Positions 1 to 46,651 of a stretch of 46,651 nucleotides of DNA are shown here, one piece after another. Made by a program: the position numbers and the translations under genes. Below the pieces are notes generated by a model, which was not told the DNA's origin, did no database searches, and saw only the letters and a list, made by a program, of their open reading frames with translations. The stretch comes from Candidatus Desantisbacteria bacterium CG1_02_38_46 (GTDB lineage: Bacteria; Desantisbacteria; UBA1551; UBA1559), in assembly GCA_001871015.1 (NCBI GenBank), contig MNUO01000108.1, positions 1 to 46,651 of the forward strand, in the 5' to 3' direction. Positions within the stretch are counted from its first letter, which is position 1. The number at the start of each line of letters is the position of its first letter.

Positions 1-2
1 GA

Positions 3-185
3 ATAAGTGGTAATATGAAAGTAATGAGACTTTTCTATGATAAAACTTCTAAACTTGCCTATAAGTGGGTAAACAGAAGAAGTCAGAAGAAAAGTTATAC
101 CTTTGAAAGATTTTGTCGCTATTTAAAACATAATCCCTTGCCAGAACCGAAGATATATCATCAATTTTATGCTCTATCCTCGTAG
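3..185 (+). CDS. Group II intron reverse transcriptase/maturase, C-terminal fragment (5' truncated by window edge)
   Basis: Open from window start: ISGNMKVMRLFYDKTSKLAYKWVNRRSQKKSYTFERFCRYLKHNPLPEPKIYHQFYALSS*, typical maturase C-terminus (KWxNRRSQ.S...F..YL...PLP.P.I). Confidence 0.75.
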   Translation: MSGNMKVMRLFYDKTSKLAYKWVNRRSQKKSYTFERFCRYLKHNPLPEPKIYHQFYALSS

Positions 186-250
186 TGAGGAAGCATAATT
201 GAAGAGCCGAATCTGGGAAATCTGGACGTTCGGTTCTGTGAGGGGCATTA
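186..250 (+). ncRNA. 3' part of a group II intron ribozyme (stem after the ORF, near DIV/DV)
   Basis: GAGCCGAATCTGGGAAATCTGGACGTTCGGTTCTGTGAGGGG directly after the RT stop, typical group II 3' sequence. Confidence 0.6.
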
Positions 251-273
251 AATACCAAATGGAGGTATAAAAG

Positions 274-903
274 ATGTCTACTCGACACATATTATTATCA
301 TTGGTAGCATTGGGCACTGCAATAGTTATGCATGAGTACATGCACGGCTGGACAGCAGAGAAATTTGGGGACCCGACTGCAAGACTTGCAGGCAGGCTTA
401 CACTAAATCCTCTTGCCCACATTGACCCTGTAGGTTCTGTGTTTCTGCCACTTATACTGATTTTTATCCGCTCACCATTTCTCATCGGATGGGCAAAACC
501 TGTGCCGGTTAATTTCCAGGCGCTTCGCAATCCAAAAAGAGACATGATATGGGTTGCACTTGCAGGTCCACTTACAAACATAGTCCTGGCATTAATAGCC
601 AGCATTTTGCTGCGCATCGGCATTGTTAGTCCCTCATCACTCCTGGAAAAACTGCTTTTGAATGTTATTATCATTAACTTAATCCTTGCAGTTTTTAACT
701 TAGTTCCAATTCCACCTCTTGATGGTTCTCGTATCCTGATGGGGATTTTGCCATCACATATTGCATATAGATATAGCAGGTTGGAGCCAATAGGTTTTTT
801 CATAGTGATTTTTTTGTTTTACTTAGGTTTTTTTAGCGCAATAGTTTTACCAATTGTTAGCTGGCTTTTCAATCTATTTCTTGGAAGAGGACTTGGTATT
901 TAG
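274..903 (+). CDS. Site-2 protease family (M50) membrane metalloprotease
   Basis: HEYMHGWTAEKFGDPTARLAGRLTLNPLAHIDPVG (HExxH) and NLVPIPPLDGSRIL motif; RBS ggaggt. Confidence 0.9.
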   Translation: MSTRHILLSLVALGTAIVMHEYMHGWTAEKFGDPTARLAGRLTLNPLAHIDPVGSVFLPLILIFIRSPFLIGWAKPVPVNFQALRNPKRDMIWVALAGPLTNIVLALIASILLRIGIVSPSSLLEKLLLNVIIINLILAVFNLVPIPPLDGSRILMGILPSHIAYRYSRLEPIGFFIVIFLFYLGFFSAIVLPIVSWLFNLFLGRGLGI

Positions 904-914
904 AGAGGAGACAG

Positions 915-1949
915 ATGAAGAAAGGGCGTATTTTAAGCGGAATGAGGCCAACAGGTAAATTGCACCTTGGACATTTAATCGGGGCTCTGGATAACTGGGT
1001 TAAACTCCAGGATGAATACGAATGTTTCTATGAGGTTGCAATCTGGCACGCTCTCACCGACCATCTCGATACAAAAAATTTTCAAGAAGACATCTATGAT
1101 ATGGTGCGTGACTGGCTTGCTGCCGGGCTTGACCCAAAGAAAAGTGTGATGTTCATCCAGTCCGATGTGCCTGAACACGCAGAGTTGCATCTACTTCTTT
1201 CAATGCTCACTCCTGTTCCATGGCTTGAAAGGTGCACAACTTTTAAAGAAAAAATAAAAGATATGCACATTGGGAAAGGCGACGTTTCCTACGGGCTTCT
1301 TGGATATCCGGTTTTACAGGCAGCTGATATCCTTATATACAAGGCTAATGTTGTCCCAGTTGGGGAAGACCAGTTACCTCATTTAGAATTGACCAGAGAA
1401 ATTGCCCGCCGGTTCAATTATTACTACGGCCGAGTAGGTCTTCACGACCGAGTAGGTCTTCATGACAATATTTTCCCTGAACCACGGGCGCTTCTTACAA
1501 GCACTGCTAAGTTGCTGGGTCTGGACGGACGGACTAAAATGAGCAAGTCGTATGACAACTACATCAGTCTTGGCGATTCAGCAAAGGAGATTCAGAGTAA
1601 AGTGCAAACGATGTTCACTGACCCGAAAAGGATAAAACTTAAAGATTCGGGACATCCTGAATCCTGCAATGTTTATTCCTATCATAAAGTCTTTAGTTCC
1701 AATGAAATCTGTCCGACATTGATGGGAGATTGCAGGCAGGCCAGGATAGGTTGTACTGAATGTAAAAAGAATTTAGCAAAATATATTGAAAAGTTTCTTG
1801 CTCCTTTCCAGGAAAGACAGAGGAAATGGAAGAAGGACAGTATTAAGGTTATACTTGATGAGGGAGCACGCAAGGCAAGGGCAGTGGCACAGGCTACAAT
1901 GGAAGAAGTGCGGAAGGCAATGAAAATAAAAAAAGGGGACGATTTATAA
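915..1949 (+). CDS. trpS: Tryptophanyl-tRNA synthetase
   Basis: SGMRPTGKLHLGHLIGAL (HIGH-like), KMSKSYDN motif. Confidence 0.95.
   Translation: MKKGRILSGMRPTGKLHLGHLIGALDNWVKLQDEYECFYEVAIWHALTDHLDTKNFQEDIYDMVRDWLAAGLDPKKSVMFIQSDVPEHAELHLLLSMLTPVPWLERCTTFKEKIKDMHIGKGDVSYGLLGYPVLQAADILIYKANVVPVGEDQLPHLELTREIARRFNYYYGRVGLHDRVGLHDNIFPEPRALLTSTAKLLGLDGRTKMSKSYDNYISLGDSAKEIQSKVQTMFTDPKRIKLKDSGHPESCNVYSYHKVFSSNEICPTLMGDCRQARIGCTECKKNLAKYIEKFLAPFQERQRKWKKDSIKVILDEGARKARAVAQATMEEVRKAMKIKKGDDL
1431..1466 (+). repeat. 18-bp in-frame tandem duplication inside trpS
   Basis: cgagtaggtcttcacgac | cgagtaggtcttcatgac, encoding RVGLHD RVGLHD. Confidence 0.9.
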
Positions 1950-1952
1950 GCG

Positions 1953-2663
1953 ATGACTTATAATGTAAAGACTGAGAATTTTGAAGGTCCTATTGAATTA
2001 CTGCTGGACCTTGTGAAGAAAAATGAGATAGATATATATCAGGTATGGATTAGTAAAGTTACCGCTGAATACCTCAAACATCTAGAAATTGTACAATCTT
2101 TAAATCTGGATGAGGCACTTGAATTTCTTATTATCGCCGCGAGTTTAGTTTATCTAAAGTCTCGCAGTCTCCTTCCACAGGAGACACTTGAACTGGTAGA
2201 AGAAGAGGAGCAGTTAAAGAGGTCTCTCGAGAGCTATGCCCAGGAATACGATAAATTCAGACAGGTTGCCGACCACCTTAAGGAAAAAGCAATAATTGCT
2301 GCCGACCACTTTACCCGTCCTGTACCTGAGGAATTAAAAAAAGAAGAGTATATTGAAGCAACTCTGTTTGACCTTGTTTCTGCTTTTAAGAATATACTTG
2401 CTGAATCAGAAAAGAGGGAATATGTTAGAGAGATAACTCCCGAGGTGGTTACTGTGGAGCAGAAAATGGAAGAGATTATAAGTTTATTACAGGGTGAAAA
2501 TGCGACGGTTCAATTTAGCCGAATTTTTAAAAATGCATTAACCCGGCTTGAAATAGTGGTGTCGTTCCTGGCATTGTTAGAATTGATAAGACTGAGAAAA
2601 GTCCGGGCTATACAGAAAAAATTATTTGCAGAAATCGAACTTGTTGGAGTCCCATCATCTTGA
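1953..2663 (+). CDS. scpA: Segregation and condensation protein A
   Basis: MTYNVKTENFEGPIELLLDLVKKNEIDIYQVWISKVTAEYL and LVYLKSRSLLP typical ScpA; followed by scpB. Confidence 0.92.
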   Translation: MTYNVKTENFEGPIELLLDLVKKNEIDIYQVWISKVTAEYLKHLEIVQSLNLDEALEFLIIAASLVYLKSRSLLPQETLELVEEEEQLKRSLESYAQEYDKFRQVADHLKEKAIIAADHFTRPVPEELKKEEYIEATLFDLVSAFKNILAESEKREYVREITPEVVTVEQKMEEIISLLQGENATVQFSRIFKNALTRLEIVVSFLALLELIRLRKVRAIQKKLFAEIELVGVPSS

Positions 2664-2691
2664 TAGCTAAGGAAATTATACCAAAAGTGTT

Positions 2692-2830
2692 GTAACTCAA
2701 ACCTTTAGGTTTGATATCAGGACTAAAGTCCTGAGTTACAGCAGGTCAGGACTAAAGTCCTGAGTTACAGCAGGTCAGGACTAAAGTCCTGAGTTACGTA
2801 ACTCAGACCTTCAGGTCTGATTTTTCTTGA
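2692..2830. repeat. Cluster of palindromic repeats (TCAGGACTAAAGTCCTGAGTTAC family)
   Basis: Three copies of tcaggactaaagtcctgagttac (two with 29-bp period) between gtaactcaaacctttaggtttga and tcagaccttcaggtctga. Confidence 0.9.
2803..2825 (+). terminator. Terminator-like hairpin formed by a repeat unit
   Basis: TCAGACCT TC AGGTCTGA followed by TTTTT. Confidence 0.55.
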
Positions 2831-2847
2831 AATAATGGAGAGAAGAA

Positions 2848-3375
2848 ATGGAGTCAGCTCAAAATTTACCTCCCAAGTCAATAATAGAATGCTTACTTTT
2901 TGTCTCAGATGTTCCTCTGAATCCTCAAAGACTTGCCCATCTTACCGGGTTATTAGAGGAAGAAGTCAAACGGATTCTAATGGAATTAACCCAGGAGTAT
3001 GAGAGGGATGGTCGCAGTTTCAAGATTGCTGAGATTGCTGATGGATTTTTGATGTGTACGCGGCATGAATTTGCGCCATGGATAAAACTACTGTACGCAT
3101 CTCGAAACAGAGCAAAATTGAGCAAAGCGTCTCTCGAAGTTCTGGCGATACTTGCCTATCGACAACCAATCACAAGAGCAGAGATAGAGGCAATTCGAGG
3201 CGTAGACTGTAGCGGGGTACTGCACACCATTCTGGAGAGAAGGTTGATTAAAATTTCAGGGCGCAAGAAAGTTCTTGGTCGTCCGCTCCTTTACCGCACA
3301 ACAGATGAATTTCTGATTTATTTCGGATTAAAAGATCTTTCAGAATTGCCCCGCGTGGAAGAATTGCGTTTATGA
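2848..3375 (+). CDS. scpB: Segregation and condensation protein B
   Basis: ECLLFVSDVPLNPQRLA, LEVLAILAYRQPITRAEIEAIRGVDCSGVL, FLIYFGLKDLSELP typical ScpB. Confidence 0.93.
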   Translation: MESAQNLPPKSIIECLLFVSDVPLNPQRLAHLTGLLEEEVKRILMELTQEYERDGRSFKIAEIADGFLMCTRHEFAPWIKLLYASRNRAKLSKASLEVLAILAYRQPITRAEIEAIRGVDCSGVLHTILERRLIKISGRKKVLGRPLLYRTTDEFLIYFGLKDLSELPRVEELRL

Positions 3376-4619
3376 AAATCAAGAAGTTAGGGGAATTTGG
3401 ATTAATTGAGCACATCCGCCGCCACTTTACATCTTACACCTCCTCACCTCGGGGAACCCACGTTCTGCGTGGGTCGGGCACCCGCCTTACACAGAATTTC
3501 ATTGGCATCGGTGATGACACCGCTGTCATTAAGATTTCGTCCAAAAAATATTTGCTATGGACAACAGATATTCTTATAGAAAGCATCCACTTTCTCCCTA
3601 AACATCTTTCACTTTTACCTTTTAGATTTCGGCTTTCACCTACTTTTATGCTGGGCTGGAAAGCACTTGCTGTAAATCTGAGTGACATCGCAGCAATGGG
3701 CGGGATACCCCAGTATGCTCTGGTTACCCTCGGATTGAAGGGAAATGAGGATGTAAAATTCGTTGATGAATTATACCGTGGAATGAAATCTTGTAGTGGC
3801 AGAGCTCGCTATGATTGTAGTGGCAGACCTTGGTCTGCCGAAAAGTCGAGTAAACTCGACCACTACAGTAGTGGCAGACCTTGGTCTGCCGTCAAAATCC
3901 TCGGTGGCGATACTACAAAGTCACCCATTTTAGTGATAGATGTTTCTGTTATTGGAGAAGTTGAGAAGAAAAATTTGGTGTTACGCAGGGGCGCATCCCC
4001 CGGCGATGTAATTTGCGTTACAGGTTTCTGCGGCGATTCTGCCGTGGGGCTTGCTATACTTCGTAGAGGCTCGATTCATCGAGCCCATTGTAGTGGTACG
4101 ACCCACCCTTCGGGTGGGTGCCCCGGCTCTGCAAATGAGAGACATCTTATTTGTCGTCATCTAATGCCCACTCCTCGTCTCAAAGAAGCAAGAATTATCG
4201 CAAAGAATCATCTTGCAACTTCTATGATTGATAATAGCGATGGTCTCCTCGCTTCAGTTAAATTTCTGTGTCAATCTTCTGGTGTTGGTGCAAAAATCTA
4301 CGAAGATAAAATTCCCATTTCTAAACAATTAATTAAGGGACTGTTCCACCCGCCTCGGGCTGAGGGACTGTCCTATTGCCGTAGTGGCAGAGTTCACTCT
4401 GCGATACAAAAATTTGCCCTCACCGGTGGCGAAGACTACGAACTCGTTTTTACAGTACCGCCCCAGAAATTAAATGATGTTTTGACTAAAATTCCTGAAT
4501 TAACCGGTACACCCGTGACCGCAATAGGGGAAGTTACAAAAAATAAAGGGATTTTTGTCTGCAATTCCAGTGGCAAGAGGAAAAATATAAAAAATATGGG
4601 TTTTGACCATTTTGTGTAG
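3372..4619 (+). CDS. thiL: Thiamine-monophosphate kinase carrying several in-frame palindromic insertions
   Basis: FIGIGDDTAVI, LAVNLSDIAAMGG, KILGGDTTKSP, MIDNSDGLLAS, LTGGEDYELVFTVP ThiL motifs, interrupted by non-conserved inserts. Confidence 0.92.
   Translation: MKIKKLGEFGLIEHIRRHFTSYTSSPRGTHVLRGSGTRLTQNFIGIGDDTAVIKISSKKYLLWTTDILIESIHFLPKHLSLLPFRFRLSPTFMLGWKALAVNLSDIAAMGGIPQYALVTLGLKGNEDVKFVDELYRGMKSCSGRARYDCSGRPWSAEKSSKLDHYSSGRPWSAVKILGGDTTKSPILVIDVSVIGEVEKKNLVLRRGASPGDVICVTGFCGDSAVGLAILRRGSIHRAHCSGTTHPSGGCPGSANERHLICRHLMPTPRLKEARIIAKNHLATSMIDNSDGLLASVKFLCQSSGVGAKIYEDKIPISKQLIKGLFHPPRAEGLSYCRSGRVHSAIQKFALTGGEDYELVFTVPPQKLNDVLTKIPELTGTPVTAIGEVTKNKGIFVCNSSGKRKNIKNMGFDHFV
3451..3486. repeat. 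Palindromic insertion in thiL (site 1)
   Basis: gaACCCACGttctgCGTGGGTcgggcacccgcc. Confidence 0.6.
3791..3891. repeat. Palindromic element cluster in thiL (site 2), TGTAGTGG...CCACTACA family
   Basis: tgtagtGGCAGACCttGGTCTGCCgaaaaGTCGAGTaaACTCGACcactacagtagtGGCAGACCttGGTCTGCC; gtagtgg starts at 3793, 3817 and 3868 (spacing 24 and 51 nt). Confidence 0.92.
4061..4131. repeat. Palindromic insertion in thiL (site 3)
   Basis: GGCTCGATtcATCGAGCC then tgtagtggtacgACCCACCCttcGGGTGGGT. Confidence 0.85.
4338..4403. repeat. Palindromic insertion in thiL (site 4)
   Basis: gggactgttccacccgcctcgggctgagggactgtcct plus gtagtggCAGAGTtcACTCTGcg. Confidence 0.75.
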
Positions 4620-4753
4620 TGACTGTTCTTGAAGCATCACAATTTTAATAAAATACCGTTTCAAATTTGGATAAACTTTTTGGAGATACGTCTTGGATGC
4701 AAAAAGAAAACGATGAATTACTGAAATATTTTGTATAAAAAATTTTATGGAGG

Positions 4754-5053
4754 TTGATGATGACAAAGGATGAAATTATTAATATTCTTAGCACTCAATT
4801 GCCTTTTATACAGAAGCAATTCTATGTAAAAGAAATAGGGGTATTCGGATCTTTTGTAAAGCAGGAGTACAGTGAGGAAAGCGACATAGATGTGCTTGTT
4901 GAACTTGATAATAGACATAATGACTTATTTAATTTTATCCGTCTCAAAGACTATCTTGAAGAATTGTTTCATAAAGAAGTTGACCTTGTGATGAAAGGAG
5001 CAATAAAACCAAGAATCAAGGACAAAATATTAAAGGAGGCGATTTATGTCTGA
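4754..5053 (+). CDS. Minimal nucleotidyltransferase (MntA-like antitoxin of a HEPN/MNT module)
   Basis: GVFGSFVKQEYSEESDIDVLVEL (GSx10DxD); overlaps downstream HEPN gene. Confidence 0.9.
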   Translation: MMMTKDEIINILSTQLPFIQKQFYVKEIGVFGSFVKQEYSEESDIDVLVELDNRHNDLFNFIRLKDYLEELFHKEVDLVMKGAIKPRIKDKILKEAIYV

Positions 5054-5402
5054 GAGAGATTATTTTTTGTTTATTGAAGATATACTAAATGCCATTCTGA
5101 AGATTGAAAAATATACTGAGAACGAAACGTTTGAAACTTTTTCAATAAATGATATGGCTGTTGATGCAGTAATCAGGAATTTTGAAATTATTGGAGAGGC
5201 GGCTAGCAATATCCCAAAAGAAATTCATGGAAAATATCCTTATGTAGAATGGAAGGAAATGACAGGATTCAGAAATGTTATCATTCATGATTATTTTGGA
5301 ATAAATCTTAGCACAGTCTGGAATACAGTAAAAAATAATATTCCTCTACTCAAAGAACACATTATAAAGATGAAAGAAGATTATGAGCAAGCAAACACTT
5401 GA
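5046..5402 (+). CDS. DUF86/HepT-like HEPN ribonuclease toxin
   Basis: NFEIIGEAASNIPKEI...EMTGFRNVIIHDYFGI (Rx4H motif). Confidence 0.9.
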   Translation: MSERDYFLFIEDILNAILKIEKYTENETFETFSINDMAVDAVIRNFEIIGEAASNIPKEIHGKYPYVEWKEMTGFRNVIIHDYFGINLSTVWNTVKNNIPLLKEHIIKMKEDYEQANT

Positions 5403-5658
5403 ACCAGATTTTGTTTTATTCCTTGAAAAAAAGGATAACTGGCAGACCTTGTATTATCAAATATTTATTGAACCCAAGGGTGGACATTTATTAAAACAGG
5501 ATGAATGGAAAGAAAAATTTTTGAGGTCATTAAAAGATGATGCAAGCGCTATAATTCTTTGGCAAACAAGAAAATATATAATTTGGGGTATGCCTTTTTA
5601 TAATGAACAACTAAGAAAAACTGAGTTTGAGAAAGAGATTGATAAATTAGTTCAGTAG
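5383..5658 (+). pseudogene. Possible C-terminal remnant of a type III restriction Res/helicase subunit
   Basis: LEPDFVLFLEKKDNWQTLYYQIFIEPKGGHLLKQDEWKEKFL resembles the Res C-terminal end; only 91 aa, no helicase motifs. Confidence 0.5.
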
Positions 5659-5776
5659 ATAGATATCAATTATATAACCGAGAAATAGGTTATACTTTAT
5701 TAATTTTACGAATCGCTATAGAGGGACTCAAGCCCCCTGGAAGTAGCCACGAAGTGGTTATTTTGTGTCATGATTT

Positions 5777-6199
5777 ATGAAAATCATAACAAATTCCACA
5801 TCTGAAACCAAAAAATCTGCCTTTCGTTTTGCAAAAAAACTCAAGAAAGGCGATATATTATGCCTTGTAGGTGACCTTGGAAGTGGCAAGACCACATTTG
5901 TCCAGGGATTAGCAAAAGGACTTGGAGTTAAAGATATACCCACCAGTCCGAGTTTCGTCCTGATGAATATCTACAAATGTAAACTGCCACTTTATCATTT
6001 TGATCTGTATCGCCTGGACAATACTGATGAAATCCGCAATCTGGGCCATGAAGAATTCTTTTATGGCGACGGTATTACCGTTGTGGAATGGGCAGAAAAA
6101 TTGAAAGAATTGCTGCCGAGTAAATATATTGAAGTAAAATTCAAAATTCTTGGCAAAAATAAAAGAGAGATATTAATTGTTAAAAAAGAAAAGGAATAA
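5777..6199 (+). CDS. tsaE: tRNA threonylcarbamoyladenosine biosynthesis ATPase TsaE
   Basis: GDLGSGKTTFVQGLAKGLG Walker A, TSPSFVLMNIY, HFDLYRL, VVEWAEK. Confidence 0.95.
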   Translation: MKIITNSTSETKKSAFRFAKKLKKGDILCLVGDLGSGKTTFVQGLAKGLGVKDIPTSPSFVLMNIYKCKLPLYHFDLYRLDNTDEIRNLGHEEFFYGDGITVVEWAEKLKELLPSKYIEVKFKILGKNKREILIVKKEKE

Positions 6200-7236
6200 T
6201 GTTTGAACCGAGATTTAGATATACAAATAAAATAGTTCAGTTACTAACCAAAATTTCTGCAGCAAGAGAGGCAATTCTCAATTCACCACTAATTCCAAAG
6301 TGGGAAGTTACTCTAAGGCGCGAGGCAATAATCCGCAGCGCCCATTCATCGACGAGTATTGAGGGAAATAGGTTATCTTTGGAACAGGTAAGTGATTTAG
6401 CACAGGGAAGAGAAGTGATGGCTACACGAAAGGATAAACGAGAAGTCTTGAATTATTTGAAAGTTTTGGAAAATATTGGAAATTTGATAAAAGGAAAGTC
6501 AATATATGAGAAAGATATTTTAAATATCCACCGTATGGTGACAAAAGACACCTTAGATAATCCAAATGATTGCGGGGTTTACCGCACCCGCTATGTTGTA
6601 GTGGGAAATAGACTTACAGGAGAAGTGTTTTTTAGGCCACCAAAAAACGAAGATGTGCCCAAGTTAATAAAAGGTTTATTTGAATGGATAAACTCTGAGG
6701 AAGCAAAAGAACTCGACGCCATTCTTGAAGCAGGAATAGTGCATTATGAATTTGTCAGAATCCATCCTTTTGTTGATGGGAATGGCAGAACTGCAAGAGT
6801 TCTGGCAACTTTGGTTCTTTATCTACGAGGATTTGACACCAAACAATTTTTTTGCCTTGATGATTATTATGATTCTGATAGACAGGCTTATTACAGAGTG
6901 TTGCAAAGTGTTGACAAAAAAACGTTGGATGTGACCAGATGGTTGGAATATTTTGTTGAAGGGGTGAATGTAAGCATAGAAGCTGTCAAGGAAAGAGTTA
7001 TAAAACTTAGCAGTGAAAGATTAAGAAAGTCAAAAAGAGGCCAGATTGCTTTAACCGAAAGGCAGATTAGGATTGTGGAATTTATAAATCAAAATGGTAA
7101 GATAACCAATAGGGATGTAAGAGAAATGTTTAAACTTTCAGATGAAGGAGCACTAAAGGAAATTAAAAAGTTGGTAAAGTTAGAAGTTATTAAGAGTGAA
7201 GGCAAAGGGAGATCTCTCTACTATATTCTTTGGTAG
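6199..7236 (+). CDS. Fic family protein with C-terminal winged-helix
   Basis: STSIEGNRLSLEQV and HPFVDGNGRTARVL (HPFxxGNGRxxR); C-terminal ALTERQIRIVEFINQNGKITNRDV. Confidence 0.93.
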   Translation: MFEPRFRYTNKIVQLLTKISAAREAILNSPLIPKWEVTLRREAIIRSAHSSTSIEGNRLSLEQVSDLAQGREVMATRKDKREVLNYLKVLENIGNLIKGKSIYEKDILNIHRMVTKDTLDNPNDCGVYRTRYVVVGNRLTGEVFFRPPKNEDVPKLIKGLFEWINSEEAKELDAILEAGIVHYEFVRIHPFVDGNGRTARVLATLVLYLRGFDTKQFFCLDDYYDSDRQAYYRVLQSVDKKTLDVTRWLEYFVEGVNVSIEAVKERVIKLSSERLRKSKRGQIALTERQIRIVEFINQNGKITNRDVREMFKLSDEGALKEIKKLVKLEVIKSEGKGRSLYYILW

Positions 7237-7272
7237 GGTTGGCGATTAGGTTGGCGATTAGGTTGGCGATTA
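7237..7272. repeat. 12-bp tandem repeat x3
   Basis: ggttggcgatta three times immediately after the fic stop codon. Confidence 0.95.
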
Positions 7273-7309
7273 GACAAAGTGTAAAAAGGTGTGGTGACGG
7301 GGTCAGGTC

Positions 7310-8257
7310 TTGACAAATGACAAATCATTGTTGATTCTGGGAATTGATACGAGCGGAGAGTATTGCAGTGTGGGGTTGGTGCAGGGTGAAAGAGTCCTTG
7401 GAGAAATAAGCGAAAGTGCTCCGCAGAAACACTCAGACCAGTTAATTCCATTTATTGATAAGATTTTGAAGGATAGCCACCTGAAAATACAGGATGTGGA
7501 TGGTATTGCCGTGTCACTGGGTCCGGGCAGTTTTACCGGATTGCGGGTAGGAGTGGCAACTGCGAAGGCACTGGCACAGGGGCTGGAGATTCCAATTGTG
7601 GGAGTCAGAACATTGGATATGATAGCATTAAATGCGGTTGAATATTGTAGTGGCAGACCTTGGTCTGTCGAAAAGTCGAGTAAACTCGACCACTACAGTA
7701 GTGGCAGACCTTGGTCTGTCGAAAAGTCGAGTAAACTCGACCACTACAGTAGTGGCAGAGTTTACTCTGCTATAGATAGTCGAGCGGGGTACCCGCCGAA
7801 GGCGGGTCGGACCACTACAATTTGTCCAATTGTGGATGCGAGGAAACAGCAGATTTATACGGCAGTCTATAAAATAAAGTCTAAGAGCCGAAGAACCGAA
7901 GAGCCGAAGTTAAAAAAAATGACAAAAGATTTAGTACTCACAATTGACGAGTTCTTTAAATTACTGATGACTTATAACTCACGACTTATGACGGTATTTA
8001 TAGGTAACGCAATTCCAGTTTACGGCGATGTAATAAAAGAGAAACTGTGTGGGTGTCCGCCAGGAGTGGGTGGGGGCGGGCAGGCGATTTTTGCAACTAA
8101 GGAATTATGGTATCCCCGCGCATCAAATATTGCACTGGCAGGACTGGAGAAATTGCAGCAAAATAAAAAAGGTGACAATCTTTTTAAATTGAAACCGATA
8201 TATTTGAGGGAGCCGGATATCAGGGCTAAAGCCCTGAGTTACATGGTTCAGGGCTAA
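7310..8257 (+). CDS. tsaB: tRNA threonylcarbamoyladenosine biosynthesis protein TsaB with large in-frame insertion; start uncertain
   Basis: LILGIDTSGEYCSVGLV, PLGPGSFTGLRVGVATAKALAQG-like motif, PIVDARKQQIYTAVYK; insert between AVEY and ICPIVDAR. Confidence 0.9.
   Translation: MTNDKSLLILGIDTSGEYCSVGLVQGERVLGEISESAPQKHSDQLIPFIDKILKDSHLKIQDVDGIAVSLGPGSFTGLRVGVATAKALAQGLEIPIVGVRTLDMIALNAVEYCSGRPWSVEKSSKLDHYSSGRPWSVEKSSKLDHYSSGRVYSAIDSRAGYPPKAGRTTTICPIVDARKQQIYTAVYKIKSKSRRTEEPKLKKMTKDLVLTIDEFFKLLMTYNSRLMTVFIGNAIPVYGDVIKEKLCGCPPGVGGGGQAIFATKELWYPRASNIALAGLEKLQQNKKGDNLFKLKPIYLREPDIRAKALSYMVQG
7645..7820. repeat. ~176-nt composite palindromic insertion in tsaB, flanked by ttgtagtgg/ccactacaa
   Basis: gtagtgg at 7647, 7698, 7749 (exact 51-nt period); units GGCAGACCttGGTCTG, GTCGAGTaaACTCGAC, GCAGAGTttACTCTGC, ACCCGCCgaaGGCGGGT. 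Confidence 0.95.
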
Positions 8258-8270
8258 AGCCCTGAGTTAC
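8216..8270. repeat. Palindromic repeat pair (TCAGGGCTAAAGCCCTGAGTTAC) overlapping tsaB 3' end
   Basis: gatatcagggctaaagccctgagttac and ttcagggctaaagccctgagttac. Confidence 0.9.
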
Positions 8271-8293
8271 AAAACTGATTTTGGGAGGTGACC

Positions 8294-9919
8294 ATGCGTT
8301 CAGATACGATTAAAAAAGGTGTTGAGCGGGTGCCGCACAGGGGTTTGTTATATGCAACAGGTTTGTCAAAAGAAGATTTCAGGAAGCCATTTATCGGGAT
8401 AGCTTCAAGTTTTACAGATATTGTTCCCGGGCATACAGGAATGCGGGAACTGGAAAGATTTATTGAGCGTGGTATCTCTGCAGCAGGCGGAGTTCCTTTT
8501 ATCTTTGGCATACCGGCAATCTGCGACGGAATTGCAATGGGGCACAAAGGTATGAATTATTCCCTTCCTTTAAGAGAACTTATCGCTGACACTATTGAAT
8601 CTGTTGCAAATGCACATTGTTTTGACGGACTTGTTTTACTTACAAATTGTGACAAGATTACTCCTGGTTGCCTGATTGCTGCTGCACGTCTGAACATTCC
8701 AGCAATTATTATTACTGCAGGTCCGATGTTGTGCGGAAGATACAAAGGAACTGTAAGGCTTGATTTGGTTCACGATACTTTTGAAGCAGTAGGCAGGGCA
8801 AAGGCAGGCAAGATAACACAGGAGGAACTGGATACTCTTGAAATTGAAGCCTGTCCTGGTTTTGGCTCCTGTCAGGGATTATACACTGCAAATACGATGG
8901 CTTGCCTTACAGAGACTATGGGAATGTCTGTAACAGGTTGTGCTACTGCACTCGCTGTTTCTGCAAAGAAAAGGAGGATTGCATTTGAAAGCGGGAAAAA
9001 GGTTGTGGAATTAATTAAGAAAAAAGTCACTGCGAAAAAAATTCTGACAGAGAATGCTCTACTCAATGCAATTAGAGTTGATATGGCACTTGGAGGTTCT
9101 ACCAACACTATCCTTCATCTCACTCGCTTGGCAAGAGAATTAGAGATTGATTTACCTCTAAAACTTTTTGACATAATAAGTCGTTCTACACCGCACATTG
9201 TAAATCTACGCCCGGGCGGGGAATATTTTCTTGAGGATCTGGAGTATGCAGGTGGAATTCCAGCGATATTAAATGTTTTAAAGAACGACCTTAAATCTTC
9301 GTTGACTGTTAACGGAAAGAATATTCTGGAAATCGCAAAAGAAGGCGAGGTGTTTGATTCAGAAGTAATTCATAAAAAATCCAATCCATACCACAAAGAA
9401 GGCGGAGTTGCAATCCTTTTTGGGAATCTGGCACCCGGTGGAGCGGTTGTAAAACAAATAGCAGTAAGTCCGAAGATGCGCCGGTTTACCGGACGCGCAC
9501 ATATCTTTAATTCAGAAGAAGAAGCGATGAGAGGCGCTATGAACAAGAAAATTAAAAAGGGCGAAGTCATTGTTATCCGCTATGAAGGAGAAAAAGGTGC
9601 ACCAGGAATGCCAGAGATGCTTTCTTTAACTGCGTTTTTAACCGGGATGGGAATGGGAGAAAGTGTAGCATTGATTACAGACGGAAGATTTTCAGGTGGC
9701 ACCCGTGGTCCCTGTATAGGGCACATAGCACCTGAGGCAGCGGTTGGTGGGCCGATTGCAATTGTTAAAGATGGAGATATTATCCACATTGATATTGACA
9801 GGCGCAGGATTGAGTTGAAATTAAGTGATGCTGAAATCAAATTGCGACTTGCTAAATGGAAACCTCCTCTGCCCAGAGTAAAGACAGGCTACCTTGCAAA
9901 ATATGCTAAATTACTTTGA
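8294..9919 (+). CDS. ilvD: Dihydroxy-acid dehydratase
   Basis: [53 protein letters not shown]; the track start at 8288 is a GTG inside the RBS, ATG at 8294 preferred. Confidence 0.95.
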
Positions 9920-10923
9920 AGACAGATAATTATATGAATAATTCGTTAATAAGAAAATTAAGAAAAGAAGTCAACAGAGAAATTATTACAACTATTAGAA
10001 GTTTTTGTGAAATTCCAATTGCCTCCCAGATGTTGGGCTACCAGATGGGTTTGCTGAAAAACGAAAGTAAAGAAACACAGGGCAAGCGTTTTCGCCCGAT
10101 TTTGTGCTTACTTTCAAGCCTTGCAATAAACGGTGATTACAAAATGGCATTACCAGCTGCTGCAGCGATTGAGTTAATTCATAATTTTTCCCTGATTCAC
10201 GATGATATTCAGGACGAGGATGAATGCAGACGCGGCAGGAAGACGGTCTGGAGGAAATGGGGTAATAATCAGGCAATTAACGCAGGGGATGCAATGCATA
10301 CTCTTGCGAATATCGCATTGCAGAGATTATTTAAAATGAATTTGTCCCCGAAAGTCATTGATTCTGTTTTTTTCATAATTAATAATGCCTGTTATCAAAT
10401 GTGCGAGGGGCAAATGCTGGATATAGGTTTTGAAAAAAAGTGGAACGTTAGACTTCCTCAGTATTTACAAATGATTCGCAAGAAAACCGCCACCCTCATC
10501 CAGAGTGCTCCATATTGTGGTGCATTAATTGCCACGCAGAATCGAAGCGTGATTAGACATTACAAAAATTTTGGAGCTAATGTTGGAATGGCATTTCAAA
10601 TTTTCAATGACCTTTCAGGATGTGACGGTTCGGCTGCGCAGTTCAATCATTTTTACAGTGATTTGATAAAGAAGAAAAAGACTCTGCCAGTAATTCTTGC
10701 TTTCAAAAGTTTGGAATCGGCACAGAAGAGAAAGATAAAAGAAAGAGAAATGCTCAGCCTGTTTAAAGAATCCGATGCCATTCAGCATTCTCGAAGAATT
10801 GGCGAGAACTATTTAGAGAATGCACTTCTTGAACTGAATAAAACAGGTATCAAGAATCCATCGCAGGAATTATTAAAAGAATATATAAAAAAGGGGACAG
10901 GCTACTTTTCCCAAGGAATCTGA
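9916..10923 (+). CDS. Polyprenyl synthetase family protein
   Basis: [39 protein letters not shown]; second Asp-rich motif degenerate ([12 protein letters not shown]). Confidence 0.85.
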
Positions 10924-10955
10924 AATGTGTAGGTCTGACTACGTGCGGGGGTTTG

Positions 10956-11969
10956 ATGCGCATTGTTTTTATGGGAACACCTGAATTTGCTTTGCCGTCA
11001 TTAAATAAGTTGATTCAGACGCATAACATTTTGTGCGTGGTGACACAAACAGATAAACCAAAAGGCAGGGGAATGAAATTAACTCCTCCACCAATCAAAT
11101 TTCTTGCCCAGCAATTGAATATTCCTGTGGTTCAGCCAGGGAAAATTGGAGAAATTTCAGGATATTTAAAATCACTTTCTCCAGATGTAATTGTTGTGGT
11201 TGCTTATGGAGAAATTTTGTCAGAGGAAATTCTGAAAATTCCCAGATTTGGGTGTATTAACCTTCACGCTTCTCTTCTTCCAGAATTGCGGGGTCCAGAA
11301 CCCATTGCCTGGAGCGTTATTCTTGGCAAAGAAAAAACAGGGTTAACCACAATGTGGATGGATAAGGGAGTGGATACGGGTGACATAATTCTACAGAAGG
11401 AAATTGAAATTTTACCAGATGATACAAAAGGAAGTCTTGAGCAAAAAATGTCACTTACCGGCGCTGATTTTTTATGTGAGACACTAAAGATGGTTGAAAG
11501 CAGCAATGCCCCACGAAAAAAACAAGTCCGATGTCCCCCGATGGACATCGGGGGAATACGGACTCCGAACGCAAGCATCGGAGAGGGGAATCCAATTTAC
11601 GCTCCAATGATAAAAAAGTCAGATTGTCTGATTGACTGGTCAAAACCTGCATGGGAGATTCATAATCTCATCCGGGGATTAAATCCAGCGCCATCTGCAT
11701 ACACTTTCTTAGAAGGTAAACGTTTGAAAATTCACAGAACAGCCGTCAATGTAGGGCAAGAATGTAGCGGTGCAATGACTCCGAAAGGACGGAGTATACG
11801 GACTGTAGAGCAAGGCGAGATTATTGAAATCAAAGAAGATGAAATTCTCGTTGCTACTGGCGAAGGCATACTCTCTCTTCTTGAGATTCAACCTGAGGGC
11901 AAACGTGCAATGTCAGTGAAGGACTATTTACAAGGGCATTCTTTAAAAGAAAGAATGAAATTTGGATGA
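10956..11969 (+). CDS. fmt: Methionyl-tRNA formyltransferase with in-frame palindromic insertion
   Basis: MRIVFMGTPEFALPSL, GCINLHASLLPELRGPEPIAWSVILG, GLNPAPSAYT. Confidence 0.95.
   Translation: MRIVFMGTPEFALPSLNKLIQTHNILCVVTQTDKPKGRGMKLTPPPIKFLAQQLNIPVVQPGKIGEISGYLKSLSPDVIVVVAYGEILSEEILKIPRFGCINLHASLLPELRGPEPIAWSVILGKEKTGLTTMWMDKGVDTGDIILQKEIEILPDDTKGSLEQKMSLTGADFLCETLKMVESSNAPRKKQVRCPPMDIGGIRTPNASIGEGNPIYAPMIKKSDCLIDWSKPAWEIHNLIRGLNPAPSAYTFLEGKRLKIHRTAVNVGQECSGAMTPKGRSIRTVEQGEIIEIKEDEILVATGEGILSLLEIQPEGKRAMSVKDYLQGHSLKERMKFG
11529..11584. repeat. Palindromic insertion in fmt
   Basis: CCCCCGATGgaCATCGGGGG then acggaCTCCGAacgcaagcaTCGGAG. Confidence 0.8.
11778..11796. repeat. Second small palindrome in fmt
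   Basis: ACTCCGaaaggaCGGAGT followed by atacggact (shared with the 11529 element). Confidence 0.6.
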
Positions 11970-11990
11970 AGACAGCGGAATAATAAATAA

Positions 11991-13241
11991 ATGAACCTAA
12001 AAAGCATGCTGATTTTTTTTGATTTTAAATTCAGAAAATACAAAAAGATAAAATATCTTGGAATGCCACTGATGACTGAAGTCGGTAAAGCTATTCCTAA
12101 AGAATTATTTCTTAAATCAGCAGAAGATTTGAGGATGGTAAGTAAGGATAATAAAATAATTACGGAAAATAAAGATGAAATTAGTTTTATCCTGGACAGG
12201 GCAATTCATGACGTTCCCTGGCCCGAACAGCGATGGATTGAATACATCTGCGAACACAAAATCCAGGACTATACGCAAGAGCAACAGTTTTTTCTTAAAG
12301 CACATTTACAACCTTTTATCTCACTGTATGAAGCCCTGAAAATAGATTATAGGAGGGGTGTCTATCTGCGTGATTTGTTTAATGGCAAGGAGTTATTTTT
12401 AATGGATATAGGTTTCGGGACAACGGCAAAGAAGGGTATGTTGTTAGCAACGAGGGTTATCACTTTTGAAGGGTTAAATTTCACTGCAGGTGCTCCCATA
12501 CTCTTTAGACAAGAAGATAAGAAACAATTGGTAGAAAATTTCACTTTCCTGTACGAGAAAAAGAAAAATGAAATGACATGGGAAAAAATGATGCGAAAAT
12601 ACGCTCCCTATTTTTTTATTGAATACAGAAAAAGAGACTATACTGTCTATTTTGCAAACGTGACAGAGGATTCGATAACTCCTTTCTCTCTTCTAACAGC
12701 CGCATGGGATTACGCAAGAAAGAAAAATCTTATTAAGCACTCAGATGACTTTCCTGTGGAGCAGTGTTTAATCAATTCAAATTGGCAGAAAACAGGATTA
12801 GCCAGCATGGTTATCACCAGAAGCCAAAAAGATGGCAAACTGATTGTAGGTGTTTTTTTAGTGGATATTTTCTGTTTAGGGCTGAAGGATACATTTTTCA
12901 ATGCTAACATACCAGCTGATCAGTTTGAAGATATTTTTTTGCGTAAATATTATCAGAACACAGAACCAGTAACAATTGGCATTAACTATGCTAAAGAAAT
13001 TATATTTGGAGCGATAGATTATGCCAGAAAATTAGGATTTGAACCTCAAAAAAATTTCAAATTATCAAAATATGTTTTGGGAACAGAAAAACTGACATAT
13101 CAGCATAACATTAAATTTGGAGGGCCTGAGGGGAAACCATTATATATTGCAGGGCCTTACGATGATTACAAAAAAATTGTTCGTCAGCTTACAGAACTTT
13201 TGGGAGAAGGCGGATTCCATTTTATCCTACCTTCAGAATAA
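11991..13241 (+). CDS. Hypothetical protein (416 aa)
   Basis: Long ORF in operon direction; no family recognised. Confidence 0.7.
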   Translation: MNLKSMLIFFDFKFRKYKKIKYLGMPLMTEVGKAIPKELFLKSAEDLRMVSKDNKIITENKDEISFILDRAIHDVPWPEQRWIEYICEHKIQDYTQEQQFFLKAHLQPFISLYEALKIDYRRGVYLRDLFNGKELFLMDIGFGTTAKKGMLLATRVITFEGLNFTAGAPILFRQEDKKQLVENFTFLYEKKKNEMTWEKMMRKYAPYFFIEYRKRDYTVYFANVTEDSITPFSLLTAAWDYARKKNLIKHSDDFPVEQCLINSNWQKTGLASMVITRSQKDGKLIVGVFLVDIFCLGLKDTFFNANIPADQFEDIFLRKYYQNTEPVTIGINYAKEIIFGAIDYARKLGFEPQKNFKLSKYVLGTEKLTYQHNIKFGGPEGKPLYIAGPYDDYKKIVRQLTELLGEGGFHFILPSE

Positions 13242-13331
13242 TCATATGTATCATCTTTTACTTCTAACGTGAAAGCATTAAGTAAATGTTAAATATTTAA
13301 CGTTTGTATTAAATACAAGGAGGTATAAAAA

Positions 13332-13808
13332 ATGTTTACTGGACAAAAAACAAGAATTTTTAAAAAAATGGTCGCTGTTACTATTTTTGGACTGGTGTGC
13401 TCAAACCTGATATTTGCGCAAGCAGTGCAGACAATTTATTCTAGCGGTACGGTATATCTTCCTGATGTATGTCCACAGAGTTGCATTGCAGTGCTAACTG
13501 TAAATGTTGTCTGGAAGGATTTCCCTGCCTCTCAGGGTGGCACTGGACGCAAAATAGTTGAGGAAGCAACCTTCACAGGAAAAGAAGGGGAGAGGGAAAT
13601 TAAATTTACAGGTGTCAGGATTACTCCATCTTTTTTCCGGGGAGAGATTTCACTGAATGTGCAGTGTGAAATTAAAAAAGGCGATATGGTGGTGGCAAGA
13701 TTTAAGATGGATGGAGAAGATGCAAACAGCCCGAAGCCGATGAGTTATAATGAGGCGGTTGCCGGTAATCTGCTGAATCTGAAATTGAAAATGAAAGCAG
13801 CAGAGTAA
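13332..13808 (+). CDS. Hypothetical exported protein; C-terminus/stop inside a repeat
   Basis: RBS aaggaggt; N-terminal signal peptide KKMVAVTIFGLVCSNLIFAQA. Confidence 0.7.
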   Translation: MFTGQKTRIFKKMVAVTIFGLVCSNLIFAQAVQTIYSSGTVYLPDVCPQSCIAVLTVNVVWKDFPASQGGTGRKIVEEATFTGKEGEREIKFTGVRITPSFFRGEISLNVQCEIKKGDMVVARFKMDGEDANSPKPMSYNEAVAGNLLNLKLKMKAAE

Positions 13809-13853
13809 ACTCTGCCACTACATAATGAGCAGCAGAGTAAACTCTGCCACTAC
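13797..13853. repeat. Palindromic repeat pair (GCAGAGTAAACTCTGCCACTACAT)
   Basis: gcagcagagtaaactctgccactacat twice; reverse complement of the gtagtggcagagtttactctgc unit in tsaB. Confidence 0.92.
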
Positions 13854-13864
13854 ATTCCTCAATC

Positions 13865-13892
13865 TTGACTTTTTGCATTTTTATGATATACT
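13865..13892 (+). promoter_or_regulatory. Sigma70-like promoter upstream of ilvB
   Basis: TTGACT-N16-TATACT. Confidence 0.6.
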
Positions 13893-13931
13893 GATTAGAT
13901 AATAATTACAAATTCATGATAGGAGTTCAAG

Positions 13932-15602
13932 ATGAAGAAGACAGGTGCTCAGATACTTATTGAAAGTTTAATTAAAGAAGGTGTGGAAATTATATTTGGA
14001 TACCCGGGTGGGGCTACGCTTTCTATATATGATGCGCTTTATGACGCACCGATAAAACATATCCTTGTGCGTCATGAACAGGGAGCAGCACATATGGCTG
14101 ATGGTTATGCCAGAGCTACAGGTAAAGTGGGTGTATGTATGGCTACTTCAGGACCCGGTGCGACAAATCTTGTTACCGGCATTGCTACTGCTTACATGGA
14201 TTCTGTTCCAATTATTGCCATTACCGGACAGGTTCCAACTCCGATGATTGGAAATGACGCTTTTCAGGAAGCAGATATAACAGGCATTACCCGTCCGATT
14301 ACCAAACACAATTATTTAGTGAAAGATGTTAAGGATTTAGCATATGTTGTAAAAGAAGCATTCTACATTGCTTTTTCAGGAAGGCCGGGTCCGGTGTTGA
14401 TTGATATTCCAAAGGATGTACAGGCAGCGTCTACTGAATATCACTATCCAGATAAAATCAGCCTGCGTAGTTACAACCCTACATACTACGGCCATCCTGG
14501 ACAAATCAAAAAGTTAGTTGAAGTAATCCAGAAATCAGAGCGTCCTGTCATTTATGCTGGGGGAGGAGTAATAATTGCAAATGCCAGTGAAGAATTAAAG
14601 AAATTCGCAGAGACTACTGGTATTCCGGTGACAACTACTCTCCTGGGGTTGGGTGGTTTTCCTGAAACTTCTAATTTATCCCTTGGGATGCTGGGTATGC
14701 ATGGAACAAGGTATGCAAATTATGCGGTTACGGAATCTGATTTGCTTATTGGTATAGGTGCGCGATTTGATGACCGTGTCACCGGCAAATTGAGTGATTT
14801 TGCACCAAAAGCAACAATTGTTCACATTGACATAGACCCCACGAGTATCAGCAAGAGCGTTGAGGTTGACATTCCTATTGTAGGAGATGTGAAGAATGTG
14901 CTTGTGGAGTTGAATAAATTAGTAAAGAAAAAAGATAATCTTAAACCCTGGCTGGACAAAATTGAAAAGTGGAAAAAAGAGTACCCGTTAGGTTATAAGC
15001 AGGGCAAGGAGATTAAACCTCAATTCGTAGTCCAAGAAATCAGTCGGATTACAAAGGGAAATGCAATCATCGCTACAGAGGTGGGCCAGAATCAGATGTG
15101 GTCAGCACAATTCTACAAGTTTGCTAAACCCCGCACCTTTCTTTCTTCGGGTGGATTAGGTACTATGGGTTATGGTTTTCCTGCTAGCATTGGAGCAAAG
15201 GTTGGCTGCCCTGACAAAATAGTATTTGATATTGCTGGAGATGGTAGTTTTCAGATGAATCTTCAGCAATTAGCAACTGCTGTACAATTTAAAATAGCGG
15301 TGAAAGTGGCAATTTTGAATAATGGTTTTTTAGGGATGGTGCGTCAATGGCAGGAATTGTTCTTCAACAAGCGGTATTCGCAAACCCCCATTGAAAACCC
15401 TGATTTTGTAAAAATTGCCCAGGCATATGGTGCAATGGGAATTAGAGTGACAAAACCAGAGGACGTGGGTCCTGCAATTTCTAAAGCAATTGAATCTCCC
15501 CTTCCTGTAGTTATTGACTTTCATGTGGCGCCAGAGGAGAATGTATTTCCGATGGTGCCAGTTGGTTCACCAATTTCAGAGATGATTGGAGGTCTTGCAT
15601 GA
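13932..15602 (+). CDS. ilvB: Acetolactate synthase, large subunit
   Basis: [76 protein letters not shown]. Confidence 0.95.
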
Positions 15603-16075
15603 AACATACAATTTGTTGTCTTGTTGAAAATAAATTCGGGGTGCTTGCTCGCATTGCAGGATTGTTCAGTTCCCGTGGGTTCAACATTAATAGTCTTGCG
15701 GTTGGCGAAACTGAAGATGCCATGGTTTCCAGGATGACCATTGTGCTGGATGCCGACGAAAGAATACTTGAACAGGTTATTAAGCAGCTTCGTAAGCTCA
15801 TCGATGTTATTAAGGTGATTGACCTGACCGGTCAGGATTCAGTTGAAAGAGAGCTTATGCTAATAAAGGTTAACACTTCTGATACGGTTGCAAAGTCTGA
15901 GGCAATGCAGATTGTTGACATATTTCGCGCAAAGATTGTAGATGTGGGCGCAAAATCTCTGGTTGTGGAAATTACAGGAGATGAAAAGAAAGTTGAGACA
16001 CTATTAGAATTACTTCGTCCTTTTGGTATAAAAGAATTGGCTCGCACAGGAAAGATTGCTATGCTACGCAAGTAG
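15599..16075 (+). CDS. ilvN: Acetolactate synthase, small subunit
   Basis: [37 protein letters not shown] domain; overlaps ilvB. Confidence 0.95.
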
Positions 16076-16129
16076 GAAAAAGGGACGCTTCTAATCGTCC
16101 ACTTTTATGAGTTCAAGGAGGAATAACAG

Positions 16130-16891
16130 ATGAATGAAGATATGGCTGGCGAGGTTACAGGTAGGTTGGCAGAATATGGACAGAGGATTATCAGCACATT
16201 AGTTATAATACTGGTTGGAATTCTGGCGGCGAGGTTTCTCACAATGTTTATTGATAACATATTAAAGAGAACCAAGATGCCTGCTACGACCAGGGGTTTT
16301 GTGAACACTTTAATCTATATAGCCATTATAGTTATGACTGTGATTATGGCGCTTACTCCTTTTGAAATTGATATTGGCCCACTTGTGGTAGGCCTTGCTA
16401 TAATAGGTTTTATTGTCGGACTTGCCATTCAGGGAGCACTTTCTAATTTTGCAGCTGGAATTATGATTCTTGCGCAGAGACCATTCCATGTTGGAGATTT
16501 TGTAGATGTTGCTGGTGAAATAGGCGAGGTTAAAGAAATTACAATGACTTCAACTGTAATTGATACACCAGAAAATGTTAAGGTTGTTTTTCCCAATGCA
16601 AAAGTCCTTGCAGGCGAGATAAAAAATTACAGTGCTCACAAAATTCGCAGGATAATCATCCCGATAGAAGTGGATAGAAGTGTAAAAATTGACGATTTAA
16701 TTGAAAGTATAAATGCTATTTTATCCACACAGGAGAAAATTCTTAAGGACCCTCCACCCTCAGTGAAGATTTGTGGCATCTCCAGTTCAAAGGTTAACTT
16801 AAATATAAAAGTATGGTGTGATGCTGATGAAGTTGAGGAAGTCTCCCACTGTATTCTTTATAAAATCAAGAAAGAACAGGAGAAAATCTAA
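16130..16891 (+). CDS. Mechanosensitive ion channel family protein (MscS-like)
   Basis: VGLAIIGFIVGLAIQGALSNFAAGIMILAQRPFHVGDFVDVAGEIGEVKEI. Confidence 0.93.
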   Translation: MNEDMAGEVTGRLAEYGQRIISTLVIILVGILAARFLTMFIDNILKRTKMPATTRGFVNTLIYIAIIVMTVIMALTPFEIDIGPLVVGLAIIGFIVGLAIQGALSNFAAGIMILAQRPFHVGDFVDVAGEIGEVKEITMTSTVIDTPENVKVVFPNAKVLAGEIKNYSAHKIRRIIIPIEVDRSVKIDDLIESINAILSTQEKILKDPPPSVKICGISSSKVNLNIKVWCDADEVEEVSHCILYKIKKEQEKI

Positions 16892-17508
16892 TGAAGATTC
16901 GTGAAATCTCGTGGTTTTATATTTTGATTGTTGTTTTTTTATGTTTTATTGCTGGATGTGCTCCGAGGATGGCAGTTAAACCGGGCTATGACTTTTCTAA
17001 AATTAAACGCATTGCAGTTTTGAATTTTGATGGAGAGAGGGGCAGTGCTGTTGCTGATATATTTATTCTTGAATTAATGAAGAAGGGTTTTGATGTGATG
17101 GAGCGTAAGAAACTAGAAAGTATACTGAAGGAGCAGGACCTCGGTGTTTCGGGTCGAGTTGAGCCCTCTACTGCTAAAGCCATAGGCAGAATATTTGGTG
17201 TTGATGCAATTTTGACAGGTTCTGTTATTCAATATTTGCCAGCACAGAAGAGAACAGTATTATTTTCTTTGGGAGATACAGTTGTTATTATACCGGGTTT
17301 ATATGTGGTGGAAAGAGGCGACAATTATATAATTTATCTGACAGATGCAGAAATTGGAATTAGTGCCAGGATGATAGATGTAGAGACCGGCAGTATCGTC
17401 TGGGTTGCATCTGAATCCTACAGGGGTTTTTCAACTGACAGCACTTTCCAGGGAGTAATACTCTCACTGGTGGATTCCCTCAGGAGTGTCTTTCCGAAGA
17501 AGAAATAG
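16891..17508 (+). CDS. Lipoprotein of CsgG/curli-assembly-like family
   Basis: Lipobox FIAGCAP; KRIAVLNFDGERGSAVADIFILELMKKGFDVMERKKLESILKEQ. Confidence 0.75.
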   Translation: MKIREISWFYILIVVFLCFIAGCAPRMAVKPGYDFSKIKRIAVLNFDGERGSAVADIFILELMKKGFDVMERKKLESILKEQDLGVSGRVEPSTAKAIGRIFGVDAILTGSVIQYLPAQKRTVLFSLGDTVVIIPGLYVVERGDNYIIYLTDAEIGISARMIDVETGSIVWVASESYRGFSTDSTFQGVILSLVDSLRSVFPKKK

Positions 17509-17526
17509 AGAAGAAAGGAGTTTTAG

Positions 17527-20274
17527 ATGGTAAAAAAGGCAAGGAGTAAAAAGTATGTTTATTTTTTTGGCGGCGGCAAAGCTGACGGCAATGCGAGCAT
17601 GAAGAATCTTCTGGGTGGCAAGGGTGCGAATCTTGCAGAGATGGCAGGGCATAAAGATTTGAAATTACCTGTTCCGCCTGGTTTTACAATTACAACAGAG
17701 GTATGCACTTATTATTATACAAATAAAAAAACTTATCCTGCCGGCTTAAGAGAAAATGTGCACAAAGCAATGGGAAAAATAGAAAATCTCATCGGCAGGA
17801 AATTCGGGGACACTGAAAATCCCCTTCTTGTTTCTGTTCGTTCTGGTGCAAGGCGTTCAATGCCGGGGATGATGGAGACCGTGCTGAATATAGGTTTGAC
17901 AACGAAAACCATTCCGGGTCTTATCAGACAAAGCCGCGGCAACCAGCGTTTTGTTTATGATGCATACAGAAGATTGATTATGATGTATTCTGATGTCGTT
18001 ATGGAAAAAGCAGCAGGCATTGAACCCAAAGACGATGAGGGAATCAGGAAACAACTTGAAAAAATTATGGGTAAAGTTAAAGAAGAAAAGAATTATAAAA
18101 CCGATACCGATTTAACCGCAAAAGACCTTAAAGAAATCTGCAATTTATTTAAAGCTAAAATAAAGGAAGTTTTGAAAAAAGAATTCCCTGATGAGCCGTT
18201 AGAGCAATTATGGGGCGGCATTGGTGCGGTATTTTCTTCCTGGAACGGCAAACGAGCGGTAAGTTATCGCAGAATTGAAAGCATTCCTGATGAGTGGGGG
18301 ACAGCAGTCAGCGTGCAGACAATGGTCTTCGGCAATACAGGGCAGGATTCAGCTACTGGAGTTGGTTTTACCCGAAATCCTGGAAACGGTGAAAATGGAT
18401 TTTATGGAGAATATCTTATCAATGCTCAAGGCGAAGATGTTGTTGCAGGCATCAGGACTCCGGCTCCTATAAACGGATATTCAAGCTCAGAGCACAACAA
18501 GGATTTGAGGACGCTGGAAAAAGCTATGCCTGAAATTTACAAAGAACTTTTTGAATACCAGAAACGGTTAGAAAAACATTACCGCGATATGCAGGACATT
18601 GAATTTACAATAGAAAAAGGAATATTGTTCATGCTTCAGTGCAGAGTTGGTAAGCGCAACGGTCCCGCGGCTGTTAGAATGGCAGTGGACATGGTTAAAG
18701 AAAATCTTATTAAAAAAGAAGAAGCAATTATGAGAGTAACCCCTGGTCAGCTGGATGAATTATTGCATCCAGCTATTGACCCGGCTGTAGAAAAAAACAG
18801 CAAGCCAATAGCAAAAGGATTGCCCGCAGGACCTGGAGGTGCTACTGGACAAGTTGTATTTTCAGCAAACGATGCGGTAGCATGGAAAAAGGAAGGCAAA
18901 AAAGTAATACTTGTCCGAGAGGAAACAAATCCTGAAGATGTTGATGGTATGCGTGTTGCTGAAGCAATTTTAACAGCAAGGGGCGGGATGACCTCTCATG
19001 CTGCATTGGTTGCCCGGGGATGGGGCAAATGTTGCATAGTAGGTTGCGCTGCCATAGAAGTTAATTATGCTAAAAAAGAAATTTCAGTTGCAGACAGGAT
19101 TTTCAAAGAAGGTGATTGGATATCACTGAATGGAACAAAAGGAAATGTTTATGAAGGAAAGCTTCCGATGTGCGTAGGTTTGGTTGAAAATAAAGCGTTC
19201 AATGAGTTTCTAAAAATTTGCCGTGATGTAAAGAGGCTTGGAGTCAGAGCAAATGCAGATACGCCTTCTGATGCAGCGCAGGCAAGACAGTTTGGCGCCG
19301 AGGGAATTGGATTGTTCAGGACAGAGCATATGTTTTATGGAAAGGGCTCAGATGAACCCCTGTTTGTTTTGAGAAAAATGATTGTTTCTAAAGATATAGA
19401 TGAAAGAAAGAAAGCCCTTGAAGAATTATTTCCTTATATGAAAAAGGATGTCAAGGCAACTCTTGAAGCGATGGATGGTTTGCCTGTTGTTATTCGTCTG
19501 CTTGACCCTCCGCTTCATGAGTTTATTCCACGCGAGCAATTGAAACTTGAGCAACTTGCTTCAGAGCTCAACATAGATATGGAAGAATTGAGGAGAAGAG
19601 CTGAATCACTGCATGAGTCAAATCCAATGATGGGGCATAGAGGAGTAAGATTGGGAATTACCTATCCAGAAGTTACTGAGACGCAAGTCCGCGCAATATT
19701 TGAAGCAGCAGCAGAATTGATTAAGGAAGGCAAAAAGCCCTATCCCGAGATAATGATTCCTGTTGTTTGCGATGCTGCAGAGTTAAGTAACCAGTATGAA
19801 ATTGTGAAGAAAGTTTACAGTGAGGTTTTGAAAAAATATGCTCTTAAAAAAATCAAGTATATGTTTGGGACGATGATTGAAATTCCCAGAGCTTCCCTGG
19901 TTGCGGACAAACTGGCAGAAACTTCAGAGTTTTTCTCTTTTGGAACCAATGATATGACCCAGATGGGGTTCGGTTTTTCCAGGGATGATATCGGAGCATT
20001 TCTGCCGGATTATATTAAGAAAAAGATTCTTGAGGGTGACCCGTTCCAGAGTATTGACAGGTCAGGTGTCGGTGAATTAGTAAAGATTGGTATAGAGAGA
20101 GGAAGGAAAACACGCAAGAATCTGGAAGTCGGCATATGCGGAGAGCATGGCGGTGACCCTGAATCTGTGAAATTCTGCCACAATGTTGGAATGGACTATG
20201 TCAGTTGTTCTGCGTTCCGCGTTCCGATTGCTACACTTGCATCAGCCCAGGCAGTAGTGGAAAATAAAAAATAA
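17527..20274 (+). CDS. ppdK: Pyruvate, phosphate dikinase
   Basis: GGKGANLAEM, GGMTSHAALVARGWGKCCIVGC, GTMIEIPRASLVAD, GICGEHGGDPESV. Confidence 0.96.
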   Translation: MVKKARSKKYVYFFGGGKADGNASMKNLLGGKGANLAEMAGHKDLKLPVPPGFTITTEVCTYYYTNKKTYPAGLRENVHKAMGKIENLIGRKFGDTENPLLVSVRSGARRSMPGMMETVLNIGLTTKTIPGLIRQSRGNQRFVYDAYRRLIMMYSDVVMEKAAGIEPKDDEGIRKQLEKIMGKVKEEKNYKTDTDLTAKDLKEICNLFKAKIKEVLKKEFPDEPLEQLWGGIGAVFSSWNGKRAVSYRRIESIPDEWGTAVSVQTMVFGNTGQDSATGVGFTRNPGNGENGFYGEYLINAQGEDVVAGIRTPAPINGYSSSEHNKDLRTLEKAMPEIYKELFEYQKRLEKHYRDMQDIEFTIEKGILFMLQCRVGKRNGPAAVRMAVDMVKENLIKKEEAIMRVTPGQLDELLHPAIDPAVEKNSKPIAKGLPAGPGGATGQVVFSANDAVAWKKEGKKVILVREETNPEDVDGMRVAEAILTARGGMTSHAALVARGWGKCCIVGCAAIEVNYAKKEISVADRIFKEGDWISLNGTKGNVYEGKLPMCVGLVENKAFNEFLKICRDVKRLGVRANADTPSDAAQARQFGAEGIGLFRTEHMFYGKGSDEPLFVLRKMIVSKDIDERKKALEELFPYMKKDVKATLEAMDGLPVVIRLLDPPLHEFIPREQLKLEQLASELNIDMEELRRRAESLHESNPMMGHRGVRLGITYPEVTETQVRAIFEAAAELIKEGKKPYPEIMIPVVCDAAELSNQYEIVKKVYSEVLKKYALKKIKYMFGTMIEIPRASLVADKLAETSEFFSFGTNDMTQMGFGFSRDDIGAFLPDYIKKKILEGDPFQSIDRSGVGELVKIGIERGRKTRKNLEVGICGEHGGDPESVKFCHNVGMDYVSCSAFRVPIATLASAQAVVENKK

Positions 20275-20340
20275 AGTAGGTGTCAGGTCTTGAGTAGTGA
20301 GTTTGTATGACACCCTAAAGTTTTAACGAGGAGGTTTCAG

Positions 20341-21195
20341 ATGCGAATCGGTTATCTGGCGCAGTACAGTGAGGAAGAAGTCAAATTCGCAGTCAAATAT
20401 GGGTTCAAGAGTATTGAATTGCTTGTTCCACCAGGTGCACCTCTTGACCCGATAAAGACTGACGAGAAAACAATCAGGGAGGCAAAGGAAAATTTAGCCA
20501 AGAATGACATTGAAATTTCAGCTATTGGACATTATCCGAACAATCTTGACCCGGATTTGAAAAAGAGAAGGGATAACAGCGATTATCTTTTGAAGTTGAT
20601 GGACCTGTGCAAAAAAATGGATGTGAAGGTGCTGTGTACTTTTGCCGGAAGAGAGCCGGACAAAGATATTCCAGACAACATTCCGGCTTTCAAAGAGGTT
20701 TTCACTCCGTTCGCAAAAAAAGCAGAGGACCTGGGATTGAAAATTGGATTTGAAAATTGTCCGATGTTTCACTGGTTTCCTTTTCGCGGAGTTAATATTG
20801 CGTATTCACCCAGAGCATGGGATTTAATGTTTGATGCAGTTCCGTCTCCGGCATTAGGATTAGAATATGACCCATCACATTTAGTATGTATGCTTATTGA
20901 TTATATTGAAATTATAAAGCGCTATGGCAGTAAAATAGTCCATGCGCACGCAAAGGATGCAGAACTGATTCATCCTCAAGTTGATATTTACGGAATTCTT
21001 GAGCCTGGCACTCTACGGCACAGAATTCCAGGATATGGAGAAGTGAATTGGGCAAAAGTTGTTTCTGCGCTTGTTGAAACAGGATACCGCGGAAATCTTG
21101 ATATTGAAGGAAGACACGACCCGGTTTTTAATGCGGACCTTGAACAGGCAGGGCTTGTTCTTGCACTTAAACACTTGCAGCAATTTGTATGGTGA
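20341..21195 (+). CDS. Sugar phosphate isomerase/epimerase (xylose isomerase-like TIM barrel)
   Basis: GFKSIELLVPPG, IGFENCPMFHW, LGLEYDPSHLVCM, HAHAKDAELI. Confidence 0.85.
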   Translation: MRIGYLAQYSEEEVKFAVKYGFKSIELLVPPGAPLDPIKTDEKTIREAKENLAKNDIEISAIGHYPNNLDPDLKKRRDNSDYLLKLMDLCKKMDVKVLCTFAGREPDKDIPDNIPAFKEVFTPFAKKAEDLGLKIGFENCPMFHWFPFRGVNIAYSPRAWDLMFDAVPSPALGLEYDPSHLVCMLIDYIEIIKRYGSKIVHAHAKDAELIHPQVDIYGILEPGTLRHRIPGYGEVNWAKVVSALVETGYRGNLDIEGRHDPVFNADLEQAGLVLALKHLQQFVW

Positions 21196-21204
21196 TGTAT
21201 TACT

Positions 21205-22461
21205 ATGTTAAAAACAATTCTTCGGGCGCTTCGTTACAAAAATTACCGTCTTTTTTTCAGCGGGCAGTGCATTTCTTTAATTGGTACCTGGATGCAACTG
21301 GTTGCTATGAGCTGGCTGGTTTACCGGCTGACAAATTCTGCATTTTTACTGGGTGTTGTTGGATTTGCAGGTCAAATTCCAGCTTTTCTTTTAGTCCCTT
21401 TCGCAGGTGTTTTAATTGACAGATGGAACCGCCATCGAATTCTGGTTATTACTCAAATTCTTTCTATGATACAGGCATTTGTTCTGGCATTCCTTACTAT
21501 GACAGGTATTGTTACATTCGGGCATATTATATTTTTGGCTATATTTCTGGGTCTTGTGAACGCTTTTGATATGCCATCTCGCCACTCATTTGTCGTGGAT
21601 ATGGTTGAGAAAAAGGAAGATTTAGGAAATGCCATTGCTTTAAATTCCTCTCTGGTCAACGGTGCAAGATTAATAGGGCCACCTATTGCAGGAGTCCTTA
21701 TAGCTGCGGTGGGTGAAGGTATGTGTTTTCTTATCAATGCAATAAGTTTCCTTGCTGCAATTATTTCTTTATTATCTATGAAAATTACACCAGTAGAAAA
21801 AGAAACCCGGCGCAGGAATGTCTTACAAGAATTAAGAGAAGGACTTACTTATGCTTTTAGTTCCATACCCATTAGATACATTATCCTCTTTCTTGGTTTG
21901 TTCAGTTTAGTTGGAATGCCCTATACTATACTTATGCCTGTTTTTGCTAAAGAGATTCTTCATGGGGGTCCTTACACCCTCGGTCTTCTTATGGGATTTT
22001 CAGGTGGAGGGGCTTTGATAGGTGCAATTTATCTTGCCTCACGAAAAAGTGTGCGCGGTTTGGTAAGAAAGATTCCGATTGCTGCAAGCATCTTTGGCGT
22101 CGGACTTGTTGTCTTTTCCCTGTCTCGTATCCTGTGGCTTTCTCTGGCACTGATGTTAATTACGGGTTTCGGAATGATGGTACAGCTGGCATCGAGCAAC
22201 ACAGTTTTGCAGACTATTGTGGATGACGAGAAACGGGGACGAGTTATGAGTCTTTATGTAATGGCATTTATTGGAATGGCACCATTCGGTAGTTTATTAG
22301 CAGGTGGCTTGGCAAGTTTGATAGGCGCTCCTAATACTTTGTTGATATGCGGTGGTTTATGCATTTTAGGCTCAATTCTGTTCGTGAGAAAATTTCCTTT
22401 ATTGAGGAAGGCGATTCGCCCCATATATGTAAAAATGGGCATAATTCCGGGGACGTATTAA
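21205..22461 (+). CDS. MFS transporter
   Basis: YKNYRLFFSGQCISLIGTWMQLVAMSWLVYRLT; multiple TM segments; FAGVLIDRWNRHRIL. Confidence 0.9.
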   Translation: MLKTILRALRYKNYRLFFSGQCISLIGTWMQLVAMSWLVYRLTNSAFLLGVVGFAGQIPAFLLVPFAGVLIDRWNRHRILVITQILSMIQAFVLAFLTMTGIVTFGHIIFLAIFLGLVNAFDMPSRHSFVVDMVEKKEDLGNAIALNSSLVNGARLIGPPIAGVLIAAVGEGMCFLINAISFLAAIISLLSMKITPVEKETRRRNVLQELREGLTYAFSSIPIRYIILFLGLFSLVGMPYTILMPVFAKEILHGGPYTLGLLMGFSGGGALIGAIYLASRKSVRGLVRKIPIAASIFGVGLVVFSLSRILWLSLALMLITGFGMMVQLASSNTVLQTIVDDEKRGRVMSLYVMAFIGMAPFGSLLAGGLASLIGAPNTLLICGGLCILGSILFVRKFPLLRKAIRPIYVKMGIIPGTY

Positions 22462-22488
22462 TTTCTTTCAAAAGGTTTTGCTGCAGGG

Positions 22489-23337
22489 TTATCTTAGAAG
22501 TGATTTTATTTCGTTGAGATGGACCCGTGCAGATTTTTCTCCCAGGGCAATGCAGATTTTTGCAGTTCTGAAATCAGCCCAGGGAATTGGACCGAGTTCA
22601 GGGCGTATTACCACATCTGCTTTATCTAATTGAGGCTGAGCAAGATAATACTGCTGGATATCAATTACTCGTATATATGTCTCAAATCTATTTTTTGGAA
22701 TATTGGGACATCGCAAATCAGGACGCACATCCACTGCTATAACTTTCTCAGCGCCCAACTCTCTAACTACATCCACCGGTACATTATCCAGTGTTCCGCC
22801 ATCCATAAGGAACATTCCTTCGTATTCCAGTGCTGGCCATATACCTGGCACAGTAGAGCTTGCATCAATTGCCATCCTTAACGGTCCTTTTTTAAACACA
22901 ACTTCTTTGCCTGACAGAATATCGCAGGAAATTGCTGCAAATGGAATTTTTAAATTTTCTATGTTAACCTTAGGAAGGAGAGTTCCAAGTATTCCTTCCA
23001 TTCGCCGCAGGCTGAAGAAAGATTGAGCAAGAGAGGGTATGTTTACCAGGCTCTGCTCAAGAATTTCCAACAATCTACCTGGTTTTTTTCCCAGGGATTC
23101 TTCCCCAAATTGTTTAAAACCAATACTGCGAAAGTAGTCAAGGAATCTGGTTATCCATAATTCCACATTTGATTCAAGGGCATAAGCACTACCAACGAGC
23201 GCACCGATACTTGTACCTGCAATTGATGAGATGGGAATTCCTTCTTTTTCGAGAACCCTCAGAATTCCCAGATGCGCCATTCCCTTAGCTCCTCCACCTC
23301 CAAGTGCTAATCCGATTTTTTTCATTTTTGCTCCCAT
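22489..23337 (-). CDS. Patatin-like phospholipase family protein (RssA/NTE-like)
   Basis: LALGGGGAKGMAHLGILRVLEKEGIPISSIAGTSIGALVGSAYA (GxSxG) and MDGGTLDNVPVDVV (DGG). Confidence 0.93.
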   Translation of the reverse strand: MGAKMKKIGLALGGGGAKGMAHLGILRVLEKEGIPISSIAGTSIGALVGSAYALESNVELWITRFLDYFRSIGFKQFGEESLGKKPGRLLEILEQSLVNIPSLAQSFFSLRRMEGILGTLLPKVNIENLKIPFAAISCDILSGKEVVFKKGPLRMAIDASSTVPGIWPALEYEGMFLMDGGTLDNVPVDVVRELGAEKVIAVDVRPDLRCPNIPKNRFETYIRVIDIQQYYLAQPQLDKADVVIRPELGPIPWADFRTAKICIALGEKSARVHLNEIKSLLR

Positions 23338-23417
23338 ATATATAGGGTTATTTGAACCAATACAATTATATCATAAAATTTTCCAATGTCAATTTATTTT
23401 GAAATAAAAAAGGTTTT

Positions 23418-23477
23418 GATATCAGGACTAAAGTCCTGAGTTACGTAACTCAGACCTTCAGGTCTGATTTTTCTTGA
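23418..23477. repeat. Palindromic repeats; 56 nt identical to 2775..2830
   Basis: tcaggactaaagtcctgagttacgtaactcagaccttcaggtctgatttttcttga present in both places. Confidence 0.95.
23450..23472 (+). terminator. Terminator-like hairpin from repeat unit
   Basis: TCAGACCT TC AGGTCTGA then TTTTT. Confidence 0.5.
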
Positions 23478-23501
23478 CTTTTATTTTTTTTGTGTTATAA
23501 T
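23474..23501 (+). promoter_or_regulatory. Sigma70-like promoter of nikR
   Basis: TTGACT-N16-TATAAT; -35 abuts the repeat. Confidence 0.65.
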
Positions 23502-23532
23502 TATTAAAAATGTAATATGGAGGTAGGTCCGA

Positions 23533-23946
23533 ATGCCAGAGTTGCAGCGTTTTAGCGTCTCGCTTGATAAAAATCTTATAATTAAATTTGATAAACACAT
23601 TAGAGAAAGAGATTATTCTACACGTTCAAAAGCAATTGGTGACTTGATTAGAGAAGATTTGGTCAAGAAAGAGTGGGTTGGCGGGAAAGAAGTTGCTGGC
23701 GCAGTTACATTAGTTTATAACCATCACAAAAGGGAATTGGTGAATAAGTTAATTAACATTCAACACGACTTTCACGATTTGGTTCTTTCCTCGCAACATC
23801 TTCACCTTGATGAAGAAAATTGTCTGGAAATTATAGCGGTAAAAGGGAATCCCAAAGAAGTGGAAAAACTGGCTCATATACTAAAAGCTACAAAAGGTGT
23901 AAAGTATGGTTCTGTAACTATGGCCACAACCGGAAAAGAAATATAG
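23533..23946 (+). CDS. nikR: Nickel-responsive regulator NikR (ribbon-helix-helix + ACT-like)
   Basis: RFSVSLDKNLIIKFDKHIRERDYSTRSKAIGDLIRE; VYNHHKRELVNKLINIQHDFHDLVLSSQHLHLDEENCLEIIAVKG. Confidence 0.93.
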   Translation: MPELQRFSVSLDKNLIIKFDKHIRERDYSTRSKAIGDLIREDLVKKEWVGGKEVAGAVTLVYNHHKRELVNKLINIQHDFHDLVLSSQHLHLDEENCLEIIAVKGNPKEVEKLAHILKATKGVKYGSVTMATTGKEI

Positions 23947-24131
23947 CAGTATTATTTTTTTCTTCAATTGTAACACGAATTTTAAAAATATAATACAATA
24001 TGAGGTTTGAAACGAGAGGGGGTGATTCCAAAAAGAGATGAGATGTGAAGGTAAAAAAACAAGAAGGCAGCCCTGTCGGTAAACAAGAACTGCCTTCCTG
24101 ACGGTACCTGTGTTACACAAAGGTAAACCCA

Positions 24132-24168
24132 GGCCCGCTTATGACATATATAATATCATAAGTCGGGT
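24132..24168. promoter_or_regulatory. Candidate operator/inverted repeat upstream of the TonB receptor operon
   Basis: ggcccg-CTTATGA-N11-TCATAAG-tcgggtc, arms nearly perfect over 13-14 nt. Confidence 0.5.
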
Positions 24169-24196
24169 CAAATGTCAATAAAAAGGAGGCTCGACG

Positions 24197-26209
24197 ATGG
24201 AAAAACAGCAAATGGTAAGAGTTAAGAGAGTTATATTGGCAGGAGTGCTGGTTTTTGGTTTGGCAAATCAGATTTGTGCCGAAGAATCAGCAACTTACGA
24301 ATTAGGGGAAATAGTGGTAACGGCAACGAAATTGGAGGAATGGACTAAGAATATTCCTGCAACTGTGAATGTAATTACTGCCGAGGAAATTGAGAAATCT
24401 CAGGCAAAAAGTATGACAGAAGTTTTGGAGGATGTTGCAGGAGTAAGTCTTTCTGCGTCAGACGCGAGTGGAAGGAATCCTGTGCTGACTCTGCGAGGTG
24501 TGTATGATTACAATTCCAGTCATGTGCTTGTGCTTGTGGATGGGGTACCGATTAATTCACCGGATACAGGAAAGCCCTATCTGAATGCAATTCCTTTAAA
24601 CAATATTGAAAAAATAGAAATTGTAAAAGGCGGCAATTCTGCGGTATGGGGCGGCTATGCAATGGGAGGCGTGGTAAATATTATTACTAAGAAAGGAAAG
24701 AGAACTGGTGCAAAAGCTTCTGTTAGTTTAGGGGAATGGAAAACAAATATTATGAATGTTTCAGGTGAAGCGGTTTTACCATGGGATATTGCTTTTAGTT
24801 TGAACGCGGGCTCAAAAACAAGTGACGGCTACAGACAATATTCCAATTATGATATGCAGAATTTCGGAGGTTCTCTTTCCAAAAATGATGAAAAACTGGG
24901 ATATAAGGCATCTTTGAGTTTTGGGTATTATAATGAGAGTTGTAAATATCCAGGAACTTTAACTGAGACGCAATGGGAGAACGGCCAGTATCAAGTCGGT
25001 GACCCAAATTACTGGTGCAGTGATGGCAGGCAGAATAATGCTTATCTAAGATTGGGATTTGAAAAACACTTGCCATTCAATCTTTGCGCAAAAGCGGATA
25101 TAAATTACCTGAAGAAGGGTTATACATTTTATTACCGCAAAAAAAATACACCAAATGTAGAAAAAGCAGATATAAATGATGTCTCTGTTCCTGGGGGAGG
25201 AGTGCAACTCAGCGGAGAAGTTTTAAAAAATGCATTTACCCTCGGATGGGAGATGAAAACAGGATATGTAGATAGCAGGAATCATCCTGCTAATTCTGCA
25301 ACACTGGAAATTAATAAAAGCACAATAAAAGACAAGTACAAGTATACAACTCTTAATTATAGTGCTGTTTATCTTCAGGATATGTGGAAGATTTTTGATT
25401 GGCTGAACATAAATATGGGGATAAGATATGATGCGCTTGCTCATAAAATTGAGGATAGAAAAGCAGGTAAAGAATATCTTCCAAAAACAGATGCATGGAG
25501 TCCGAATTTCGGCGTAATGTTCAGGCCAATTGCCCATGTTGGATTGTTTGCATCAATAAGCCAGGCATTCAGACTGCCAACAGAATCTCAGTTTTGCCAA
25601 ACACCAGAGTTAAGACCTGAAAAAGGCATTAATTATGAGGTTGGAACAAAAATTTCAACTCAAAGAGCTTCTGTTGATATAAGTGTCTATCAGATGGATG
25701 TGACTGACAAAATTGCATACGATACAGACCCTGCCGGTTGGAAGTATCGCAACATTGGTGCGGTCAAACATCAGGGTGTGGAACTTAGCAGCAGGGTGAA
25801 AATTTTTGAAGGTTTAAGTGCCAGGATTTCAGGGGATATGATAAAAACCGAGATTATCAGTGACCCCAAGAATCCGGAGACAATAGGGAAAAATTTTAAT
25901 CAGGTTCCACTTTGGAAGGTTTCTCTGGGATTGGAGTATGCAAGCAGGGAACCGGGTTTTGTAGCAAAAATAGATATGCGCAAGGTTGGAGAATGGTATA
26001 TGGACACAAAAAATGAAGTGACATACCCGGGTTATTTTGTTACAGATGTGAAACTTTCCTGGAAGAAGAACGGTCTGGGTTATTTTATCTCCTGCAACAA
26101 TGTGCTTGATGAAAAATATTGCCGCAAGGCGGATATCTCAGGAACAACAAAGCGTTATTCTCCTGCTCTTCCAAGAACATTTTCTGCAGGGATGAGCATA
26201 GAACTTTAA
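24197..26209 (+). CDS. TonB-dependent outer membrane receptor (BtuB/FepA-like)
   Basis: Signal peptide; ELGEIVVTATKLEEWTKNIPATVNVITAEEI plug; GGVVNIITKKG; C-terminal barrel strand. Confidence 0.93.
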   Translation: MEKQQMVRVKRVILAGVLVFGLANQICAEESATYELGEIVVTATKLEEWTKNIPATVNVITAEEIEKSQAKSMTEVLEDVAGVSLSASDASGRNPVLTLRGVYDYNSSHVLVLVDGVPINSPDTGKPYLNAIPLNNIEKIEIVKGGNSAVWGGYAMGGVVNIITKKGKRTGAKASVSLGEWKTNIMNVSGEAVLPWDIAFSLNAGSKTSDGYRQYSNYDMQNFGGSLSKNDEKLGYKASLSFGYYNESCKYPGTLTETQWENGQYQVGDPNYWCSDGRQNNAYLRLGFEKHLPFNLCAKADINYLKKGYTFYYRKKNTPNVEKADINDVSVPGGGVQLSGEVLKNAFTLGWEMKTGYVDSRNHPANSATLEINKSTIKDKYKYTTLNYSAVYLQDMWKIFDWLNINMGIRYDALAHKIEDRKAGKEYLPKTDAWSPNFGVMFRPIAHVGLFASISQAFRLPTESQFCQTPELRPEKGINYEVGTKISTQRASVDISVYQMDVTDKIAYDTDPAGWKYRNIGAVKHQGVELSSRVKIFEGLSARISGDMIKTEIISDPKNPETIGKNFNQVPLWKVSLGLEYASREPGFVAKIDMRKVGEWYMDTKNEVTYPGYFVTDVKLSWKKNGLGYFISCNNVLDEKYCRKADISGTTKRYSPALPRTFSAGMSIEL

Positions 26210-26224
26210 AGGACAGGTATTAAA

Positions 26225-27088
26225 ATGGACAGGAAGACATGGGCAGGGATAATGCTTTTGGTTATTTCTGCCCTGTGCATCAGCATTTTTTTGTCGGGGG
26301 ATAGAAAAGGGAGTAAGCCCGTAAAAGGACCTCCTTACCAGAGGATTGTTTCTCTTTCTTCTACCACAGAGATTCTCTGTGATTTGGGAGCAGTAGATAA
26401 AATAATAGGAATTGGCGGTGTAAGCAAAAAATCTCCTTATTATGAAATTCTTAAAGATAAACCACAGATTGGAGGTGGGTTTCACAACCTCAACATAGAG
26501 AGAATTTTGGGTCTTAAACCAGATTTAGTCTTCTGCTGGAAAGCGCATGCGGATGTTCTCAAATCAAGGGATTTGAATGTGTACCCCACAGGTCCTTATG
26601 ATATAGAGGGGATAATGGAGTTAATAAAGGATGTGGGCAAATTTGTTGGTAAAGAGAAAGAAGCAGAAAAAACTATTTTTGATATGAAAACGAAAATAAA
26701 TAAGATAGAAGAAAAATTAAAAAATGCCGGTAGCCAGCCACTTGTTTATTTTGAAGCAGGAACGTTAGGCAAGTCAAGGGCTAAAGGTTCGCTCACGCAT
26801 GATTTAATTACAAGGGCAGGGGGAATAAATCTTGCAAAGGATGAACCGGTTCCATTTCCTTTATTAAGTAGTGAATGTATAATTGAGAAAAATCCGGACA
26901 TTATTATTGTTGAGGAATATGGCGCTCCTGTTGAAGAGATAAAAGCTCGCAGGGCATGGCAGAATATAAAGGCAATAAAAAACAACAGGGTTTATCAAAG
27001 TCCTGTGTATTATACCAATTACACTCCAAGGTGTCTTGAGGGGTTGGAACAATACGCTAAATGGTTTCATCCCGAGGTTTTTAAATGA
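26225..27088 (+). CDS. ABC transporter substrate-binding protein (BtuF-like)
   Basis: RIVSLSSTTEILCDLGAVDKIIGIGGVSK..., ILGLKPDLVFCW. Confidence 0.88.
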   Translation: MDRKTWAGIMLLVISALCISIFLSGDRKGSKPVKGPPYQRIVSLSSTTEILCDLGAVDKIIGIGGVSKKSPYYEILKDKPQIGGGFHNLNIERILGLKPDLVFCWKAHADVLKSRDLNVYPTGPYDIEGIMELIKDVGKFVGKEKEAEKTIFDMKTKINKIEEKLKNAGSQPLVYFEAGTLGKSRAKGSLTHDLITRAGGINLAKDEPVPFPLLSSECIIEKNPDIIIVEEYGAPVEEIKARRAWQNIKAIKNNRVYQSPVYYTNYTPRCLEGLEQYAKWFHPEVFK

Positions 27089-28092
27089 AACAAAAAATAA
27101 TTCTTTCTGTTTTGTGCACTGTGCTTTTTCTAACTTTGCTTTCAACCCTGACGATTGGTCCGGTGCATATTCCGATAAAAACAGTTGCAAAAATTCTCCT
27201 GTCTAAGATTTATAATATCCAAGCAACATGGCCAGAGAATTTTCAATCAATAATACTTTTTGTCCGGTTTCCACGAATACTGTTAGGTATTCTTGTTGGT
27301 TGTGCTTTAAGTGTTTCCGGCTGTGCGATGCAGGGTATGTTCAGAAATCCTATGGCAGATTCTTATGTCTGTGGCATTGCATCAGGGGGAGCGTTTGGAG
27401 CTTCTCTGGTTATTATTTCCGGGATGGGGCGGGGCTTGATTATGCCTGTTGCATTTGGTTTTTCCCTGCTCGCAATATTTATCGTCTATTATCTTGCAAA
27501 GACAGGTAGGAAGGTTCCTGTTGAAACTCTGCTTCTTTCAGGTATAGCGATTTCTCTTTTCTTTTCAGCGCTTACTTCTTTTATCCATTACATTTCCGAA
27601 GAATGGCAGTGGCGCGAGATGATTTTCTGGATTATGGGAGGTTTATGGAAGAGTGACTGGAATAGAGTTGCAAGCAGTTCCCCGATTATTATTCTGGGCA
27701 CATTGGGGTTAATGTTTTTTAGCAGGGAATTGAATATTCTTTTAATAGGCGAAGAACAGGCACAGGACTTAGGGGTTGAAGTGGAGAAAACAAGAAAAAT
27801 TATCCTTGTTTTAAGTGCACTTGTAGCTTCTTCTGCGGTTGCTGTGTCAGGTATCATTGGTTTTGTAGGATTGATTATTCCTCACACGATGAGACTTATC
27901 ATAGGTCCTGACCATCGATTTCTTCTTCCGGCATCCTGTCTTGCCGGCGGCATATTCCTTGTCTGGGTTGATACAATTTCCCGCACTCTAATTTCTCCAA
28001 GCGAACTTCCAGTTGGTATTATTACTGCGTTGTTCGGGGTTCCGTTCTTCCTGTTCTTGTTGAGAAGAAGAAAGAAGATAATTGGATTTTAA
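27085..28092 (+). CDS. FecCD/BtuC family ABC transporter permease
   Basis: RFPRILLGILVGCALSVSGCAMQGMFRNPMADSYVCGIASGGAFGAS; GFVGLIIPHTMRLIIGPDHRFLLP. Confidence 0.94.
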   Translation: MKQKIILSVLCTVLFLTLLSTLTIGPVHIPIKTVAKILLSKIYNIQATWPENFQSIILFVRFPRILLGILVGCALSVSGCAMQGMFRNPMADSYVCGIASGGAFGASLVIISGMGRGLIMPVAFGFSLLAIFIVYYLAKTGRKVPVETLLLSGIAISLFFSALTSFIHYISEEWQWREMIFWIMGGLWKSDWNRVASSSPIIILGTLGLMFFSRELNILLIGEEQAQDLGVEVEKTRKIILVLSALVASSAVAVSGIIGFVGLIIPHTMRLIIGPDHRFLLPASCLAGGIFLVWVDTISRTLISPSELPVGIITALFGVPFFLFLLRRRKKIIGF

Positions 28093-28093
28093 G

Positions 28094-28879
28094 ATGAAAT
28101 TAAAGGTTTCCCATCTGAATTTTTCTTATGATGATGTTGAGGCGCTGGAAGATGTTTCTCTGGATGTGGAATCCACACAAATTCTGGGAATCATCGGACC
28201 GAATGGTTCCGGGAAAACAACACTTCTTAAATGCATAAACAGAAAGTTAAGACCCCGCTACGGGACAATATTGATTGACACTAAAAATATCTCTAATTTT
28301 TCGCGCAAAGAAATTGCAAGAAATATAGGTGTGGTTCCTCAGGTTTCCTCAATTTCTTTTTCATTTCTTGTATCTGACATAGTCTCAATGGGAAGATACG
28401 CGTATCTTTCAAGATTTGGCAGGGAAACAGAGAAGGACTTATCAGCAGTCAAAAGTTCATTAGAACTAACTGGAACCGCACATTTATCCAATAGGTTCAT
28501 TAATGAAATTTCAGGCGGGGAATATCAAAGAGTAATTATTGCCAGGGCATTAGCACAAGAGTCAAAAATTCTCCTTCTGGATGAACCAACATTACACCTG
28601 GATATCAATCACCAGATAGAAATCCTGGAATTAGTGCGTTCGCTTGCAAGAAAAAGAAATCTTGCAGTAATAATGGTTTTGCATGATTTAAACTTATCTG
28701 CCCGGTTTGCAGACAGGTTGCTCCTCTTGAATAAAGGCAGGGTTTACAAGGCCGGTTCTGTGGAAGAGGTGCTTCAACCAGAGAACATAGAGAAGGTTTT
28801 CCGGATAAAGGTCAAAATAATCCGTGATACTGAGACAAACATATTGAGTGTTCTCCCGGTTTCAGTAATGAAAGGATAA
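28094..28879 (+). CDS. ABC transporter ATP-binding protein (BtuD/FecE-like); ATG at 28094 preferred over the track start at 28082
   Basis: GPNGSGKTTLL, ISGGEYQRVIIARALAQ, LLLDEPTLHLD. Confidence 0.94.
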   Translation: MKLKVSHLNFSYDDVEALEDVSLDVESTQILGIIGPNGSGKTTLLKCINRKLRPRYGTILIDTKNISNFSRKEIARNIGVVPQVSSISFSFLVSDIVSMGRYAYLSRFGRETEKDLSAVKSSLELTGTAHLSNRFINEISGGEYQRVIIARALAQESKILLLDEPTLHLDINHQIEILELVRSLARKRNLAVIMVLHDLNLSARFADRLLLLNKGRVYKAGSVEEVLQPENIEKVFRIKVKIIRDTETNILSVLPVSVMKG

Positions 28880-28881
28880 AA

Positions 28882-31800
28882 ATGAAGAAAGAGCCATGGA
28901 TTGGGTTTTATCATCCGGGATGCAACAGTGTTTTTCAGCAAAAAGCTGATTATGTAAGGTGGTACGAAAAACAGCAGCCTCATTTAAAATACTGCGCTTC
29001 AAAAAAGGTTGGGATATTTTTCTCCCGTTCCCAGTGGATAAAAAAAGATATGAGGTTAGTTAATTTATTGCTTGAAGAACTTGAGAAAAGAAAAATTTTT
29101 CCTGTTGCTGTTTTTGCTCAAGCCAGGGAATACGGTGGTCCGGGATGTCCTGGCTTGGAGCCGGGCCTGAAATTGTTGAAGGGAGTTGATTTTATAATAA
29201 ATCTGCAATCATCTTTTCTTGTTCAATCTGCCATCGGGAAAGAATCATTGCCAGGTATTCTGGAAGATATAGGTGTTCCGATTATGCAGGCAGTGCATGA
29301 AAGCTCAAGGACAGAGACGGAATGGAAAGAAAATCCTCAAGGGTTAAGTCCATCTGTCCAGATTTACTGGGTGGCACAACCGGAATTCAATGGACTGATT
29401 GAACCCATTCTTGTTTCCGCAAAGGATGAAAGCAGAAAAAGCGAAGGGGGTTTTGGCGGTCCGAGGAAGCCGGTGAAAGAAAGGATAGACTTTCTCATAG
29501 AAAGAATCTCTGGCTGGTTAACATTATCCCGAATTCCGCCTCAAGAGAGACGGGTAACCTTCCTTTTGCATAACGCTCCCTGTGCAGGGGTAGAAGCTTC
29601 TGTAGGAGGAGGGGCCGGGCTGGATACGCTGGAAAGCGTTGTAAGAATAATGAAGCAGATGAAAGAAAGAGGATATAAAATAGAAAATTGTCCGAAAGAC
29701 GGCAGGGAATTGATTGATATAATTATGCACAGAAAGGCAGTCAGCGAATTTCGCTGGACAACCATAGACGAAATTGTCCAGAAAGGAGGGGTCAGGGAGT
29801 TTATCAGCGTAGAAAAATACAATCAATGGCTGGATGAATTAAGTCCTGCAACAAGAGAAAAAATGATTTCAGGATGGGGCAATCCTCCAGGGGAAGGAAT
29901 GGTTTATCAGGGGAAAATCGTTGTTACCGGAATTAAATTTGGCAATGTGAATGTGCTTGTTGAACCAAAAAGAGGCTGTTACGGGGCAAGGTGTGACGGA
30001 AAGGTGTGCAAGATTCTCCATGACCCTGGTATTGCCCCCACACATCAGTGCCTTGCTACCTATAAATGGGCAGAGGAAAATTCTGATGTAAAAATTTCCG
30101 TAGGAACTCATGGATACATAGAATTTCTGCCGGGTAAATCAGTTGGATTGAGCAGGGAATGCTTCCCGGAAATTATTACTGGCAAAAAACCGCATTTGTA
30201 TATTTATACGGTTGCCAATCCCGCAGAGGGAATACTTGCGAAGCGGCGCGCGTCCGCCACAATTATTGACCATATGACGCCAGTGATGAAGCCATCAGGA
30301 CTTTATGATAAATTAAACGAAATGGAAGAACTCTTAAAGCAGTGGACTCAAGCAAAAAGTCTGAACCAGGAAAGCCGGGCAAAAGTTATTCTAAAAGATA
30401 TTTTTTTTCTTGCTGAGAAGTCTAATCTTATTGAAAAAGGCAAAGAGGTGCCAGTAGAAAATTTAATTGAATATTTGCACGGGAAGTTAAATCTTTTTCG
30501 GGAAACGCAGATAAATGATGGAATGCATATTTTAAGTAAAATTCCTGACAGGAAAGGTATTGCGAACATAATTGTTTCTATTCTTCGCTTTGAAGGGACG
30601 TGGCCATCCATAAGAAGGTTAATTTTAGAGACAATAGGTTATAATTACGGCACAGACCATTCAGAGCTGCTGGATAGAACTACTGGGATTGCATTTGAAC
30701 TGGTAAAAACCGGGTTGAATATAAAACTGGATAAAGAGAGCAGGGTAATATCATCACAGAAATTGAAAAAGAAAATTTCTGAATTGATGGAGGTAAAGAA
30801 TAAGGATAAGGCAAAAGAATTAATCCGGCTTATTATGTGGGCAGCAGAAGTAATTTACCCGAAGTTAAAGATGGTTAAAGGAGAAATACCGCAGCTTTTA
30901 AGGGCTTTTGATAAGGAGTATATACGGCCTGGCGCCAGTGGCCACATAACTCGCGGGAAAATAGAAGTGTTACCCACAGGTAGAAATCTGTACAGTATGG
31001 ACACTCGCGCAATCCCCACAAAAGCCGCGTGGGAAGTGGGAATTAAAATGGCACAGGGCTTGCTGGATAAATATCGCAGAGACGATGGGAAATATCCGGA
31101 GAATATCGGAATGGTTTTGTGGAGTATTGACGCTTACCTTGCTGATGGAGAACAGATTTCCAAGATTTTATATCTGATAGGTGCAAGACCCGTCTGGATG
31201 GAGTCGGGGATTGTAAAGGGGACAGAGGTTATTCCTTTGAAGGAACTTGGAAGACCGCGTCTGGATGTGACCATAAGGACAAGCGGTATTTTCAGGGATA
31301 CCTTGCCTCATATAATAGAATTACTTGACGAAGCAATCTGTAAGATAGCAAATCTTGATGAGAGTGATGAAGATAATTTTGTAAAGAAACACGGGGCTGG
31401 CTATCGGATTTTCTGCGCACGGCCAGGCGGCTATGGCAACGGCGTAAGCTTAATGATTGCAGCCAGTGCATGGGAGAATATGAAGGATTTGGGAGAAATT
31501 TATATCGAAAGGGGTGGCTATGCCTACGGGAAAGGAGTTTACGGAAAGGCCTCGCATAATGAATACGCACATCGTCTGAGCAGTGTGGAGGTAGTTTTTC
31601 ACAAACTGCCTTCCGACGAATTTGACATTCTGTCCTGTTGTAGTTTTTTTGATTTTCAGGGGGGGATGTACTCGGCAGTCAAGTCTCTTTCAGGAAAAGA
31701 ACCCAGAATTTACTGGGGTGATACAAAAGACCCGCAGAGGCCAAAAATTAGAGACCTAAAGGATGAAATAGAAAAATCTGTGCGCACAAGACTTCTGAAT

Positions 31801-32250
31801 CCTGCTTGGATTGAAGGAATGAAAAGACATGGATATAAAGGAGCAGGTGATATTTCCAAAAGAATCGGGCATGTTTATGGTTGGGATGCATCTGCAGAAG
31901 TAGTGGCTGACTGGATATTTGATGACATTGCAAAAGCCTTTGTTTTGAATGATGAAAACAGGAAATTTTTTGAGGATAATAATCCCTGGGCGATGGAAGA
32001 AATTTCGCGCCGCTTACTGGAAGCAGAAAAACGCGGCATCTGGAAAGCAGACCCCGATGTTTTAAGGGAATTGAGAAACAAATACCTGGAAATCGAAGGG
32101 TGGATAGAAGAAAAAATGGGAGATGTCCAGGGAGAATTCCAGGGAGGAAACATTGATATAATAACAAAGAATGAGATTGAAGACTGGGCAAAGAAATCAA
32201 ATTTTGATTTGGAAGAGTTTTTAAAAACAGGAGGGAAGAATGCACCATAA
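28882..32250 (+). CDS. CobN/BchH-family tetrapyrrole chelatase large subunit-like protein
   Basis: 1122 aa; [94 protein letters not shown]. Confidence 0.92.
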
Positions 32251-34204
32251 ATATGTTGTTTATCCATTTACTGCAATTGTGGGCCAGGAAAAAATGAAAA
32301 AGGCACTTATTCTTAATGCTATAGATTGGAAAATAAGCGGAGTTTTGATTCGCGGAGAAAAGGGAACTGCAAAATCTACTGCTGTCCGGGCACTTGCGGC
32401 CCTACTTCCAGAAATAGAGGTGGTTGCTGATTGTCCTTTCAGCTGTAACCCATATGAGCTGAGAGAGATGTGTAAATCCTGTCAGGAACGTAAAAAATCA
32501 AACCAGAAAATTTCGGTTAAAAAGAGGAGAATGCTTGTTGTGGACCTGCCAATCAATGCAACTGAGGACAGGGTTATCGGAACGTTGAACATAGAAAAGG
32601 CATTGAAGGAGGGAACCAAGGCCCTGGAGTCGGGCATACTCGCAGAAGCAAACAGAGGGATATTATACATAGACGAAGTAAATCTTTTGGATGACCACAT
32701 TGCCGACGTTCTTCTGGATGCTGCTGCAATGGGAGTGAACATTATAGAGAGAGAAGGCATATCTGTTTTTCATCCGGCCAAATTCATTCTTATTGGGACT
32801 ATGAATCCCGAAGAAGGGGAATTGAGGCCGCAGCTGCTGGACAGGTTCGGATTAAGCGTCCGTGTGGAAAAAATAGAAGATAGAGAAAGAAGGGTAGAAA
32901 TAATCAAACTAAGAGAAGAATTCGATGCCGATTCATTTTCTTTTGAGAAAAGGTTTGGCAAATTCCAAGATGGAATGCAGAAGAAAATAATTAAGGCAAG
33001 AGATATTCTGCCCAAAGTCAACATCCCGGAAGACCTTTTGTCGAAAATCAGCCAGACCTGTATAGAATTTGCAGTGGACGGATTGAGGGCAGATATTATT
33101 ACTGCAAAGACAGCAAAGGCAATTGCCGCTTACGATTGTAGAGAGAAAGTAAATGAAGCTGATATTCTTGAGGCGCTTGAATTTACGCTTGAACACCGTA
33201 TGAGAAAGAATCCTTTTGAGAAACCCGAGCTAGACAGAGAGAAATTAAGGCAGACAATGGAAAAGGCAGGTCAAAAAGAGAAAAAATCCCCACCACAGAA
33301 CGATAAGCAAAAAGATTCACCTCGGCAGGATAAAGAAAAATCCCGGGAAAACCCTTCTGCAAAACCAGGAATTCCGAAAGAAGAAATTTTCAAAATAGGG
33401 GATGGTATAAAAACAGATAAAATGTTTAATGTTAAAAAAGACAGAATCTATCGCAATTCCACGGGCAGGAGCGTAAAGACACTTACGAAGTCAAAACAGG
33501 GGAAGTACGTAAGAACAAAACTGCCGAAAGGAAAAATCAGAGACATTGCAATCGATGCCACCATCCGGGCAGCTGCCGTTAATAAAAAAAACGGTGGGTT
33601 TAAGATAAACATTGAGGACATCCGTGAGAAAATAAGGGTTGGGAAAGGAGCTTCACTTGTGGTGTTTGTAGTAGATGCCAGCGGTTCTATGGGGGCAACT
33701 GAGAGAATGAAGTCAGCAAAGGGAGCTATATTTTCCTTTCTTAACAGAGCATACCAGAAAAGAGACAGAGTGGCTATGATTGTCTTCAGAAATAAAGAGG
33801 CTTATACCTTGCTCCAGCCGACAAGAAGCATGGATCTGGCAATGAAAAAACTTGAGGAGATTCCTACAGGAGGAAAAACACCTCTGCCAGCAGGCATTTT
33901 GAAAGGGATGGAAACAATTAAAAGTGAACTTATTAAGAACGATAATTTGATTCCTGTGTTGGTATTAATAACTGACGGTAAAGGAAATGTGCCAATAGAA
34001 GAAAATGTTTTTAATGAACTTAAATATTGTGCCGATGAAATTAAGAAACGGAATCTGCGGACAATTGTAATAGATACAGAGTCCGGTTCTCTTAGATTCG
34101 GTCTCGCAAAAGAATTTGCAGAAGATTCAAAGGCAAAATATTATCATTTAAATGAAATAGAACCAGGGAAGATCGCGTCAATTGTTAGTTCAGAGGTGCG
34201 TTAG
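32240..34204 (+). CDS. ChlI-ChlD/BchI-BchD-like AAA+ ATPase fused to VWA domain (Mg/Co-chelatase motor subunit)
   Basis: [31 protein letters not shown] Walker A, C-x6-C-x2-C cluster, [16 protein letters not shown] (MIDAS). Confidence 0.93.
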
Positions 34205-34544
34205 AGATATCACTTTCAATCATTCTATTTTGCAAAAATCAAATTTGGCTAACAGAGAAACTGCTGCAAACACGAAGTTGCAAGTGGCACTATAAATGGG
34301 GGCAGATCAGGACTGGCCAGCAACAATCCTCATGGTGATTATATAATAGCAGGTTTGTCATAAATGTCAAGTTCTCCAAGGATTTTTCTCCCAGAGGCTT
34401 TTTTTCTTTCCCAGGGAGGCATCTATATCGCGGGCAGGTATTTGTCCTTAACCAAGCCAGAAAAACGCCTCTATGGGCATTCATTGAGGGCTACTAGTTA
34501 ACTGTAAAAGTTTTCGGGTAACTTTTATAATTCAATGCGAATAC

Positions 34545-34572
34545 TTGACTTTTTGTAAGAATTCGCTATAAT
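34545..34572 (+). promoter_or_regulatory. Sigma70-like promoter upstream of hairpin element/group II intron
   Basis: TTGACT-N16-TATAAT. Confidence 0.5.
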
Positions 34573-34578
34573 TATACA

Positions 34579-34656
34579 TTGTAGGGGGGGAGGGAACGAA
34601 AAAAAGCGTCCCTTTGTATTTTTCTCCCATCAGAAGGAAAATCGTCCCCCTACATA
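34579..34656. repeat. Inverted-repeat (REP/MITE-like) element
   Basis: TGTAGGGGG...gggaacgaaaaaaagcgtccc...CCCCCTACA. Confidence 0.6.
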
Positions 34657-34779
34657 TTATATTCTATTTTCTCTAATTGTAAAGATCTTTTTCAAAAAAC
34701 TCACAACATAATGCGTGCCAAGAAGTTCTTTGATTTCTAATTGACTGAAAGGTGTCAATCATCGTAATTGTCTGTTAGC

Positions 34780-36607
34780 GATGTAGTCTGAGATGCAATA
34801 TGTGGAGAAATCTGCAGTGTTGTAGCTATTTGACAAATTCCGCTTTAGGCGGGAGAGGCAAACAAGCAGACCGTAACAAAAGTGAACCTATATGTAGCCT
34901 CGTTAGGAGTAAATGGGAAAGGCGAGCCTGTGTTATGTGGGCGAAGCCAGTAATCTATCCCAAGAGACAGATAAAAGCAGGATAGATTTTCTCCGGGGTA
35001 ACAGGGACGGTATGCTTGGAAAGAACTCAAGGGAAACTTGGGAGAGCCTACCCTATCACTCGTAAGGAGTAAAACTTTTGCCTATAACCGAAAGGGAAGT
35101 GGCAATAAGGGTAGGGAGGTAGTCGGAGGAGTTCATAGTAGCGAAGAGAATAGGGACAACAAAACCCTATATGAGCGAAGGAACTCTGCTTTAACTAATG
35201 TTTTCAAAGAAAGGATGGATTTAGTAGATTGGACAATAACCTACCAACTACGGATAAAGTTCAGGAATTTCAGAGAAAACTATACCTTAAGGCAAAGTCA
35301 CAGCCAAACTTCCGCTTCTATGCTTTATACGACAAGATTTATCGAACAGATGTCCTTCAAAAAGCCTGGCAAAGAGTGAGATTAAATCACGGTTCGCCAG
35401 GCATAGATGGGAAAACCATCAAGGACATTGAAGAGGCAGGAGTGGAAGATTTTCTTAAAGGCATTCAGCAAGAGCTGAAAGCAAAGGAATATCAACCATC
35501 GCCAGCGAGGAGAGTTTATATCCCCAAGCCTGATGGCAGGTTAAGACCATTGAGCATACCTACTCTAAAAGATAGGGTTGTTCAGATGGCTTTAAAATTG
35601 GTAATTGAGCCTATTTTCGAAGCACACTTCGAGGATAACTCATATGGATATAGACCTCAAAGGAATGCCCAGCAGGTAGCTTTGGAAATCCGTAAATATC
35701 TTAATTACGGAATGACCGAAGTTATTGAGGCTGACCTTGAAGACTGTTTTGGTTCTATTCCTCACAGGGAACTTCTGGATATGATTGCCAGAAGAGTAGT
35801 TGATGGTAGGGTGCTACACTTAATAAAACTATTCCTGAAAACAGGAGTAATGGAGCAAGGAGGGAAAAGGATAGACGAGACAGGCACTCCACAGGGCGGG
35901 GTAATATCGCCATTATTGGCAAATATATACCTTGACCAGATGGATAAAGGCTGGAAGCCATTAAATGAAACTGCCCGTCTTTTAAGATATGCAGATGATT
36001 TGGTGATTATCACCAAATATAATGCAGAGAAATTTCTCTTTGAACTTCAGAAACTTACTACTAAATTGAAGTTAAAACTTAAGCCAGCAAAAACAAGAGT
36101 AGTAAATGCAGAAGAAGAAAGTTTTGACTTTTTGGGATATAGTTTTAGGAAAGCATTGAACCCACAGAAGACGAAGAAGGTAGCATATTTTTGGCCATCA
36201 CAGAAGGCAGAAAAGACAATAAAAGAGAAAGTGAGGAAGATTACAAATCCTGCTCGACCTGTAAAGGTAGGGCAAGTGATAAAAGAACTCAATCCAGTAA
36301 TTAGGGGATGGGTAAATTACTTTAGAATAGGCAACTCTACAAAGAAATTCGATAATCTTAAGTTGTGTGTAGCAGAGAAAATTAGGAAGTTTATGCGTAG
36401 ACGCAGGCAGAAGGCAGGATATGGATATAAGAAATATCCTGATGAATATCTATACAGCAAATTAGGTTTGTATAGAGACTATCATCTTGCGTGGACGAAA
36501 GCCTTAAGATGAGCGGTTATCGGAAAGCCGTGTGAGGGAAAACCTCACGCACGGTTTGATGAGGGGACGCTGAAAACCCTGTGAGGGCGTCAGTGTTCTA
36601 CTCTACG
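34780..36607 (+). mobile_element. Group II intron with internal RT ORF (boundaries approximate)
   Basis: Structured ~450-nt 5' leader, RT ORF, then GGAAAGCCGTGTGAGGGAAAACCTCACGCACGGTTTGATGAGGGG...GTGTTCTACTCTA 3' end typical of group II introns. Confidence 0.85.
35229..36512 (+). CDS. ltrA: Group II intron reverse transcriptase/maturase
   Basis: GSPGIDGKTI, RPLSIPTLKDRVVQMALKLVIEPIFEAHFEDNSYGYRPQRNA, GTPQGGVISPLLANIYLDQMD, LLRYADDLVI (YADD). Confidence 0.96.
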   Translation: MDNNLPTTDKVQEFQRKLYLKAKSQPNFRFYALYDKIYRTDVLQKAWQRVRLNHGSPGIDGKTIKDIEEAGVEDFLKGIQQELKAKEYQPSPARRVYIPKPDGRLRPLSIPTLKDRVVQMALKLVIEPIFEAHFEDNSYGYRPQRNAQQVALEIRKYLNYGMTEVIEADLEDCFGSIPHRELLDMIARRVVDGRVLHLIKLFLKTGVMEQGGKRIDETGTPQGGVISPLLANIYLDQMDKGWKPLNETARLLRYADDLVIITKYNAEKFLFELQKLTTKLKLKLKPAKTRVVNAEEESFDFLGYSFRKALNPQKTKKVAYFWPSQKAEKTIKEKVRKITNPARPVKVGQVIKELNPVIRGWVNYFRIGNSTKKFDNLKLCVAEKIRKFMRRRRQKAGYGYKKYPDEYLYSKLGLYRDYHLAWTKALR

Positions 36608-36640
36608 TGGTATAATTAAAAATGAAAAAGGAGAGATAAA

Positions 36641-36853
36641 ATGTGCAAAAAAATGGATTATTTTTTGAAACACGGTAAAGAACTCGAGAAAAAATATGCA
36701 GGAAGATATATTGCTGTAATAGACAACAAAATGGTCGCCGTTGGTTCTAGTCGTGTCGAAGTTTATCAGAAAGCAATAAAATCCATTCCTCCAGATAAAG
36801 ATTTAGGGATATTTTATTTACCATTAAAAAAAGAGGTTTTGACTGCTTTATGA
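36641..36853 (+). CDS. Small DUF5678-like protein
   Basis: LEKKYAGRYIAVIDNKMVAVGSSRVEVYQKAIK; overlaps downstream protease gene. Confidence 0.65.
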   Translation: MCKKMDYFLKHGKELEKKYAGRYIAVIDNKMVAVGSSRVEVYQKAIKSIPPDKDLGIFYLPLKKEVLTAL

Positions 36854-37242
36854 AATTTCCTTATTTAGAAGTTAGTAAAGACAATTTTGTTCCTATAATC
36901 ACTTTTGAGATTTGTGCAGGCCAGAGATGGATTAGACTGGAGGCCTATATCGATTCTGGTGCTACTTATAGTATTTTTCATGTGGATACTGCTGGATTGT
37001 TAGATATAGACTATCAAGAAGGGAAAAAGATATTGATTACAGTAGGAGATGGGGGAGTTATTCCTGTATATCTTCATAAATTACCCGTCAGATTTGCTGG
37101 GCTTGAATTTGATGCCATAGTAGGATTTTCGAAAAGTTTAGGTGTTGGGTTCAATCTTTTAGGTAGAGCTGGATTTTTTGAGAAATTTAGAATCTGTTTT
37201 AACGACAGAGATAAAATTGTTGAGGCAACAAAACTTATTTAA
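36850..37242 (+). CDS. Retropepsin-like aspartyl protease family protein
   Basis: LEAYIDSGATYSIFHVD (DSGAT active-site motif). Confidence 0.75.
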   Translation: MKFPYLEVSKDNFVPIITFEICAGQRWIRLEAYIDSGATYSIFHVDTAGLLDIDYQEGKKILITVGDGGVIPVYLHKLPVRFAGLEFDAIVGFSKSLGVGFNLLGRAGFFEKFRICFNDRDKIVEATKLI

Positions 37243-37314
37243 GAAATAAATTTGTTCTTGAAGTTACTTTGGTCGACTTCCTATATGAGGGGTGGCCATA
37301 TTTCTTCTGATCTA

Positions 37315-37351
37315 ACTACTGCAGGTGTATTACTCTGGCAGTAGTTTTTTT
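37315..37351 (+). terminator. Rho-independent terminator
   Basis: ACTACTGC-N15-GCAGTAGT followed by TTTTTT. Confidence 0.7.
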
Positions 37352-37541
37352 ATTTTTAACCTACTCACACAGTTTTTATCTCTTTTATTTGACTTTTTCT
37401 ATTATATAAGTTATAATATATTATACTTTCTGTTATGAAGGGGAGAGCAACGGTATTCTGTGAAAGTGTTCATCATGTTGCAGGAAGTAGGCACAATTTG
37501 GTCCCAAGGGGAGAATTTTAGGAAAAAGTAAATAGAGTTAA

Positions 37542-37600
37542 AGGGACAGACACATTCTACCCCCCGATGTCACATCGGGACGGTAAATGTGTCAGTCCCT
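37542..37600. repeat. Nested palindromic (REP-like) element
   Basis: agggacagacacatt...aatgtgtcagtccct outer arms with inner CCCGATGtcaCATCGGG. Confidence 0.75.
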
Positions 37601-37608
37601 ACATACGT

Positions 37609-37765
37609 GCGCCTGTAGCTCAGGAGGATAGAGCAACGGTTTCCTAAACCTGTTGTCGCGACTGAAATAAGTGCTGTCAAATCAATGCTTTTTGAGTTCT
37701 GCCACCAAAGTTCGATTTTCATTAGTTTTCATAGACTTTCACGGACTTTCATTTTCTGCGACCAC
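37609..37765 (+). pseudogene. Truncated tRNA-Arg(CCU)-like 5' half plus conserved flank (copy 1)
   Basis: GCGCCTGTAGCTCAGGAGGATAGAGCAACGGTTTCCTAAACCTG; no CAGGCGC 3' acceptor strand follows; similar flank in copy 2. Confidence 0.7.
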
Positions 37766-37843
37766 GGTGTTTTGAATCTCTAATTAAAAATGGAACGATT
37801 TTTGTAAAGTTATAAAATATTTAGAAAGTCAGATAAGAGATTT

Positions 37844-39622
37844 ATGAATATGAGAAAAAGTAAAGATTTGTGGGACATAACCGATAAGCCGTCTACTAGA
37901 ACAAAACTTAAAATATTGAGAAAGTGTTTTGATATATGGCTTACAATTTGGAATAAGCAAGGCTGGATAGACAATGAATGGTATATTATGGATCTTTTTG
38001 CAGGAAGAGGTAAATATTCTAGTGACAAGGACACAGTAAGTGGTTCTCCGCTTATTTTTCTTGAAACAATTGCCAGTAAGAAAAAGGATTTGGAAAAGAA
38101 AAATCGTAAGATAAATCTTTTTCTTGTTGAACAAAAGAAAAGAAATTACAAATATCTTAAAAATAACATTGATGGGTTTATGGCGAGCAACAAAGGTTTA
38201 GAAAATGTTGTTGCGATAATAGACTTTAAGAACGATTGTAATAAAATCATAAATAAAATTATAGATTCAATAGAAAATACAAACAAGCACCCTCTTTTTG
38301 TTTTAATAGATCCCTCAGGTATACAGATAAAAGAATCTACAATGGAAATGATTGTGAATTTGAAAAATCCAAAAGAGATATTGTTGAATTATATGTTAGA
38401 AGGAGTTAGAAGGACTAGCGGAATATTGAAGAAGGGACATCGTGGCGAAACTTTAACTATAAAAGAATTAAAAACAGTAGAAACCTTAAAAGCATTTATT
38501 GGTAAGAATGTTAATATAATTAATGTAAGTGACAGGAAAATTTTAGAAGATTATGTAAGCATATTCACTTCACAAGGATTAAAAGTAATTGGATATGATA
38601 TGAAATATCCAGATAGAGATGACATATTATATTACCTTTTATTTGCCTCCAGAAAATTATCAATTACGAACATCGTAAAAGACATCTATGGCAGCCAAAA
38701 AGAAGAAGACCTAGGTTCCACTCTGTTTGGTGGGAAAGATTTTTATAAAAAGGAGATTTTTAGCTTAAATTCAGGATTAGGAAAAACAGAAAGAAAATCT
38801 CTTTTATATAGAACTAAAGTAGAATATGGGAATTGGACAATTAATCACGTTACTGGATGTATGCATGGATGCAAATTTCCTTGCTATGCTATGATGATGG
38901 CAAAAAAATTTGGATGGATTAAAAATTATGAAGACTGGAGAAGTCCCAAAATTGCCACAAATGCATTGGAAATTCTGGAAAAAGAGATTCCTAAATATAA
39001 AGATGAAATTGATTTTGTTCATCTTTGTTTTATGTCTGATCCGTTTATGTACAACTCTGAAAAAGAGGATTTAATTCCCGAGATAAAAAGTTTAACTTTA
39101 AATATAATTGAGAGATTAAATGCAGAGGGAATAAAAGTGACTACCTTAACAAAAGGGATTTATCCTGATGAAATTTTAGATACCAGAAAGTTTTTGCAGT
39201 TCAACGAGTACGGTATAACTTTAGTTTCTCTAAACAAAGATTTTAAAAAGGATTTTGAGCCATTTTCAGCACCTTATGAAAAAAGAATAGAGTCTTTACA
39301 AAAATTAGCTAAAAAAGGATTAAACACTTGGGTAAGTATGGAACCTTATCCTACCCCAGAACTGGATAATACATCAGCAAATATTGAAAAAATCTTACAG
39401 GGCATTTCATTCGTTAAGAAAATAATATTTGGCAAATTAAATTATCACAGAATTGCTTATTGTAACGGCAATAGTGTCCACATATGGAAAAATAATGAAG
39501 ATTTTTATAAAGAAATGGCTAAAAGAGTAATAGATTTTTGTAGTAAGAATGACATAAAGTATCACATTAAATTTGGCACACCGTTAAGTAAAAGAAATAC
39601 AATAAATATTTTTAAGAAGTGA
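37844..39622 (+). CDS. Fusion protein: N-terminal TcmP-like domain + C-terminal three-Cys-motif/radical-SAM-like domain
   Basis: N-term LWDITDKPSTRTKLKILRKCFDIWL...YIMDLFAGRGKYSSDKDTVSGSPLIFLE; C-term NHVTGCMHGCKFPCYAMMMAKKFG (CX3CX3C) and rSAM-like HLCFMSDPFMYN. Confidence 0.75.
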   Translation: MNMRKSKDLWDITDKPSTRTKLKILRKCFDIWLTIWNKQGWIDNEWYIMDLFAGRGKYSSDKDTVSGSPLIFLETIASKKKDLEKKNRKINLFLVEQKKRNYKYLKNNIDGFMASNKGLENVVAIIDFKNDCNKIINKIIDSIENTNKHPLFVLIDPSGIQIKESTMEMIVNLKNPKEILLNYMLEGVRRTSGILKKGHRGETLTIKELKTVETLKAFIGKNVNIINVSDRKILEDYVSIFTSQGLKVIGYDMKYPDRDDILYYLLFASRKLSITNIVKDIYGSQKEEDLGSTLFGGKDFYKKEIFSLNSGLGKTERKSLLYRTKVEYGNWTINHVTGCMHGCKFPCYAMMMAKKFGWIKNYEDWRSPKIATNALEILEKEIPKYKDEIDFVHLCFMSDPFMYNSEKEDLIPEIKSLTLNIIERLNAEGIKVTTLTKGIYPDEILDTRKFLQFNEYGITLVSLNKDFKKDFEPFSAPYEKRIESLQKLAKKGLNTWVSMEPYPTPELDNTSANIEKILQGISFVKKIIFGKLNYHRIAYCNGNSVHIWKNNEDFYKEMAKRVIDFCSKNDIKYHIKFGTPLSKRNTINIFKK

Positions 39623-39723
39623 GGCAACATAACATAATCGAACGTAGCAAGAGATTTTGAAAGAATTATTCATGAAAATGCAGATAAGATATTAAGTTAA
39701 TCCGTAGAAAAAGGAGTGATAGA

Positions 39724-40302
39724 ATGCAAAATCTTTTTAATGAATTAAAGACTCTTTTGGAAAAAGACAATAGATTGGTAATCGAAGGCAAACTTTTAAA
39801 AAACAAAGTTATTGAACTGGCACTGAAATTAGATTCAGAATTGTTGAAACTACTTCTTAAGAATGAAAGTATAAAGAAACATTTCTTTCAGGAAGTCGAG
39901 GGAGCACTTGTTTTTGATAAAATAAAATTCCAAAAATTTGTCAGCAATAAGGCATTTTTACCTGATAGTTATACTTCGTTTAAAAATAAAATAGGACTTG
40001 TAACTGAAAATGAAGAATATCTCTCTGAAAGTAAAGAGGTTGTTTTAACCTGGCCATATAAGGACTGTGTGCTTGAAGGTGGTATGGAAAAAGAGGACGA
40101 GAAACGAGCTGAAATATTTTACAATGAAATACTTGCTCCAGATGAAATTGACCGCTTACTTGAACCGAAAGTTTTAACTAACTTCAAAAGAATAGATAAA
40201 GACGGAGAACATAAAGTAAAAGAAAAAATTATTTTTCTGGATTTCTTGCGTATGGTTCTGCGTTATTCCTTTTGTGCTTTTTGCAGAAGAGGTTCATCTT
40301 AA
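39724..40302 (+). pseudogene. N-terminal remnant of type III restriction-modification DNA methyltransferase (Mod)
   Basis: MQNLFNELKTLLEKDNRLVIEGKLLKNKVIELALKLDSELLKLLL...VVLTWPYKDCVLEGGMEKEDEKRAEIFYNEILAPDEIDRLLEPKVLTNFKRIDKDGEH, then unrelated C-term reading through the next gene's signal peptide. Confidence 0.7.
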
Positions 40303-40915
40303 AGATGGTAAAATAATCCCTGGAACCATTGTGTCTTCTGACACTGATTCAGTTAATCTGAAGACAGAGTATGGGGAAATTCGGATAGAACGAAAAGATA
40401 TAAATAAAGTGGAATACGCAAAGCCAATCGAAAGAAAAAAATTAAGAAAATTTGCAGTTGGGTTTGAAATGAACCCCTATTCTTATTACACTTCTGCAAT
40501 ACCCTTATGGGCGTTCGGCATTTCTTATTTACCTTCACCTAAAGTTGCAATTCAGGCAATGGGAAGTTATTTTTCCTTGTGGGGTAGGAGTGTTTCAAGC
40601 ATCTACTTTTTTTATGGATATCCAATTAAAGTGGCAGAAAATCCAGAGATTAGCTTATTCATTAACGCCGGATGTGCTTATCAACATGCCCATTATGAAG
40701 CAACTTATTACTCATCTTCTTATGATTATGATGCCTGGTCTGCCTTAGTAGGCCTTACCCTCGAGTCCCACCCTCTTTCTTATTTGCCTAATTTTGGATA
40801 TTCGGTCCGGGGCGGAATTAGTTATTCTTGGTTTCCCAACCTGACTTCTTATTCATACGCTGGAAATGCTATGTGGTACTATTTGAGCGCAGGTCTTTTT
40901 TATTATTTGTTCTAA
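40220..40915 (+). CDS. Outer-membrane beta-barrel-like protein lacking a normal start codon (track start GTG 40274)
   Basis: Frame open from AAG at 40220: KKKLFFWISCVWFCVIPFVLFAEEVHLKDGKIIPG... (signal peptide without ATG); aromatic-rich barrel ending in LFYYLF. Confidence 0.55.
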   Translation, partial: KKKLFFWISCVWFCVIPFVLFAEEVHLKDGKIIPGTIVSSDTDSVNLKTEYGEIRIERKDINKVEYAKPIERKKLRKFAVGFEMNPYSYYTSAIPLWAFGISYLPSPKVAIQAMGSYFSLWGRSVSSIYFFYGYPIKVAENPEISLFINAGCAYQHAHYEATYYSSSYDYDAWSALVGLTLESHPLSYLPNFGYSVRGGISYSWFPNLTSYSYAGNAMWYYLSAGLFYYLF

Positions 40916-41021
40916 GAATACAGCATAGAAAAATAAATACTACCAAAATTAATGATACAATAACACAATTGGGCTATAGACCTTTTTCCTAAAGGGAATA
41001 AATGGTTTATATAGATTCGGC

Positions 41022-41050
41022 TTGACAGACAAAGATTTTTATGGTATAAT
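41022..41050 (+). promoter_or_regulatory. Consensus sigma70 promoter of the wHTH-MNT/HEPN operon
   Basis: TTGACA-N17-TATAAT exact consensus. Confidence 0.85.
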
Positions 41051-41087
41051 GTCTATAAAATCAGACAATTGTCTATAAAATAAGACA
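41050..41087. promoter_or_regulatory. Tandem operator: two TGTCT-N8-AGACA palindromes, 20-bp period
   Basis: TGTCTATAAAATCAGACA at 41050..41067 and TGTCTATAAAATAAGACA at 41070..41087, overlapping -10/start site. Confidence 0.75.
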
Positions 41088-41097
41088 AAGGAGAAAA

Positions 41098-41715
41098 ATG
41101 GAGTATCAGAAAGTTTTAGATAAAATTCTTGGTCAAAAAACAAAAGTAAAGATTCTTCGTTACATGATAAGTTCTCATAATGAGCAAAGTGGCCGCCAGA
41201 TTGCGCAGGAGTCTGGAGTAAACCACGAACAGTGTCATCGTGTCTTGCAGGAACTCTATCGGGAAGGATTATTGAACATGCACCATGCTGGCAATGCATA
41301 CTTGTTCAGTCTGCGAAAGGAACACTACATAGTTAATAAGGCAATTATTCCCCTCTTTCAAACAGAATTAAGATTGCTACAGACTTTAATTGAAGAAATC
41401 AAACACATTAAAAATGCCAAAATTTCTTCCCTGGTACTTTTTGGCAGTATTGCCAAGGGGAAGGGGCGACCCCATAGCGACATTGATGTTCTGGTAGTGG
41501 TCAGAAACAAAGTGAATAAAGAAAAAATATCTGATGAGATTCACAGGAAAAATGATTATTTTCTCTCGCGCTATGGAAATGCTCTATCACCCTACGTAGT
41601 CAGCGAAGAGGAATTTATAAGACGATATAAAAAGGGAGACAAACTTATCAAGGAAATTGTCAGGTGTGGAAAAGTTGTTTCTGGTAAAACACCGGGAGAA
41701 CTTATTACAAAATGA
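41098..41715 (+). CDS. Winged-helix + nucleotidyltransferase (MNT) protein, likely antitoxin/autoregulator
   Basis: GRQIAQESGVNHEQCHRVLQELYREGLL HTH; LFGSIAKGKGRPHSDIDVLVVV (GSx10DxD). Confidence 0.88.
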   Translation: MEYQKVLDKILGQKTKVKILRYMISSHNEQSGRQIAQESGVNHEQCHRVLQELYREGLLNMHHAGNAYLFSLRKEHYIVNKAIIPLFQTELRLLQTLIEEIKHIKNAKISSLVLFGSIAKGKGRPHSDIDVLVVVRNKVNKEKISDEIHRKNDYFLSRYGNALSPYVVSEEEFIRRYKKGDKLIKEIVRCGKVVSGKTPGELITK

Positions 41716-42128
41716 ATCCCAAAAAGATACCTTTCCAAAAAATTGAACATTCAAGATTTGCCATTTATCTAAAGAAAGCGAAAGATTTTTATCAATCAAT
41801 GCTGAGGGCATACAGCGATAACAATTGGCATTCCGTTGGGTTAGAGGCAGTCCATTGCGCTATTTCGGCTACTGATGCTCTTTTGGTTTATCGGGCAGGG
41901 ATAAGGTGCACAAGTCAGAGACATCTTGATATAGTTGATGTTTTAGTTGACCAGATAAAGACAGAAAAGTCCCAAGAAAATATCAGAACTCTGATTAAAA
42001 TTTTAGAAATGAAAAACTTAGTTGAATATGAAGATAGATTGTTCACTCAAAAAGAGGCATCCGAAATACTCAAGCGCACAGAAAGATACTTTAGCTGGGT
42101 AAAAAATCAATTGCCATCGGATGTTTGA
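41712..42128 (+). CDS. HEPN domain protein
   Basis: FAIYLKKAKDFYQSMLRAYSDNNWHSVGLEAVHCAISATDALLVYRAGIRCTSQRHLD; overlaps MNT gene. Confidence 0.8.
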   Translation: MNPKKIPFQKIEHSRFAIYLKKAKDFYQSMLRAYSDNNWHSVGLEAVHCAISATDALLVYRAGIRCTSQRHLDIVDVLVDQIKTEKSQENIRTLIKILEMKNLVEYEDRLFTQKEASEILKRTERYFSWVKNQLPSDV

Positions 42129-42148
42129 ATTTGTGCGCTTGTAAGAAC

Positions 42149-42168
42149 CCTCCGATTAGCATCGGAGG
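42149..42168. repeat. Palindrome downstream of HEPN gene
   Basis: CCTCCGATtagcATCGGAGG; related to fmt insert TCCGA...TCGGAG. Confidence 0.6.
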
Positions 42169-42348
42169 AACCTTGTTGTTCGGGAGTAGCGTCGGTAAAA
42201 TGTCACAATATGCTTCCCCCCTGCTTTTTTTCAAAAGCAAGACGGGGGGACGAGCAGTAACCTTCGCTCCAGGATAGTATGTATTAATAGAATTTGTTTT
42301 TTTGTGTTAAACTTTGACACTCTGATACTTTGACACTGTTTTTATTGT

Positions 42349-42484
42349 GCGCCTGTAGCTCAGGAGGATAGAGCAGCGGTTTCCTAAACCTGTATTCACA
42401 ATTAAAATAAGTCTAGCCAAATCAATTGTTTTTGAGTTCTGCCAGCGAAGGTCGGTTTTTACGGAGTTTCATTTTTGCAACCAC
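42349..42484 (+). pseudogene. Truncated tRNA-Arg(CCU)-like 5' half plus conserved flank (copy 2)
   Basis: gcgcctgtagctcaggaggatagagcagcggtttcctaaacctgt, then aaataagt..caaatcaat..tttttgagttctgcca..tttcattttTGC..accac as in copy 1. Confidence 0.7.
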
Positions 42485-42653
42485 ATTAACCCAGACATGG
42501 AGAGCAAGTGAGGTAAATATTATGATAGCAGAAATAGGTTTTCGTGGTGAATAATATGAGCCTACTCGGAAGGAAGTAGACTTTTTATTTTTGGATTAAA
42601 ATCAACTTAAAAAGTGTTATAACAAATAGGGATAGGTCATATAGGAATAATTT

Positions 42654-44708
42654 ATGAAAAAATTTGTGATGCTTACATTATTAATTTCTACTTTGATTCC
42701 CTCGTTAAGTTTTTGTATGCTTGGAAATGATGAAATAAAAACATATATTCGAAATCTTAAATTTGGGACTCCTGATGATAAAAAGGATGCTGCTTATAGA
42801 TTAGGTAATAGTGGTGATACAATGGTAGTGCCTTTTCTAGTTGAAGCATTAAAAGATGAAAACGCTGACGTAAGAGCTTGGGTTGCAATGGCACTGGGTT
42901 ATGCAGAGGATAGATCCGCAGTTCCTGCTCTTGTAGAAGCATTAAAAGATAATGAGGTGGGCGTTCGAGTAAGTGTGGCCATGGCGCTTGGTGAAATAAA
43001 AGACCCGCAAGCAGTTGAACCTCTTATAGCGGCTTTGAAGGATAAAAATGAAAGAGTTAGGCAAAATGCAGCAGCAGCACTTGGTCAAATAAAAGACAAA
43101 AGGGCAGTAAAACCCTTGATGGAAGCTTTAAAGGATAGTGATCCAACGGTAAGGGAATTTGCTGCGGGATCTTTAGGATACATAAAAGACACTGCAGCTG
43201 TTGAAGCCATAGTAGATATTATCAACAGTGATATTAATGACCGTGTCCGGTGGATTGCTTCAGAGGCTTTGGGAAATTTAAAAGATTCTAGAGCCGTGAA
43301 ATCTTTAATTATAGCTTTAAATGATAAGAACTCGAGTGTTCGAACGGGGGCGGCCTATGCTCTTGGCGAGATAAAAGACCCTCAAGCAGTAGCACCTCTT
43401 ATTAAAGCATTAAATAATCCAGATTGTCGAGCAGAGGCAGCAAGAGCTCTTGGAAAGATAGGAGATGTTGAAGCAGTGGAGCCTCTCATTACTTTTTTAA
43501 AAGATGAAAACCGTTATGTCCGGCAGTTTACAGCAGAGGCTTTAGGAAAAATAGGAGATAATCGAGCTATAGAATTCCTTATTGGAGCTTTGGATGATAC
43601 AGATTGGGAGGTTCGTGAAAACGTAGTGTGTGCTTTAGGGAAGATAGAAGACCCTAAAATTATAAAACCTTTAATTGCTGCTTTAAAAGATGAAGACAAT
43701 CGTGTTCGCGAGAAGATAATTGCTGTGTTAATAGAAATGAAAGAACAGCCCGTAAAATCCTTAATTGCATCTTCAAAAGATAAAAATTGCAATGTAAGAG
43801 AAGGGGTGATTAAAATTCTGGGAGAAATAAAAGAAACACAAACTTTAGAATATCTGATTGAGGCTTCAAAAGACAAAGATTGGAATGTTCAATATTCAGC
43901 CGTACAAGGTTTAACTAAAATGGGAAAATTGGCAGTTAAACCCCTGATTGCTTTACTGGAGGACAAGAAATTAGATTCCGAAATAAAAAGATTCGTGATT
44001 AGCGGTTTAGGTGAAATAGGAGGTAATGAAATTACAAAATACCTTATCGCTACTTTGAAAGATAGAAATCCTGCTATTAGGGCTGGTGCGGGATATACTC
44101 TTGGCAGAATGAAAGAAACAAAAGCGATAAAATCCTTGATCGCTCTTTTAAAAGATAATACAGTGTTTGAGCATGAAGAAGGCAAAACTGTTGGTATGAT
44201 GGCTTCAGAGGCATTAGCAGAAATAGGTAAAGAAGCTATCAAACCGCTTGTTTCCTGTCTTCATGATACAAACCCATTAATAAGAGCTGGAGCTGTTTAC
44301 GCTTTTGGAGAAATAGGTGATACTCAATTTATAGATTCGCTTATTGAAGCATTAAAAGATAAAGATGAAAGAGTTAGAATCAACGCAGTAAGAGCTCTTG
44401 ATAACATGCATGATATAAGAGCATCTGAACCATTAACTAAAGTTTTGAACGATAAAAGCTCTGAGGTTAGATGGCAGGCAGCATCTATTCTGGGAGATTT
44501 AAAATATAAGGGAGCCATTAATTCATTATTAAAACTTGCTTCTGAAGACGAAGATCAATTTGTACGTTGGACTTCGGTAATTGCTCTAAAATATATTGGA
44601 GATCCCAAGGTGTTGCCGTATCTTAAAAATTTATTAACAAAAGAGAAAGACGAAGAAGTAAAAGAAGAACTTCAGCAAGCGATAGAAGATTTGTCTGAGC
44701 AGCAATAG
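42654..44708 (+). CDS. HEAT-repeat (PBS lyase-type) protein with signal peptide
   Basis: ~30-aa repeats such as AVEPLIAALKDKNERVRQNAAAALGQIKD throughout; N-term MKKFVMLTLLISTLIPSLSFC. Confidence 0.92.
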   Translation: MKKFVMLTLLISTLIPSLSFCMLGNDEIKTYIRNLKFGTPDDKKDAAYRLGNSGDTMVVPFLVEALKDENADVRAWVAMALGYAEDRSAVPALVEALKDNEVGVRVSVAMALGEIKDPQAVEPLIAALKDKNERVRQNAAAALGQIKDKRAVKPLMEALKDSDPTVREFAAGSLGYIKDTAAVEAIVDIINSDINDRVRWIASEALGNLKDSRAVKSLIIALNDKNSSVRTGAAYALGEIKDPQAVAPLIKALNNPDCRAEAARALGKIGDVEAVEPLITFLKDENRYVRQFTAEALGKIGDNRAIEFLIGALDDTDWEVRENVVCALGKIEDPKIIKPLIAALKDEDNRVREKIIAVLIEMKEQPVKSLIASSKDKNCNVREGVIKILGEIKETQTLEYLIEASKDKDWNVQYSAVQGLTKMGKLAVKPLIALLEDKKLDSEIKRFVISGLGEIGGNEITKYLIATLKDRNPAIRAGAGYTLGRMKETKAIKSLIALLKDNTVFEHEEGKTVGMMASEALAEIGKEAIKPLVSCLHDTNPLIRAGAVYAFGEIGDTQFIDSLIEALKDKDERVRINAVRALDNMHDIRASEPLTKVLNDKSSEVRWQAASILGDLKYKGAINSLLKLASEDEDQFVRWTSVIALKYIGDPKVLPYLKNLLTKEKDEEVKEELQQAIEDLSEQQ

Positions 44709-44866
44709 ATGAGATACGACAATTTACTTAACCTCCAAAACTAACCCAATCTTGAAAGTCTGACATCCACTTAAAAAGTGGTACAACAAATGGGGGTCAG
44801 GTCACCTACGCTAAAGCTTCGGCGGGCAGGCACGCGAGCAGGAGAAGGGATGGCAATCGTTAAAAA

Positions 44867-45189
44867 CAGGAAGTCCGTCCACCTTATTCTCGCTGTCCCG
44901 AGGAGAAAAATTTTACTAAAAAATGCAAACTCTAAAAGTTGACATTAGTCTTTTTCGGAAATCTACATTGTAATCTTATCTCCAGCCAGTAGATTGCTAA
45001 GGGTAGTAAAGTAGTATTACCACAAAAGTTGTTTAGGGGAATCCTTCTCGATAAAATAAGTTGCACTGTAAAATTTTGAGTTTTAGTTGTCTATTTTTTT
45101 CAAACGCCAGAAAGTCCTGAATTGAAAAGTACCAGGACACTATGTCAAGTTTTAAAATTTACATTAATGCTTAGAGGACGGACTTCCTG
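44867..45189. repeat. 14-bp perfect inverted repeat flanking a ~0.3 kb non-coding segment
   Basis: CAGGAAGTCCGTCC at 44867..44880 and GGACGGACTTCCTG at 45176..45189. Confidence 0.85.
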
Positions 45190-45200
45190 AGAAAGGAAAG

Positions 45201-46651
45201 ATGATGAAAAAAATAAAATTTATTTTAGGTTTAGTAGTAATGGGAAGTTTAATTAGTGGAATTACTTTTGCAGGTATAACTAATTTCGCTTCTGTTGAAT
45301 ATATGAATTTAGCCGGAGAAGATACAACCACAAGCTTCTCTAATTTTGTAATTGCTTATTTTCAACCGGGGATAAGCAATGTAAGTGGAAACCCTCCTGA
45401 TTTTAAATTTAGCCCTAATAATGATGCAAACAAAGATACCTTAACAATTAATTTTACTATTGTTGATACTGATAGCATTGCGGAAACAATCGCTGTCTAT
45501 ATTTACGATAAAGTAATGAATCTTGTTAAGACCATCAAGTATGACACCGAAGTCCCACTCACGTATTGTCCAGAAACAGGTGAAACAAAAGTAGATTGTG
45601 TAGCAACCTGGAATGGGGACAGCGGTGGACTAATTGTTCCTTCGGATACTTATATTTATAAAATTGAAGTAAGAGATCCTGAGGGTTCGGAAGCGATTCC
45701 GAACACCGGAACAATTGTGCTCGATATAACACCGCCCTTTGGTGCACTCCTTATTAATAATGGCAATATCTATACAAATATTCTAAATGTAACCTTGAAT
45801 ATTTCTGCTTCTGATACTCATACTTTTCCAGAAAAGATGTTTTTAAGTTATGTTTCAGATTTTTCCACTGGCGGTACTCTCTCCTATTCTTTAACATATC
45901 CCTGGACATTGTTGGAGGAAGGAGTAAACACTGTTTATATTAAGTTTATTGATTATGTGGGAAATATTTCTGAAGGTTATTCTGATGCAATTATTTATGA
46001 TCCTAATTTTCCTACCGGTTCTGTTTCTATTAACAGTGATGCTACCTACACAGATACCACAGGTGTTGTTTTGTATTTTACAGCGATTAACACCCACACT
46101 GATTTTGATAGTGTGGTGGTGAGTAATACTTCTACTTTTGTTGCAGACCAAATTGAGACCCATACTTACAGCAATACTTTGCCTTGGGGATTGACTGGCG
46201 ATGGAGAAAAAATTGTTTATGTAAAATTTATTGATAAGGAAGGAAATATTTCTCTTACTGTCTACTCCAATTCCATCATTGTTGACCTTACTCCTCCTGA
46301 TACTGGTTTAATCTCTATTAATAATAAGGATACCTTTACTAATTCCAATACTGTTACTTTACAAATCTCTGCTGGTGACACTTTGTCCGGTGTTGCCAAG
46401 ATGGTCATTGATAATACCAGTGCTTTCAACTCTGACAAGGTTAATACTTATACCTTTAATAATACTACTTCTTATAATACCGAAGTGGCGCAATGGGTAT
46501 TAGAATCTGGAGACAATACCAAGACTGTTTATGTGAAATTTATTGATGCAGTAGGGAATGTTTCCTCTGTCTACTCTGATTCCATCATTGTTGACCTTAC
46601 TTCTCCTGATACTGGTTTAATCTCTATTAATAATAAGGATACCTTTACTAA
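45201..46651 (+). CDS. Large secreted/surface repeat protein, 3' truncated by window end
   Basis: Open from ATG 45201 (RBS gaaaggaaag) to window end; signal peptide MMKKIKFILGLVVMGSLISGITFAG; tandem ~100-aa domains VDLTPPDTGLISINNKDTFTN... Confidence 0.85.
   Translation, partial: MMKKIKFILGLVVMGSLISGITFAGITNFASVEYMNLAGEDTTTSFSNFVIAYFQPGISNVSGNPPDFKFSPNNDANKDTLTINFTIVDTDSIAETIAVYIYDKVMNLVKTIKYDTEVPLTYCPETGETKVDCVATWNGDSGGLIVPSDTYIYKIEVRDPEGSEAIPNTGTIVLDITPPFGALLINNGNIYTNILNVTLNISASDTHTFPEKMFLSYVSDFSTGGTLSYSLTYPWTLLEEGVNTVYIKFIDYVGNISEGYSDAIIYDPNFPTGSVSINSDATYTDTTGVVLYFTAINTHTDFDSVVVSNTSTFVADQIETHTYSNTLPWGLTGDGEKIVYVKFIDKEGNISLTVYSNSIIVDLTPPDTGLISINNKDTFTNSNTVTLQISAGDTLSGVAKMVIDNTSAFNSDKVNTYTFNNTTSYNTEVAQWVLESGDNTKTVYVKFIDAVGNVSSVYSDSIIVDLTSPDTGLISINNKDTFT

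Follow-up and report, generated by a model that had tools for sequence, protein, structure and literature searches.

In-frame GTAG-tagged palindromic repeats in thiL, tsaB and other core genes of a Desantisbacteria genome

The window analysed here, a stretch of 46,651 nucleotides from Candidatus Desantisbacteria bacterium CG1_02_38_46, is contig 76 of a 133-contig metagenome-assembled genome (MAG) of 1.73 Mb that is 88% complete. Its forward strand carries thiL (3372–4619), encoding thiamine-phosphate kinase (TIGR01379, 247.6 bits vs. a cut-off of 184), and tsaB (7310–8257; TIGR03725, 173.5 bits vs. a cut-off of 69.3). ThiL comprises 415 amino acids, compared with mostly about 320–340 in homologues outside the group, and its gene holds at least four palindromic inserts. 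One of these starts with a truncated GTAGTGG repeat (GTAGTGGCAGAGCTCGCT plus 6 nt; 3793–3816, + strand), followed by a GTAG repeat with the stem GGCAGACC-TT-GGTCTGCC (3817–3839, +), an inverted partner reading GTAGTGGTCGAGTTTACTCGAC on the minus strand (3845–3866) and a third GTAG repeat (3868–3890, +) identical in sequence to that at 3817–3839. The copies at 3817–3839 and 3845–3866 form the dimer of a 51-nt unit (3817–3867), which is composed of GTAGTG-hairpin, GAAAA, hairpin-CACTAC and a final A before the next tag. The repeat starts at 3793, 3817 and 3868 that an initial annotation had placed in one reading frame, with spacings of 24 and 51 nt, were confirmed in the sequence, and its translation of the insert, CSGRPWSAEKSSKLDHYSSGRPWSA, was correct. 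Three additional inserts, all on the + strand, were absent from that annotation, as was the truncation of the copy at 3793. They comprise a different palindrome, ACCCACG-TTCTG-CGTGGGT (3456–3474), in the insert of loop 1 (3450–3482); GTAGAGGCTCGATTCATCGAGCC followed by GTAGTGG...ACCCACCC-TTC-GGGTGGGT in loop 4 (4063–4124); and AGGGACTGTTCC...GAGGGACTGTCC followed by a GTAG repeat (4381–4402) in loop 5 (4335–4402). Loop 2 is the one of the five ThiL loops with no clear repeat.

The second array lies in tsaB (7647–7818, +), where two 51-nt dimer units with starts at 7647 and 7698 are accompanied by a third tag at 7749 and by an inverted, degenerate unit that ends in CTAC at 7818. As had been claimed, tsaB thus carries the 51-nt unit in the same phase as thiL, with the tag G in the second codon position. 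Two forward and two reverse frames are indeed open on the unit, and because one sense frame is closed by the TAG of GTAG, the frame common to thiL and tsaB is partly forced. Elsewhere in the window, two copies of GTAGTGGCAGAGTTTACTCTGC on the minus strand (13800–13853), located outside a gene or at its end, lie 32 nt apart, which is not a multiple of three.

Genome-wide repeat scans covered 1,728,455 of the 1,728,469 bases of the assembly, and 1603 open reading frames (ORFs) were called with a 3-periodic Markov caller; a caller based on codons only had missed thiL and was dropped. The GTAGTGG tag plus hairpin is present in 206 strict copies, and in 298 under a relaxed scan. Hairpins of the family mostly have stems of 7–8 bp and loops of 2 nt, and its stem variants retain pairing (GCAGAGT/ACTCTGC, GTCGAGT/ACTCGAC, GCAGACC/GGTCTGC and GGCGAGT/ACTCGCC). 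In a vectorised scan of all 4-mer tags preceding hairpins, GTAG positioned 6 nt ahead of a hairpin arm was about 30-fold enriched, and scrambled 7-mer tags yielded 5–12 tagged hairpins vs. 206 for GTAGTGG; given both results, the association of tag and hairpin is not due to chance. Inverted pairs with the tags facing outward number 32, usually with 48–49 nt from tag to tag, and in 22 further pairs the tags are 2–8 nt apart. An excess of long hairpins (stem ≥9) in coding genes was weak (56 vs. 33–48 in synonymous shuffles) and was not used as evidence.

Tags from the relaxed scan fall between genes in 151 cases, overlap a gene end in 48 and lie in ORFs in 99, with 74 of the latter well inside and spread over 39 ORFs; among strict copies, 56 of 206 are well inside ORFs. 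With about one third of the copies intragenic vs. about 89% of the genome called as coding, genes are on balance avoided. A second abundant palindrome, GTAACTCAGGACTTTAGTCCTGA, occurs in about 194 copies genome-wide and almost never in genes (2 of 194 well inside ORFs); since its stop-free frames are only about two-fold fewer, this gap between the two families is not fully explained. Within the window it is found at 2710–2830, 8213–8275 and 23415–23477, and the stretch 2775–2830 recurs identically at 23422–23477.

Judged against NCBIfam equivalog cut-offs, the hosts of the GTAGTGG repeat include, in addition to thiL and tsaB, the genes ispE, topA, dprA, ispG, asd, tsaD, trmD, thrC and trpE as well as aroA and cmk, which form a single repeat host, aroA-cmk. 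All same-strand tag spacings are multiples of three, including 24, 30, 51 and 57 nt, in 13 of 15 gene/strand arrays, and the two arrays that deviate are located at or ahead of a predicted start. Counted over neighbouring copies, 23 of 26 spacings inside genes are multiples of three, compared with 15 of 52 between genes, where the residues modulo 3 are evenly spread (15, 17 and 20). The frame reading TAG contains no sense copy, and the phase seen in thiL and tsaB is favoured over the other open sense frame (27 vs. 12 sites, p = 0.024), a preference that is real but modest.

Short hairpin inserts in essential genes recall bypassing elements such as the mitochondrial byps and T4 gene 60, and the 51-nt unit folds stably as single-stranded DNA (−13 kcal/mol, z of −4.9 relative to shuffles). 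The inserts could accordingly be removed or skipped during expression, by RNA excision or ribosomal bypassing, such that the protein never contains them. However, skipping demands neither lengths in multiples of three nor the absence of stops, and the intragenic inserts are found in either orientation and as one to seven tandem copies, with seven at a 24-nt period in ispE. Due to the conserved frame, we consider byps-like skipping very unlikely.

Counting by ORFs could hide genes broken by a repeat, and repeat clusters that lie outside ORFs but are flanked by coding signal on either side were therefore examined. Apart from one ambiguous queC fragment, none of 10 candidate junctions, evaluated by Pfam or by sequence, represents a gene split by a repeat; the flanks belong to different genes, and the repeats at these junctions often lie at or overlap the stop codon of the upstream gene. 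At one junction, hypA is short and ends inside the repeat. Genome-wide, intragenic copies hold the frame and sit in intact core genes, in support of the earlier proposal that the genome carries a family resembling the Rickettsia palindromic elements (RPEs) that enters coding genes in frame. In the ambiguous case, a queC-like ORF without its N-terminal part directly follows a GTAG repeat (contig C49, 21829–22231), and the repeat may have damaged this gene.

Comparison with homologues shows the thiL inserts to be extra sequence. We aligned ThiL with 11 homologues, ten from outside the Desantisbacteria group and one from a sister genome; none of the ten has homologous residues at the site of the insert, where the sister has a different one. 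Invariant residues of ThiL are present, including the GDD, SD, SDGL and GGEDY motifs. An AlphaFold2 model built from 12 sequences reached a pTM of 0.81 with most of the core above a pLDDT of 90, and its best structural match is the ATP-bound Aquifex enzyme AaThiL (3c9r, E value 9e-29). The segments with pLDDT below 50 correspond to the inserts: 22–25 and 27–40, i.e., most of residues 22–40 (loop 1), 154–170, 235–251 (loop 4) and 327–337 (loop 5). The mapping onto a model that the initial annotation had suggested thus places the GTAG and other inserts in four low-confidence loops and leaves the predicted ThiL fold intact, and the low pLDDT at these positions is as expected of disordered loops. 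In comparisons with solved structures, the sequence alignments show a gap or break at the insert for ThiL, TsaD, Asd and TrmD, those of TsaB and IspE stop at or before the array, and that of IspE picks up after it.

The sister genome, Candidatus Desantisbacteria bacterium CG1_02_49_89, is an order-level relative that was found when genomes were scanned with ThiL; its thiL region is identical to that of another genome record of the same order, and both records were treated as one genome. Overall, the ThiL proteins of window and sister share about 60% identity, and that of the sister has extra residues in the same five loops. These residues derive from other repeats, namely a GCCCCGAC palindrome, CGTACGT repeats, GGGACTGTCCC palindromes, and CGTGCAT and GTCGTAC heptads. 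Loop 1 is occupied by a palindrome unrelated to that of the window, loop 4 by CGTGCAT and loop 5 by GTCGTAC heptad repeats. Under a uniform model, the probability that the loops coincide to within five residues is about 7e-4 (all four) or 1e-4 (all five), values that structural constraint on loop positions would raise. In tsaB, the sister has a AAATCCCC...GGGGGATTT palindrome at the site of the window's 51-nt units. For gltX and a hydrogenase maturation protease-like gene (named by eye from its sequence), both genomes likewise have inserts in the same loop but composed of different repeats, and the two thrC genes have a second variable loop in common. Across the five proteins compared, the repeat-bearing loops of one genome usually hold an insert in the relative, often from another family. 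In the sister, the GTAG repeat itself is less common, with 12 copies of the exact pattern vs. 83 in the window's genome. Inserts are not everywhere: of seven other syntenic proteins, three gave gap-free alignments and the remaining four had between 1 and 12 gapped positions.

The thrC genes of both genomes share a GTAG repeat at the identical codon junction, its stem differing by a compensated change from T-A to C-G, a pattern that could indicate hairpins kept for a useful role in the mRNA or the protein, such as pausing, stability or a new loop function. Yet each stem variant is its own genome's common variant, so that turnover of the family also explains the compensated change. Moreover, the copy number, orientation and family of the repeats vary between the relatives at the same loops, inserts are absent from most homologues, and those modelled in ThiL have the low confidence that disordered loops would have. 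A useful role is consequently improbable. An origin of the inserts in assembly or binning is conceivable for a genome that is a MAG of 133 contigs with N stretches. However, the units, 23–51 nt long, lie within syntenic single-copy genes whose flanks are conserved on both sides, and the same phenomenon in an independently deposited Desantisbacteria genome makes such an artefact, which the initial annotation had raised as a concern, exceedingly improbable.

We found no description, in the literature searched, of two relatives whose same loops hold different repeats; this pattern is a lead rather than proof, as it is based on two genomes and a handful of genes. Tentatively, and at somewhat less than even odds, loops once opened by one repeat may remain lasting landing pads in this phylum, where unrelated repeat families (GTAG REPs, other palindromes and heptad tandem repeats) replace each other, always in frame and over long times; this turnover would continually supply core enzymes with new loop sequence. 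The 7-nt tandem repeats in the sister's thiL, tsaB and thrC (GTCGTAC, CGTGCAT and CGTGCGT) are in frame within conserved genes. Short tandem heptanucleotide repeats also occur in cyanobacteria. The sister's heptads resemble these while occupying the same loops as the inserts of the window; unlike the GTAGTGG family, they are not palindromic elements and probably arise by replication slippage.

Palindromic repeats tagged with GTAG are known as GTAG REPs, for which Di Nocera et al. (2013) described 24 families (PMC3733652). Intragenic copies have been reported in Opitutus terrae, Thauera, Xanthomonas and others, encoding protein stretches of 20 to 82 amino acids, and GTAG is cleaved by an E. coli RAYT (PMC3733652). 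The GTAGTGG element shares with them an unpaired GTAG at one end, a stem and loop within their range (5–13 bp and 2–20 nt), a high copy number, inverted dimers and clusters, a mostly intergenic distribution with an in-frame intragenic minority, and a tag whose TAG often serves as the stop codon of the upstream gene. It differs in its candidate-phylum host, in that no flanking RAYT was found, and in hosts that span core metabolism, whereas published host genes mainly concern DNA repair. With its varied stems, the element was matched to none of the 24 families, the sequences of which (given in figures) stayed uncompared, and Rfam contains no family matching it. The RPEs proposed as precedent, of which RPE-1, RPE-4 and RPE-6 were considered, are likewise palindromic, dispersed and in frame in genes that likely work (PMC3733652), and the comparison stands for in-frame insertion into conserved protein genes. 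It fails for sequence class, with no sequence relation shown: RPE-4 and RPE-6 belong to the CGTC class (PMC3733652) and RPE-1 is longer, whereas the unit described here has 23–51 nt, a GTAG tag and a Desantisbacteria host. The GTAG REP superfamily therefore fits as the closest family, with RPEs as an analogue. Intragenic palindromic repeats are thus already published, and Desantisbacteria, for which no paper on repeats of this kind was found in the literature searched, represents a clear new case with heavy invasion.

The most likely explanation, to which we assign a probability of roughly 85%, is that the GTAGTGG repeats are non-autonomous GTAG-tagged REP elements that are retained, in frame and in loops, by purifying selection. 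Such elements, with hairpins of 7–8 bp and a 2-nt loop, would occur singly, as inverted dimers of ~50 bp or in tandem arrays, and probably spread by means of a RAYT-type HUH transposase recognising the GTAG tag and hairpin. Insertion would hit both genes and intergenic DNA, and selection would spare copies between genes as well as intragenic copies that are free of stops, amount to a net multiple of three and lie in permissive loops. The latter would presumably be translated into flexible, short stretches that lack any evident role of their own. No Y1 transposase flanked by GTAGTGG repeats was detected in the window's genome (88% complete assembly); its two Y1 genes with a complete domain are bounded by different terminal repeats, and one of them is interrupted by a stop. 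In the sister, none of 10 Y1 genes adjoins a GTAG copy, based on coordinates and on copies found by the pattern used. As no flanking RAYT was found, we infer the mobility of the element, and the transposase may be encoded in the missing 12% of the assembly, may have been lost or may be supplied in trans. The two Y1 genes are located on contig C109 (6886–7869) and contig C60 (around 8541, the copy with the internal stop) and carry short inverted repeats at their termini (GGGTCAGACCTCAAC; AAAAAGGGGACG). Judged by eye, the long C-terminal part of the C109 protein resembles the C-terminal domain of DnaA.

Most descriptions of selfish palindromes that invade proteins come from Rickettsia and a group of species rich in REPs. 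The Desantisbacteria case extends to dozens of core genes in an unrelated candidate phylum, with a relative that bears other repeats in the same loops. It opens two questions to testing, namely which loops of a protein accept random peptide and whether inserts of this sort add real novelty to proteins or amount only to tolerated junk, and it cautions that length differences of core genes in such MAGs can represent repeat inserts.

Other repetitive or mobile features were observed in the window. A group II intron at 34746–36606 (D1-D4 match 34746–34881, D5-D6 match 36523–36606) encloses an ORF of 427 amino acids (35229–36512), and a lone second group II intron match lies at 202–286. An ORF with long internal repeats of about 280–310 nt occupies 45200–46649 and runs past the window end.

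Follow-up and report, generated by a model that had tools for sequence, protein, structure and literature searches.

A tandem REPIN array lying in frame within the tsaB gene of a Desantisbacteria genome and very probably translated

In the genome of Candidatus Desantisbacteria bacterium CG1_02_38_46 the tsaB gene, a tRNA-modification gene expected to be essential, is interrupted between the codons for AVEY and ICPIVDAR by a strongly palindromic stretch, which raises the question of what kind of element has settled there and in which way the gene copes with it. The gene lies on contig MNUO01000108.1, whose 46,651 nucleotides are referred to as “the window” (features are compiled in the Table). 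While a first-pass annotation had assigned 176 nt to the insertion (7645-7820), alignment to TsaB of a relative, G001, limits the inserted codons to 7646-7819. The reading frame is open all through the insert and the full TIGR03725 model (1-212 of 212) covers residues 9-300 of the protein with 173.5 bits (cut-off 69.3), so that the downstream TsaB sequence is indeed in frame, as had been stated. GTAGTGG is found at 7647, 7698 and 7749, in agreement with the earlier description, and CCACTAC at 7690, 7741 and 7812; likewise, all four hairpins named previously are present. The claimed exact 51-nt periodicity holds for two copies, a count which may be wrong in this short-read assembly, but does not extend to the third unit, which is divergent and composite. 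This third unit ends in the half GTCGAGCGGGGTACCCGCCGAAGGCGGGTCGGACCACTAC, and another gene of the genome, that of a P-type ATPase (L224), contains this half in almost identical form. Folded as single-stranded DNA, the insert reaches z = -8.2.

Table. Features of the tsaB and thiL genes and of further repeats in the window.
Feature	Position	Strand	Basis or remark
tsaB ORF, 315 aa	7310-8257	+	TIGR03725 match; sole tsaB found in the genome
Palindromic insert, 58 codons, 174 nt (CSGRPWSVEKSSKLDHY SSGRPWSVEKSSKLDHY SSGRVYSAIDSRAGYPPKAGRTTT)	7646-7819	+	alignment to G001 TsaB
REPIN copy 1 with linker base	7647-7697	+	unit in full: GTAGTGG-CAGACC-TT-GGTCTG-TC-gaaaa-GTCGAGT-AA-ACTCGAC-CACTAC-a
REPIN copy 2	7698-7748	+	100% identity to copy 1
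Divergent third unit, about 71 nt	7749-7818	+	REP(+) GTAGTGGCAGAGTTTACTCTGC and composite REP(-) half with ACCCGCC/GGCGGGT hairpin
Second palindromic repeat family (TCAGGGCTAAAGCCCTGAGTTAC)	8220-8257	+	encodes the last TsaB residues; runs on to about 8265
thiL ORF, 415 aa, REPs at at least 3 sites	3372-4619	+	TIGR01379
In-frame thiL REP cluster (one degenerate REP, then REPIN and REP)	3793-3890	+	
In-frame thiL REP, ACCCACC hairpin	4090-4119	+	
In-frame single REP in thiL (RSGRVHSAI)	4381-4404	+	
Two tandem REPs, ORF end/intergenic	13800-13853	-	same REP family

The 51-nt unit is a REPIN, since its two halves are GTAG-footed palindromes inverted with respect to each other (GTAGTGG-palindrome ... 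palindrome-CCACTAC), which is the anatomy described for REPs and REPINs (PMC2817692, PMC3116915, PMC3733652). All typical units carry GTAG at the foot of the palindrome (GTAG-TGG-palindrome), and the inverted pair, separated by a short spacer, can fold as one hairpin or as a clover. The palindromic insertion and its location in tsaB had been recognised correctly at first pass, but not its membership in a known kind of mobile repeat; moreover, the same kind of element is present at three thiL sites of the window. With the strict REP pattern, GTAGTGGNNGANNTTNNTCNNC, 186 matches are obtained in the 1.73-Mb assembly (a draft MAG of 133 contigs, 88% complete) compared to 0 for the same pattern read backwards as a control; this difference and the folding of the insert show that the element is no product of chance. 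A census of the stretches around REPs, with the first 100 of the 186 strict-pattern places listed, locates 11 of 73 strict clusters inside genes backed by Pfam or NCBIfam and the other 62 outside validated genes. Both the high copy number and the mostly intergenic location are those of GTAG-type REPs. At 51 nt and with GTAG feet the unit differs from the Rickettsia palindromic elements (RPE), which span 105-146 nt, and searching window positions 2500-14500 against Rfam at the gathering cut-off gave no match, hence no known intron or ribozyme. At the ends of clusters in this genome the base preceding GTAGTGG is T in 60 of 77 cases and A is favoured at position -3 (47 of 77), a bias that possibly reflects a target-site preference.

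At least 93 genome stretches, spread over several phyla, contain exact GTAGTGGCAGAGTTNACTCTGC; besides the present genome, the exact 22-mer occurs in genomes assigned to Stahlbacteria/WOR-3, Elusimicrobia, Zixibacteriota, Ratteibacteria, Planctomycetota and Brocadiaceae. Outside this genome, 80 REP loci with 100 REPs were considered; 12 of these REPs fall within ORFs of at least 120 aa, most of which, judging by their translations, seem to be spurious short frames or extensions on the upstream side. REPs of the GTAG type are non-autonomous and are assumed to owe their spread to single-strand transposases of the RAYT (TnpA-REP) kind. A first scan revealed no linked RAYT near the 80 REP loci because RAYTs are far rarer than REPs; the link was provided by the flanks of the RAYTs. 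Y1 transposases were sought in twenty genomes (19 found through the 22-mer scan, and G001) and their flanks were read. The RAYT gene of a Zixibacteriota genome (L142) is bracketed by GTAGTGGTCGAGCTTGCTCGACCTTTTAAGCAAAGTAAACTTTGCCACTAC (51 nt) and by a 50-nt REPIN copy, both of which have GTAGTGG or GTAGGG as feet, end in CCACTAC and thus share the architecture of the tsaB unit. In three further RAYT genes (L143, L168, L190) an inverted REP pair is part of the gene's own reading frame (VVAEIALL ... AKRALPLQ), with one REP before and one after the HUH region. In these four cases from other genomes the REP type accompanies its cognate RAYT.

No RAYT of this REP-bearing clade was found in the 88%-complete assembly of the genome itself, from which about 12% is missing. 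Its only Y1_Tnp genes are L009, L010 and a contig-edge fragment, L011; GTAGTGG is absent from the flanks of L009 and L010, and the REPs near L011 are at least 350 nt away. RAYT-REP units are usual, though possibly missing in REP-bearing species (PMC3733652). In G001 a RAYT belonging to the REP-bearing clade is present (48% identity), and the REP at its flanks, GTAGCTGCAGGGCTTGCCCTGC, is a different one. L009 (C60:8541-8867), which has an in-frame TAA, and L010 (C109:6925-7248) are RAYT-like and have other inverted repeats (AAAAGGGGACG.., GGTCAGACCTCAACATC) at their flanks.

The tsaB gene is one of many hosts. In-frame REPs are present at about 16 sites, distributed over 13 genes whose identity is backed by Pfam or NCBIfam, where strict clusters account for 11 intragenic cases and degenerate or composite copies add more. 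The hosts are TsaB, ThiL (at least 3 sites), an OppD-like ATPase, a complex I/Mrp-type subunit, an AroA-Cmk ORF, TrpE, TrpG (directly before GVQFHPES), Asd, TopA, IspE, a radical SAM-DUF2344 protein, a P-type ATPase and a metallophosphoesterase-like protein with four 30-nt units. The thiL segment 3814-3891 shares 97% identity with tsaB 7644-7721, and ispE (L247:2378-2543) harbours seven tandem 24-nt REP units encoding about 56 residues of SRINSATT-like repeats. The Asd insert (L238) starts with GTAGCTGCAGGGATTGCCCTGC, which is close to the REP flanking the G001 RAYT; hence, two REP types are located side by side in this gene.

Whether the inserted codons are actually translated was approached from the spacing of the repeats. 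Among pairs of same-strand GTAGTGG inside genes, 24 of 25 have a start-to-start distance divisible by three, whereas this is true of only 30 of 91 pairs elsewhere (Fisher p = 5e-9); with each cluster and spacing entered a single time, the ratio is 12/13 compared to 19/60. As open frames served to delimit the intragenic pairs, part of this excess is built in, a reservation which is answered in part by the search for split hosts: among the 73 clusters no host gene broken by a REP was found, the 6 same-strand neighbour pairs being, by inspection of their sequences, different genes or spurious frames. The spacing supports the earlier proposal of tandem amplification with the frame kept. As to the fate of the insert, for which toleration, splicing or some other processing had been put forward, the 3n spacing together with the absence of frame-broken hosts favours toleration and translation over splicing, excision or bypassing. 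TsaB and the other host proteins accordingly very probably carry extra REP-encoded peptides, as far as can be judged from their reading frames. In sense orientation two frames of the repeat are open, of which SGRVYSA is used at about 11 sites and VVAEFTL at 2, a bias consistent with hydrophilic loops being favoured. Sequence alignment with TsaB of E. coli (1okj) places the insert between residue 121, the end of the matched N-terminal part, and a strand starting near residue 127, which suggests that it probably forms a flexible surface loop. An AlphaFold2 model of TsaB calculated without alignment (pLDDT 35) turned out to be too poor for placing the insert.

We consider it highly probable, at almost nine chances in ten, that the tsaB insert is a small tandem REPIN array which landed in frame, grew by duplication and is read by the ribosome. 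A single REPIN, presumably mobilised by a RAYT in this lineage, would have landed in tsaB right before the conserved ICPIVDAR stretch and would then have given rise to the array by duplication of 51 nt, i.e. 17 codons. With a net length divisible by three and one frame devoid of stops, the array would be read through by the ribosome, and TsaB would gain 58 residues and presumably stay active in this decorated form. Comparable insertions would have been retained at the other in-frame sites, and copies breaking an essential gene would presumably have been removed by selection.

Removal of the insert before or during decoding, be it by excision from the RNA or by ribosome bypassing, which is known for the byp elements of yeast mitochondria, would suit a gene expected to be essential, and the strong self-complementarity of the insert is what an excised or bypassed element would display. 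Such an element, however, requires neither a length divisible by three nor a stop-free frame, and the nearly invariable 3n spacing inside genes, the lack of any frame-broken host among the 73 clusters and the missing Rfam match in 2500-14500 render this very unlikely. Lowest of all we rate the notion that tsaB and the other hosts are decaying pseudogenes or that the insert is an assembly artefact. The assembly is a draft in many contigs, and assemblers do fail at repeats; yet about 16 independent sites are in frame, both flanks of the insert belong to one gene, and the order thiL, tsaE, tsaB, ilvD, polyprenyl synthase is kept in G001. Furthermore, judged by codon position, the flanks evolve as coding DNA, as they differ mostly at third positions (0.28/0.16/0.60 and 0.29/0.24/0.53 for positions 1/2/3), and a second intact tsaB, whose discovery the first-pass annotation had regarded as adverse to its reading, was not found in the 88%-complete assembly.

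That the REP-encoded peptides are not merely tolerated but have been co-opted for a useful role appears improbable, albeit less so than removal or decay. The choice of the hydrophilic frame over an equally open one would agree with such a role, as would the presence of repeats, albeit other ones, at the corresponding places of TsaB, ThiL and Asd in G001, the one other genome, of the same order, to which the comparison within the phylum refers. The occupying sequences, however, are unrelated between the genera, and REP peptides are found in unrelated enzymes, which rather points to permissive loops; the frame bias is explained by avoidance of hydrophobic segments in surface loops. At the TsaB site G001 has no REP but a different in-frame palindromic repeat (AAATCCCCTCTTACCCCCC...GGGGGGATGGCGGGGGATTT), and its Asd as well as its first ThiL REP site contain GGGACTGTCCC / CCCGATGGACATCGGG repeats. 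In these three enzymes, the places taken by REPINs in the one genus hold GGGACTGTCCC / CCCGATGGACATCGGG or AAATCCCC-type repeats in the other. IspE of G001 is devoid of an insert, and its TopA has merely an acidic stretch at the corresponding place. The shared sites may reflect either several insertions into permissive loops or a single old insert whose sequence was replaced by that of new families. We tentatively entertain the idea that fixed permissive sites in core proteins of the phylum may serve as long-lived docking points at which unrelated palindromic families turn over, mobile DNA steadily rewriting the loops.

In-frame GTAG REPs in genes, arrays that encode tens of residues and related species differing in the REP at a given site were already reported in 2013 by Di Nocera, De Gregorio and Rocco (PMC3733652), who described 24 GTAG consensus sequences, mostly intergenic REPs of which some lie in frame within ORFs, dimers and clusters encoding 20-30 or 43-82 aa, and different REPs at about the same recB site of two Xanthomonas species. 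The present repeats resemble these by description in being GTAG-footed palindromes that form in-frame arrays. In contrast to that work, the lineage lies outside those surveyed, many core metabolic and tRNA-modification genes are affected, with multiple sites in a gene, and the 3n spacing was measured against intergenic clusters. What is new is an unusually heavy instance, notable for the number and the centrality of the host genes. With REPINs and BIMEs (Bertels and Rainey 2011; PMC3116915) the elements share the inverted REP pairs, the short spacer, the tandem clusters and the link to RAYTs; those elements were described as extragenic, whereas a minority of the present ones resides in coding sequence. 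Multi-phylum RAYTs with REPs in frame in their own genes are known as TnpA-REP subclass 2.4 (PMC6006769), which L143, L168 and L190 resemble by description, but no such RAYT was seen in the genome itself. Like RPE (Ogata 2000, reviewed in PMC2229807), which are inserted in frame in conserved genes and of which one is borne by an active guanylate kinase, the present repeats are palindromes in frame in conserved genes; they are set apart from RPE by description (51 nt, GTAG feet). One and the same genome appears to display a non-coding mobile repeat becoming protein sequence, with a spacing that is unconstrained outside genes and strictly 3n within them. Since the same enzyme sites bear different repeats in a relative, it becomes directly testable whether such insertions are junk or provide protein evolution with raw material, and this in well-assayed enzymes, namely TsaB, ThiL, IspE, TrpG and Asd.

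Further repeats were observed in the window. A second palindromic family, TCAGGRCTAAAGYCCTGAGTTAC, is arranged in tandem at 2697-2820, 8220-8265 and 23422-23477, and its copy at 8220 forms the C-terminus of TsaB. Short tandem repeats with the unit GGTTGGCGATTA are located upstream of tsaB (7240-7275), and AAGAGCCG units within the gene (7883-7909) encode a lysine/arginine-rich stretch. At the contig end (46258-46651), an 85-nt stretch occurs again 309 nt downstream with 96% identity.

Follow-up and report, generated by a model that had tools for sequence, protein, structure and literature searches.

Large subunits of the CobN type work in several described systems. In late B12 synthesis they belong to the cobaltochelatases CobNST and CobN-ChlID, and the Mg chelatase, in which BchH/ChlH is combined with I and D subunits, shares their fold and has a three-part ATP-driven architecture. 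In Bacteroidota, the haem de-chelatase HmuS of the hmu operon (PMC12583661) has a CobN-superfamily body with an HG motif containing the catalytic His-538, and is encoded together with a TonB receptor. HmuS is membrane-anchored, NADH-dependent and ATP-independent, it works without ChlID, and its metal is bound by Asp1208-His1209. The same 2025 paper points to CobN-annotated proteins of methanogenic archaea, and to related clusters, that have no association with cob genes and whose functions are unclear.

As regards nickel, the Helicobacter importers FrpB4, FecA3, NikH and FecDE/CeuE combine NikR control with TonB receptors and a FecCD-class importer; they have neither CobN nor ChlID, and the nickel species are thought to be simple complexes (PMC3856676). 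The NikR regulons of delta-proteobacteria use the operator consensus GTGTTAC-N13/14-GTAACAC, in either orientation, and have nikMQO and hydrogenase genes as targets (Rodionov et al. 2004, PMC545781). The targets given there include no CobN/ChlID operon, and one two-gene NikR target of D. psychrophila was left unassigned. A search of the open literature, with subscription journals and preprints outside its scope, yielded no description of NikR combined with CobN or cobaltochelatase, of F430 salvage or of nickel-tetrapyrrole import.

A NikR-linked operon with a chelatase

The window is the whole stretch of 46,651 nucleotides of Candidatus Desantisbacteria DNA that was analysed. A preliminary description had reported nikR, a TonB receptor, a BtuF/C/D-type importer, a CobN-like protein and a fused ChlI-D protein on one strand at 23533-34204 (+), and all seven genes proved to be real. 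The features are as follows.

23492..23518, no strand assigned: candidate NikR site upstream of nikR, GTGTTATaattattaaaaatGTAATAT, with 3 mismatches to GTGTTAC-N13-GTAACAC
23533..23946, + strand: nikR, nickel-responsive ribbon-helix-helix regulator (NikR_C 3e-30; above the NCBIfam NikR cut-off)
23949..23996, no strand assigned: candidate NikR operator in the nikR-receptor gap, three evenly spaced half-sites GTATTAT-N14-GTAACAC-N13-ATAATAC
24134..24167, + strand: hairpin CCCGCTTATGA..TCATAAGTCGGG in the leader, directly before the receptor gene
24197..26209, + strand: TonB-dependent outer-membrane receptor, with a hydrophobic N-terminal signal
26225..27088, + strand: BtuF/IsdE-like periplasmic binding protein (profile matches; hydrophobic N-terminus)
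27085..28092, + strand: FecCD/BtuC-type permease (profile matches)
28082..28879, + strand: BtuD-type importer ATPase (TTG start; an ATG 12 bases downstream is the alternative)
28882..32250, + strand: CobN-like class I chelatase large subunit with a Cys motif (1122 aa; PF02514 1100 bits)
32240..34204, + strand: fused ChlI-ChlD motor subunit, AAA+ plus VWA (TIGR02442 776.4 bits against a cut-off of 779.45)

A gap of 250 bp separates nikR from the receptor gene. The gene junctions after the receptor are, in order, +15, -4, -11, +2 and -11 nt, and the downstream genes are therefore read as an operon. For the receptor, the top-scoring model is that of a haem-receptor subfamily, with a score below the cut-off. 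The motifs of the motor subunit are intact (Walker A GEKGTAKS, Walker B ILYIDE, MIDAS DASGS). A check of N-terminal hydrophobicity revealed no signal or membrane segment in either the CobN-like protein or ChlI-D; the former thus lacks a membrane anchor of the HmuS type.

Two options for the leader were considered and rejected. The strong hairpin has no Rfam match and its fold is not significant (z = -1.47), so a structured RNA at 24000-24196 was discarded, as was a cobalamin or other known riboswitch, for which no match was found upstream of the operon.

The CobN-like protein and its cysteines

Three marks of the class I chelatase superfamily are present, namely the CobN/Mg_chel fold, the invariant HG motif and an AAA+/VWA motor partner. 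The protein nonetheless stays below the cut-off of every NCBIfam equivalog for CobN or BchH (at best 1303 bits against 1468; for TIGR02257, 793.5 against 822). Its AlphaFold model has a mean pLDDT of 70.8 and a pTM of 0.65, and the best PDB match of this model in Foldseek is the CobN of M. tuberculosis (7c6o), followed by ChlH and HmuS.

Two trees were calculated, a quick tree with 61 rows and a mixture-model tree with 31. The CobN proteins adjoining cob genes form one supported clade (100/99), in a reference set that comes mostly from plasmid records and under-samples the diversity of B12 CobNs, and in which three of the nine B12-group members (L046, L054 and L056) are from unannotated records and were grouped by tree position, not by context. 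The protein of the window lies outside this B12-context clade, in a separate one with the relatives found by scanning and with archaeal proteins (SH-aLRT 88 in the quick tree; 94/93). BchH, which served as the outgroup, and HmuS, which sits on a long branch, fall outside the CobN clades. The analysis thus supports the view that the protein represents a subfamily of its own, adjoining its own ATPase motor.

Nine members of the clade were compared with four B12-group CobNs, one BchH and one HmuS. The comparison gives five clade-specific cysteines (C234, C366, C371, C376 and C919), which are invariant in 26 aligned relatives; C920 is conserved in at least 90% of them. Three of the cysteines form a CX4CX4C motif (C366-x4-C371-x4-C376) in the equivalent of the active-site lid-loop, and nearly all clade members have the pattern C[AY]GxxC[DN]GxVC. 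In our own alignment, with the published HmuS numbering, C376 is aligned with Phe-502 in the lid-loop region. The LSLDH motif, which holds the metal-binding Asp1208/His1209, is matched by the GCC[CS] stretch. The full LSLDHxxEFMGG metal-site motif of HmuS is absent from the window protein in the alignment. At the active site, H410 and E414 have been retained; the conserved H410 corresponds to His-538 of HmuS. The clade cysteines could form a thiolate-rich metal site or ligate an Fe-S cluster; the modelled cysteine loops have a pLDDT below 50, so distances between the cysteines cannot be judged.

A CobN subfamily that is common to anaerobic bacteria and archaea of the ANME and methanogen lineages, and that carries clade-specific cysteines, is a new finding, and the cysteine signature offers a simple marker for its annotation.

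The preliminary description had drawn an analogy with HmuS. It holds at the level of the proposed job, metal harvest, and in the likenesses of a TonB receptor operon, the CobN-superfamily body and the HG motif, but not for the rest: HmuS is set apart by its membrane anchor, NADH dependence and ATP independence, cysteine stands here in place of the Asp-His pair, and the operon adds an ABC importer, a motor subunit, NikR and the extra cysteines. The Mg chelatase differs as well, since the window operon has no chlorophyll context and the region of the VDH motif is replaced by cysteines.

Predicted nickel control, related loci and the host

The sites in the window were scored against the delta-proteobacterial consensus (PMC545781). 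The region of the candidate site upstream of nikR has a simulated P of ~0.017, while the operator in the nikR-receptor gap has 2 mismatches and a simulated P of ~0.002. Within the latter, 23949-23976 fits the pattern GTRTTAY-N14-RTAAYAC exactly, as no other place in the 1.73 Mb of the genome does. This is supportive only, the pattern having been picked after the site was seen; one-mismatch matches occur at control level. A palindrome CTTATGA-N11-TCATAAG was also considered as a NikR site, but its spacing is unlike that of known sites, and the GTRTTAY half-sites were preferred to it. The regulator of the window is the sole NikR in a search of the host genome. Its residues H78, H89, H91 and C97, which we take to be the equivalents of the nickel ligands of E. 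coli NikR, are invariant across eight aligned NikRs.

Scanning the collection gave 40 related loci, from sulfate reducers, Thermodesulfovibrio, Thermodesulfobacterium, Bacillota and ANME-1/Methanosarcinales. By similarity of gene content, the recurrent string is receptor-BtuFCD-[ABC-2 ATPase and permease]-CobN-ChlI-ChlD, often with TonB/ExbB/ExbD genes; the ABC-2 pair is found in many relatives and is missing from the window operon. In L022 (Smithella), the order tonB-receptor-BtuFCD-ABC2-CobN-ChlI-ChlD-nikR is followed by nikMQ with an ATPase gene and by a [NiFe]-hydrogenase, and L028 reads hypE-nikR-tonB-receptor-BtuFCD-ABC2-CobN-ChlID, again followed by a hydrogenase. Perfect NikR consensus sites occur twice in the 644 kb of the window and related loci, and in none of six simulations. 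One of them is ~22 bp before cobN (L008), and the other is beside the cobN operon of L022, between nikMQO and the [NiFe]-hydrogenase.

A number of observations count against the nickel reading. The candidate sites of the window depart from the published consensus by 2–3 bases, no recognisable NikR site was found at the operons of L034, L030-L033 and L020 (none with ≤2 mismatches upstream in L030, L032, L033, L034 and L020), and NikR was found in only 16 of 29 genomes, some of which are incomplete. On the NikR contigs of relatives (L110-L116), nikR does not adjoin the operon, and contig ends are often near. Nevertheless, the nickel control suggested in the preliminary description is supported by predicted sites on both sides of nikR, degenerate in the window and perfect in two relatives, together with the nik, hyd and hyp neighbours of relatives. 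The predicted link between the operon and nickel control is well supported, and strong for a purely sequence-based case.

Some minor features of the related loci can be mentioned here. In L030-L033, of the Thermodesulfovibrio/Thermodesulfobacterium lineages (L032 being Thermodesulfobacterium thermophilum DSM 1276), CobN is encoded in two pieces by separate genes (~800 and 489 aa), and in L005 two different Cys-CobNs (3-3185 and 9992-13402) flank one receptor/ABC-2/BtuFCD cluster on the same contig. The ANME-1 loci lack the receptor and have additional Gate-domain proteins, and some contain NifH/NifDK-like genes: NifH-like genes flank the Cys-CobN loci at L010 100-5716 (here also NifDK-like), L029 18842-19720 and L038 21999-22940, and may belong to a tetrapyrrole-reducing system. 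In the ANME-1-type loci L017 (1312) and L024 (790), a palindrome TTATGAT-N12-ATCATAA lies directly before cobN, possibly an archaeal NikR-like operator.

The host genome consists of 133 contigs with a total of 1.73 Mb, is 88% complete and encodes a single CobN. The statement that cobalamin genes are lacking, made earlier for the window, is correct and can be extended: at this completeness no corrin-ring methyltransferase was found genome-wide, the lone TP_methylase reading as the rRNA enzyme RsmI. The host does contain corrinoid proteins (L102), and a second importer at a separate locus, with the order BtuF-rSAM-BtuC-BtuD, behind which come two matches to the cobalamin riboswitch and then a gene for a BtuB-like receptor. 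The tandem matches (L109, 4709-5221) score above the gathering threshold in one case and just under it in the other. Because this second receptor/BtuFCD set sits with cobalamin riboswitches, B12 import is assigned to it, and it acts as an internal control, which leaves the importer of the window as the one linked to NikR.

The window system has the fold, the motor subunits and the catalytic scaffold of a B12 cobaltochelatase. It is set apart by its separate clade, the lack of a detected corrin pathway in the host, the lack of a riboswitch match, the clade cysteines and the candidate NikR sites. The original reading largely survives the test set for it: none of the three findings that would have told against it, a CobN firmly within the B12 clade, a complete cob pathway elsewhere and a lack of NikR sites, was obtained. 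The tree, the missing pathway and the separate riboswitch-linked importer support the conclusion that the operon would not serve B12 synthesis.

Candidate users of nickel are encoded in the same genome. The CODH catalytic subunit and pieces of ACS are present, at contig ends, together with a group-4-like [NiFe]-hydrogenase large subunit that has both Cys pairs, whose best profile is NuoD and whose class rests on the motifs RICGIC and DPCYCC. NikM/CbiM was not found in the genome. A nickel demand of the host is thus plausible.

Proposed function and alternatives

The reading that we prefer, and hold with about as much confidence as doubt, is a NikR-repressed operon for nickel acquisition in an oxygen-avoiding bacterium. 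It would take up nickel in chelated form, most probably as a nickel tetrapyrrole, and use ATP to strip the metal from its carrier. When nickel is scarce, NikR would leave its sites and the operon would be expressed, as the sites and what is known of the family suggest. Judging from the protein families, the chelate would reach the cytoplasm through the TonB receptor and then the ABC importer of BtuF/C/D type, the probable cargo being F430 or its breakdown products, or Ni-porphyrins. There the CobN-like subunit, with the fused ChlI-D protein as its ATP-consuming motor, would take the nickel out, and the freed metal would go to hydrogenase and CODH/ACS assembly. The cysteines near the predicted metal site would be suited to accept a soft metal, and the adjacent ABC-2 transporter of many relatives may discard or recycle the empty chelator.

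Removal is preferred over insertion on two grounds: expression would be expected under nickel shortage, and the ABC importer would deliver its cargo to the cytoplasm, where CobN and ChlI-D sit; it appears to be the better fit to a nickel-repressed importer. It is important to point out, however, that all characterised CobN/ChlH enzymes with ATP motors of which we know insert metal, and that the known de-chelatase HmuS works without ATP; both points count against ATP-driven removal. The lack of the ABC-2 pair in the window operon likewise tells against the full scheme. The cargo can be questioned too, since siderophores and simple nickel complexes are further substrates of importers of the BtuFCD type (Helicobacter FecDE/CeuE, PMC3856676).

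This last point leads to the alternative that survives best, although we consider it unlikely: the cargo would be a small non-tetrapyrrole chelator, and CobN/ChlI-D would have taken on the new task of freeing the nickel from this carrier or of loading it elsewhere. Nickel control, the best-supported part of the case, would be retained, and Helicobacter does import nickel with NikR-repressed TonB receptors and FecDE/CeuE and no chelatase (PMC3856676). However, the CobN/ChlH/HmuS relatives characterised so far all act on tetrapyrroles, H410 and E414 are retained, and metallophore synthesis genes were not found in the operons examined.

Somewhat less probable is that a metal-free or precursor tetrapyrrole is imported and that the chelatase inserts nickel, giving an F430-like cofactor or a nickel store. 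This would agree with the direction of the known ATP-driven class I chelatases, the NifH/NifDK-like genes near the ANME-1 module are reminiscent of the F430 ring reductases, and an earlier proposal had CobN-like proteins insert nickel in methanogens (PMC3087415). A nickel-repressed operon would, however, build the cofactor only under nickel lack, and neither an F430-type user enzyme nor ring-modifying genes are seen in the window operon.

We regard as improbable that B12-like molecules are imported and their cobalt replaced or removed, even though the host uses corrinoid proteins, cannot make corrins by the evidence above and has a BtuFCD-like importer here. Namely, the riboswitch matches accompany the other BtuB/BtuFCD locus, the window operon has candidate NikR sites instead, and its relatives adjoin nickel genes. 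Finally, an HmuS-type haem-iron harvest with an added ATP motor, for which one could cite the best-scoring receptor model and the place of HmuS, a homologue of CobN, in an operon with a TonB receptor (PMC12583661), is hardly credible in view of the predicted control by NikR and not by iron, the separate long branch of HmuS, the missing LSLDHxxEFMGG motif and the missing membrane anchor.

Returning to nickel acquisition, the observation of the preliminary description was sound, and its interpretation is partly supported. A more specific proposal is tentative and, in our judgement, somewhat more likely wrong than right: the cysteine-lined subfamily would be a Ni-tetrapyrrole de-chelatase, with which bacteria scavenge F430 debris or Ni-porphyrins, strip the nickel at the expense of ATP and export the empty ring. 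The CobNs of unclear function would then receive a concrete assignment to nickel, through import and chelatase chemistry, and the archaeal-type CobNs their first role. If true, this would be a nickel counterpart of haem-iron harvesting and a biological recycling route for F430, nickel tetrapyrroles would circulate as a nutrient currency where oxygen is lacking, and many genomes annotated with cobaltochelatase would need re-reading.

Outside the operon, a group II intron with a reverse transcriptase/maturase gene (35229-36512) is located at 34746-36606, directly downstream, and the 3' end of a second one lies near the start of the window (202-286). Further on, a 592-aa ORF (37844-39622) has a radical SAM/DUF5131-like C-terminal part and an N-terminal region that has no Pfam match and reads as resembling TcmP. 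Such parts are usually encoded as separate partner genes.
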